A stretch of DNA of 64,000 nucleotides from Ulva prolifera (taxonomy: Eukaryota; Chlorophyta; Ulvophyceae; Ulvales; Ulvaceae): the NCBI GenBank assembly GCA_023078555.1, contig CM041204.1, positions 406,923 through 470,922 on the forward strand. Reading direction: 5' to 3'. The number at the start of each line of letters is the position of its first letter. Position 1 is the first letter of the stretch. Shown piece by piece: positions 1 through 64,000 of this stretch. The notes below the pieces were generated by a model. It had not been told where the DNA came from, did no database searches, and worked only from the letters and a program-made list of their open reading frames with translations. The translations under genes and the position numbers were made by a program.

Positions 1-1603
1 GCAGTGGCCGCTCGGCCTTTCGTGGACATTATCATTCAGTACCCCCACCGGGCCCCATACACTGGCCGTGCAGTCGCGCGCGCTGGCGATGCGCGCCGGG
101 TCGGGCAGCGGAGCACCCTGTGTGGAACCGCCATGCATGCGGCCCTCACGGGCACACGGACCCCGCCCGCCAACCACAACATCACCGCCATGTGCATGTG
201 ACGAGCCATATGGCGGCTTACCTGAGGACGCTCCCAGATAACAGGCGCTGCGCCCACATGCATGCGCCTGCATGGCCTCCCATGCATACGTGCAGCGCCC
301 TCGGGCCGCCGTCTGCGAGGAGGTGTACGAGACGCGCTTCGTTGCCAGCAAGCCCCCCTCAGGCCCCCCTCCACCGCCCCCACTGGATGGCTTCACAGAA
401 TAATCCCGCAGCATGCATGCGCCGTCCGCCTCAGCATTTGCGGCGTCGGGGTGGACTCCATCCCCGCTCCCGGTCCGGCCGCTTGTTGCTGCACAGTGGT
501 GGGGTGCACATACATGCATGGGGTCAGGGTCACGGGCTGTCAGGGCGAGAAGTTCACTGTGCAGGTGGTCGTCCAGGGGGCCGCCGCGGCGCCGCCGCAG
601 GTGTCCGGGCGGAGGTCCCAGCGGCACCGCGGCCACGGCGGCGGAGTCCCACAGCGCGTTAATGTCCAGACTAGGATTCCTTGCGCCGTGATCCATCATA
701 GGATCCGGGCCTGCATGGCGTGGAACGATGAGGGAGCAGCTCGGCATGGCCAAGGGCCACCGTGCGCATGGCGAGGCTTGCGCGGGGTTACACCGTCAAT
801 GTTCCAATCGATATGGCTGCACGATTCTGCAAACCAACAAACATAGACTGCCGGAACGTGTGCGTACAGCGTGTACCGCGGGCGGCCATGCTGCGCAGCA
901 CACGCCTCACACGCATGAGCCATGGCAGCAACGGCTGACGCATTCGGAAAGGCTTCTCGATGGCCAGGCCCGACCGCTGGCTGGCCCCGCACTTGCCCAT
1001 CTAGTGCAAACATGTACGTGTGCATGCATGCATTGCTTGCATGACTATGACCGTGCTCGGACGCCGAGGGCTCCAGGAATCAGGACCGCTATTTTGCACC
1101 AGGAACAAAGCAAGCAAGCGTCCTCCTGGTGTGCGCAGGCGGCACCCTGATCTGGGCACGTACCTACGCAGAGGTGGCATGCATGAGGTGCAGGCATGGG
1201 AGCACATACCTGCGCTCCCGACGGTCAGGCACGTCTTGGCGCTTCCGCTGCGCCCGAAGCCGGCGTGGCCACATGCAGCCTCCGCCCGCGCATCTCTGCC
1301 GCTGCCGCCGCCGTGATCCATCATGCGGGACCGAGGCGTTGCCGCGCCCGAGAAGGCGTGGACCCCGTGATGTGTCCCGCTGTGCTGTGCCGCGCTGTGC
1401 TGCGCTGTGGCCGCGGAGAGCGCGGACTTGATGGAGTGCTGCTTCGGCAGGGAGGGCGCCTCCGGACACGCCGCATGTGGCGCCGTCGCCGTGCTGTGCT
1501 GGCGGTGGCTGGAGGGGGACACGGGGACACCTGGCGCGGTGTGGGGACGCTGCGGGATGGTGAGGGTGGCCAGGGGGAGGGTGTTGCCGTCGGGGACGGC
1601 ATT
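1..1603 (-). CDS. low-complexity exons, probable C-terminal tail of kinase 1 (partial at left edge)
   Basis: Two GC3-rich open stretches on the minus strand: exon 1210-1603 (acceptor GCGCCAG, donor GCAG|GTATGT, phase 1) and exon 1-710 (acceptor CATGCAG, continues off the window edge). Their phases join exactly (G + GC). The encoded sequence is Ala/Ser/Pro/His/Gly-rich and disordered, with a Gly-rich run and a basic HLRRRR patch. A short segment reading PMMDHG or RMMDHG occurs in both exons. No domain is recognised. They are placed as the tail of kinase 1 because the kinase exon can splice in phase 0 to position 1603, and because the paralogous kinase at 46-49.7 kb has the same arrangement. 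They could instead be a separate gene. A possible internal donor TCAG|GTAAGC lies near 222. Confidence 0.45.
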
Positions 1604-2294
1604 CTGGCGCGTCAGGGGGGGGCCGGGGTCAGAGTCCTCTGTACGCTGGCCGGGTTGGCTGGAGCACCGGGGTGTGGGTCGGCTCTGCAGATCCTACACA
1701 CAGCAGAATTCTAAACGTGATGTGAAACTGTACCATCATGTGTAGGAGCTGTAGGATCTGTTGATATAGGTTCAGCTGACACGGCGGAAGGGTCAGTGTA
1801 TCTGTAGGATGATGTGGCGCTATGTCATGGTGCAAAGCTCGCGTCCAGAGCAAGACGTGCACAGGCATACGGGCGAGGGGCGCAGACACACATGAATCTG
1901 CAGTGGAGAACCCTCCATGACTTCCGTTGGACTCCTCTCAAAGTGATCGCTTGACGGTGCATGTTCAGCAGGAGGGCGCCGGGGGATGCGTCCCGGCAGC
2001 CACGCCGACACAACACCATGCCACACACTTCAGATACGACACTAAGTGACTCAGTGAAGCACGGCAGCGGATGCTAGCGGCAGTGCGGCCCCACTCACAA
2101 TCACGCTGCGGCGTCGGCTCACACACTGCGGCGTTGGCCCCAGGGCTCTCTTATAACGGCACCGCAGCGACGCCACCTATCAGGGCTCCCACACGAACCG
2201 CAGAACGAGCTGAACGAGAAATCAAAGTCATTGCCCCGACAGAGGCGGGGGGGGGGATAAGCACAGGGTTCTGGGTTTGGGGTCAGGATCGCAC

Positions 2295-4113
2295 CTCCCA
2301 CGCTGCCGGCGCCGAGCTGCCGCAGTCCAGGAACAGCCGGTCCAGATCCCGCAGCAGAGCATCCTCCGCCTCCCACAGCCTGACATCGTGCGCCAGCGGC
2401 CGCGCATGCATGCATGAGTCTCGCGGCTGTGACTCGCCGCCATCTGCCGGCACCCCAGGGTCTGCGCCAGTGCCATAGGTACAGGCGTGGTTGACGCCAG
2501 CGGGGCCGGCAGGGCTGTTGTGAGCCATGTGAGCGGCTCCACGGCAGTGCGCGGCGAGCCGGGCCTCCGCGGCGGCGACTTGCCGCGCACACGCCGCCGC
2601 GCTCTCCCGCGCCTGCGCCTCCGCCGCGCCGACGGCCGCGATGAGCTGCAGCTCTTCCAGCGTAGCGCGCAGCACGGGTCGCGCCGCGAGCGCACGGGTG
2701 ATGAGGTGCACGAACCGCGGCTCGCATGCTGCGGCCACAGCATGCAGCAAGCGGCGCCGCACGTCGGGCCAGCCGCCGGGGGTCCGCGGGGAGCCGCGGA
2801 GGAGCGCGAGCCAGAGGCGGGGGAGCGCGAGCTGAGTCAGCGTGATGCCGAGGGCCCACACGTCTGCCGCGAAGGCGTCATAGGGCTGTGGGATGCCGAG
2901 GGTTTTTGCGTGGAGGCACATGAGGACCTCTGGGGACATGTAGAGGGGCGTGCCGGAGGCGGCGGTGCATTGCGCTGCAGCGTCGGCGCCGCAGATGGCG
3001 AACCCGAAATCGGCCACGCATACGTCGCCGTTGCTGCCGCGGAGAACGTTGTGGGGCTTGATGTCGCAGTGTGCAACCCCCGCCGCCTTGGCCACCAGAA
3101 GGCCTTGCACGAGGTTCTGCGTGGTGCGCCATCGCTCAGACGAGGTGATGCGCGTGCCCGGCTGCTGCAGGTGGGTGAAGAGGTCTCCCCCCGGGAAGAC
3201 TGGCATGAGTAGTGCTTGGACGTAGGATGTGCGGAAGGTCGGGCTTGGAGTGGCTGAGCGGTCTGCGGCGGTGGGCTCGGGGTGGGCGACTATCGCTGCG
3301 AGAGGCACCACGTGGGGAGCATTCCCAGCGTTAGCAGCGTGGATGCAGGAAAGCGCCTTAGCCTCCCGGACCAGGCCTCCGCGTGCATTGGGCAAGGCCC
3401 GCTTGATTGCGAGTGTCTTTGCCGAAGTCTTGTCGGCGATGGACACCGTGGCTTTGAAGACCTGCAGGAGTGGAGCCCCGGCGCTCGTCAGCTGGTGAGG
3501 TTCCAATTGGTCACAGCTCGGGCTGCCGAGGTCAACGGCGGTCTTCGCAAACTTACAATCAAAGGACAGATGACCTGATGAAGCGCAGATTCGGAATGCC
3601 CGGCAGTCTCACGAAGGACGCATGCAAAAAGTTAGCCGGCAAACAGCAGCAAGCGCATGAACGAACAAGCATCGATGAACAGGCCGGCCCTGGGGTGCCC
3701 ATCATGTCGCGCCAGCAGAGCTACACCGAGGTGCTTCAGCGACTAATTAGATGCTTGGTGGTATGTTCTTATATCTCGGAGATAGGCGGGGAAGGTGCAG
3801 GTGAGCAGTCAAGCCCGCGAAACACAATCCCGCATCAGTTGTGCCCCAACGATGCTCCTGGAACGCCGAAAAACACAGACTGATGATAATGTGTTCTATT
3901 TGCCTCTTGCGTCAGCGAAATTAAGGTTGTCAGCAGCCCATTGGGAGCTGCAAGGATGCGTGGTCATGTGGGAACGGCAGCGCAGGCAGCGATACACACA
4001 CAGCTGCAGCTCTGTCAGCTTACCGTGCCGTGATTGCCCTCGCCTAGTGCATGTGCAGCGCCTTTGATGTGTAGCACATCTACGACTGGGCAGCATCTGT
4101 GGATTTCGTGCAT
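2295..4113 (-). CDS. Ser/Thr protein kinase, kinase-domain exons (kinase 1)
   Basis: Protein kinase that should transfer phosphate from ATP to Ser/Thr; substrate unknown. Two exons join in phase 0: 4024-4113 (30 residues, ATG start, ends in the glycine loop LGEGNHGT before donor GTAAGC) and 2295-3461 (acceptor CTCCTGCAG, begins VFKATV). Visible motifs: glycine loop 23-30, ATP lysine in AIKRA at about 50, catalytic loop HCDIKPHN (Asp about 163, Asn about 168; the usual HRD Arg is Cys), DFG Asp about 181, SPE in place of APE about 206-208, then DVWALG. A coiled-coil-like Ala/Glu/Arg stretch follows the domain. The open frame runs to a stop at 2283, but donor GAG|GTGCGA at 2295 fits the habits of this genome and would splice in phase 0 to the exon at 1603. 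The kinase domain is certain; subfamily is unknown. Upstream in-frame stop supports the start. Confidence 0.88.
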
Positions 4114-4826
4114 CTTGTGGGCCGTACTGCCCGTCGTAGCGCAGTTGTTGCGCAAGCTCGACCGCTGCTCGTCTGGCGCTGCCTAGAACGCTATCGCACG
4201 ATCCTGCATAATGCCAGCCCTGAGTTCGAACCACCAGGCCAGCAGGAGCTAGCATAGGTGAAAGTGTTGATGGACGTACCTCGCACATATGCAGCGTGGG
4301 CAGACGCGCGGCCTGTGGTTCGAGGATGGTGCCCAGCTGCTCGAACGTTCACGAGCAGAGCTATCTGTGCTGCAGTACACTGCAATGCAGAGCCAGCCTG
4401 GGCTTGAAAGCCTTTACATGCTATCTACCACATGCACCTGTGTACGTCGGCAAAGCATCCATCGGTGTGCGGGATCCGGGCTGAAATTCCAGAGGTCACC
4501 ACATGTCAGCCCCCACAACGCTCAGGCTGCCCTAAGGCCGTGCTTAAGTGCACTCACCGTCAGGCGGTGTACCTTCTGGGCGTCTGCAGATCGTTCTGGC
4601 GGACCAGCGCCTGGATTTGAGGGATCAACATCAGAAACGCCTCATCGGGAAGATCGAACGACCACGCGCTCACCGGTGTGCGCATCATCCTACACCGCCG
4701 TTTGCATGTAGACATACCTTCGCGGACGAACCCGTGTGTACGACCGACGAGCACGCATGCAGCACCTGGGCACCTCGGCACCGGACGCGTCCGGGTGGCC
4801 CTGGCCCACAGGCCAATCATATGATA

Positions 4827-5400
4827 TCAAGGATCATATTCAACGTTGAGTATTCCCAGACGCAGAGCTTTCGTGTTCCCGACCTGCTCTCCACACAGTA
4901 CCGCATCGTCAGCAAGTTCCGCCTTGTCACCAAGCTTGTTGTCATATCCGCAGAGGAGCCGGTAGGCCGTGTCTTTTAGTCTTCGCGTGCGATGCTGTGC
5001 CGTGAAGCCCGCGCCATGACTTATCGGTGAGCCTGAACGTCGCGTATCGCACGTCGCCCAAGATCGCGAACAGGGCTCAACAGTTGAGTTTCTGTCCTGC
5101 CAGGAAAACCGACGGCCCGCTTCGCTCACCGTCAGGATTGTGTCAAACGTTTCTGCAGACAGTCTGGCGGACCACCGATCGATCGGTTTGCACCGCGCGC
5201 CCCCCTCGCTACTTTCATGAAAGTGCAGCGGGAATACTGGCGGCGAGAGAAGCGAGGCAGCAGGTATACTACCCTTTTTGCCAAGATCTTATCGGCAAAT
5301 CGATCCATTTGTGGAGCCCTGATCGCGATACGCCTGATGCTGGTCGGGCCCAGCATACCGGTATTCCGAGCGCGTCGAGCACTGGCCAACACGCATGCGG
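4827..5400 (-). CDS. possible coding exons, unrecognised
   Basis: Two minus-strand stretches have codon usage like real exons: about 5190-5360 (after acceptor GGGCCCGACCAG; reads RRIAIRAPQMDRF onward, basic) and 4827-5083 (after acceptor TTTCCTGGCAG, ending with a stop; the last part reads KLGDKAELADDAVL). I could not find a phase-consistent splice joining them, so the model is open. No domain is recognised. They lie upstream of kinase 1 in the same orientation. They could be two exons of one small gene, the remains of one, or chance. Confidence 0.22.
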
Positions 5401-5530
5401 GTGTTAACTTTTGCGATTGATCACATGGAGTGGCTATTGGGTTCGAATTTCGAGCGCGTGCTGGGAAGCTGCGGCCCGCCCGCTGGCTCGCCTGTGCATG
5501 CAGTCGGAGGGTCCGGTGTGCAAGCAGCAC

Positions 5531-8500
5531 CTGCCGTCACTTGCCACAGGTTCAGCTTCCGCGCTTCAACACACTGCTTCTGTACCGGAATTCGAGCTGT
5601 AAGATGTGCAGGACACACGACCACGCCGGGGCCTGTGCAGAGGTCTGGCAGGCTTGGCCTTGCATACCAATACGTCTTCCTGCACACTCAACGTGCACGT
5701 GGACGCAGCTCGCATACGTATACGGGAGCCGGTATGGGCCAAGTTCGCACCATGCATGTCTAGCATATGCGTCACATGGACCCTTGGCAGAGCAGCCGCA
5801 TGCCTAGACACCTCAAGACAGCACAATTATATGCAACGGCAAGAAAAAATACAAAAAGGAAGCGCTGATGGTACGGGATGTACATGGTACCACGCAGCAA
5901 GACGACATGTCTGCAGGAGCCATGCATGCTGTTGCTGCTGTGTTAATAGGACAAAGTGGGGGGACGGGTGGCACCTAGGAGCTCTGCTTGCAGTAACACA
6001 ACCATGACCTGCTTTCTGCTTTCGCGGTGCTGCCCACCTTGCGATCACCACTTCCGCTGGTGGAGCTCCGGACTGGTCCCCATTGAATGTGTGTGTACGG
6101 TCAAGTTTATTTGAATTCTGTGTGGTACAAGGACACAGAGTATGTGGCTGCAGTGGCAACCAGCACATGCAATGTGTGCCTCGTTGGTTGTTGACACCCG
6201 ACACAAACACCTGGGACGCCATGCGCACACCACCACAGTCTTCTCCAGGCTAGCTGCCAGCTTGGGCCACCGTGGCCGCGCCAGCCGTGCTGCAGCAGGG
6301 TCGTTCCTCAGCTGTGTACACGTGGGTTGAGGTTTGCATGCATGGGTGCATGGGTGAGTGGGTGAGGAGCGGATATCGATATATCCCATATATGGGTGTG
6401 CTGATGCGCAGCCGTTGTGGGTGTGGCGCTACCTTGCTGTGCTGGGCGGCCGTGGTCGCGAATTCAGCGTGGGTTGGCTGCCGTTGCAGTTGGCATGCGC
6501 AGTTGGCGGCGTTGGTGTGCTTGTGCGTTGCCGTGGTGGTGCTACCAGCCTCTCCGGCTTGTTCCTCCTTACACATACCCACACCCAGCTGCAAGACCTT
6601 GCACCCGTTTGAGGCCACCAGCGTGGAACCACGATGCAGCCGCGCCCGCGGCCGGGGCGCTGCCTCCCGGCAACGGCCGATTGGTTTCCTCTCGACTCGA
6701 AGCTCCCTCAAAACTCAAGCGCGCCACCAGGTGTGTGCGTGCTACACTGAGCCATTAGAGTACAGCAAAGTGAAAGAGCCTGTGAGCTGGTGTGATCATT
6801 ACATCTCTGCCAGAGGCCAGGGTGCTGATGTGGTGCGGTGTGGTGTGATGTGGTGTAGGTGCACCGGAGGGTGTTCCCGCTCGAGATCTGACATCGTCCT
6901 TGCAATCACAACTTGTGCTGAACACAAAGCTTTAGGCCCCGCACATGCATCTCCTGCGATGGACGCCGCCTGCTCCACCGAGGCGAGCCAGCAACCCAAC
7001 ATCCGCCTGTCAGTGCTCCAGATCTAGACCTGTTCAAGTCTCTGTACCACGTGGCACCACCACAGGCGCACAGACACAACCCCTGCTGCTGGCACGGTGC
7101 TGCCCGCCTCGCGCCTTTGTCCTTGTAACACAGACACTGCCGTATACGTTTACATAATATATTTGCATCATGCTGCGCTACGCAACCGTATGACAGGGTT
7201 CGAATCAGATCTGCCTCTCCGGCTGTCTCTTTGAAACACAGACACGTGCACTGCAGTGGCACACACCTGCCTCCCACTAGTAGCACTGAGTTGTCCTTAC
7301 AGCAGCACCACGCGATCCTCGCGTATGGACGGCCGAATATCATCCTTATGACGTCCATGCGGCCTACATGAGCCTTATGGGCAACAGGGCTGAAACATAA
7401 CGTCCGTAAGGACACACTATGTGGCCAAAAAGTGTAGGATCGGACTGGGCGGGAATTGGGACACATGTTGCTGCTTTGTCAGGACCAAATAGTGCCCAGC
7501 TTGTGGCAGGAACGCTGGGAAGCTGTGCATTGTCACGTGAGGACATACTGAGGAGCTGGTCAGGCTCACGTGGCGACAGTCGTATACGCCGTAGTTGTGA
7601 TCACGGAGCATATACATGTCATACTATAGTTACTGTATACCGTGGTGGCAATGCAATCTGTCATAAAGTGCTCACCTACGTGGTTGCACAGCGATGGGGA
7701 CAGGCGAGGTGAGTCTGAAGTGTCACAACTGGTCACGGCCCCAACACTGTTGTAAATGCCACTTGACATTATACAAGGATCTATCGTGGAGCCGCGTGTC
7801 AGAAAGCAGTGATGTCTGCAGGACTCCACTGATGCACAGCAAGCACTCAAGTGCTAGCATCAGCAGGACAGCATGGGAAGCACGTTGAACATCTGCTTGT
7901 CCAACCTGACGTTCTTGTTCTGACTGGTCACTTCTCACGAACGAGTCCGCGCACCTGGTTCGGTGATTTGCAGCCCGTACCTACGGCGTGTTGTACAGCG
8001 CTGCAGTATCGTGCACGTCAAGACACTGGCAGCATCGTTCAAAAAGCATTTGCAGACTGCTTCATTATTAACACTGACGTGCAGAGCATGCCATGAAATG
8101 TGATCGGACGATTCCTGCGCCCATACTGTTGATGCTGTCCGAACGCTGCGCAGTGCAAGGCGCTTGAATGCGAGGCCAGAAGCTTGCGCTTCGCGATCTA
8201 GACTTGTTGACGAGGCGAAGTATGCTCGCGATGGGTTTCATGTGCCCTTTGGTGGGCGGCAGACGTGCCTGCGCCAGACATGGGGGAAGCCCGTGGCCAC
8301 CGAGCTTCGCGGGAGTGGCGCAGTGCCGCATGAACAATGAGGCGATACAGCGCGAACAACCACATAAAGCAGCGAACGCATGCAAGTCTGATAAACGTTT
8401 AGGGCATATTGTACATTCAGCAAGGTGTAGGTAGGCACGCAAAGTCTGTGCAATAGTCGCGCGGGTGACACAGTTGATAGCGATCGATCCAGCGTATGTC

Positions 8501-10495
8501 TTGGACCGGATCGATTGTGATTCCATACTCATCACAGATTCCTTGATCCAGTGAGGGGCGCGATCGCGAGTGCCGTGTTGCTTTCAGTTCGCGGTGCTGC
8601 TAACAAGAGCACCGCGAACTGAAAGCTAGCAGCAGCCGAAGGGACTCACCCCCGATGCCCAGGCCGCAACGATCCGCTGCCATGTGTATACCTGAGGTAC
8701 AAAATTTAACCTTTGAAGACTGATCGTATATTTGTTTGTGATTGCAGTGCACAGGCGTCTAGAACAGGTGTTCGACGGTGATGCGCGACTGCACACGCTA
8801 AACACATCACGTTACCGGTAGGCGTCTGATTCTGCAGCGCGACATCCTTTTCTTTGATATTTTGCAATCTTCTGTCAACAGTCCAGCAAGGGTAGCCGAT
8901 TCCAGTGAAAAGCAATGCTGTAGTTGCTAGTCAGCGCATAGGCCTAGGTCCTAGCACATATCCATCCAACGCAGACCCGCATTCACAAGGAGGTGAAATA
9001 CTGACTTATAGTTTCAGTCGGGTCCGTGCAACAAAGTGATAGCGTCTGAGGGTTTCACACGATATCTCTCTCGAGGCACCGTCAGCCTTGCCCAACCATG
9101 CAATCAGTTGCAGCTGACCCACTGCGCTTGCACACGGATTCAGCAGATGCGGATAACAAGTTTATTTGCATGGGCTAGTTGTGAAGTAGAGTCGGCTCGT
9201 AATTTTTACATTGCAGTGTGCTTTGAGCTTGTTGCGGTGTGCTGCATGCTGTGAAATAATGTGGATCGATCACTTCTTCTTCAACTACATGAGTTTCATG
9301 CAATACGTGTGTGTGCACAATGAGGCATATGGGCACAGATCTTGCCCGGATACGCTACAGAGATAGCATGCCAGGAGCTGAAGACACATCATTGAATTGC
9401 AGTTCACCAGCTTTTTAAATCCAGTCTCTAGCACCGGCATGCCAAAGCGAGCTGAGTGCATAACGGAGAGGTTGCAGTGTGCTGCAGTGAGCAGCAGCGG
9501 TGCATGGTAAGCAGCTCGAAGACAGCTTGTCATGTGGCTGCTTAGGGAAAGAGCAACCAAGTGTTGCCATGCTGAAGGGTGTGGCATGCACGCGCTTGCC
9601 TTCTGTGGCCTGCTGGCCACAGGTAGCAAGCTATAAATGTGGTGCAGTGAGCAGCGTTGCTTAGGGAAAGACTGCCTGTCATGACTTTCAGCATAGCAAT
9701 ATATGGTCACGTTCTTGAAAGGCATGACACGTACATACTTCCCCTAGGGGGCCTGCTGGCCACAACCAATCAGCCAGTGGACCAGGCACGGCATGTTGCA
9801 ACTGTATCATGTGGTGACAATTGCACACTACACACGCATGCACCACACACAGACACTACACAATCTTTGTGCATGTCAATACACAGTCCCATACTTGTTT
9901 GTAAGGACTACACTCGAACAACTAAGGTAAGGCCGACATGGGGCTGCTGTAAGGACAAATCAGTGCTACCAGGATCCTGATTTTGCAAGCAGTATGCCAC
10001 AAAACACTGTAAGTTGAGTGTCAGCAGACGGTGTAGAGGTCAGCTGACGTTATTTTACAGATGTTTCCTACCTAAATCATTGTGGTTGCATAGTGGTTGC
10101 ACATTCTAAGGACGCATGGTGATCACTGCAAACACCGCACGAAATCTGTGCAACATCAATTCTGGCGACTTCACAGCCGCAGGCCCCAGTCATAACAAAA
10201 CGCACACATATTTATGATTATCACAATTCATACACAGACACTTCAGTGGCTTCAGCAGCCCACCTCCAGCACCCTCCACACGCACAAGCATGTGACGCAG
10301 CTGCACAACCTCCATATTGCACACAGTGCTGCCAGCGCCTATCTGCAGATGCAGGGATGGTCGAGGGATACATTCCCAATTATAACCTGCCGCAGGCTCG
10401 CCACATGTACATGGACACAGCGGATATGACCTTTGCGCCTGAAGGCTCGATAGCCATATCAAGCTGGACACAATCACGCCCTCGCCCCGAGCTGT
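5531..10495. other. about 5 kb without a supportable gene; scattered repeats
   Basis: No open frame here has convincing codon bias with splice support. The stretch holds copies of a short repeat whose end reads ctccggct..cctTGTAACACA (about 6535-6580, 7095-7136, 7205-7250), a perfect 19-base hairpin at 8580-8626, an inverted pair 7276-7312 / 9936-9971, and the palindrome CTGTGGCC-TGCT-GGCCACAG at 9602-9621, partly repeated near 9750. Confidence 0.6.
8580..8626. repeat. perfect hairpin, 19-base stem and 9-base loop
   Basis: The left arm 8580-8598 starts gctttcagttcg and the right arm 8608-8626 ends cgaactgaaagc; they are exact reverse complements separated by gctaacaag. No flanking gene uses it as a terminator. 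It could be a fold-back repeat core or a structured RNA; the sequence alone does not decide. Confidence 0.85.
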
Positions 10496-11890
10496 TTACG
10501 TGTGACGGGTAGTGCCATGTCCGACGGCAACAGGGGTTGTACCTTGAGCCTCAACAAACACGCCTGGCACCTCTTCGCCGGTGCCCCGTTCGGTGGCGAC
10601 GGCCGGGCGCGCGATGCCGACGATGGCGTCGCGGGTGCGGGTGTGGTGTTGTGCCTCGAGGTCGAGGTTGGTGGATTTGCGGTGGTAGGCGTCATGGTCA
10701 TCGGAGTGCTGCACGGCCTTGTTGTCCGGTTTGCTGACGAGAAGGGAGTCCAGGAGGAGCATGAGTAGGGAGGCGCCGCCGAGAACACAGAAGCCGGCTG
10801 TCACAACCTGCAAAATCACCGTGACTCTCAGTGTACAATGGACGGTACGGATGTGCTTAGGAGTTTGGCATCATGCCTGCCTCAGTCGATGTGGGGTGTC
10901 GAAATGGGGTGCCTGTTCATGGAATAAGCCGCAGAGGCAGGTAGCGCTGTGAGAATGGCTCAGGGCAACTTTAGCAGTATGCACATCTTGTGGAGACGAG
11001 GACTGTGACTGGCGACATATCTCAGAAGGCAGTGCGGCAAAATTAGTAATAGGATATCGCAAGTGATAAGCAAAAGCTGGCAGGTGATTGACAGGTGGTG
11101 AGGCAGGGCTGACCTCCATGCGCTTCTCCATGTCGCTCTTGGCAACCCACGTCGCATCGTAGAAGGAGTTGGCCATGAGGATGGTGAGGGGGGCAAGCAC
11201 AGCGAAGAAGGAGGTGGAGGCGCCCCGGGCCATGTCAGGCATGAAGGAGGCAACAACCGCCAGCAGAGGAGGAATGGTGCTCAGAGCCCAGACAAACCAG
11301 AAGAACCTACAGCAGGTCTGGCAGTCAGGCTGGGAGTGTGAGGTGAAGCAGCTCAGCTTTCCGAGCATGCCATCGTTCACAAACGACACCGCTGACATGT
11401 GCAATTGGAGACGGTATGGCCAGGAAGTGGCGGCAGGCCCCAGGCAGCACATGCAGCTTGACTGGAATATAATCATGTGAAAAGATTCGCATGTTAGGCT
11501 GCTCAAGGGATATGCCAATGGGGAGCACAACATCGCACAATCTCGCCAGGGATTGATCAGATGACACTCCGAATGCAGACAAGTCTTTTCCGAATGGATC
11601 GCTGGTTGATCGATGCCGCGGAGTGTAGGGCATTCGTTTGAGCTGCAGTTCCAGGCGCACCTGTACCCCTTGTTGCAGTCCCGGCCCACTGGCTCGTTGA
11701 AGAAGGCAATATTTTCGTAGCCCAGGAACTGGTTGCCTGTGGACCTGACATGATCTTTGCACTCGTCCTGGATCAGAGCGAGGCCGGCCAGCGTCACACC
11801 CCACCCGAGCAAGTACAGGATGTTGCCTGCCTGGTACAGCATCCTCTTGCGTGGGCTAGCGCCGTTGCTTGCTGTGCTCATTGACATCAT
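10496..11890 (-). CDS. four-transmembrane protein, tandem family copy A
   Basis: Unrecognised integral membrane protein of 244 residues from three exons: 11661-11890, 11114-11306 and 10496-10807, joined at phases 2 and 0 (donors AG|GTGCGC and GAG|GTCAGC, acceptors CTGTAG and TTTGCAG). Predicted membrane segments are residues about 23-40, 78-98, 107-127 and 143-164. The loop after segment 1 has conserved Cys in DECKDH and in PVGRDCNKGYR, suggesting a disulfide in an extracytosolic loop. The N-terminus is short and basic (PRKR), so probably cytosolic. The C-terminal tail after segment 4 is hydrophilic (HSDDHDAYHRK, then a DAIVGIA segment). Copy B has nearly the same exons 1 and 2. Start chosen at ATG 11890 because copy B has an ATG at the same offset, giving 230 coding bases in exon 1 of both. 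Function unknown; four-segment topology is like many vesicle or plasma-membrane proteins. Confidence 0.82.
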
Positions 11891-12659
11891 CTTGACCAAT
11901 AGCAGATCCCTGCACAGTAGATCGGCATCAGGACTGGATAGGATGCGTCGTAGACGCGACGCGAGGGCAATAGTTACTGAAGACGAAGCAGAATGGAGCC
12001 GCGAAACCCATGCAATACACACGATGACATTGAGCTGAACGAGTCATGACACTGATGGCGATGCTAAATATCTCGGGTCGGGTTGTCTCGACACCAGGGA
12101 CGGGCAATTCAACGTCCAACGATCTGGTCGGCGGCAAGCTTTGCGATTTGTTCGTCGCTAGTATGCACCTGACACATAAAGTGGGACCAAAAAGGATGTT
12201 TGAAAAAGGATTTTTCAGAGTCAGGCTCTGCTAGTAGTGCACTATTGTGGTCATGGTGGCGCGCATGGACGTGGCAACCGCGGTTGTCGTGCGTGGGGTA
12301 CAAGGCATCTGCCAGCGGCTGCCACAAACAGTGCAACCTCAGTCGCGAACCCAGCTGTGACAACAGCATCCACAACACTAAGAGGTGTTCGCCACACATG
12401 CAGGCTGACCGAACAAACGCAAGCAGGACGATTGTGTACTCATTCTGGCAGGCCCGATCCCATCCCTGCCAATGTCGACCGTTCACATGGTATACGTACA
12501 GTCAGACAGATACATTTCATGGTATCTCCAGCTCGAGAGATTGCAGAAGCATCGACAGTTGACTGCGATGCTGCAGACACTCCGACTCTGTGGAGCACAT
12601 CAGCTCCAATTTAAAATGTAGTTGGTGTGACAGACCTGTAGAATTTGCGAAGTGAGGAG

Positions 12660-12995
12660 CTTTGACGGATGGACAAGGTGCGGAGGAGGCTGGGTAACTG
12701 CTGGAGTGTTGGACAGTGACGGTGTTAATGTCTGTTGCCCCGTACACTGCCATATATATACAAGTGCACGCGCCGTATACAGCTACCGCACACCTTGCGA
12801 ACGCTACCTCCGTCCATTCTGGGCATTCTGGGCAGAATCTAGATTCCATGGCCCCATGCAGTGGTGTGCACGTGTCGCCCAGACATGCAGCGCTGCACCT
12901 CTGCCTTGCTGTCGATGATGTGGGGTCCCGTGCACGGTCTCCATACGTGCCGGCACAAGCGTGCGGCGCATGCATGTGTTGCTCGAGATCTCTTG
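12660..12995 (-). promoter_or_regulatory. conserved block upstream of copy A, with TATA-like core
   Basis: This block aligns with 18614-18930 upstream of copy B, and its core aligns with 24086-24170 upstream of copy C. Shared elements in plus-strand order are a cggatgga..cggaggaggctgg stretch, a TATA-like run at 12751-12762, a ccgtccattctgg segment, a catgcagtggtg segment and gtgcggcgcatgcatgtg. Distance from the TATA-like run to the copy A ATG is 861 bases. It may be the promoter with a long or spliced 5' leader, or simply part of the duplicated segment. Reading frames differ between copies, so it does not look coding. Confidence 0.5.
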
Positions 12996-14701
12996 ACGGT
13001 GTTGGGCCATCGTGGTCGCGCCTCCATTGATTTTTGTGTTGTACAAATGAATCGAAGGTGTGTGGATGTACGGGTCGCTTGATGGCGAAGCTGGGTAGTA
13101 TGGGTTGGTGTTCTGCCATGCAATGCCGCGCGCAATTCTAGTTCTCTCACGGCGCCTTAACTGACCGGCTGCAGGTTCCGGCTTGCGAGGCTTCGAGAGG
13201 TCGCCGCCTGGCGTGCCAGAAATACACTTGGTGCAAGTAACTTTGAAACCTGTAACTTGTCGATGCCAGGCAGTCGCAAGGAGGACATGGGATCGAACAC
13301 CCCGGGCCCGCAAGAAGCAGCAAGCGCTTGGACAGACACGCCAGGATAAATCAGGTGCCTTCCATGCCGCATCAGCAGGACTGCCACGAGGTTCTGTACG
13401 GAATTCCAGTCATGTCTTGGGTTCACTTTGACAGGAGGAGGAGGCCGATGGGAGCAGCCACGTCGGAACACGACTTTGCAACAGCTCTGTGCTCACGACG
13501 CGCAAAGAGTTCCAATCACCAGCATCAAATGCTTGACGTGTTATTTCTCTGAGCACATAGCTTTGGAACTGACGCGATGCGTGGTTTTGTAAGCATACGC
13601 CAGTGCAGACACCAAATTGGGGCACTGAACCGACGATGGCTGCCTAGCCTGCACGTGCAACGCCGTCAATTTGACCAAGGATACATTCGGCCACCATATT
13701 TAAAACTTCTACATCTCTTCAGCTGGAGTTGCAGTGAAAGCGCACGCCTTGCACCAGCTTGCCCGCTCCCTACATGCGCTGGAACACGAACGCGGTATCC
13801 GGCCCAACATGATCAATAGCGTTTGGCCAGCAGTCAGCCTACCCCGCACGGCCTACGCTGGACACGACATTGTCATGCTTGTAAAATGTATCTCGGACAG
13901 ATGCATCCTCGCACACAGTCAGCCCAGCCTGATCATGACAGACGCACTGCGAGTCTAGCCATTCAGCCATGTTGGTTGAACGAGCTTGGAGTCGTGCATG
14001 CCAGCAGCAGGGTGGGTCAACTGATCACACACAGAATTGGCTTCTTTACTTGCCGTCTGGGCGATATATCATCTAGTGACTGTGTTGGTCGGGAACTACT
14101 GGTGTTCAATCTCAACCACTCCCACTCTCACACAAGCTCCCTGTGTTGAGCAGCTACCGTAACACAGAGCTGTGCAATGCCGACCTCGGTTTTGTAGACA
14201 TTGCAGGTCACCTGATCCATGCAGCTGTGATACAAGGACTCAGTTGGGGATGAAGCCACTGCTTGTGCCCCAAACTCAGGACCGCCCTGCTCCCCGCCTG
14301 CCCAGGCGCAGCATCTGTCTGGATGCAGGATCCGCGCTGCCACACTCACAATGCACAGGCTTCCCTCACGCTGCCGAGCAGTGCACTCAGGCTGCCAGGC
14401 TGCGCATTCCCTGGGATCCTGCACATCATTCTGTGCGGCCGAGAGCCTTGGATTGCAGGCCTGACTGATGTCACAGGAGAGCAAATGGATCCAAACGGAG
14501 ACAGGCATGTTGTTCCTTGCAATCAGATTTTTCAATGTTCTTGAAGGTATACTGCTCAGTAAATGCAATGGTTTGTTGAGGTACAGGACATGGATTTCTG
14601 CCGAAAACTCTTCCACAGGCGTACGCACGACCCCACTGAGCAGCTTCGCACACACTCTTCTGACTCTGGCAGGTCTGGCACCTCTTGCTTTGCTTCACAG
14701 T

Positions 14702-14801
14702 GCAATCCTTGCTTACGCACCAGAATCACATCCGGCTTGCAAGTTGTCTGAGCAATCCTTGCTTACGCACCAGAATCACATCCGGCTTGCAAGTTGTCTG
14801 A
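14702..14801. repeat. two perfect tandem copies of a 50-base unit
   Basis: Unit 14702-14751 beginning gcaatccttgcttacgcacc is repeated exactly at 14752-14801. Identity of the copies points to a recent duplication or an assembly artefact. Confidence 0.95.
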
Positions 14802-15186
14802 GCAACTTGTGAGCTGATGACCGCTCGCGCGGGTCCTCACTGCATTCCTGGCCCTGGTGTCGCTGTTGCAATGGGCTTGCCTCGCGGGCGGAACTGGCTG
14901 TGCCTCGCGGGTGCTGGCCCGCATTGACGACCCTGCTCCTAAGCAGCCCGCAAACGCTGACGTGCATATCTGCGTATATGGCGGTGTCCGGGCCAAAGCG
15001 GAACACGGCGCTTGTGTGCTGCTGTCATGTTCCTTCACTGGAGAGATGGAGTCGTGTGTCCATGGGTGTGTGACCACACAACTGCCATGGGCTGCAAACG
15101 AGGGGCAGAAGTATCTTGGAGCTGAACAGGTGAAGCGTACTCTGATCATTCGAATGTACACCGGCAGTGCTGCCTGCCTTACAACT

Positions 15187-15356
15187 TCATATGCATTGCC
15201 TGAATTCATGGTACACACACAAGTTAATGACCCACTGCAACCACCTCCGTATGCATTGGCTGAATTCCTGGTACACAGACAACTTCGATCAACAACTTGT
15301 GTGTGTAGTTGTCTGTGTACCAGGAATTCAGCCAATGCATACAGAGGTGGTTGCAG
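15187..15356. repeat. fold-back repeat with 52-base arms plus a third direct copy
   Basis: Arm 15233-15284 and arm 15305-15356 are reverse complements with one mismatch in 52 and a 20-base loop. A diverged direct copy of the same motif (tatgcattgcctgaattcatgg) lies just before at about 15190-15230. No coding sequence is present. It resembles a transposon-derived hairpin or palindromic duplication. Confidence 0.92.
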
Positions 15357-16449
15357 TGTGTCATTGAGGCATGGCGCCAATCTTATACACTGTGTGGGGC
15401 AGTCAACACATCAGCATCCGCCCGGAGTCGATTCGTCACTCACGACCCACTCCAGGCTCCACCGGTACCACTCACAAGCAGTCTACGTAGACATGTAACC
15501 ATTTCCGGCTCAGTAAATTTAGATATACTTTACTTTACCAGCTATACTTAAGGAATTCCTGCATGCATGCGGGATGTCATGGGGCGGAACTTCATTTCCA
15601 GTCAAGGAACAACCAATGTTCTTGAGGCAGGTTGATTGTGACGTATCGTGGGGTGTGATATGATCAGTTCGTCGTATGAAAAGCGGTCGTGTGAAATATG
15701 CCAGGTTGGGGGCGGCCGCCCAATGTGGAGTGGAAAAGCAGACTGCAATTTGGTGGGCCTGCCAACTTGGTGGGGGCAGCATGGCACGGCACGGTGGGAA
15801 CCAATGATAACCACTCCTCACATGCATATGTCGCTGCCGTTTACGACACACAGGCCACACCATGTACCGCTGCGGTCGACTGCATGTTGCAGATGGATTG
15901 ATTCAACGCCGAATGGCTTGAGCACACTGTGCATGGCATGCCCTTGCAACGTTTCACACGATGGCAGCACAAGCAAGGTACACGTCAGATTGCATCATCC
16001 ATTTTACAGGCGTTCCTCTACCTTGTGCAACATCCTGGTACTGGTCGACCCTCTAGGGTGGCGTGGGGTACACTGCCGCACACCGCCCGAAGGAAATTAT
16101 GCATCATCAATGAGCAATGATCAATTATCATCCGTCACGACTGCACAAGCCGCACATTGGCCTGGACGGAGACGTGAGACCAAACGCCCCTTATCAAAAA
16201 GCTACAGCCCAAATCCAACCACTTGTTGCTCTACCGATCATGTAGCTGTGGATGGTATGCAGCAACATGCCCATGCACAATCACCACAGGATACACTTCC
16301 CTACCAGCATCTACCATCAGATGCCGATGGGATTGTGAGAACCAGCCTCAACAAACCTCCACAAACACCCTGCCGGAAGTGCTCAGTGCACACTGCATAC
16401 ACGCTCGAGGGCGCACAAAGGGGGCGCAACGCTGTCTCTGTGAGCATGC

Positions 16450-17883
16450 TTATGCGCGCTGGGCGTTCCCGCGGACGATCGGGGTTTGGACGACTGGGGG
16501 CGCAATGGCGGGCTCAACAAATGCGCCGCGGACGGCGGCGCCGGTGCGGGGCTCAGTGGCGACGGCTGGGTGCGCGATGCCGACAATCGCGTCGGCGCGG
16601 GTTGTCTTGGTGGTGTGGCTGTGGGTGTGATGCTGGGACTCAGCGTAGTCGAGGTTGGCGGACTTGCGGTGTGCGGTGCGGTCGTGGTCGTGATCGTGGT
16701 CGTCATGCGGCACGGACTTGTTGTCCGGGGTGCTGACGAGGAGAGAGTCGAGGAGAAGCATCAGTAGGGAGGCACCGCCGAGCACGCAGAAGCCGGCAGT
16801 CGCGACCTGCACAGCATGAATCTTCCATTAGATGTTGGGGAGAGTGGTGACGGTTCCGCATCTGACTTCTCGACTGGGACAAGGTGGAATGGTGCCTACG
16901 TGGCAGACATGCAAGGAACGCATGTACTTGTCGAGGACATTACGGAGGGACTTGGAATAGCAGCACGGACCGCAGGATAGGAAGAATGTTGACGCTAGGG
17001 ACAGTGGTGCAACATTGTAACCCACGTCACAGCTACTGGTGCAAGGACAAGAAAAGTGGTGAGGCAGGGCTGACCTCCATGCGCTTCTCCATGTCACTCT
17101 TCGCGACCCACGTCGCATCGTAGAAGGAGTTGGCCATGAGGATGGTGAGGGGGGCAAGCACGGCGAAGAAGGAGGTGGAGGCGCCCCGGGCCATGTCGGG
17201 CATGAAGGAGGCAACGACCGCCAGCAGAGGAGGAATGGTGCTCAGAGCCCAGACGAACCAGAAGAACCTGCAAGGCGCCTGGCGATGAGTGTGTGGATGT
17301 CTTCTTGCGAAAGTGGCATGCCGGCATGACGAATTCAGCTCCTTCATCTGTGATTGCGCACACGCGCACATGGATGATAGTGTGGCCTAGAGGTAAAGAC
17401 ACCAGACAGGGCAATCTGCTGCATTCTTGACGAAATGTACTGTGTCAAAACATGTACCAGTTCCTGGTGAACGTGGCGCAGCTCGTGGCATGCATGCAGA
17501 TGGCAACACAAGATGCAACTGCATACAGCCTCGGCTGATCTTCACTCACGGACCCCGCTCTGGCAGATAGGTTACAGACTATGTATCTTTAAGAGCAGTT
17601 TAAGTGAATATGAGGAGCACTGCACACGCAATTTAGCTGTGTTTGAAACACACCTGTATCCCTTGTTGCAGTCTCTGCCCACTGGCTCATTGAAGAAGGC
17701 GATATTCTCGTAGCCCAGGAATTGATTGTCGGTAGTCCTGACGTGGTCCTTGCATTCGTCCTGGATCAGAGCGAGGCCAGCCAGCGTCACACCCCACCCG
17801 AGTAAGTACAGGATGTTGCCCGCCTGGTACAGCATCCTCTTCCGGGGGCTGGCGCCATTACTCGCTGTGCTCATTGACAACAT
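16450..17883 (-). CDS. four-transmembrane protein, tandem family copy B
   Basis: Paralogue of copy A, 259 residues from exons 17654-17883 (230 bases), 17075-17267 (193) and 16450-16806 (357 with stop). Exon lengths 1 and 2, splice sites and phases are identical to copy A, and residues 1-141 differ at only a few positions, yet both introns are unrelated in sequence and length (386 and 268 bases against 354 and 306). The C-terminal tail is longer than in A and rich in His and Asp (HDDHDHDHD, then QHHTHSHTTK), a composition that could bind divalent metal. The DAIVGIA segment of copy A is kept, so the tail is coding. Lies about 6 kb from copy A in the same orientation. Function unknown. Confidence 0.82.
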
Positions 17884-18613
17884 ATTGATACTACTTGGGC
17901 CCTGCATGGTATATCAGCATCAGGACCGCACAGGACAGAGCGGACGCGGTGCTGCAGAAGCCGTGGCTGATGCCGTGGCGAAACCCAAGCCGCAAGAAGG
18001 CATGAAGAAGACAATAAAAAAGTGACAACATCGATGACAACCCTAGATCAGAGCCTGCGTGTCGCTGGTCATGTACATGCAGAGGCGAGCTCGTTCGCCG
18101 TCAAACAGTCAGGTCGGCCATCAGTCAGCCATGCGCTCAGCAAATTACTAGTTTGCGCTATGAAAAAGTCACACATACGCAGCCCGACCAAACATCATTT
18201 TATACCCAGCTGGCCTGCACTGAACAGTGGCCTTGGTGGCCACGCATGGACGACGAGAGCGCGGGCGGTTAGGCCGCGAGATACAAGGGACCTGCCACTG
18301 CTAGCGCAGCCTCAGTCATGAACCCAACACCAGCATCACCGACCTGAAGTGGCCGCCTACACATACAGAACTGTACAAACCACGGCAGCTTGAACGTCCA
18401 CATGTAACTTCCGGCAGGCCGGTCCGTGGCCATGGTCGCACATTGGTATCGATCGGACAGACGTCTATCGATACAATGAGCAGACGCATCTCCCGCGATG
18501 TGCGACCAAGACGCTGTTCCGGAACACAACTCTGGACCAGGTCACGCCAATTACAATTGCAGCTGGCGCGACTCACCTGAAAACTCTCGAAACTCGGGAG
18601 TAGCGCTAGCTGT

Positions 18614-18930
18614 GTCGGATGGACGAAATGCGGAGGAGGCTGGATGACTTCTGGTGCGTCGGGCAGAGCAGGCGTTGGTATCCACGATGCGGGCACGATG
18701 CCATATATGTACACGCTCCCTACAGCTGACCCATGCCATGCGCAGCACCACCGCCGTCCGTTTTGGCCATTCTGAGCGTCACCTAGCTTGCAGCGTCTCA
18801 TGCAGTGGTGCTCACGTGCCGCCTAGCGCTACACCTCGGCCTCGCTGTCGACGCTGTGCGGCCCCGCGCTCTGTCTCCATACATACCGGTACACGTGTGC
18901 GGCGCATGCATGTGTCGCGCATTCGCCGCT
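18614..18930 (-). promoter_or_regulatory. conserved block upstream of copy B, with TATA-like core
   Basis: Counterpart of 12660-12995. The TATA-like run is at 18702-18712, 819 bases from the copy B ATG. The segments around it (cggaggaggctgg, ccgccgtccgttttgg, catgcagtggtg, gtgcggcgcatgcatgtg) keep the order seen upstream of copy A. Confidence 0.5.
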
Positions 18931-21649
18931 GTCCGGCCCCATGACGCCTCAACTGCCTCAGGCGATGGTACTCCTGGCCACACAGGCGCCTCCCTTGCGC
19001 TTGTAACGCCGGCTGCAGGTCGACACGTGTCATGGCGCACATGCGGCCCCAGACACACGAGCTTTGCGCACGTAAGCGTTCGATGAACTCGCCATGCTGT
19101 TGTCCAAGCTTAGCCGAGGCGCCTTTTCATATGGCTGAATGCGACGCTGCTGCGTACAATTTAGCATGACCGACGTGGCGGTGGCGCGTGCGTCGCGGCG
19201 GGCAGAACCAAGAGTCCCATGGCGCGCGCCCTGAGGGAAACCAAACGCTGCGGCAACTTGTCGAACTGCAGAGATCGACAACACAACGCCGCGCCGCCTC
19301 CTCACCGCGGTACGGCCGTACCGCCCACGACCGCCGATAGCTAGCTATAGCAAGTTGTTAGCGATGATAGCCACCAGCGCTACAGGCACATCTAGATCCA
19401 GCTGGATCTGCAGCTAGCGAGTGCGTGCAGGGCTGGCGCTCCCCGGGGAGGCGCCGAACGTCAACCATGAAGGTTGAGGGCGTTCGGCGCAAACCAGTTG
19501 TAAGTTCTCGTAAACGCTATACTGTGCACGTGGCGTGTACACGAGTATAGTGTGCCAGCTAGCCGAGCTCGAATCACACTTCATATGCATGTGGCACGTG
19601 CTGCTAGTACCACATGCTGAGTCGATCGTGTCATGCAGGGCACCAGCCTCCTGCAGCACAGGGGTACAGGCCCCTGAGCCAAGCAGCAGCAGCAGATTGC
19701 AAGGTGTGTGTACAGGTGAGCACCGCAGCCAATTGATTGGTGATTGTGGGGGGGGCCGGGGGGGACGCCCGAAGCAGCAGTACCAGCTACAGGCAGCAGC
19801 TGCACTGGCAGTGGCCATTGTGATGGTGTAAATTGTCTGTGCAAACTGCCTGTGTGGGCCCGGGTTTGTCTGTGCTGGTGTGTGTGGGTGGCGCAGGAAG
19901 GGCCTGACCACCACACCCGAGCATGATTTTTTGCAGCATGTACATCCTCTGCCTGCAGCATCGAGTGGCTCCTGCGATTGACCCAAGAGCTGCCCTGCTT
20001 TGGGTGATGGCTCTGGTGTACACGGGTCTGATTAAATTTGTGCTGCGGTGATATATATGCAGTCCCTGCATGCGCTACGTAGCCCGCCTCTGCCTCTGCA
20101 GCTGCCTCCGTCCTTGTGACAAATGAACAGTCTATGTGAGCTGACCTGGTACAAGTTCTTATTCATAATGAATTAGTTCTGCAGCATCTTGCCTTGGTAA
20201 GGCTGAGATATAGGCACCTTGGCATGCCTCAGCAGTCCGTGCTCATGCAGTGGCATGAGTCATGCCCATGACCATGTTGTTGCAGCTTTGCATCCCACAC
20301 TGAGTACAAGCCTCTTGATAGTGTTCAGCTGCAGAGTCAACACAGGCTGCCAGCTGCTGCTGTAGGCATGCATGGCAGCTAGCTGGCAGCAGGCAGTCGT
20401 CAGAGGCCTGCCAGAAGTATTGCTGCTGGCCTGATATGATCGATGTTGCTACGTTGACAGCCATGACTGATTGTTAGCAGACCCACAGTGACATGTGGCG
20501 TTGGTGGCTTCCTCCATGCCGAAATCCCATGAACATGATATCACGCTTTTTGACTTATATCAGTTGTAATTATAAAAACAACTAAAAACAACTGTACAGT
20601 GTGGCTTTCAGACCTATCTCTGAACATGTTACTTTGAACCAACCAACTTTACAATCAGAGTCCATCCGCTGATTGTTCGGCCTTTAAGCTAGCCTATCAA
20701 CAGACAGTAGTCCGAAGTTCATCATCTCACGTTCTTACACCAACTCCGTTTCATGTCGACCCCTGATGCTCGATTTTTTAAGGCTGCGTTTTGGTGAACA
20801 AAAGACTCCCACAACTAACACCCATCGCAACACACATCGCATGCAGCATCATGCTTTATCAGGACAATGGCACCCCACACGCGCGCACAAAGCGCGACAC
20901 TGACACAACACACATCATCAACCATACATCATCGTGGGACCACAGGATCATGAGCGAGACCTGGCAGCGGCAGCAGCAGGGCCGCTGCAGAAGCCAGCGA
21001 AGAGCAGCCATGTGATGCTTGGCACGAGCCGAACAGCTTGTGAGTGCCGTCTCTCATTAACATTGCCACCTGGGCCTGCCCGACAGCAACATGGGTCTTG
21101 CTCGGGCCCCACGTCCCCACCCTGAGGCCTACCAGGGCATACAGCACCACCGCGAAACTTAGCTCACCCGGTTGGCAACTGCAGCCTCCCGCTTTGCGCC
21201 ACAGGCCTGACCCCAACCCTTCTTACGTTTAGGGTCACCCTTTTTAACGCAGGTTTGCGGCAGCGCCGCAGCAGCTTGGCCGGTCACGGCGATCTCTCGC
21301 CAACAACACGCTCACACCTAGACAATGGCCTATTCAAAGGAACACGAAATTCAAATAAAAACTGGGATGCAGATGCTCCCACACATTCTCTCCAGGCACC
21401 ACAGCCACCACGCAGATTCACAAGGCCCACACGCGCAATGTCAAGCCCGACACGGGCCGCGGGCGGGGGCGTGGGGGCTCCGCGGGCGACAACGCAGGCG
21501 CGGCACGCTATCGATTCGCCAGCACCGGGCCACGCCCCCACCCGGCAGCAGCCGGCGCCCCTCCCCCTTGAAGTCAGTAGCAGGGTGGTAGCGCCCTGGG
21601 AACCCAGCCGCGCGGTAGTGCTGCCCGGACGGCCCGGCACCGGTGGCGG
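18931..21649. other. spacer between copies B and C
   Basis: No gene can be supported. It contains a G-rich run near 19748, a repeat tail near 20078-20120 (ccgtccttgtgacaaatg, related to the TGTAACACA repeats elsewhere), and an AT-richer stretch at about 20520-20800. A 190-codon minus-strand frame at 19414-19986 has no splice or domain support. Confidence 0.55.
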
Positions 21650-23380
21650 CTAGACGGCCTCGGCGGGCAGCGGCTTGCGGGCGGCGGCGGCGTCGGCGTG
21701 CTGGACGGTGGTGCTGGTGGCGGGGGCGAGCAGGGAGTCCATGAGCAGCATCAGCAGCGCGGCCGCGGAGAGGATGCAGAAGCCCGCCATCGTCAGCTGC
21801 ATAAGGAACGTGAAGTCACGGCGACATGCATACGCTGGGGTGGTTTGAGCACTGCACGAGCAGGGTGGGACTCGTGGGAGGGTGTGTTGGAATGCGTTCG
21901 GACTGGTACACAAACAATGTGGGCATGGCGGGGAGGCAGTGCTGGCGCGGCCGGGAGCGGTGCCCGTGCTGGTGTTGCACGTACAAGGGGCAGAGAGGTG
22001 CCGTGACCAGGGCGGGTGGCAGCGGAGTGGTGACCGGGGACAACTTGCAGGTGTCCGGGGACCACTTGCGCTACACCAGCTCCTTCCGCAGGAGACCGTG
22101 CAGCGGCTCGCTGTTGCAAGAACACAGGCCTACACAAGTGCACCCAAGCAAGAACACAGGCCTACACAAGTGCACCCAAGCATGCAGGCAGGCAGGGCTG
22201 GCAGGGCTGGCAGGCAGGGCAGGCGTAACAGCAGAGGCCAACAGCTGGGCTGCTACCAAGTAGATCTGCAGGTCGAGGCAGGAGGATCTGCGAAGGCAGA
22301 ACAAGACCCTTTGTGTGAGGTGGACAGGGCAGGGGATCTGGTGGCGGACCTTGACGCGGTCCTCCATGTCGCCACTCGTGACCTCGATGGCGTCGTGGAA
22401 GGAGTTGGCCATGAGGATGTTGAGGGGGGCGATGACCGCGAAGAAGGACGTGGAGACGCCCCGGGCGAGGTCGGGCATGAAGGTCGCAACGACCGCAAGC
22501 AGTGGAGGAATGGTGTTGAGTGCCCACATGAACCAGATGAACCTGCACATACCACACCGTGGATGGGTCTGACGTGTGGTGGCATCATCTGCAGGCAATG
22601 GTGGCACTCTGCGGTGCTTGTGTGTTTCCACGGCGGTGCTGTCAGCCGCTCCACCTGTGTCTTTGTAACACATAACACACCTTGCATGCCCTGATAGATG
22701 CAGTTGTAAAGGACAGAGGCCGGGCATCGAGCCGTTTCTCGGAATCCACTCGCAAATCCACTCACTCCATGGCTGATAGATGTAAGTGCGTGCATATGAG
22801 TGCATGTGTAAATCCCAGTGTGTGTCGAGATGATCCTAGGCCAGGATCCTCGAGGAGTGTGCTGGCAGGCCAGGAAGAGAACGTTGCAGCATATGAGCAG
22901 CAGCTGAGGGCCGCGTGACACGTTGATTTATTCTGGTGCTGCATGTTGTGATATGTGACTGGTCCAATCAGTGCAGGTTTGCTGGCTGCTGATCGTGTCA
23001 GGTGCAAGCCACGATGATGATGATGTCAGCTCGAGTGACCAGGCTGTGCAGTGCCAACACATGCTGCGAATATGTACAGCTCACATTGCCTTAGCCGTTG
23101 TTTAATTCTTGGATTTGCTGAAGGGCAAGGTTAGCTCCTGGGCTGTATTCTGCGAAGCACACCTGAATCCCTTTTTGCAGTCTTCTCCCACTGGCTCAGT
23201 GAAGAAAGGGATACCTCCAAGCCCTATAGCTCTTACATTGGTATCTTCGATCAGGTCCTTGCACTCAACTTGGACCATGGCGAGTCCAATGAGGGTGATG
23301 GCCCAACCGCCGAGGTACATCAGGTTGCCTGCCATGTACAGTAGCTTCTTGTGATTCTTGATGTCCACGTTCATCACCAT
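21650..23380 (-). CDS. four-transmembrane protein, tandem family copy C
   Basis: Most diverged member, 185 residues from exons 23163-23380 (218 bases), 22350-22542 (193) and 21650-21796 (147 with stop). Phases match copies A and B (AG|GTGTGC, then AAG|GTCCGC; acceptors TGTGCAG and TTATGCAG). Exon 1 keeps the pattern NLMYLGGWAITLIGLAM, ECKD and PVGEDCKKGFR; exon 2 keeps WALNTIPPLLAVVATFMPD and the ILMANSF core; exon 3 keeps the fourth membrane segment (AGFCILSAAALLMLLMDSLLA). The N-terminus (MVMNVDIKNHKKLL) and the short Ala-rich C-tail are unlike A and B. Introns are longer (620 and 553 bases). Conservation of the middle exon length to the base across three copies with unrelated introns shows selection on the protein. 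Confidence 0.82.
22117..22180. repeat. two tandem copies of a 32-base unit inside intron 2 of copy C
   Basis: Unit gcaagaacacaggcctacac.. begins at 22117 and repeats at 22149. It is followed by short ggcagggct repeats to about 22225. All are within the copy C intron. Confidence 0.85.
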
Positions 23381-24085
23381 ATCTAATCAAGGCTCCTGCA
23401 CGAGAGTGCGGACTCAAATTCGGACCCGATAAAGCGTTCACACCGTTGCGAAGTGCTGCACATGTACATGCTGAACTCGTCAGGCTGAAGAGGACGGCAG
23501 GAACGGCTCTACTGCGCAGCGGCGGCAATGACCCAGACATGCACTAACTTTTTCTTTTGTCTGCATTCGTGTGCTGTAGAAGGTGAGCAGATCACATGGT
23601 GCACTGATATCGGCTGTCGACACATGTCACGCGCGATACCTGTCCCAGTGGACTCAGTCGCCTAACAGGTGCACCGCAGTGCTAGTGAACTTCACCAGGC
23701 GCGACGGCAGGGAAAAGACAACTGAGGTACCACGCGTCAATGTCGTTGGAGAGCAGCGCATGTGAAGCTGCGAGCGGGTAACAGTCTCGTTATCCAACGT
23801 GGCACACAATATGTTATCAACAAGAGCGAGCAACAGCCTTCGCCGTCAGTGCAGCCAGCACCCGCCATTCCCATCAGGTTATGTGGACAATTTTCATCGA
23901 AGCTTGATCTGATACGACTCTGCCGTGATCTGCAGATCGGAACGCAACGCACCTGGCAAACTTCCGGAACAGACCCTGTTATGACTGATCCACCTAGATT
24001 CAGAAGCGTCGAAAGGCAACGATGCTGAAATTCCTGTTTGTTGTTATGACTCGCAGCGACTGACGGCAATGCCGCTTCGCCAGGC

Positions 24086-24170
24086 TGCGCTCGCATATAT
24101 ACACTCCATCTGGCGTGATCGCCATGCCATGCAGTATGCACTGCTTCCGTCCTCGCCGTTCTACAGATAA
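24086..24170 (-). promoter_or_regulatory. conserved core upstream of copy C, TATA-like
   Basis: Short but clear match to the blocks upstream of A and B: TATA-like run 24093-24103, then the gatcgccatgccatgcag and cttccgtcctcgccgttcta segments that parallel gacccatgccatgcgcag and ccgccgtccgttttggccat of copy B. The TATA-like run lies 713 bases from the copy C ATG. Confidence 0.42.
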
Positions 24171-24644
24171 GATTATTGCATGCAATCGTCGCACACGTGG
24201 CATCTGATCTGGCTCGCTGACGTTTATGACACATCAGCTGCCACCTTGCAAGCAGCTGCACATACAGATTGCGCGCACATATCCACGGACAATACTCATG
24301 CCAGCTCTCGCATGCATATGGCCAGGTTGCTCAGATTGGACTTTTGACTCTTTGGTCATTGACTTCTAGGATCATGCAGTGCAGTCAGAGCTTTATCTTG
24401 GATGTACATGTATGCAGGTGAGCTAACAGCGGTAAGCATTAACCACAAATGTTATCAATTGAGTAATTGCACACATGTGCAACCAATTGGTGAACGACGG
24501 GGGTGGGGGGGGTGGGGATGTGCATGCGTGTGAGGCTAGGGACTGGGGTCGTCTGCTTGGTGGTGCAGTGTGGCTGTGGTGCCCTGGGTGGGTGCTGGCT
24601 GCAGCTGCGGTGTGGCATGGAGGGGCATTGCAGTGGCAATTGCC

Positions 24645-24890
24645 GCAAGGTGCAAGGACCCAGTGGTATAGGTTGCTTGAGGCAATCCAGTGGCATAAGC
24701 GCCAGTGGTCCTTGCCCTTCTATCAGTACTGCCTGCGGTGGCAAGTCAATGGTATGGCCACAACACCACTGGATTGCCACAGAAGCTGGGCCCTCTCAGA
24801 TGAGGCTGGCCAGCCCTCCAGCTCCCCCTGTCCGATGACAAAAATTGAGCCTTGATCTCAGAGGACCCAGATTCTGTGGCAATCCAAAAG
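24645..24890. mobile_element. rearranged relics of the TGTGGCAATCC fold-back element
   Basis: Segments matching both halves of the intact element at 55157-55256 occur in scrambled order: gtgcaaggacccagtggtat (24649 on), ggcaatccagtggcataagc followed by ccagtggtccttgc, an inverted terminus ccactggattgccaca at 24766-24781, and tgtggcaatcc at 24875-24885. This looks like two or more nested, decayed copies. Confidence 0.65.
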
Positions 24891-27800
24891 TTTAGCCGAT
24901 GTACCACTGGATGTCCACACCTGCTCTTCCTATGCTCTCCTCTGCTCTGCTCTGCTCTCCTCACCACACGTTCAAGTGGTGATTCATCTCTGTGTTGCAA
25001 TGATTAAGGCGGCAAGGAGGCAAGGAGGCAGCACTGCGAGGCATCTCTGGGAACCTGCTTGGAGAGCCCACTGATCGTCTCCGAGTCTTGAGTATCAAGG
25101 TGGAGGCTGTGCTGGGTGGCTGCATGCAGCTCTGCTGATGTGGTCAGCGCCTCCTCTGTTGACAATGACAGCTTTCACTGCTTCTGTTTGGAAAGCAAAG
25201 TAAAGTGAATCTCAGTACTTATCCGTTTCCAGAGGATATTGACAAATCCGAATGAATGAGACCACAGTTTGTTGCATGTGAACTATCTCACGATAAGCCG
25301 CGTCTGCAGCACCAATGCAATGCCCTTCACTTCAAGAGCGCGTGTGATGTTACTGTTGGGCACTCATACACGACAGAGCCAGGGCATTTCTCGAAATGTG
25401 CTGCTGTGAATTTCGAATGGTGGGCTGATGACGATGCTCTATCGGGTGAGGTGTAAAGCCCACGTTTGTCTGGATCTGCCCCAATCGAATGAGCGATAGA
25501 TGAACTGATTCCCATGAATTTAATCTGGAATGCTCTGCTATATTGCACCGGTCGTTGCATGTTACAAGCATCCCATCAGCGTTCTGAACAGTCTGTAAGT
25601 GTGTACTACAGCGCTAGGTCCGGACTTGAGGACTTGATTGCGCTGTCAGGTATGGCATCGATACGCAGAAAGTGGCAACAACACTTTGTAGCAGCGTGAC
25701 GGCGCACCCAGGTGAAGTGGATTGTGCGCTGTAACACCCGAGCGGAAGCTGTACAAGTTCAATCCTGTAGCCACAGGGCTGACCAGCCCGCCAGATGCGA
25801 GGGAGTACCACGCACGAGCGCAGCTTTATGCACAGCTATGACGCCTGTGATATATCATGATGCTAAATGCGGCCAGCGCGCTCATCGGTGTGTCATCTGC
25901 GTTGCGAATGCTATCGAGCGAATCCAGCTGTGCGACAGTCAAAGAGCGCTTCCACTTCAGCTTGCTGGTACCGAACTCGCGAAGCCGATCAGGCGCTCAG
26001 CTGCGCAAATTATCTTTAAGTAGCCTCCATGTATCTTAAACAGCTCGGTTCAAGCTTTGTCAATTCCAGTACCTAGCGATCCGGAGAGGAGACGGCACTG
26101 GCGTTGCCATTCACGCCGACCGTCCGTTCGATAGGTGAATTCATTGAGCCGGCTTGACGTCATGCAAGCTGTGTCTGCAAGCTTTCCAGTTCACGTGGGT
26201 GAATGGCACCCGACGATTGGGTCAGGGACCGTAGACGTAACCTTTACCGCTTTCAGCAACATGAACATGCTCGTCTTCACTGACACGGGGAGCATGGGCT
26301 CGCTGATCAAAGCAAGGCATGAGCTTCCATTTCTAAATCTGTGGCGTATCATCTACGTATTTATTTATTGAGCTGCACTGTGCCTGTATGCAAGACCTCC
26401 ATGTGGATTGGTCACAATTCCCTCTGTGGCAGGTAGTGGACTGCAGAGAAGCACTGCGCCCACTCGATATACAAAAAATTCCTCGTCTTTGCAGTGGCGA
26501 CGGGGCAGTGCATGCCTCTGGAACGTTCACAGTGCAGACACTGCTCGGAAGGAGAGACTGTCAGACACATGACCTACTGGCGCGGCAGCTGATCGCTTTG
26601 AGTCACAGCTCAGAATGCTCAAAGTGCGCACCGGTCCATGCCTGATCCTGTTCAGTGATCTGCTTCACCTTCCAGCAGATCGGGCAGGGACTGTTCCCGC
26701 CTATAGGCAGCCACTCCATCAATGTAGTTCGCATTGCCCCGCGGGCTACACCGTCGATAAGAGGCTCATGCAATATCCAGATGTTGCTGAAACGATTTCG
26801 GTCTTCACAGGTGGTGAACTGACTGAACCGTGGCAACCGTGCTGCCAGGAGGGCCAGCACAGTCTCCCAGAGCTGCAGGCAGCTGCTGCAGCAAGGCACG
26901 CAAGAGCAATGCTGCAGCAGCCTGCTGATTCCCCAGCACCAATGCTGCGCACCCATCGGCTCTGTAGCATGTGGCGGTAATCAACCGCCGACTGTTTGTA
27001 ACGGCGCCGGACGGTGCAGGCCACTCCTGCTCGGTCTCGGGGTCAGAGCCTTAACACAAGACGTGGCTAAGGAGATCATCACCTTTGTGAAAGCCAACAT
27101 TCAATGGCGATGACGCAACTTCACAAGTGCCATGGACCCTGCTTCCTTCAAGCCGGTTCAGGTTCTAGATAGGTAGCAGAATTCTGCAGCAGCGATGGTT
27201 TCCAGCATAAGCTCTTGAGCTTCCAGTCGCCAAACAGAGAATGAAGCAAGCCTCAACACCCAGCTTCCGGTGGCAGTGCGGCCTCGTCTCGAGGCTTGCA
27301 GGCCAGCTGAGAGCTGCGGCGACAAGGCGTAACGCCGTCGTAGTTCGAGCTGTCGCACGATGCCGTGCAACCTCAGCAGTGCCTCTCCTGACAGAGGTAC
27401 ATCTCCCTGGTGGCACCCAGGCTGGTCAAACCAAGGCCAAGGCGATCTGGGCAACGCAGCATACATCGAGGCCTCATGCATGAATGGTGCAGCCGCACAC
27501 TGCAGGCTGATGGTGCAGGCGAGCTGATACAGCCTGTCGGGTGGTAGCACCGGTGTCAGTCGCTTGCTGTGGCCGCCTGTCAGTGGCTGCAGCCACTCTG
27601 TTGGCCGCCTTTGTTCTGCTGCGGCCAATCGCAGCGCTGTCTTTGTCCACTGCTCCTTGACTGTGAGTGCTGGTCAGCAGGCCAGTAGAGCGCGAGTCAG
27701 ACTCGAGTCACGGCATCAGAGTTCAGCATGCCTGCAGGGGAAGGTGCATGTATCTACTGCTGCATGTGACCGGTACTGTTCATCTCTCCATGTGGTGCAG

Positions 27801-29267
27801 CTGTGCTGGACTGGACGCGTAAGCCTTTGTTGACTCTAGTGCTTGTACATCTCACTACGACCTCCAAGCTCCATGCGTGTGGCATCGGCATGTGCAGGGA
27901 ACAGCGCTCGATGCACGACACTGCATGCAGTAGTCCTGATGGACTGCAGCACCGCTGCGGCAGAGCATCCCAGCCTTGTCGATCACTCTGCGGTTGCATA
28001 GTGGCCACCGTGGCTGACCGTGCTAGTGTACTGCCCGTCCTTGAGACAGGAAAACGCCTCGGAGACCCTGCCGCGAAGCGGTGCCCTCCCTCGCCCACAC
28101 AGCAGCGCATCCTGCCTGCAGCAGCCTCACGCTACCTTGCGCATTTGTTTTTTCTCACGCCATGTTGCGCTCTATGCACCACCCGCAGTGGATACACGCA
28201 TGGCACACACACGCACCCCTCTGCAACACTGCTGCCTGTTGGTGTCGTTGTGTGTACCGCAGTGCGTTCATGTGCCGCGGGCACACTCCCGCTGATGTGG
28301 CCGGACCTTTGTGCCTGAGGTATGAAGCCGTGGTGGAGGGCAGGCTGGATTCCGAGGATTTCGTGGCTCACGGCACAGGGCGCTGCTGCAGTTGCGCCTT
28401 CATTCCAGCACTGCAGGCACCCTGCATGCTAACTCCCGGACCACTGGGGACTGTCATGCACCACACAGCCTGTCCATTGGAGCATCATCGTGCCGGTGCC
28501 GGATGCCCAGCCGACCCGCCCACCTCGTGGCCCAGTCTCATGTCATCGTACCGGTTGCCACGCTGATGTCATGCAAACTCCGGGTCAGTCTGCAACTGTA
28601 TGACCTTTCACAAACTACCATTCGGCATATGTGGTCCCGATAAGTCGGAGTTGTCAATGCCCAACAGGATACAGCTCAGTAAATTCAGATTCATTTTAAA
28701 TTACCATGAACAGGTCCACTTGGCTTGGGATCATCGCCTCTGTGCAACAATGCATCGTCTGGATGGCATGCGGGCGGTTTTGAAGCCCAAGCTGCACTCG
28801 GTGGATCCTTCACATGGTGTGCATAGAATATTGTTACAAAGGCAAAAGCCGCCATACGTCTCAAGAAGATCATATCTGTGTTGACCGCCACCACTCGGGG
28901 GGCTTCTTTGCACAAGTCTAATTGACGGGCTGATAACTGGCTTCAGCCACTGAAATGTTATTCTTGAGCAGTTGCCAGCCGACCATCTCATCCCAATACT
29001 CGAGCACTATTGTACAGTGATTGCCGCCACGCACCTGTACGGGCACGATGGCTAGCCCACAAGCCCCTGTCCCATAACCCTACCAACATGCACGCATGCA
29101 TCGGCCAACCTAGATTGCATGTGCTGCGTGAGGACGCATGCTTCGTAATGCACCCTGATCGTCACAGCACACACAATGTGGGGCTCCGTCCGCCCGCTGC
29201 AGGGTGCGGCGGCTGCCGGGTTATGCATTGCCAGCGTAAGCGCGGGGGCATTGGACGCAACAGATGC
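24891..29267. other. long stretch with no supportable gene
   Basis: Minus-strand frames at 27158-27628 (156 codons) and 26603-26956 (117 codons, ending near a CPIC motif) are open, but I see no domain and no consistent splice partners. Plus-strand frames in 27803-28566 are low in codon bias. Short direct runs (ctctg near 24940, ggcaagga near 25015) and the dispersed motif gctcagtaaattcagat at 28674 are present. Confidence 0.4.
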
Positions 29268-30027
29268 TCAGACGCTACCTGCGTTGCCGCAGCTCTCAGT
29301 GGCTAGGGGGGCCGCACGTGTGCCAGCCGTGCACACGCTGCGGATATGAAGAGTTGCTGCCGCAATGTCACCGGCGGAGCAGAGATTCGCCGCAACAAAC
29401 CCGCATGGCAGGACTGTGCGGGAGCCGGTGGACCACAGCATGGGCGGCACAGCATCGGCGGCATAGGGTTTCCGCGGCGCGATTGCAGCGCCTGCGGCGG
29501 CCGCCGCTGCCGCTCCGGCCCACCTGGACTCAATTAATTGCGGCCACAGTCCACCTCGAACGCGTCGCCGTGCCGGCATGCATGCACACGGACCCACGAT
29601 CCTGTCGCTCGTCGACAGGCCCCCCCAGCAGACTGCAGCGCAGCTTGGCGCTTTGAAGGCACCATGTCCATGCAGGCTGAGCTGCGGTGCGGCTGGGTCG
29701 AGATACGGATGGGTGTTTGTCCACAAGGGGACGAGGGGACGGTCCCCGATGGGTCTTTGCCCGTATCTTGTCAAGGGGCCGTCACGGCTGCGCAGACGCG
29801 GCGCGGTGGCGCAGCACCTGCGGCGGCGTGTCGATCGTGTCCGCCTCCCACCACCACCGCTCCCGGGCCTGCACGTCACGCCACGTTGGTGAAGTGTACT
29901 CCAGAGCACACACACAGGCGCCAACGTACGGGCCACGCGGGCAGGCAGAAGCAGTGCGTGCTCCGCATGCCGGCCTGTGCTGCGTGCGCAGCGGTGGCGC
30001 CGCGGCTGGGCGCGTTACGCGGTACAC
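29268..30027 (-). CDS. possible coding region, unrecognised
   Basis: GC-rich minus-strand frames downstream of the phosphatase: 29268-29936 (222 codons; contains an Ala run and LWPQLIESRWAG) and an overlapping frame ending near 29782 that reads EYTSPTWRDVQARERWWWEA. Composition resembles the disordered exons of the kinase genes. Whether this is an alternative 3' end of the phosphatase gene, a separate gene or noncoding is not resolved. No family is recognised. Confidence 0.2.
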
Positions 30028-30216
30028 AGGAAAAGGGGTCCCGATTCGAGCCTGCGATGCGGCTTCCGGGGTGCTGTGCAGCGGGCAGAGCCCACAGCAA
30101 AGCCATCGCAGCTGACAAAAGATATACCAACCATAAATAAACCTGGTTGACTCCAGCGGGGCAGCCAGTGCCGGCCGTGAGCATCGTGAGCAACACGGCG
30201 CTCCAGGCGAGATGAG

Positions 30217-33200
30217 CTAGCACCAGACCTCGCTGCTGCTTCTGTGCTGTGCCCAGTTTGCTCTACTGCAATGGCGGATGTGCACGGGATGTGTGCATGG
30301 GAAGCGCACCGGTCGCGGCGTGGGGGGCCCCCCGGAGTCCGCGTGCCAGTCGTGGCCCCACCCCTCAGGCTTTCGCAGCGTCAGCGTGTCAAACACCGTG
30401 CCGCCGGCGTTCGTGATGGCCTCGATCTTCAGCGACGTGCCCGTCGCATGCATGCGCGTGTAGCCCCACCACAGGTGGATCTTCTCAAAGATCTGCACGC
30501 GCCTCGCGTCAGTGCGTCATGCATGCGTCCGGCACGGGTGCTGTGCTGCATGTGCTGTGGCGACGTGGCAGGTGTATGTGGACAGTGCAGGTCGCCGCGC
30601 CCCCGATCACGGGACTCCCGGTGGCATGCCCCTGCCTCAGGGTGGCTCCGTGTCGCAATGCATTTGGCATGCATGGCCGCCATCACGGAGTGTGTGCAAT
30701 GCTCCGCTCCAACTTGTGCAGTGACGACATGCACCACCGCGGCAGTCGGCACCGCTGCGTGCGGCAGCAAGGCTCCTCGTGTCCTCCTGCCCACAGCACA
30801 CAGCACGCTCCGCCCACGTGGCGCGCACCATCACAGCACAGCCATGCAACGACTTGCGCGCTGTGATCAGTGGATCTCGCAGAGCACACACGCTGGAGCG
30901 GTGACGTGGCACACGCATGAGAGGTCGTACCTCGGGCTGCTCGGTGTGGACGTTGATCGAGAGGCCGGCGCCGGCGTTGCCGATGACGAGGTGCACCGGC
31001 GCGAGCGGCACGCCGTCGTCGCCGTAGCCACGGCACTTGTTCTTGTGCACCGGGCAGGTGCGCTGGTAGCTGTGGTGGTGGCCCTGGAACGACAGGTCGA
31101 CGTGGTACTGGAGCAGCAGGTCCTCGTACGCGTCCTGCATCCATGCATGAAGAGTCGGAATATGGGGGGTCGGCAGCCACACTGTCGGAATATGTAGGGT
31201 CAGAAGATGCAGGATCGGAAGACGCAGAGTCAGAGCACGCATCATGTGAAGACAGAGGGTCACAGCGCACCCGCAGCTTTTCTGCAACAAACTGGTCGCC
31301 GTCGGGGGGCCCGGTGTTGGTCGAGTCGATGTACAGCGGCCGGTGGCCGGCAAAGATGAGCCAGGGCGTGCGGGTGCGGTCGACGCGGGCGAGCGCGGCC
31401 TTGATCCAGTCGTGCTGCGCGGACCCCGGCCCAAACGGCTGCTCGGTGGAGTGGTGGATGAAGTGGACCGGGCCAAAGGAGTACTCGAACCTGTGCGTGG
31501 GAACGGGTGGCGTTCAGGGGACATTGTGGTAGCAAATACTCCTGTGGCGGAGAAGCCTAGACTTCGCCATGAGGCTGGATGACGTGCTGTCAGAGTCCGC
31601 ACGGAGCCCTGCATGCTCGGCAGGCGCGGCAGCGAGGCACATATGATTACGGTGAAGCCCAGAACAAAAAGTGCAGCGCAAGCACGGAAACATGCAAGCA
31701 CGGTGATGCATGTCCGGCAGCAGGGTGCGGCTTCCACACACCATGGGCGCAACAACTGGAACCAGGGGGCGGTTCTGCGACCCACCAGCAGCGCACGTCA
31801 CCGAGCTGCGGCCCGGGGCAGGCTCCGAACCGGGCACGCAGTGGCTGAGGGGGCGCACCAGGGGGTGTCCTGCTGCTGCGAGGGCATGAGGAAGCGGCGC
31901 TCGTGTGCCACCCCGCACTCCCCGCCCGAGTCGTCCATGTCCGCGGGGAACCAGTCCCCAGACTTGGGCCAGTCGCGCTCGTGGTTGCCGATCGCCACCA
32001 TGTACGGCACCTCGGCCACCAGGGGCTCCATCTGCTCATGGAACCTGCAGCGAGACCGAGATATGCAGTTCAGGGGACCTGTCCTGGCTGTGTAGCTAGC
32101 TGAAGGTGTGCAGCTCGCCTGCCAGCACAGCACAGCACAGCACAGCAGTGCTCTGCCTGACTGGGCTCAACGATGTAGACCGACCGGATCTGTCTGGATC
32201 ATATTCTGAGGTGAAAACGCTGTCAGATGGGGACAGATGTGCTGCGCCGCTGGCTGCGCCGCCTCGCTCGGGCCGTGCTGCCTGCTGCTGCCTGCTGCTG
32301 ACTGTGAACGTTGGGGGAATACTCGGGGCAGCCTGGGCCAATGAAGTGCTGCACATTCTGGACATGCTGCGTTGTGCATGCTGTTCTCTTTATGCTCTGC
32401 TATGCATGGACAGTTGGGTTGCTCCGTCAGCATGCCGGGGCCGGGTGCGAGAGTTTCCTTCTGAAGGTGGAGGTGTCCCCTTGCCGGAGGAGCCCCCGAG
32501 ATACGGCCCAAGTGCGGCTCGCGGGCTGGCGGGCGCAAGAGTTGTTCAGGGGAAGGAAGCCCCTGGACGCTGCGCCGCTGCGGCTCCGGCCGCGCTGGCG
32601 GGCACAGGAAGCCGCATGACTGCAGCTGCGCGAGCACTGCGCCGCTGGCGCTTGCAGGCAGCGTGCAGGCAGCGTGCAGGCAGCGTGCAGGCAGCGTGCA
32701 GCTATTCAGTGCAGCCGTGGAGGGCGCATGGGCCGGTCCGGGCGGGGAGATGCATGTGTCCAGCAGTACTATTCCCCTGATCTGGGAGGGGAGGGGTTTG
32801 GGGAGCAGGGAAGGCGCACCGGTCCCACTGTGAGACGTGGCCACGGGCGTAGCTGATGTCCCCAAAGTGGCCGATGAGGGTGTATTCCTCTTCGCTGGTG
32901 TCTCTGAGCATCCAGCGCACGGTCTCGAGGCTCGGTGCCATCTCAGACTGCTCCAGGCTCATGTCTGGCTCTGCCTGCCCGCAGTCTGCCAGCATGAGCC
33001 CGCGGAACTCGGTGTGCGGGCCGACCTCTGGCGCAGCTCGGAAGGAGAGCTCTCTGCTGAAGCCGAGGCGGTCCGAGCCGTAGCGATAGAAGTATCGACC
33101 GCCTGGCGTGAGGCCTTTGAGCAAGGCTCGGTGAAAGATGCCTGGATCAAGCCATCCCTCCTGCAAATACAACAAAGGCAATAAGCAGTCGAGTAGAGTT

Positions 33201-34415
33201 CAAGTCGTCGAGACGTGTGGGAGATAGTGTGCGCTTCGTTCTCGTGGCGACGCTGGTTCAAATAAGCAGTCAGGCGTGTGGCGGTGCAACGTCAAGGCGC
33301 GACTATCTGTGACAGCAGACAGAATTCTTCGAATGGCCATGACTGCTCGTCAGCCGTGGCTTGTAAGCAGTTTTCTCAAGTTGAAAGCAATTCAGCGTCA
33401 GCGTCGTAGTCCCTGGTCGCAGTTGAACGCACTAGAGCACGAATGCGTACGTGCTTAGCTGCGCCTCCACACATTTCGTGTCGAGTGTATGTCATTGTCT
33501 TGGATTCGACGGTGTGTGGGTACTTCCCAGGCTCGGAGCCCCACTGAACCACGCCCGGGCTGTCAGAGGCTGTTGTCCACTGGACCAGCATCTCTGTGTT
33601 GTCACCAGTAAGTGCAATGCGCCCGTGTGATGGTATGTCCGGGTTCTTGAACTTGATGGTGTGGGTGGAGCCTGCTAGACGAGGATGCTTGAAGCCGTTG
33701 TAGAAGAAACCGATTCGAACGTCCGTCCTGTGATTCTCCAGTAGAAACCTGAAAAGGCCGTCACAGCCTGAGATTTTACAAGCATAATCTATAATTTGCA
33801 CTCTCCTCAGCGTTTTCGCGCTGAGAGGATGCGTGTGTAAGTACCAGGTAGACTTGACGTGTTCGTTGCTGGGTCGGACATCTGCGCAACCGACAGCCTG
33901 GCATAGACTAAACATGATACGGTGCGCATACATAGTACCACATTAGGCGCACTGATGCGGTATATGCTGTCTCATGCGTAATGACATCGACCACGGTGGA
34001 AGCATATTCCGATGTGAGCGAAATGGTATAGCATCTGAACGTACGTCACGGAGCCCCGGCCCGCCAGCATATGCTCTGGGCTCTTTGCAGCTCTGCTATA
34101 CTTTACAGGCGTGCTGTCTTTCACTTCTGCGTCGGCGGGAGCAATGACGCCGATCCAGTCGTCCAGGGAAGGCTTGACGAAGCCAGACCACGAGACCTCC
34201 ACCCATGCTGACTTCCCAGAGATCTCGGTCACGTTTGCTATCAGCTCTATACTGAGATCGTGGTAATGGTGCCCTACCTCAGCGTTGCGCAGAACTATGT
34301 GCTCTACTGGATTGTGAGTATCCTGCTGCAAACCATGACCAACTGCGATCAAGCTGCAGATAACTGCGGCCAGCAAGTAGCTAGTAAGATAAAGAGGCAT
34401 CCTCAGGCAGCTCAT
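30217..34415 (-). CDS. purple acid phosphatase (secreted metallophosphoesterase)
   Basis: Secreted enzyme that hydrolyses phosphate monoesters at a two-metal centre. Seven exons with matching phases: 34045-34415, 33451-33748, 32820-33160, 31859-32044, 31271-31490, 30931-31134 and 30217-30492, giving 631 residues. The start at 34415 precedes a signal peptide (residues about 5-27, LYLTSYLLAAVICSLIAVG); an upstream in-frame codon at 34454 is possible. An N-terminal beta-sandwich region ends in the family motif MCGGAAKH, and the catalytic domain follows. All seven metal ligands of the family are visible: ADCG Asp about 282, GDISYA Asp about 324 and Tyr about 327, GNHE Asn/His about 357-358, AGHRPLY His about 448, and GHHHSYQR His about 491 and 493. 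The length and order fit the high-molecular-weight plant-type enzymes. It probably scavenges phosphate outside the cell or in the secretory pathway. The last 40 residues after LTLRKPEGW are not conserved-looking. Confidence 0.93.
32122..32148. repeat. short (cagca)n run in phosphatase intron
   Basis: Five-base repeats cagca are seen between exons 3 and 4 of the phosphatase gene. Confidence 0.8.
32654..32697. repeat. four tandem copies of an 11-base unit in phosphatase intron
   Basis: Unit gcaggcagcgt repeats four times without change, inside the intron between exons 3 and 4. Confidence 0.93.
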
Positions 34416-34956
34416 TGCGCCGACGGCCTCAGCGTCCGAGCCGTAGGCTGCCACAGAAGCAAGCTACTGCGGTCAAGCTGTGCAGAAGGGGAGCCCTGGT
34501 ACGCATAACTATCAGCGACTGCCACTCGTTGATGTTGCACACAGCAGCAACATCTTGGGAACAGCTTGCGTTTGCAGACCGGGCCGGCCACAAGTGCCTA
34601 TCTGACCACGTGTCGCGCTGCAGTGGGCGGTGTGGTCGCGTCGCCACCGCGCACAGGAATCCTGAATCACCGCGTGATGACCGCGGCCAAGGCTGGGCAA
34701 GTTCCCTTTGGCTGAACGGGCAAGGCCACATGTGGCCACACGCTGGCGCCAGTCTGTCGCAACAGGCCACTCCGATGACGCCTCGCAACAGGAGCTCGCC
34801 TATAGCATAATCACTTAAGTATAATTATAGCTTTAGCTTTCTTGGCTGTTGTCTGCAGGCGGGATGGCCACCGGTTGCTTCCGAATCCGCTACGACACAA
34901 AGTTTGACACAAACACAACCAGCACCATTCACTGTAGCCACACAATATAGAATAGT

Positions 34957-35090
34957 GTGGGGGTGTGTGGGTGCTTGTTGTGCCTTGGCGCGTGCCTGTT
35001 GCTCTCCGGCTGCGTGCGCATTGCGTTTCTCGTGCTCTCCCTTTTGGTCCTGACACGTGCTACCGGCCCCTCCGGCTTTTTCCTTTGTAA
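34957..35090 (+). mobile_element. 134-base short interspersed element with 18-base target duplication
   Basis: The sequence cacacaatatagaatagt stands at 34939-34956 and again at 35091-35108, exactly flanking a 134-base insert. The insert has no coding capacity, starts gtgggggtgtgtgggtgc and ends ccggctttttcctttgtaa. Related 3' ends occur near 6580, 7125, 7240, 20110 and 22670. A long perfect target duplication around a short noncoding insert is the mark of a SINE moved by target-primed reverse transcription. No clear polymerase III box A/B pair was found inside it. Confidence 0.85.
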
Positions 35091-35199
35091 CACACAATAT
35101 AGAATAGTAGCTTGGCCAGAGACGTCTGAGTTGGCACACACTACATGACCCTCAGTTATGGCCTACTGCGGCCATGCATATGGGCGATATAGTTGGATT

Positions 35200-36994
35200 G
35201 CAGGTGGTCCGGGGATTTGAAAGATCGATGCAGTTGAACTCCAGCTTCACGAGGTGCCTCGAAGGGTACCTCGTGAAGCTTGGCATGCGAACGGTGCGCC
35301 GCGTGAGCGCATGCATGCCCCGGTGGCCGATTGCGCTGAAGCCCCGGAACTGCTCAGAGCGGCCCCGGCGGCACCGCCATGGTTGAGTGTCCTGCACTGA
35401 ACCGCAAGCCGTTCTGACCGAGCCTGCCGAGGACACACGCCTCGGATCCGCTCGCCACAAGACCCCACATCGCCTCATGCAACCTCGCCGCATGCGCATG
35501 CCAGGTCCTGCTGCTGATGTGACCGTCCACGGCGCACCGCGCGAGGTCGACCTGCGGTGCCGCAGCGCACAGCGTGCGCAGCACGTCAGCCGGCGTGCGC
35601 AGCGCCTCGAACGTGGACTTTCCCGGCATGCATGTACGTGTACTCCGCCTGCCGCCCTTCCAGGCCGCGCACGGTCGCCTCGAAGCCGGCAACCGGCATG
35701 TTTGAAACGCCAGCGGCCTGGTGGAGGTCCAACACCGTGTAGCTGAGCTGCAGGCGCACGGCGTGCAGCGCCGTCAGCACAGCCAGCTGCTCGACAACTG
35801 CCGCGCCGCCCCAGCCACCGTCATGCATCAGATGGAGGTCATGGACGCCAAGACTCAGCTCCTCCAGCCGCGGCATGCATGAGAGGCTGTGCAGCACGTG
35901 AACGCCCGGGAGGTGGCCCGGCCGCAGGTCCTCGTGGCCGATGGCGCGGAGGTGCGGCATTGCCTCCATGCATGACAGTCCATGCATGTCGGTGCCGGCG
36001 ATCCACGGCCCCGCGAGTTGGAGCGAGGTGACAGCGGAGGTGCCGCGGAGTCGCGCCACTGCAACGCCAGCGTCCGGGCCGTGGCGTCGCGGAACACGTG
36101 CCTCCCTCTCTTTGTCTCCAAGTCGTAAACTGGCCGCAGGGGCGGGCGGAGCGTGACGGCGCCAACGCGGCGCATGGCGGTGAGAGCCGCCACAGCGCGC
36201 AGCGCACAGCGCAGCGGCGCTTCCGCCAGCGCCTCCAGCGACACGGAGCGTGCAGAGTCGACGGAGGGCTGGGCGGCGGCGACGGCGGCGGGGCGCAGGC
36301 GGCGGGGGAGCGTTGCGACATGAGTTGCTACAGGGGCGCTCCAGGCCCGCAGCACGCGTAGCAGGAGGTGGTCCGCGAGGGCCTCGAGTGCCTGCATATG
36401 CATGGAGGGGCTGGGGGCAGATAGCCACTGCAGTCCATGCATGCGCACGCACGGAGGGGTGCTGGGGTGCTCTGATTGTGATAGCCTCACACCCTCGGGC
36501 GTCATTTGCACTCTGCGGTAGTCCAGCACAGCTGTAGTACTGGACAAGATGTACAGCATACCGTTCGCTTGCGAGGTTACAGGGCTGATAGCTGACAGAC
36601 AAGAGGGTGGAATGGAACAGCGCTGTGGGGTGGAAAGCCGGCTACACAGCCTAAACTTGTGCAAGTGCCAGGTTGCATACCTCGAGTACAGCAAGGCAGT
36701 CCAGAAGGTGAGCTCGAGTTGAAATTACTCGGGGCGCCCGCGTGTAGGTCGCCCAGAGCTGGACCTGTTCGGCAGGGAAGTTGGTAGGCACGATGTCTGC
36801 ACAGCCTTCAGCGTTTGCCTGGGCATGCATCAGCACCCGAGTCCTCAAAACAGAAGCAGGGTGCACCTCAGACACATTTACGCCGTCGCTTATGTGCACG
36901 CCGTGTGGAGAGATGAGGACGGCTGCGTCCGCTGGGACGACTTTAGGGCTGTCCCGGATGCGAGCACGCCTGTTCTCACGCATCGCCAGCTGCC
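35200..36994 (-). pseudogene. broken copy of the Skp1/BTB-like LRR gene
   Basis: Degenerate duplicate of the gene at 39483-42878. The first coding exon survives (36657-36994; GVHISDG and FPAEQVQLWATYTRAPRV, same acceptor GTGCAG and phase). The second BTB-like exon is missing altogether: the first intron runs straight into the exon beginning at 36391 (ALEALADHLLLRVLR). That exon changes frame near 36060 and near 35620 relative to the intact copy. Near 35340 a deletion joins the MEVPPE region directly to the AIGHRGMHAL repeat, removing roughly seven leucine-rich repeats. A small hairpin interrupts the remaining repeat. Upstream sequence to about 37510 also matches the intact copy, so the duplication included the promoter region. 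It cannot make the full protein. Confidence 0.85.
35242..35275. repeat. small hairpin inserted in the LRR pseudogene
   Basis: Arms agcttcacgaggtgcc and ggtacctcgtgaagct are reverse complements with one mismatch. The intact paralogue lacks this palindrome at the matching codons (MPRLTHVMLDFN), so it arose in the broken copy by inverted duplication of a few bases. Confidence 0.75.
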
Positions 36995-39482
36995 CTGCAC
37001 GTTGCAGCGACGATGATTGGACGGATTGATGGACCGTGGCACTGGATGTAGACCAGGAACACATGCCTACGAAACCATGAGTCTCAAGCCGAGGTGAGTT
37101 CCGTGCTTGCAGGAGCTGTCCATGTTGCGAAGCTGTCGACACTCCTGGTGGTGTTGACTGCCTGAAACTCACCTTTCCGGATTCAGCCGATCTGCAGCGA
37201 GCACGATTTATATCTCCTTACGTTCTTTCTTGTCCGCTTGTCTAGTCTGGCAGGTACGGAGTGAACAGAGCGTCTCGCACGCGCGGTAGACATTGGCAGG
37301 CAGCACAGCTGTGCGCGCCTAGGTAGACCTGGCAGGCGATGGGGATGCCTATGATGTCGTCGACAGCAAGAAGTTTCAACACAATCCCTATGTAGGGAAC
37401 TTCGAAATGCCCTGGGGTACGTTGCTGACTCTAACGAAATCAGTCTCGGTTCACGTTCCCGGAAGCTGCACCAACGTTGGCCGCATCAGCCTGCTATATT
37501 TATGCATGGCAGTGGCTTTGCAAATGTGCACAGCTCACCGTGGAGTGGTCGCTTGACTGCGTTTGAGCATTGACCATGAGCCCTGTGGCGCGATAGCGGG
37601 ACCATAAAAAAGAGTGCGGCTTTGCCCAGCAACTTCAAATAAGGACACACTGGCACCCAGTAGGTTTTGATTAGTCTGTAGACGCTCCCATCGCTTCACA
37701 TAGCGTTGTGAGCTTCTCGCGTTCCCGGTGGACGGGAATGACCCTCCATCTGCCCTTGGGGCCTCAGTAGACTCTGAGATATCAGAGCTGCAGGTGTCGG
37801 TGTGAGAACGACATGCCTGGTAGATTCATTTGTCATCGAAGAGGTACCTAGCTATCTACGAGCAGCCACTACAATCGCAACAGCACTGATGTGGGCAGGT
37901 AGTTATGGTGCTCGTGCTGCAGCATCCGAAACACCACACTCCCGCCATATCACTACAGCTATATGTCACGTTGTAGACTCAAATTTGCGAACAAGCATTC
38001 GCACATTGCAGTCGACATTCTGACATGGCTGCCTCGAGCTCGTATGCTGTAGCACAGTGTCACACGGTACGGTGCTGGCGACAGCATATCGGCCAGTGTC
38101 CTTTGCAGACGCTTTCACAGTCAAACAGCCTGCAATACCTCATGATCGTAAAGACTTGTTCGAGACGCGCACGGGGATCTGACAGAGAGCAATCACATCC
38201 TCAGCAGCTGATGGCGATGCAAATCATATGGCGGCAGCATCGAGATCGCCAGTTGAAGGCGGCTGCCGTGGGTGCAGAAGGCTTCCAGGCTCGCGGCTGC
38301 TTATGATTAAGCTCGCTGGCTACGCATTGTCTCAGCCACCCACCGTGCACCATGGAATTGCGACGCATCAGTGAGGGCCTGCTAGTGGCCTGTTCGACGT
38401 ATGAATTCTTAAAAGTGTTAACTTGAAGTGTTGACTCAACACCCCCGCCCTCCAGGAGGCATGCAGGTGGCAGTAAGCGTACGCATGCGGTGTGTGGCGG
38501 TGCGATGTTGAGTGGGGGAGCCAGGGCCTCCGGCTGGTGAGTATGAGCCCGGCTACTAGCACAGCCCTGGACAGCCTCATGGCGTTGTGCCCTGCTTGCA
38601 TAGTCAAGTAAACCTGAATTTACTGAGTGATGTGGGCACGATTCAAGCCTTTGCTGGCGTCGGGCATGCAGGGGCGGAGGCACAGCCCGGTCTCAAGAGG
38701 TGTCGCAAGGGGCGTTCCGGCAGTGGCGCCGGGCTGTGGCAGGGCACACAGGAGCGTGGCACAGGTGCTTCCAATGGTGATGGAAGTACGCATGCATCTG
38801 TGCACAGGAAGGGGCTTTGACTGAACATACGTGCAGACAGAGCGGTTCGCGCTCACTGTAGAGCGTGAAAATCACACAGGTGGGAGAAGATTCGGAGGTG
38901 GGAAGGGCACACCCCCTTCTGGGAGACATGTACAGCTGCATGGCCCAGATCCTCCACCGCCCCCAGGGGCCCGGGCGTCACTGTCCAGCACACTGTCCAG
39001 CACACTGCCGCACATGTACCAAACCGGCTGGGCTACGCCAAGGCACCCACGCAACAGGCCCACATACCTACACCCCCACCGGGTTCACCCCAACCATGGC
39101 AGCAGCCTCGCATGGTACCGACCATGCATGAGCTCCATGCATGCACGTGCAACTACATGCATGCATTCGCTGACTCTGACAAGCCAGGCCGGTTCGTTAG
39201 CGCTTCTGATCCATTCCATCCAATTGCTCTGGCTAGATGATTACTGCTCTACCGCATCCGGCTTGCGTGTCTACGGGTGTGAACCTTCTATGGGTGCAGC
39301 TACCCTCTTGACGTCTCATATGTGGCACCCGCGGGGATACCCCCCCCCCGCCAGTGCGCCACACCCAGAATGCCACAGGGACAGCCGCTGTGCGCCATGC
39401 CATGCATGCTGGTCCCGCTTCGCCAACCACAGTGGAAGGGCGCGGACGTAGACCCGAAGCGCCCCCATGACACTATCTGGGA
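36995..39482. other. upstream region of the LRR pseudogene and spacer
   Basis: Bases 36995-37510 match the region upstream of the intact copy (42890-43400), including a shared putative leader donor GTGAGTTTCAGG near 37170 and a TATA-like run (minus strand TATAAAT, 37206-37212). The rest has no supportable gene. It contains a dispersed repeat at 38640-38900, related to 45060-45310, and the motif aagtaaacctgaatttactg at 38606. Confidence 0.5.
38640..38900 (+). repeat. dispersed repeat, copy 1
   Basis: Matches 45060-45310 in order: tctcaagaggtgtcgca / taccaagaggtggcaca, gtggcagggcacac / catggcagacacac, gcatctgtgcacaggaaggg / gcctgtgcacagaaaggg, then gctcactgtagagcgtgaa / cactcactatgggctgtgaa. 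No coding potential is seen. Confidence 0.6.
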
Positions 39483-42400
39483 TCATGCATCCATCTCCCA
39501 GAGCAGCTCTTCGCCCACCACGGGATGGCACCCGGCGCTATAGGCAGTCGTGCATACCATGTTTTGATCGACAGCCTGCAACCCTTTACGCCGCACATGC
39601 ACCGCAGCACGCGCCTCCCGGAACGCTATGGCGTTCCACACGACAGCAGAGACAAGGTTCATGTGTAGGCATACCGAGACGCGCCGCGTGCTGCGCGCTG
39701 CGCTGTGCTGCGGCACGCGCGTGGGGCCCAGCACGGCGGCCGCCAGCGCGAGCGCTCCAGCGTCACCGATGCCGTTCTGGCCAAGGCTGTAGACGCATCG
39801 GGGGGCCGGGGGCGGCCGGGGCCGGGCGCTGCTCCGTCGCAGCGTGCGCGCCAGCGCCCGCGCCCCCGCATCGCCGACACAGTTGAAGTCTAGCATCACG
39901 TGGGTCAGCCGCGGCATGCTGACGGTGCGCCGCGCGAGCGCATGCATGCCCCGGTGGCCGATTGCGTTTGACCTCAGGAGCAGCTCTTCAAGCGCGGGGA
40001 GCTGTGCGAGGACGCGTGCGAGCGCGGTGGCCCCAGCGCATTCCAGAAAGTTCCGTTCTAGGTTGAGGTGAGTTAACGCGGCCAGCCGCACCCCACGCGC
40101 CGAGTTGCCCCGCAGCAGGGCGTCCACCCCCTCTGATCCGTATAGCCTGTTTGCGCCTAGATTGAGCTCCTGGAGGGATGACATTTCCGGCAGCCGCAAC
40201 GCGACGGCCGCGGCGCCGATGAGCCCGATTTTGTTCCATCCGAGGTCGAGCTGCACGAGCCCTGCGGCTGCTGTCGGTGGTAACGCCGCCATCACGGCCG
40301 AGGCCCCCTCTTCTCCGAGGCAGTTCTGCGCCAGCCGGAGCGCCGTCAGTTCGCCGAGCGCCGGGAGACCCGCCGCGAGCGCCGCACCGCCGCCTCCCCT
40401 GAGGCCCAGCATTGAGAGGTCGAGCGTGCGCAGCGTGCGCAGCACGCGCAGCTGCGGCAGAAGCTGCCGCGCTGCGCCCGGCGCGAGATTCATCTCGCTG
40501 ATGGTGAGGTGTGTCAGCCGGGTGAGAGCTGGAAGACCCCGCCCCAGCGCCGCCGCATCGCGTCCAGTCAGGAGGAGGTCGCCGCCGCCGAGGCGCAGGA
40601 ACTTGAGCCCCGGGACCCCACAGAGCACCTCCGGCGGAACCTCCATGAAGGCGTCTTCCGCGTTGAATTGCATGCCTTGGTGTCCAACCGCAGCGGTCAC
40701 GCACGCTTCGACCTCTGTCCCCCGATCGTCCGGCCCGTCCATCAGAGCATCCCACAGCGCCTCATGCATGTACTCGGCGCCGTCTGTCCGCACGATCATG
40801 CTGCAGTAGCGGTCCTCCACGGTGCACCTCGCGAGGTCCAGCTGCGGCGCCGCAGCGCACAGCGTGCGCAGCACGTCAGCCGGCGGACGGCGCCCCTCGA
40901 TTGTGAACATTCCCGGTACGGACGCATACTCCGCTCGCCGGCCTTCCAGGCTGTGCAGCTGAGCAGCAAAGTTGTGCACGTATGCACGGTCGCGGACCTG
41001 GTGGGTGTCTAGCGCCTTGTGGGTGATCTTCAATCGCACGGCTTGCAGCGCCGTCAGCACAGCCAGCCGCTCGACGACTGCCGCGCCGCCCCAGCCACCG
41101 TCGCGCATTCGGTGGACGTAATGAAGAGCCAGGCTCAGCTCCTGGAGCTGCCGCATGCGTGAGAGGCTGGGCAGCACGACCGGAAGGCGGCCCGGCCGGA
41201 GTTCCTCCAGGCCGATGGCGCGGAGGTGCGGCATATGCGAGACCGCGTCCATGCATGCCAGCCCATGCGTGTCGTCGCTCGCAATCCACGTGCCTGCGAG
41301 GTGGAGCGAGGTGACGGCGGAGGCGCCCCGCAGTCGGGCCGCAACATAATGCAGCGTTCGGGCCTTGAGGTTGGCGTCGCGGAACGCATACTTTGTCACG
41401 TATGCTTTGTCATGCTCTGCGAGCAGCGGCGGGTGGAGGGTGACAGAATCGATGCGGCGCATGGCTGCCAGGGCCGCCACAGCGCGCAGCGCACAGCGCA
41501 GCGGCGCTTCCGTCTGTGGCTCCAGCGACACAGAGCGTGAGGCGTCGACGGAGGGCTGCGTGGCGGCGATGGCGGCGGGGTGCATGCGGCGCGGGAGCGT
41601 GGCGAGCTGAGTGGCTAGAGGGGCAGCCCAGACGCGCAGCACACGCAGCAGGAGGTGCTCTGGGAGGGCCTCGAGAGACTGCACATGCATGGAGGGGTTG
41701 GGGGCAGATAGCCATTGCAGTCCATGCATGCGCCCGCATGAACGGGTGCTGGGACGCTCTACTCCCCAGCACACGGTTCCCACTTGTACCAGTTGCAATC
41801 AGATGCAAATTCTGTAGGTAGTGATGACACTAGGCGACTTCATTGATCACGGGGACGGCACTGGACGCAGTGCATTCACGGGGTGAGTGCCAGAAGCATC
41901 TAAGCCTACTATAGTGGTGACGATGATCAACTGCGAAGCTTCAGGGCACACCTTCCACACAGCGTCCCGCCTAGCAGCGGCTGCAAAGCGGCCCACATCC
42001 ACGGTGTCATCCGGAGGTGCAGGCGGCTGGCTGTGTGCCTGCTCGCTCGTGGCCTTGGCCTGCGCGGTGTGGCGGCGGGAGTGCGGCCGTGCCGGGCCGA
42101 CCCCCCGCAGCACGTCCTGTAGGGTACCCCTCCGCCGCCTGCCGCTCCCGCTGCCATAGGCACCCCCGGCCCCCCAGAGGAAGGCGCGACAGAGGCGCTG
42201 CGGCGGCTGGGGGTGGCTGCAGGCGGCCCTCAGCCGTGCCGCACGCGAACGCTTGCGGCCCTCCTGTGCTCTGCATGCATGCTGTTGTGCTGCTGGCAGT
42301 GTCTTGAGTGCTCCGTGATTGGAGTCTGTTGCAGGCTCGGAGCTGGGGGGGGTAAGGGGGGCGATGTAATCGTCGACAAAGATGCGGCAGAGCCGCTCCA

Positions 42401-42878
42401 AAGACGTGGCGTCTTCCAGCATGTCTGCCACCTGGACACAGAACCCTGTTCCCCAGTGTGACAGCGGGGATGGTTGCTGAATTATGAGTGGGTAGCACTG
42501 GCTGCAGCATGGCATTCTGGTGACGTGGGGCAAAGCAAGGACATGTGCAAGCGCCACATTGCACACCTCGATTACAGCAAGGCAGTCCAGAAGGTATGCA
42601 TGGGCTGCAAATACTCGTGGCGCCCGCGTGTAGGTCGCCCAGAGCTTGACCTGTTCGGCAGGGAACTTGGTTGCTACAGGCACGATGTCAGCCTTGCCTT
42701 TAGCGTTTGCCTGAGCATGCGTCAGAACCTGACTCCGCGCAACAGAAGCAGACTGAACCTCACATACATCTTTGCCGTCGCTTATGTGCACGCCTTGTGG
42801 AGAGATGCGGAAGACTGCATTCTCGGGGGCGACGACTTCCGGGCTGTCCCGAAAGTGGGCACTCCTGTTTTCACGCAT
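39483..42878 (-). CDS. Skp1/BTB-like, F-box-like, leucine-rich repeat protein
   Basis: About 1003 residues from three exons: 42543-42878 (coding part), 41952-42431 and 39483-41678, all joining in phase 0 (donors CAT|GTCCTT and AAG|GTGTGC; acceptors TGTGTCCAG and CATGTGCAG). Residues 1 to about 150 follow the Skp1/BTB (POZ) pattern: a strand reading GVHISDGKDVCEV, a short helix, DIVPV, then PAEQVKLWATYTR, LLDCLAVIEVCNVA and MLEDATSLERLCRIFVDDY. A disordered Arg/Pro-rich linker follows. The third exon opens with LEALPEHLLLRVLRV, like an F-box first helix, and ends with RanGAP/NLR-type leucine-rich repeats at residues about 630-905 (repeat cores such as LTALRLAQ, LVQLDLGWNKI, LQELNLGANRL, LTHLNLERN). 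This suggests a ubiquitin-ligase substrate adaptor. The start is the first ATG after the conserved acceptor at 42889; a 5' leader exon ends near 43080 (GTGAGT). The LRR part is certain; the BTB-like and F-box-like calls are inference. Confidence 0.78.
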
Positions 42879-44040
42879 CACCAGCTGCCCTGCACGTATC
42901 AGCGACGATGTCCGAGCGGATTAACAGAGCGTGAGAATGGCTGGCCAGCCACGAAAATTATCTATTTGGAGATAGAATACTATGCGGAGTTCAAGGCGAG
43001 GCGAGTTGGTGCTTGCAAGAGCTGTTGTGCAGCTGTCGACACTCGTGGTGGTGTCGACCACCTGGAACTCACCGCTGCTGATTCACCTGGACTGCAGACA
43101 ACACACTCTAATTTTTGGTTGAATATCGTCTGCTTGTCTCGCCTGTCAGGTACCAAACGATAAGGGCGCTTCGCATGCGCAGTGACATTGACAGGCAGCA
43201 ACGCTGTGAGCGCCTAGCCAGACCTAGCATAGGCGATGGGCATTCCTGTGTATATGTTAACGACAGTGGGCATTGTCTCATAGGGGCCGTCGAATTGCCG
43301 TGAGGCACGTTGCTGACTCGAATCAAACCTGTCTTGATTCACATTCCCGGTAGCTGCACCAACGTTCGCCACGTCTTCCCGCAGTACTTATGCATGGCAG
43401 CTCCTCTGAGCGGCTGCAGATTTTATCCAGATATATGTGCTGTAATTTGGTCTAGCGGTGGTCATGAGGCCCGCGGTAAACACTTGCTGGTGAGCCCACA
43501 AAGGCAGACTGCCCAGTGACGATGCAGCGATGGGGCCTCAGGTATCAAGCGGTGCCAAGTGAACGGTTTGAAATGAAGATGTCGAAGAAGTTGGAGCGGG
43601 GAAGGCACACTCATCTATCGCAGCAGCAGTGGTGTGGGAGTTTCCTGCTGTTCTGCTGCTGCAGACTGCGCTGCCACTGCACACTCTTGCCATACTCTAA
43701 CCAGCTATCTGCAGATGTGAGTGATCAAAAGTGAATAGTCCAAGACGTGGCTGCCTGCTGGGCTACAATCCTCCACGTGACACCGGGTGACCTGCCACAA
43801 TCAGCCAGCCAGAGTTCAACGTATGTTCAACTTTGAAGACGCACATGCGGAATACAAGTCTGCCCAAGAGCTTCCACATCCGCGACAGCTGATGCCCGTA
43901 GTACCTCAAGGCTTTCAGGCTCACGTCTCCTCCAGCACTCATGCAGCACCAGCTGCAGGAACTCCCACAGGCCTGGACGCTGAGGCTTCTGGACGTTAGC
44001 GTGGGGGGGCATGGCTGCTCCGCAGCGGGCGGCGGCGCCC

Positions 44041-44202
44041 TGGCTATACACATGCATGTGATCATGCAATCATGGTGCACCCATGCCACTGTCATCCGCT
44101 GCAGAGGTGCACCCTCCCGGCTGGCTATACACATGCATGTGATCATGCAATCATGGTGCACCCAGGCCACTGTCATCCGCTGCAGAGGTGCACCCTCCCG
44201 GC
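44041..44202. repeat. two tandem copies of an 81-base unit
   Basis: Unit starting tggctatacacatgcatgtg at 44041 repeats at 44122 with about two differences. The length is a multiple of three, so an open minus-strand frame passes through both copies as a 27-residue repeat. Confidence 0.93.
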
Positions 44203-45059
44203 CGGTGAACGTGTGAGATTCTCCCTCCACATATACACTGAGGGGATTCCTGATACACGCACCGGGGTTCATATGTCGTGGGGGAGTGCATGTGTGCTGT
44301 CACAGCATGGGCTGTGTGACAACTTGTCACTGACAACGATGGAGACGGCGAGGCTGGCAGCATGGGCTCGTGTGCTCGTGTGGGGGTCAGTGTCCCGGGA
44401 TCGCCTGCTCTGCGCGGTGCACTGCTTCTGGGCGGTCCCCATCGTGCAGCGCACGGGTTGTGAACCTGAAGGGTAATGTCAGGTCAGAGAGGCAGGAGGC
44501 AGGCAAGTCGGAGCGGCATGACGGAGAGGCAGTTTTGGCGGTGTGGTCTTGTGTGTGGCTGCTGCAGTCTGCCATACCTCAGACATGGGCGTCACTCCTC
44601 ACGCATCGTTCCCTGGTCCGCCCTGTACCTACAGCTCGAAATACGTAGCTTGTACTGCATGTGCAAATCGTGGCCGGTCACATCCCCTCTGCGGCCATGC
44701 ATACGGACGGACGTGCTTTGAAGCAGAGAGGCCGGCAGCAGACGAGCAGGTGGAGTTGTCAATGTCCTCTGCAGAGTTCTGCCAAGCATATCCAGATTCT
44801 CTCAAAGCATACTTAACTCTGGCAGCAGCAGACAAGGTCGGCCTGCAGGCGGCTGCCATGCACGTTTCTGCAGTGATGTGCTCTATGCATGCTTGAGCTG
44901 TATGTGTATGTGGCTGATGTGGAGTCCAAGCGCGGCCAGGCATCTGCAGGAGGAGGCCACTCAGCTTGCTTTCAGCCCAGCAAGAACTCTGGAGTCCAGA
45001 TACGGCTTCTTCGATCACAGCAGAAATCTTAGCTGGCACAGGGCATGGCAGAGAATGAG

Positions 45060-45310
45060 ATCTAGGTCAGCTGGTACCAAGAGGTGGCACAACGACATAT
45101 CGGCCAGTGATGTTGGGCCATGGCAGACACACTGGAGGGTGGCGTAGGTGTCTCCCAGAACCAATGCCAGTATGCATGCGCCTGTGCACAGAAAGGGTGA
45201 GTGACTCAACATGGAATGCATGTGCACTCACTATGGGCTGTGAAGGTGGGCAGGGCGTACCGCGGTCCGCAGCAACTTGTGCACACCGGAGCAGAGCGCA
45301 ACAGTCTGCC
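45060..45310 (+). repeat. dispersed repeat, copy 2
   Basis: Second copy of the repeat at 38640-38900. The two copies are about 6.4 kb apart, close to the offset of the duplicated LRR genes, so they may have been carried along in that duplication or be independent insertions. Confidence 0.6.
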
Positions 45311-45828
45311 GGATCCGGTTATGTTTCATGCATGGCGATGCGTGTCAGCGTGTGCGCGAGCTGTCTGCTCGGATGTAAAGCTCGGATCCGTTGACGTTCA
45401 AAACAGGTCCAAGAGATACCCCGGCGCTGGACTCATATGAACACAAGAATGATTGCTCGAGTTTAGGGCACCTGTATCACGAACGATAGAGATGGCGCTG
45501 CATATGCGCGTGCACTGCATACGCAGCTTGCTGCTCGAGCTTTGGCCAGCGCGATTGACTCTATCACCACGGCTGAAGTCACCAGCAATCGATAAAACTG
45601 TTTGTGAAATTTTCATGATCATTACTTTGTGAGGAAGGCATGGCAGGAGCAAGCAGTGAGATGTCTAGATCTGCCTGACAGTGGATCACCAATGGTGATT
45701 CACCATGGTATGAGCCGCAACGAATGGGCCCCAGCTGGCAGCCAAACACCACCGCAAGAGATTCCCCAGGCGCTGCTTTGACCATTGAAACGCGATAAAC
45801 TTCATATCATCGTGGCTGGCGACGTCGT

Positions 45829-48800
45829 ATGCGCTCTGCAAGCGAAGGACATTCGCAGACGGGTAGCGGCGAAGTTGGGCAGAAGGCGTGGCGCCTGATT
45901 GATGCGTCGCTTGCGCAAGCCGGGGGCACTGTCTGCTGCATCAACATGAACCAACAGGTGTTGAGCTGTGCGTGGGTGAAGAAGATTCGGCGTCTGGGCA
46001 CGGGCACACAAGGCCAGGTGCGTTCTGTGACATGACTCTTGTCGCATCGCCCGTATCGTCTGATGCAACGCTGCCTTTGCTGCCAACCCCAGCGAATCCT
46101 GCATAGACTACACTAGGAAACAGCCACGATTAGCCTGTCAAACGCGTGCTATCGATGCAGCCCCGATTGGCGGTGACGTACTCCAGCTTAGCTAGCTGGC
46201 CTGAAGTGCACTGCGAATGCTGCAAGGCTCGAGCTCCCCTGTAGCGGACTGCATCAGCCTGCGCCCAAACGTATCCCACGTCGACAGGCACATAGGAGGC
46301 TGTGTCAGCTACTGCCAGTGTGGCGTAGTTGCAGCTCCGCCGTCCAGCGTGCCGCGATGGGCGGCATTGATGGCACTGCCACATGCATATGCATCACTCC
46401 CCTTCGAACTCGTGCGTGCATTGCCACTGTTGAATTGAACATGCCCTCGACGCGCCGCTCGTCGCTCGCGTGCACACAAAGCCACAAGCCGGGTGCAATA
46501 CCAAAACAGTGTCATTTTTGTCTGTTTACCTTATGTAGTTCTGCAGCTCCTGATCCGATAAATGCCAGAGGTTGCAAGCCGTGTTGAGATCGAAAGCCCA
46601 GCATGCATAGATGACTGCCATGTTGCGCACGTGTTCATGGACGCTACGAGATAATTCGGACACCCCGCTGGAGCGCAGCTCCGCGGTGCTAAAGCGTCCG
46701 TGCAATGCCGCATGACTACTCCGCCTTTGGCTGCAGCACTCCCATCGGGGGCACCTCCACCCCATCTGATGGCACATATGTCCCAACAGTATCTGGCATA
46801 TGCCAGATAACTTATCTGAGATAAGATATTCAGGCTACATTAGGCCTTCGAGTCTCTCTCGAGATAAACGTGGCACACAGAGATCAGTCATGTATCGCCG
46901 TGAAGACGAATACACCTGAGAAAGTGAACAGTCTCGGAACATGTACAAAACAATCATGTATAATCTCAAATTATTGATTTGTTATAACGCAATCCAGGTC
47001 AGGAAGCTATGATGGGTGCAGGTCATCGAGGCTGACGTCTGCACCGCAGGCCCTGGCCAGGGCCCCCTCGGCCACTTTGCAGTCAAGCAAGCGCACCCCG
47101 GCTGTAGCCGCAGCCTCCTCCGCGAAACCCTCGCCATGGCTCACATCCACAGCTCCCACCACCGTACAACGCACACACCCTGCGGCGGCGCGGCCACACC
47201 CACCCCTCACCCTCACATCGTCTCCGCCCACACAGTCATCGCGCGCGCTGACTCAGCACCTGATGATACAAAGCAAACCTTGGACCCCAGACCAGAAGCT
47301 CAGCTTGGCCAACCAAACGCAGAGACGCTGGGTGCTCCCAGGGGTGCACATGCACACACCCTCGTCACGAGCCGGGTTGTCGCGTACACAATGGAGGTGT
47401 TCTGTGGCGACCTCTGTGGCGTGGGTGGCGGCTTGTCCGCAGAGGCCCGGTGGCGCGTGCTCGCGCAATGCATCGACGCGCTACTCACGGCCCAAGCCGC
47501 GCGCGTCGCGCACGGCGACGTCAAAACCGCAAACATCTTTGTCCGGCAGGACGGGTCAGTCGCGCTCGGGGACTGGGCGTCCGCGCGGCTCGGTGCCGAC
47601 GCTGACTCAGCCACGGACGCGCCCAGCGGGTCCCCCGCGTACATGGCCCCCGAGGCGTGGGCGTGTTACTGTGCGCGGCAGCGGGGCTCGCGGTCCCGGT
47701 ACCGCGTCTTCCCGGCCGACGTGTGGAGCCTCGGGGTCGTGTCGATGCAGCTCGCACTCCCGGCGCAGTGGCGGCGGCTGATCGAGGCGGATGGCGCGGT
47801 GCGCGGGGAGGGACCCAGCCGGCTGCGGCTGCGCGGGAACCTCGCACGCATGCATGAGGCCGTGCGGCGCGAGTGTGAGCCGCTGACTGTGCGGTTTGTG
47901 GACCGTGCACTGGACCGCAACCCGCGCACGCGCGCGACACTGTCGGAGCTTGAGGTCTTGGCGCGGGCCGCGATGGAGGGGAAGCGGGGGCCACCAGCTG
48001 AATCGGTGCGTGCTGAGATGCCTTTGTTGATGCTTTTGTTGCACCTGCATCGATGTCTGGACTGCATGTTTGCGTTCCCCGGCACAGCAGCATGCATATC
48101 CTGTTACGAGGTGTGACACGCATGACATGCATCGGCAACATGGTAACAGCCGGCTTTGGCGCCACCGCCGCAGCAGCAGTGCATGCACGTGGCTCGGTCT
48201 AAACCGCAATGCAGCCACGCGAAGCACACTGCCGCTCTCAAGCGCGCTGTTGTCCAACGGCGACTCCTGCTGCACAGGCTGCAGAACAAGCCGCCATCAC
48301 GGCTACAACGGCAGGTGGAGGAGTCGCATTGAAATCACCGGCGGTGCGCACCACCGCCACTGAGGCATGTCCACCCTCTGAACTGTTTGGCGCCGGCAGC
48401 TGCGTCACATTCAACGGCGCAGCATCTCCCTCCACGGTTCATGCTGTGCATACTGGGCGTACAGCCCCGGCCTCGGCTCCGGCCGGGGTCGCAGCAGCGG
48501 GCGCCTTCTCCACCGGGGACCCACAGAAGCAGGCCGGAGAGCCGCCATCGCCCCTGTCCTTCGCGTTTGCCGCGCCGCAGGCGTGTGCCGGACGTGATGC
48601 AGGCACCCGCTCAGCGGGCCCGGGTCGCCCGAGCCATGATGCGTGTATTCGCTCACAAGGAGGGCATCGGTTGAGCACTACAAAAGGCCAAGGTACGGTT
48701 GGTGTTTCCAGCGCGCTGGGTTGAGGCACTGGGTTGAGTCACGGTGACACCGCCCCGAGGGTGTGCTGCGGCTTTTGTTGCACAGTATCCGGAGAATGCG

Positions 48801-49750
48801 CAGCTGCCACACATGTCGCCGCGCCATGCGTGTAACGCCTGCCACTCGTGTTGGATGTTGTGGAAAGGCGCTGCAGCTGCTGACGCCTACTGGCGAGCAT
48901 CCAGTCCAAGCATGTGCTACTCACGTGTGAGTCCATGCATGATCCACACGCATGCGGAATTCCTCCTGTGCATGCAGGGGGCGCAACTCTGAACCCAGGC
49001 CAAGATCCGCGGCTGTTTATGCATGCGATCGAAGGTCGAGCAGCACCTCATGCATACAGCAAGGCGCCAAAGATCCATGTCAAGTTCCCGGTCAGCGCCA
49101 CGGCAGCTGCCCCCGCCTGCCACTCCGCCGCTGCAGCGTCCCCCCTCACCACCCCGGCACCCCCCGCCGCCCCGGCACACCTCGCTCGTGTCGCTCCCCA
49201 CCCCCCCCGCGCCGGCATATCCGTCGCGTCCCCATGCATCACCAAGACGGCACCTTCGAGCCCTTGTGAACACGGCTCTAGGGACCTGTACAGCCTCTCG
49301 TCTGGAGCCTCAGACCTGAGCCTGCTTCGCGGCGAGCCTGCGCCTGACTCCTCAGCCGCCGCCACTGTTGACGGGGACATGCATGTGGCAGCCGCCGCTG
49401 CCGATGATGACATGCATGCTGCAGCCGGCGTTCCCGACGGGGACACGTACATGCACGCCGCTGCCGAGCGCATCCGCGCTGGCACAGATGTGTGTGGCGC
49501 TACTGAGTCCGACACGCTTCTGGGCAGCCGAGCCGGGCAACCTGGCGTCGGCAGCGCGGCAGGCCCTCCTGCGGACTCCGGGCTCGTCCGCCTGGAGAAC
49601 ATGCACGACCACCACGAGTGCGGCTGTGCAAGAGCGCCACCGGCAGCCGCCAGAGATATCACTGACGCTGTGGCGCCGTGTGCTGTGAGGAAGCGGAGGC
49701 GGCCTGCTCGGGACGACGGCGGTGGCGGCGGTGGCCGGCGGCGCCGGTGA
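45829..49750 (+). CDS. Ser/Thr protein kinase with long disordered tail (kinase 2)
   Basis: Paralogue of kinase 1, about 786 residues. Phase-consistent exons are 45829-46017 (ATG; ends in the glycine loop LGTGTQGQ), 47022-48005, 48278-48692 and 48978-49750. The intron after the glycine loop is at the same codon and phase as in kinase 1. Motifs: ATP lysine in FAVKQA about 85; catalytic loop HGDVKTAN (Asp about 229, Asn about 234; HRD Arg is Gly); DWA in place of DFG (Asp about 247); APE about 272-274; DVWSLG. The Asp, Lys and Asn needed for catalysis are kept, so it may be active despite the DWA and HGD changes. The tail is Ala/Pro/Ser-rich with a repeated DGDMH-type motif and ends in a basic VRKRRRPARDD patch that could be a nuclear signal. 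A further coding-like segment (49777-49884, ending at donor GTGAGG) may be spliced on instead of the stop at 49750. Confidence 0.83.
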
Positions 49751-50795
49751 CGGCGGCCCCGGCGGTGGCGGCTGGCAGCACGCGTGTGCGGAGGGAGGCC
49801 GAGGCGCTGTGGCAGCACCCTGCACTGGACACCAGACACTTCGAGATTGTAGATCTGAAGCTGACGAGGCATGCTTGTCCAGATGTGAGGTAGCCTCCTG
49901 TACACGATAGCTTGACGTAGGCCGCCTGGAAATAGTGCAGGTTGACCGGCAGCTGTACATACTTTTGTAGACGAGTCACTATTGACTTCACGGTTGCAGG
50001 GGCAGCGGCCCCGTGGCATAGGTGGCGCGAAGTAGGCACGCAGAGCTGGTGGATAGGATTATGGCATGATCGTGCCCCACAGCTTGGTGTGGATGCATGC
50101 TAGCATGCGCAAAGCGGCTCAAGGGGTTTTCGCTGTCCCACGCTTGATCTTTGCAACATTACTGTTGCTGTGGCCTGGGCACCTGCTGTTGCTGGGAGCC
50201 TCGCCAAAGGTGACTGCGTGTCACACAGTACTCGCCAGCACTGGCCACCTTTCCTTCTAGCAAGAGACTGAGGCCTTGCAGCTCAGGCTCGTGAATGTGG
50301 GCCGATGGGACGACCACTGTCAGTAGCTGTAGTGACTCTTGTGCAGCAGAGCTGTGCTTATTTGCTCGAGTCACGATGTGTGCATCGCCACATCACATCG
50401 AGTGCACATGCTTCTCTAAACCACATCACAGCGCATGCATGGCCAGTTGCTGCTGTGCAACAGCCTTGTGGCGATGCTGACCTCTCTGCGGGACCTGCGG
50501 TGCAGACGGTATGCTCTTGTTGTTATGCAAGTGATGTGAGACCAGTGCACGTGCATAAACGGGTGTTTGCATGATCGTCGAACATCATCCAGTGCTATAC
50601 TGGAGTTATGACGCCTCAGTTCAGTGGCAGTGCCGATGTCGGCTCCCACGCATGGAGGGCGGCCACCACTGCAATCAGTGACACTGGCCACTTCGATTGA
50701 TTGTTGGTGTTGTGCACAGTGGAGTAGACGTCAACCATGCTTATTCTCAGCGTCACAGCCGCAGAGTGGAGGTCTGTGCGGCCGACAACATCAGG

Positions 50796-52014
50796 TCATG
50801 TCAAAGCCAAGGCATACACTGCACATGGCATCAAGAATGTGTCGAAGCTGCGCTGCCAGGCACAACGTCCAAGCTGCTTAAGGCTCATGCTCATTTTTTC
50901 AGGTATATACATGATCAGCAGCAGTGTGCGGCCTCACCACTGCCCCGTGGGTAGTGAGCATGGAGATGTGCCCGCGTGTGGAAGGCCAGGCGGGCATTCT
51001 CACGCGGAGGTCGTCACCAACTTCGGATATGAGCAGGTGCAGAGCCGATACCAATGTTTTGTCTTTATTTGTGGTATCACGTTGCAAGGTGAAGTGCCTT
51101 CCACGCAGACAAGACAGCGATGGAAACGCTATGTGTGGACGTACCTGCAGACATTCCTGCGGCTCCACCATCAGCGTACGATAAAGGTCTACTCAAAGTT
51201 TCTCGAATGATTTTGCGATGGGGCGGGCTATCGCTATGAATCGTGGGCGCCTGCAACCATCGGTGACAGCCTGGAGATACACTGTCACGCAAACCGCCAT
51301 ACGTGAACACAGACGCGCCTTGGCGTGTGTTTGGGCACGTTGATACTTTCGAACCTGTTGCTGAGCCTGTCAAGCACGCATAATTGATCGATCGAAGCAA
51401 TATCAAACGCTTTGCGATGGTCACATTGCAGCACGCCAATGATTCACTGCCATGCGACCTTCTACATGCACACTCTCCGAGACTCTCATCAATGCACCAA
51501 GTAAGTTGTAGACTACGTATTGGAAGGAGAACGGTGGCTCGGAGTCGGGAGGACTGCCACGATGACCCTCCAGCCACAGGTCGCCGGAGCGACCACAGTG
51601 GATGGTATTCGGCTGTGAGTTTGGGCAATGCTCTTTCCAGCCACAGCTGACAAGACTCTGCAGCTATGCTGAACTAGGCGATACAGAGGCTTGCACAGGG
51701 AAGTAATATTTGTTCAAGGACTGGATCGATTTCGTGAGAACATCCGACGCTTCGATCAGTCGTGGTCATCGGGCGGGCACGCAGTGTTCTGTACTAACTT
51801 ACAACTAGTTCTTAGAAGTGTCTGTAGAGTAGTCGAGGAGCCCCGAGGTTCCTATTCTAGCGTGCTGTCTGTATCGCTGCTGAGCCATGCACCACTTCAG
51901 GGCTGAGATGAATCCCGAGTCAGGCGACGCAATGATGAGTGTCGACGTCAGCAGCACCAGGATGCTGAGATGTTTTGGAATGACGACGATACCAGCAGGT
52001 AATGCCCTTGCCAT
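50796..52014 (-). CDS. small secreted Cys-containing protein, unrecognised
   Basis: Five short exons whose phases all agree: 51893-52014, 51498-51646, 51145-51270, 50938-51020 and 50796-50873 (185 residues). Residues 1 to about 34 look like a signal peptide (HLSILVLLTSTLIIA). The mature part has Cys in KCCGWKEHC, IHCGRSG, GCHRW and GRCAW, and ends in a hydrophobic tail (LMPCAVYALALT) that could be a GPI or membrane anchor. Codon bias is strongest in exon 2 (GDLWLEG..PPFSFQYVVYN) and exon 4 (DDLRVRMPAWPSTRGH). No family is recognised. Exon 1 lies antisense to the first exon of the plus-strand gene at 51908; one of the two 5' exons may be wrong. Confidence 0.5.
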
Positions 52015-53223
52015 GCCAGAATGCACATCGCTTGGACAAAGTGCTGATACCATAGTATCCGTTGGATAGATATTTATATGCCGAGATGCCTTGATGCTTG
52101 TCGGAAAGTTAAGCAGTCAGTGATCAGTATTCGACACAAAGTAAGCAAATCGAGAAACTTTGCCTATCAAACTGGTCTCAGACCCGTGTGCTGTTGACGT
52201 GCAGGCGTTTCTGCTGAGCACGGGTGCGGCGAGCCTCGGCAAACAGCAGAAGTCTCGAAGCTACGGCTACACCTGCGAGAAGATCAATGTCAGCGTCAGT
52301 TTGTTGTTGAGTGCGCATGCAGCCCGCGATCCGGTCGCATCCGGGCGCTGGACATCGCGGACGTGAATGGGCAATTGCTGCAGCTGCAGCACATCACTGT
52401 CAAGGCCAGTCTCACCGTCTCAGGTGTGCGGACTGTGGCATATTGCGGATCACACCCGCCGATATCATATTATTTTCAGCATTGGAGATGATACGGCCTA
52501 TCTTCCGTTCCTGCATCCGCCTGAGGTTTCTCTCGCACGTTGTGCGACCGGAGCTGAGGCACATATCTCAGATGTATCTGGAGGTCCAGTCACTGACTGA
52601 TTGGACAGGCCTGAATCTGCGGCTCAGAACATCCCCTTTTCTGTCACTTACGAACCAGAGTCATTACACGCACTCTCACGGCGTGTTTACGTTCTTGCGC
52701 TGCTTGGTGGTGTCACGGTGCTGCCCGCCTAGGCAGCTGGTACCACACTCTCACGTCGACATGCCTGCATGCCTTGGGCCACGGGCCACTGATGTACGCA
52801 CACCCCGCCTGTCAGCACACCCGCCCATCAGGACTACGTTGTGCTGCAGGCGAGGTTGTAGATGAGAGGCGCATCTCCCTCTGTATCCCTGATGCCCAAG
52901 ACTGCGCCTCTGCTGCCCCGCCAACACAGGGTCCCACTCCGCCGGCTCCCAGCCGGAAGCGCACCCTCAGTGAAGGCGGTTGTCCGAGGTGCCCATGTGA
53001 CGCGTGTGCAGCAAATGCAAAGCACCGCAGGGAGGTGATTGCGGCTTCAGACACCTTGAGCTTCGCGGACTCTGCCAGGGGAGGTAACGATGTGCTAGTG
53101 CCGGTGAGCCCGAGTTGGCATCTACAGGCAGCGACGTACAAGTTGCAGCGCTCGGGAGATGAGGAAAGCGCGAGCGGTGCTGGCCTTCATGCGCTGGATA
53201 GGCCTGCTGGTAGCTCGACCTGA
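51908..53223 (+). CDS. unrecognised protein with Cys-rich C-terminal exon
   Basis: Four exons in agreeing phase: 51908-51998 (ATG, donor CAGCAG|GTAATG), 52205-52423, 52480-52583 and 52855-53223, giving 260 residues. Exons 2 and 3 have clear codon bias and read through SKLRLHLRE, RIRALDIADVNGQ and ALEMIRPIFRSCIRL to HISQMYLE. Exon 4 has a basic PAPSRKR patch followed by a CPRCPCDAC cluster that could bind zinc, then an acidic and Ala/Ser-rich end. No domain is recognised. The least certain points are exon 1, which is antisense to the neighbouring gene's signal-peptide exon, and the exon 4 acceptor (GCGAG rather than the CAG four bases upstream). Confidence 0.5.
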
Positions 53224-54263
53224 TCTCCAGACACCGCGCTGGAGGTTGGGTCCGGGGTCTCCAGACTGCATTGCAGCTGACGGTCTGCACAGCTTTTCTT
53301 TTTCTGCAGTGCACAGATTGATCAGAAGCCAGGTTCTTGGTTCGCAGGATAGGTAAGCGTAATGTGTCGGCCTTGTGGAAGGCTGATGCATGCGTTCACG
53401 AGCAGTTGCAAGCAAGGCTCTCCAGGGTGGGTTGGAGAACCTTGCTCACAGCTAGGATCTAGTTGTGTCAGGTACATCTGGGTGTCACACCATGCCGCCA
53501 TTGCAGGCTCGAGTGCTAGGTCCACAGTGGCACTTGTGAAGACAAGAACGGATGTAAGATCCTTGTGCATGTGTGTTCCTGTTACATCCTCTCTGCTCTA
53601 CCAGGGCTCACACTGCTTCAAGCCACTGAATGCGACTTTTGCAGAAGCAGCCAGGCCACCCAAATGCCAGAAATCGCATACTGTGTAAGCATATCTCACC
53701 ACAGCCCGGCGCATATGGAATAATGGCGAACCCATTTCGATATGCCACATTCATCACTCTGCCCCATCCTGCTGCACCATGTGCTGGACTCTTGTGCACC
53801 GCGGCGCATGCGCACCAGCCCACACTGTGCAAAATCATGCAATCACACCTCCGCCATGCACATCGCATCAGCTTACCTGGAGGCACGCTAGACGTCATGT
53901 GGAAGCTGCTGATGGACCAACTTGGGTGATGGCTGCCAACATGTACACCTCATGCGCATAGCAACCAGCGACTCCATAGTGTGGCCACAGTCGTAGCAGC
54001 ACCCCACAGGAACTAGCCAGCAACCACATGCACTGGCTGCAATGAAATGAAGCTGGCGCTGCATACAGCCATCGTCTGCCTGTGCTAACATGACAGCAGC
54101 ACACTTGCAGCGCCCACATGGTGTCAGTGCAGCGTCCATCGCTGGCCAGCATGCCATCGGACACCATGAGGAGCCGCACACGGCACAGGACATGCAGTTG
54201 CGAGCAATGGTGTGGCACGAGACAGCTACGAAAGGTCGCAGATAGGCATGCTCTCACGCATGC
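53224..54263. other. spacer, nothing recognised
   Basis: Between the 3' ends of the plus-strand gene and the minus-strand PAN protein. Only short unbiased frames are present. Confidence 0.6.
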
Positions 54264-57200
54264 TCACTTGCCCTCACGTGGGAGGACAAAGTTGTACTTG
54301 TAAACGGTCTCGCCGTCGGGGCCCTTGGTGCGCTGCGAGAGGTGCTCCTGCTTGTTGACGTTGCCGCACCGCTCATCCATGCAGATCTCCTCCGCGTAGA
54401 ATTTGCTCCAGTACTGGTACCGATTGCCTGGGAAAGCGCTGTTGAGCTTGCAGTTGGAGCAGCGGACATCGTAGTGGATGTGCGGCGCGGGGTCGGGGCC
54501 CCAGCCGACCACGCTCTCGTCTCCAGGCAATTCTGTCGTGAACCACCAGGTGCCCTCGTCATCGATCTCCATCCTGCAGCAAAGCTGTGGTCACAGGCTG
54601 GGTCATCAAGCCACCTGGTGTGACACACGTCAAACGCAGAACCACCACAGCCGCCAGTGCGGTGTGCACTGCCAGAAGACAACTTGGCAGCAGGGTGGCT
54701 CAGCAGCATTGAGGACATTGACGCCACGCTGTATGGCATCGGCTGGTCGGCGGGCTGTAGCAGCGGCTAATCAGTGAGAGAACGCATGCAGCTGCTGAAT
54801 AGTTCCCATGCCAAGGCATGATTGTGGTCGTGAAGTCAGAGCACTGACACAGCGCCGTGATCAGCACTGCTCCTGAGACATAGCGAAGGTTAGCTGCCAT
54901 CGGAGGGCGTGCTTAAGATCAATCATGGACCGGAGATGTACAATTCGTTGTGATGGGGTTATGCCATTGACCCGTCGCCGAAAGCCCTCAGGGATCACAA
55001 CAGTGGGCCAGAGCCAACTTTGGGGTAAGCTGGAGTTCACAGTCGCAGATGCAGAGCACACGGGGAGCCGGCGCTATGACATCTCGGAGGCCTGGTGCAC
55101 CGTCTGGGAGGCCCTGTGCAAGCAGTCACAGGCAGACTGAAATCACACGGGCATACTGTGGCAATCCAGTGATATGACCGCTTTACCACTGGACCCTTGC
55201 ACGTCGCGGCGTGCAAGGGTCCAGTGGTATAGCGGCCATATCACTGGATTGCCACACATACCTCACGACCTAGGCAACAGTACTATCATCACAGCACCAG
55301 CACCACCAACAACAAAGGTCCATGACCTCACTGCACAGAAAGACCAGAGGTGTAGGAGTGCAAACACGGGCGCTGGAAAGCACCTCATGGAGCAGTTGTC
55401 GTAGTAGTAGCCGTCCGTGTTGGGCTGCCACATGAACACCTCGCAACATGGCGCCCCGTTCACCCTGGTGGGTGGGAGGGAGCACTTTCCATCATTGTCC
55501 CAGAACATCATGCCCCCGAAAATGACTTTCTCCGCCTTGGAGCCCTTGGCTGTGCAGTATTCGCCGCCCTTACCGAGCTCGTCGTACGCCAGTGCGATGG
55601 TGCCGCCGGGCTGCAGGCCATACTCGTCGAGAGCCTCATCGGGCACCCTCAGCGTTTCGAGGTGGCGACCGGTGGGGATGCTGGACATGACACGGCCGCA
55701 GGTGGATGGGTCGGAGAAGAGAATAGCTTCCAGGGAGCCAGACGGCGGGCTGGGAGGGGGCTGTGGCGGCTCAGGCTCTGGTGTGGGCTCGGGTTCCGGC
55801 TCCGGCGTGGGGTCAGGCTCAGGATCAGCTGTAGGCTCAGGCTCAGGTTCTGGCGTGGGCTCAGGCTCAGGCTCTGGCGTGGGCTCAGGCTCCGGCGTGG
55901 GCTCAGGCTCTGGCGTGGGTTCAGGCTCTGGCGTGGGCCCAGGCTCTGGCGTGGGCTCAGGCTCAGGTGTGGGCTCTGGCTCAGGCTCCGGCGTGGGCTC
56001 GGGCTCTGGCTCAGGCTCCGGCGTGGGCTCAGGCTCTGGCATGGGCTCAGGCTCCGGCGTGGGCTCAGGCTCTGGCGTGAGCTCAGGCTCTGGTGTAGGC
56101 TCAGGCTCAGCTGTGGGCTCAGGTACAGGCTCCAGTGTGGGCTCGGGTTCAGGCTGAGCTACGGGCTCGGGAGCAAGCTCAGGCTCAATGGGCTGCACAG
56201 GGAAGAGAAATAATATGACTGTTAGATGAGAAGCTGGAAGAGCAAGAGATACCTGATCAAGCCTGCATCCATTAGTTGTACACACCAACGATCGAGAAGC
56301 GTGAGCCCGCATTGTTGGGCCATTTGAAGTGTATAACAGCATACGATGCATAGGCCATGTTTGCCCACCAGGCCTTTGAGCTCGTTCCACATCCACCACA
56401 GAGTTCATCGAGACTACATTCGCAGTGCGACCACACCTGTCCAGGCACCAGGTTTCCCAGCGGTGGCGGTACTCTGGTGGACGAGATCATGTTGAAGGTG
56501 TTGTATCCAACAGCTGGAACAGCGAGCGTCACAAGTTCGTCGTGAAATGAGCATTCAACAGAGTTTTCCAAAGATACTCCTGCACAGATTTGGCAAAAGT
56601 GATGGCGATGCGTTGAACAACAGACCAAACATCGATGCTTAGCCAGCGTCATGTAATGGGCTGTCCTGATCAACCTCTTCACAACAGTCTTCTGCATCAG
56701 GACAGTTGAAATCGCACCGGTTGTAACGATGGAGCAACCCTTGACGTATGTCACGCAGGCGTGTAAACAATCAGCTTCGGATGCAGTCTTGAACGGTGTC
56801 CCAACGACGCCACCCACAGCTGCGACATTTGATCTCTTGTTGGCAACAATTCCATCCGATACGAATTCTTGCCCCGTTCCATCGATGCCAACGCTCTCGG
56901 CTTTGATTGCCTCGGCGGTCTCAGCGTTGCAATCTGTGATGTTGGTGAAGCTGACAGCACCATACAGCAACTCAAATTGAACGCAACTGTCAGTGACGTC
57001 GTAAAGCGTGCATTCTGATGTTCCATTGCCGAGCGAAGGACCTGCATGCTTGTGGCACCAACTACTCGCTTCCCATTTACACCAATCATGCCAGACTTGT
57101 GTGTGGCAGAGACGCCAGGAAATCAGCACCGAAATATTGCCTAAATCGCAACTTGGCAGTGCTGTTCGTGAGATGCGTAGCCAATCTCGGGATGAGAAGT

Positions 57201-57462
57201 TTTGTATGCATGCACCAAGTCCAATGTGTCCCCAGGCATGCACATTATACGCCAAAGAGTGATGCACACCAAACGCTGCCCCATCGTATCCAAAAGCGTA
57301 TGCAATGAGAGCGCAATCTGCTTCGGTGGCTTCGGTCGAGAGAGGGAAGCGTGCAGCTCCAGGTCCAATCAAAAATTGTGATGGGTGCTCATTATAGACA
57401 CATGCGCTGATGCCGGGCACCAGCAGATTCGCGATGAGCAGCAGTCCGTTGGTCCAAGTCAT
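54264..57462 (-). CDS. secreted PAN/apple-like protein with Pro-Glu linker
   Basis: About 661 residues if joined as exons 57216-57462, 56718-57041, 56284-56579, 55384-56192 and 54264-54573, all in consistent phase. The start at 57462 precedes a signal peptide ([15 protein letters not shown]). Two repeats of a PAN/apple-like pattern follow (EADCALIAY and [15 protein letters not shown]; then [10 protein letters not shown] and [10 protein letters not shown]). Each is split by an intron at the equivalent place, which supports the splicing even though the introns read open. A segment with [13 protein letters not shown] comes next. Residues encoded by about 55775-56190 are a run of PEP, EPTPEP and PEPEPEP units, an acidic extended linker typical of cell-wall or surface proteins. 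The C-terminal domain has paired Cys ([23 protein letters not shown]) and many aromatic residues ([18 protein letters not shown]). Probably an extracellular matrix or surface-binding protein. The third intron (91 bases) is the weakest join; without it there are two genes, one ending at 56272. Confidence 0.72.
55157..55256. mobile_element. fold-back (MITE-like) element with 47-base arms
   Basis: Left arm 55157-55203 begins TGTGGCAATCCAGTG and the right arm 55210-55256 is its reverse complement with two mismatches in 47; the loop is six bases. Both flanks read catac, a likely five-base target duplication. It sits inside the last intron of the PAN/Pro-Glu gene. It carries no gene, so a transposase would have to act in trans. 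Decayed relatives are at 24645-24890 and 59810-59900. Confidence 0.88.
55775..56190. repeat. Pro-Glu coding minisatellite
   Basis: Degenerate repeats of ggctcaggctctggcgtg (plus strand) encode alternating Pro-Glu and Pro-Thr on the minus strand. The opposite strand shows a long Gly-Ser open frame that is only a shadow. Confidence 0.9.
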
Positions 57463-59800
57463 TAGTCCAAGGTGTGCTCTGGTTCGACGTTTGTTTGCGA
57501 GCTGTGCAGCAGCCGCTGTCACGCTCCTGCAGCTGCAAGCGAATGTAGCGAACGGACACAGATAGCGCCTGCAGAGCATTCAGGATGTGATCAACATGAT
57601 ACAAAATACTTGGAGGAGCAACATCCTCTGTGTCGTATATGCGTCTTTGGAGAAGATGCCATCGAACAGCGAGACATTCCACACGCACAAGGGCCAGGGA
57701 TTGCGGTCATTGTCAGCTATTCTTGAATTGAGCATTATAACAGTAGTATGTATGTACATATGACTCATGATGTCATTGCTGCTTCCCTACTGGGCCAGTT
57801 AGCTTTCACTATTTGTGCTCACAGGCTAAATCGGTACAACCATCGGCATTCGACGCACCGCTTTACATGAAAGGGTAGACCCGGGCGCTTGGCATTGAGC
57901 TGAAGACCTGCGTCACGGTACACACAGCAGCTGGTGAAGATCTAGGCTTGCAGCTGCCATATATTTGGGAAGCAAGCGAGCTAGCAATTGACACCGTCAC
58001 TGCGAGGAGCGCCAGTGGCTGTGCACGCTGCGTGGCGTCGGTGCTTTGAGAATCCGCATTCCATGCATGCCATAGTTGTACATGCCACGAGTTCATGATG
58101 CTACCCGTCACTACCGACATGCATCAAGGTTCTTCCTGGTCAGCGTGCGCCTGATCATTTTTGCATTGGTTGTGTCACGGGTAATTGCAGGGCGAATACT
58201 GCATGTGGCATAGGAATGAGGTGTGGAAGCCTGCCCACTGTCACTTCAGATGGCATCATCGCAGGTGGTGATGGACTCATCCAGACATGTCCATGAAAAA
58301 ATATTTAAAATTGCATTGCCTCCATACAGCACTGCATCTATTATTGGTAGTGAATCACTGGAATCCACAGATTGGCAGCAACTCACATCCCTAGCTCCGA
58401 TTCTGTGCCCCACCAAGTGCCCCCAGCACACCAGCAGAGCACCGCATAGTCAGAAGTTCACAAGAGAGTCAGCAGTACACTCCCTACATCTTCCCGCAGA
58501 GGTCTTCTGGCATTACCGCCATACAATCCACATCTCACAGCTTCTCAGCCGAAGCTGGGATCATTAGACCTGTATACAGCCGACGGCTGCCACTTTCTAC
58601 AGTTACTAGTCAGCAGCGCCGCCTGAGTTCGTAACACTTCATCAGCGCAACTGAAGCCAGGCGGCAATTTTGACAGGAGCCTGGCTCCTATCCCTGCCTG
58701 TGTCGTCTAGAAGCAGCACGCGTGCACAAGGACACAGCTGCCGCGACAACAGATACTAGCCGCATCGAGGTCCCCTCGGGATTTGGAGTGAGGGGACCAC
58801 TACATCTCTACACCGATCTGAGGCAAGCAAGGTACCGCCCCTGCACCTGCCAACAGCAGCTACTTCACCGTGCACCGCTTTTGCAGGCGACCCTGGGACA
58901 CTGCAGCCGACACGAGTCTGCGCAGACCGTTCCACAGAGCGGCACCCCAAGCGCAATTCCTGCGGTCAAACAGCCTCACAGCACACTAATGCAGCCCGCC
59001 ATCCCTGCTGGGCTGAGCCTGCCTACCCAGAAGCCCGCCACCCTGTGGCCACGCACAGGTCATGCACGCGCCCTCTCGCCTGCTGGCAGCAGCAAAAGAT
59101 ATAGACCGATGTCATCGCCAAGGAACACACATTGTATCCACGCCACCATGGAGTGTCAGGGGCGGAATCCTCGATGCCCGCGGCCAAGCTGGTACCAGCA
59201 AGACGGGACGCTCTAGAAGCCAAAGCACCATGTGCGGCTACGTTTGGGTGATGCGCATGGCCTCGGCACGTGGCCTTGGCCATGCACGCCGGATGCAGCA
59301 ATGTAGATGTCACCATACGTCACCGCTGATCACCTTGCAAAAGTGCAGGGCATACAGCGCCAGAGCCCTGCTGCTACCAGCACTGTTTCAATGCATCTCA
59401 CCCGGACATCTGGCTCACCCGCTCTCACATAGCCAGACCAAATCTATGGGACACACTGGAAAAACCGGTCCCCGCGAGCACACCTGCTGCTACCCCGCAG
59501 CCAGCGAAGGCTGCGCCTCTGTTTGCTGCATGGACGTGCTGCAGTCGTCTTGAGCCTGTGTCATCAGGCCGCCCCCTTCCGATCCTCAGGCATGCAGGTC
59601 TGTACCACTGTGGGTGGCGGGGCAGTAACCAGCAGCCCCGCTGGGAATATCTCCGGGGTGATCATCTATGGGACGCGCGTCGCCTTCCGAGCTTGCGCCC
59701 TGACCGGAAGCAAAAGTCATGCACTGCTCGTCGAGGACTACTCCTGCAGGCAGCGTGAGCGTGAGTAACATGCTCAGAGCTTGCACGATGCCGTGACACC
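57463..59800. other. spacer, no supportable gene
   Basis: Frames at 58722-59216 (plus, 164 codons) and 59062-59553 (plus, 163 codons) are open but lack codon bias and splice support. Confidence 0.5.
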
Positions 59801-59809
59801 TGAATAACT

Positions 59810-59900
59810 GTGTGACAGTTCAGTGGTGACTGCTACACCACTGCAGCCACGTGACATGCAAGGGTTCAGAGGTACAGCAGTCGCATCACTGGACTTCATC
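59810..59900. mobile_element. diverged copy of the fold-back element
   Basis: Arms around cagtggtgactgctacacca and the reverse-complement stretch ending cagtcgcatcactgga pair imperfectly about a centre near 59855, and the middle segment gcaagggttcagaggta matches gcaagggtccagtggta of the copy at 55157. Confidence 0.55.
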
Positions 59901-60442
59901 ACATCACTGGAAAAACTGGCATGCGCAGCAATGCAGTGGCAACAGGACGCTGCAGTGGTCACTAGGATATGGTGGATCAAGATGGCATGCACTGGGGCGC
60001 ATGGGAAGCAATCAGACGATGGTTCACGGGCAACTGTAGATGAAGCCTCCCGAATCACAAAGCTGCCAGCTACTGGGCGGTGCTAGGCAGGGAGTCAAAG
60101 TCACAAGAGGGCCGGCATGCCTCCGTCTGTGGGTTCGATTTGATCACATCAAGGATTAACAAGTTGATGGACATTTCTGGAATCTCGGCCACAGCATCTT
60201 GCATCAGTGACCCAAAGTGAGCTCGTGAGGATATAAATACACAGCAGAATCACTGTCCACCTGACCGTCAAAGAGCAGCATAGAGCATGTCAGCTTTACA
60301 AAGCCGCTGACGACAAACTTTTGCTGAAACAAGAGTTTGATGGAAGCCAAGCAACATCATATCTGCTTGTCCCTCACAATGGCCATCTCCACAGCAAGAA
60401 GGCTGCAGGATGGTCTATTGCACGACTGAGGCTGGCCTGAAC
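59901..60442. other. spacer, nothing recognised
   Basis: Short frames only. A minus-strand frame ending at 60357 overlaps the 3' end of the next gene and may be an alternative last exon of it. Confidence 0.5.
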
Positions 60443-61960
60443 CTAAGACCAAGGCCATGCACATATCCACGCCGTTTGCGGTTGTTGAAGGTCCGAGTCT
60501 ATCCCAGTCTGTGGACATGACTTGGCAGAGCAGGTGCGTGGGTGGGTGCGTGGGTGAGCAAGATGCAGGTAGCATGGGGACAGACCACTGCGGCTTATCA
60601 GTGTCGCCCTGACCTCCAGCAGCTCGCAGTCGGATACTTCATTGCAGTCCACTCTCTCCAGATCTAGGGCTATGGCCTTGTCTGAGCGGGTCATGCTCGC
60701 GGTCGCCCGGATGTGGACTCCACCACGAAGGCAGAATGCAGCATACACCTTGCAGCAGTATTTTGGCGGGGCATGTGCTGCCCGGCCATGAGGACAGCCT
60801 GCATCATTCACTGGTCGTGTGCCGAAGCAACCTGCAAAACTTCGAAGGCCTGCTGTGTAGGAACGCCTCTTTCTCTTCACTGACTTGAGCTGGTTCATGA
60901 CCTCTAGGGCATGAACATGACCTTGCTCACAAGCCTTTTGCGCTGCACACGTGACGGGCAAAATCGTATTTGAATAAATCTTATTGAGCTTTCGTGAGCC
61001 GCAGATTGGCCAAGCGATTGCTTCCAGTTGGGAGCAGTCATAACTGACATTCAAATGTGGGAGCAGACACGAACGACAGACGGCACCTGCACTATCAGCA
61101 CGGCGCATGACACAGAAGTACACTTCGTGCCACCTGTTAAACACGTGATATGGCAGACATGTCTTGAACAAAAGCGCGGCCATCGCACAGCGCTAAGGGC
61201 AGTTGTGCATAGGACAGACCCAAATGAAACGGCAGCGCACCTCGAGCACGCCGTTTTGAGGCTCGACTTGCATCGACAACACCAGCTTTGACCATTCGGA
61301 TGCTGTGGCAGCTGACGACATCGATCGCGATAATGTAGTCTCTCCATTCCCTGGCGACCCGGTAACGCGGCATGGCAGAACCAGTAGGTAGCTACAACCC
61401 CGGAGGCCGGATTCCGCCCCTATGGCAATGGTATATGATGATGATGCGCAGGCTTCCACTACGTGGCGGACAAGGCCGCTGGCCTATGGCTCGCTTCTCA
61501 CTTACGGAGCATGCGGAGTGTCATCAACGAAATGCAACCAGCAGCGCCGTATAGCAACTGTACCTCCTATTCGCAATATTTGACGATCGTAAACTACATA
61601 CGGGTACGACCAGGCCAGATTTCGCAGCTTGCCAGCAGCGCGACTGCAGTGTACAGCGGTCAACGGCAGCCAGCGCAAACGCCAGATGTCGGTGAAAGGA
61701 CGATGGTCTGCTCTAGACATGGCCTTGCAGTCGTGGATGCTTCCGCACTGGGAGCTCTCGATGTGCATCTGTCTGAGTGATGAACAGCATGGCCCTGTGA
61801 GCATATGCATGTGTGGCTTCGCGGCACTAGGCCCCGAGATCCTCAAGGTCTCCTCAGCAGTCCAACATGTGTAGTCGCTGCGTCTGTGTAGCGACGAAGC
61901 GCTTGCTACAGTCAATACCCAGGACATCTCAGACGAGGGGCACCGCATGGCCATGTTCAT
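60443..61960 (-). CDS. Cys-rich protein, unrecognised
   Basis: Phase-consistent exons 61564-61960 (ATG), 61241-61458, 60614-61162 and a short last exon ending at 60443, about 410 residues. Donors are GGAG|GTACAG, GAG|GTGCGC and GAG|GTCAGG; acceptors are CACGTAG, GTTCAAG and one of two AGs near 60510-60525. The third exon is richest in Cys (AVCRSCLLP, SYDCSQLEA, YCCKVYAAFCLRGG, DCNEVSDCELLE) and has a basic KSVKRKRRS patch. There is no clear signal peptide and no domain I recognise. The single open frame 60443-61183 shows that much of this is open even without splicing. The first exon is the least certain. Confidence 0.42.
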
Positions 61961-64000
61961 GGTTGCGGTACCCCAACATTACGATGGCAAAGCACACCAT
62001 AGATAATTTTAAGAAATAATGAATTCTCAGAGGCTGTGTAGAGTGAGTTTTGATGCTGCTCAGCATCGTCATGTGCTCTGCGAGCAAGAATGCAGTTTCT
62101 CCTGCCTGCCATACAAATCGTTCAGTCGTCCTTCACTCCGACATCGTTATTGTTTCGGCTTCTATATGTCCACCATCTCCGGACGGTTGCTGTGGCCCGC
62201 CTGAAATGTGGGGAGCGCGTGCGATATCGCCTGCAACCACAACTGCAAATGATAGCCCGTTTAGCATCTGGCCACTGATATACATAGCAATTCACGGAAG
62301 TTCTGCAGTACGATGTATGCATTACTGGCTGGACAGTGGTGTGGTAGCGGTCAATCTCTGTACTGGTCCACTTGCTATGCAGGACTCATGCGGAGCATTG
62401 ATCCCTTTACTGCTTTGCGTAGAAGACCTTGTTAGGCTGTTGAATTGTACAGCAAGTCTGTGCAGCCCCGTTCAAGGTGTATACGTTTGCATGCTGTCCT
62501 CTTGTCCTGTGTGCCACCAAACAGCAGCCTGGAGGCAGCATGAAACCCATGCCGTGCTGCATACAAGACACGGCCACATCTGCGGTGGAGCTCGTGTGTG
62601 TGAATCCCACCGGCCGGGATCGGTGTCCAACAGAGCACCGGACGTCGCCCAGCAGCCTTCTGAACTGCAGCTCTAGCTTTCTCTCGATGCGATGTGGTGC
62701 ATCGTCGTAGCTTCATCTTTCTGTCTGCTGTATGATCATGCACTGCATACATCGCTGACGGTGCCCACAACGAAACACACCTTGCAGCCACCCCAACATT
62801 CAGGAGTAACTAACAATCACGCCGTTGGCACCATGCTTCAGCGTTTGCGTGTACACTGCTACTGCGCTCGGGTGAGAACTCCCACTCCGCTCACTGCTCG
62901 CCTCGGTGCTGGATCACACGTTCCAATTGATCAGCTTTCGTGAGATCTCGTGACCCGTGGTGCACCTGCTCCATGTTGTACGTGGCGGGCGTCCTCCTTA
63001 CACATATGCATGCCCCAGGCCGCCCTCTTCACACTTCGACACTGTGACTGGCCTGCGCCTGTAGCTGCTATGCGCATTAGGGCCTTGTGCCTTTACCCGA
63101 GGTCAGCGCACCGCACATGTGCTGCATGCATGTGCCGTTCAGGTGCAAGGGGCTCATCCTTCCCCGGACCGATGGATGCGCAGCCACACGGTGTGCCTCA
63201 GCTGCCGCTTGCAGCCGGCATACACATTCGCAAACATCCACATCTGGATTGATGCGTTTTTCCAATGCATCGCGCAGGGGCGATGGGCCGCTGCAGGCTG
63301 GTGTGGCCACGTGCCTTGGGGAACGGAGGCCACCAAAACATCTTCAAGGTCTGAATTCCGACACATGCAGGGATGGGCTTCGGCCATGCGGGGGCATTTC
63401 CGAGCTGCGACTCAGCATGAGTGCGGCAGCCTGTAGACATGTGCACGACGTTACAGAGTGCACTGCATAGGGAAGCACTGGTGCGGGTGTGGCCGTGGGG
63501 CAGTGGTGTTGCTGGTGTGGCAGTGTCGGCCGGGGGTAATGCCAACAGTGTTGGTGGTGGTGCACCTGGACTCCGGCGTCCGGGACGCCAGGGTGGATTG
63601 GCCCTGTCTGCAAATCGAAGTAAACCTGAATCTACTTAGCCGATCCTCAAGAGGACACTGACACCTCCGAATGAATGTATGTGGATGAGAGGTTCAATGC
63701 GCGAACATCAATCGGCATGTGGTGTGAGGTAACCTGTTGAGACAAATACCTTTAAATAGTGGTGCGTCAAGCGTATTTCAGGCCGAGGCCTGCTGCGATG
63801 CAACTTCAGTTTGCCACAGCAAGGCCAGAACCATCGACTCGATTGTGTGTCTCTGTCTAGACGTGCTTTGCGCGCAGAGCCATGCCTAATTGCGCTTCCC
63901 GGTCCTCCGAGAGCGCCTCGGCTGTACTACCTCCCACTGACGGCCGACACGCTTGTGGCGCGTCCTCCGCACAGATTTCAAGCAGTGCCACTGCAGCGGT
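61961..64000. other. right-end spacer, no supportable gene
   Basis: A 208-codon plus-strand frame (62050-62676) is open but its third-position GC is low for this genome and it has no splice or domain support. The dispersed motif aagtaaacctgaatctactt is at 63618. Confidence 0.45.

Follow-up and report, generated by a model that had tools for sequence, protein, structure and literature searches.

Organization of the array

Three neighbouring genes lie on the minus strand of the window, by which we mean the whole stretch of 64,000 nucleotides that was analysed (G000:C9:406923-470922, from an assembly of 88,887,114 bases in 44 contigs). Gene A runs from 11890 to 10496, gene B from 17883 to 16450 and gene C from 23380 to 21650, each with three coding exons; the outer limits are exact: the stop codon of A finishes at 10496 and the ATG of C starts at 23380. 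The distance from start to start is 5993 (A-B) and 5497 (B-C), in agreement with the spacing of about 6 kb on a single strand that was given in an earlier note on this DNA. In A the first coding exon (11661..11890, with the ATG at 11890) encodes the first transmembrane segment (TM1) and the first loop, the second (11114..11306) TM2 and TM3, and the third (10496..10807) TM4, a His/Asp-rich tail and the stop codon. The corresponding exons of B are located at 17654..17883, 17075..17267 and 16450..16806 (the last again with TM4, a His/Asp-rich tail and the stop) and those of C at 23163..23380, 22350..22542 and 21650..21796 (TM4, a short tail and the stop). First and third exons follow from the gene models, and the middle exons were also retrieved by sequence match (E = 1.5e-95 for A to itself, 6.4e-86 for B to A and 2.3e-41 for C to A).

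Coding exon lengths are 230/193/312 bases in A, 230/193/357 in B and 218/193/147 in C, with intron lengths of 354/306, 386/268 and 620/553 respectively. All six coding introns have GT-AG borders. The middle exon thus measures 193 bases in each of the three models and the phases are identical, as had been claimed: the first intron interrupts a codon after its second base, and the second intron falls between codons. The near-identity of A and B over residues 1-141 is likewise borne out by alignment, with 138 identical positions among the 141 that exons 1 and 2 encode. As homologous neighbours with common intron positions and phases, the three genes make up a tandem paralogue cluster. Overall, A, B and C look like real, selected genes from an ordinary tandem duplication of a protein whose family we could not name.

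Several smaller features were seen within and between the genes. Intron 1 of copy A (11307-11660, 354 nt) is in frame and free of stops, so its retention would add 118 residues and leave the protein unbroken. An exact 32-nt tandem duplication is found within intron 2 of gene C (22116-22179) and an exact 50-nt one between genes A and B (14702-14801), where also an inverted repeat is located (15226-15365; 59-nt arms, 97% complementary, 22 nt between them).

Within the 88.9-Mb assembly, the family was found in the array only. The middle exon matches exactly three places, all of them in the array, and protein searches with A and with C (two residues at the first junction were wrong in both queries) yielded nine exon matches each at E up to 10, again all in the array; no further copy was found with these queries.

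Divergence and selection

Nei-Gojobori estimates over 244 codons give a dS of 0.56 and a dN of 0.085 for A/B, i.e. a dN/dS of about 0.15. By exon (1, 2 and 3) the dS is 0.69, 0.18 and 0.79 and the dN 0.017, 0 and 0.21, so that dN/dS ranges from 0 to 0.27, and the tail is the fastest-changing part (dN 0.27, dS 0.84). Comparisons to C are more distant (A/C: dS 0.94, dN 0.34; B/C: dS 0.65, dN 0.34), and substitutions among the copies follow a coding-DNA pattern. Judged by these sequence comparisons, purifying selection, which the earlier note had put forward as one of two explanations, accounts for the conservation of the exons.

The introns were compared by local score against 200 mononucleotide shuffles per comparison. 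Between A and B, intron 1 scores 43, above its shuffle maximum of 36, and intron 2 scores 54, above one of 37, whereas the four comparisons of A and B introns with those of C score 29 to 36, none above the maxima of 37 to 41. The statement that the introns differ completely therefore has to be given up for A and B, whose introns are, on alignment score, decayed relatives; no similarity to the introns of C was detected. Since their decay is what is expected at the silent divergence of the two copies, alike exons beside unlike introns need no special mechanism. The divergences would fit two tandem duplications, in which C split off first and A and B separated later (silent divergence about 0.56); purifying selection would then have preserved the first two exons and the beginning of the third, with drift in the introns and the C-terminal tail.

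Possible exon-level gene conversion

The second explanation offered earlier is conversion at the level of exons, which would have prevented A and B from diverging; exon 2 is the main candidate for it. Silent divergence is indeed locally reduced in exon 2, although regional constraint explains this too. Among degenerate codons for the same residue in A and B, 7 of 57 differ in exon 2, compared with 21 of 69 for exon 1 (p = 0.018); the contrast becomes stronger (p = 0.004) once exon 1 is pooled with the first part of exon 3, where 10 of 23 codons differ. Rounded Nei-Gojobori counts yield p = 0.002 for exon 1 against exon 2 and p = 0.0002 for exons 1 and 3 against exon 2 in A/B, with p = 0.03 in A/C and p = 0.06 in B/C for the exon contrast. 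Intron 2, moreover, opens with 19 bases that A and B have in common, which likewise speaks for conversion.

Other observations argue against it. In a Sawyer-type run test (10,000 permutations of 38 sites) the longest A=B run of common silent states spans 6 of the 38 sites, is located in exon 1 rather than exon 2 and is reached in 20% of the permutations (p = 0.20); the other pairs show no long runs either (A=C p = 1.0, B=C p = 0.59). Identity falls at the splice sites. The contrast is small at fourfold sites (8 of 31 differing in exon 1, 5 of 36 in exon 2 and 9 of 20 at the start of exon 3), and exon 2 has the lowest silent divergence in A/C and B/C as well, with a GC3 of 0.82-0.89 that fits regional constraint. 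Conversion is thus not established by these data, and we consider it an improbable cause of the likeness between A and B. We read the low silent rate of exon 2 as regional constraint, to which a small conversion of that exon may possibly have contributed.

Upstream and downstream regions

Each gene appears to have a similarly arranged 5' region. Splice-site letters suggest for each gene a candidate 5'UTR exon and, after it, a candidate 5'UTR intron of 726 nt in A (11910..12635), 675 nt in B (17902..18576) and 598 nt in C (23396..23993), all on the minus strand, with a candidate acceptor TGCAG/G 15 to 19 nt upstream of each ATG and a candidate donor 598 to 726 nt further up. Upstream of the candidate donor follows a TATA-like box and then, 95 to 112 nt beyond, a CACGTG G-box. 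The TATA box regions, read from the letters, are positioned at 12750..12762 (A) and 24092..24104 (C); the one of B (18700..18712) is TATA-like (CATATATGG, not a strict TATAWA), and the sole strict TATAWA near this gene sits within the proposed 5'UTR intron. A promoter module that combines the G-box with TGCATG was matched on the same strand at 12855..12874 (A), 18799..18818 (B) and 24179..24199 (C).

The pattern for this module, CACGTGNNCN{0,1}ACNAYTGCATG, was written from the same three promoters that it then matched. It has four sites in 88.9 Mb (the three gene promoters and one other) against none for the reversed control, and none was seen in 100 shuffles of the window. The upstream DNA of A and B is clearly related (score 312 against a maximum of 40 in 200 shuffles), that of B and C shows a slight likeness (47 against 36) and that of A and C scores 35, within the shuffle maximum of 42; a DNA search with the A upstream region matches A and B only. 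Hidden coding exons were considered for the conserved A/B upstream DNA and ruled out by stops and frame-breaking indels. Given this arrangement, each gene would have its own TATA-type promoter together with the common G-box/TGCATG module, and the copies are probably co-regulated.

Downstream, TGTAA, the usual poly(A) signal of chlorophytes, occurs 436 (A), 441 (B) and 910 nt (C) past the stop codon. As the 1500-nt stretch downstream of each gene contains two such motifs, which is about the frequency expected by chance, the support for a poly(A) signal is weak.

The fourth module site

The fourth site of the module is located at C9:4616981-4617000 (L032:5982) and has TATATATG about 125 nt further on; it is also trailed by AACGCCGTCATTGTC, which resembles the leader of gene A. 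The surrounding DNA scores 45 against A (equal to the maximum of 200 shuffles), 29 against C (maximum 38) and 53 against B (maximum 40), but in the last case the two modules are out of register. No family exon was found downstream of the site: tblastn of the three proteins against 19 kb gave low-complexity or insignificant matches only. A Pfam scan of seven reading frames at the site gave sub-threshold matches for two. It might be argued that a small regulon is centred on the array, in which a green-alga-restricted four-helix family with a transport function of its own shares its promoter module with a distant fourth target; we regard this as unlikely.

Other features of the window and the genome

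The window has 48 open frames that reach 200 aa or more, and 20 of them were scanned with Pfam. Protein kinase domains (PF00069) are present at 2283-3608 (minus strand) and 47013-48116 (plus strand), and a 771-residue open frame with leucine-rich repeats (PF13516, E = 1.3e-15) at 39483-41798 (minus strand). The open frame at 55263-56486 (minus strand) matches PF05887, a low-complexity repeat family, below threshold: it scores 31.1 bits (E = 2.6e-07), where the cut-off is 100. Chlorophyll a/b-binding genes give 38 exon matches in the assembly at E <= 0.001. For one such reading, the top totals among the best 60 of 80 PDB matches belong to two multi-domain LHCI chains of 9vfj, and the best single-domain match among the same 60 is 7dz7_V (E = 3.2e-98), from what we take to be a Chlamydomonas entry. 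On these grounds the host was taken for a green alga.

Protein features and structure model

The hydropathy profile has four segments in A and B, and overlapping windows of C fall in the same four regions, so that the four-transmembrane plan proposed earlier is upheld. With segment limits set by hand, the first loop counts 35 residues, the second 7 and the third 15. The Cys-containing loop ECKD..PVGxDCxKGxR is present in all three proteins, as had been reported, and the first loop holds two invariant cysteines. The N-terminus has three K/R and either no acidic residue (A, B) or one (C); together with the neutral to acidic character of loops 1 and 3 this favours an N-in, C-in orientation. Tails differ largely in size and composition: 78 residues with 7 His in A, 93 with 10 His in B and 23 with a single His in C.

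AlphaFold2 modelled copy A, read through both introns, as four long helices, but at a mean pLDDT of 37 the model is too poor for a fold to be drawn from it. The alignment that was folded (A4) is without the exon-3 rows of B and C; the fragment alignments A2 and A3 had been dropped as they placed TM4 on TM3.

Family searches

Pfam, at E up to 10, returned only unrelated weak matches (best E 0.078), with no profile match to claudin, MARVEL, CASP or tetraspanin. NCBIfam gave no match for A and C. In PDB sequences the queries A, C and a three-copy profile gave only chance matches at E up to 10 (best E 0.23, 0.7 and 2.3), and the searches of IMG/VR (three queries) and GTDB contigs (two) gave short-pattern stretches (78, 53, 41, 93 and 47), none of which was confirmed. 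The earlier author's failure to recognise a named family is thus shared by all five libraries; however, these are not eukaryote protein collections, and the lack of a match in them is no proof of a new family. A literature search for tetraspan, claudin or MARVEL proteins in green algae, at the level of listings, gave no paper.

Possible functions

By analogy, the array may encode small four-segment membrane proteins from co-regulated tandem copies, whose protomers assemble into a small-solute channel that is LCI1-like in plan; we put this forward tentatively. Both ends of the protein would face the cytosol, and a disulphide between the two invariant cysteines would pin the first outside loop. 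The channel would then consist of several protomers, located in the plasma membrane or in a different one, and the copies would differ in the tail, which is rich in His and Asp only in A and B. PDB sequence searches up to E = 10 found no homology to any channel.

A somewhat less likely reading, also by analogy, is that of a tetraspan membrane organiser, which would gather in membrane domains and use its tail to bring in partners, in the manner of MARVEL, claudin-like and CASP-like proteins. The general plan is the same (four segments, a short second loop, cysteines in the first outer loop and a variable tail), but Pfam, searched up to E = 10, returned none of these families. The present evidence does not tell organiser and channel apart; between the two we lean, with well under even confidence, towards the channel. 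Doubtful in comparison is a metal-handling membrane protein with a His/Asp-rich tail that binds metal ions: the numerous histidines of the A tail (7) and the B tail (10) would suit it, but the tail of C is short and holds one His, the tail changes fastest between A and B, and no Pfam match to metal transporters was obtained. That the models are spurious or the genes pseudogenes is very improbable given the three open frames, the splice sites and phases in common and the low dN/dS, even for models that were read from the sequence letters.

If the family is truly outside the named ones, its four-helix protein is one more orphan among the numerous membrane proteins of algae that have no function assigned. 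The array comes with a built-in comparison, as two near-identical copies and an older one differ mainly in the tail. Chlamydomonas has a CO2 channel built on a similar plan, which would make transport worth a test. As genome evolution, the case is ordinary.

Comparison with known systems

Claudin, MARVEL, CASP and tetraspanin proteins are tetraspan families in which an outer loop carries cysteines. A, B and C share the four segments and such a loop with them and differ in being without a profile match up to E = 10.

According to a passage in PMC9614477 (citing Kono et al. 2020), LCI1 of Chlamydomonas forms a homotrimer of four-helix subunits and may act as a gated CO2 channel; the protein is also treated in PMC8320531. 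The array proteins are similar to LCI1, the plasma-membrane CO2 channel of Chlamydomonas reinhardtii, in being small membrane proteins of a green alga with four transmembrane helices (as described for LCI1 in PMC9614477). PDB searches up to E = 10 gave no sequence likeness to it, in a collection that may or may not include an LCI1 chain.

As for the array itself, its one departure from ordinary tandem duplicates is the silent rate, which is locally lower in exon 2. In all other respects the likeness is close: the copies lie on one strand, intron positions and phases are the same, conservation fades at the splice sites and the introns of A and B have decayed.
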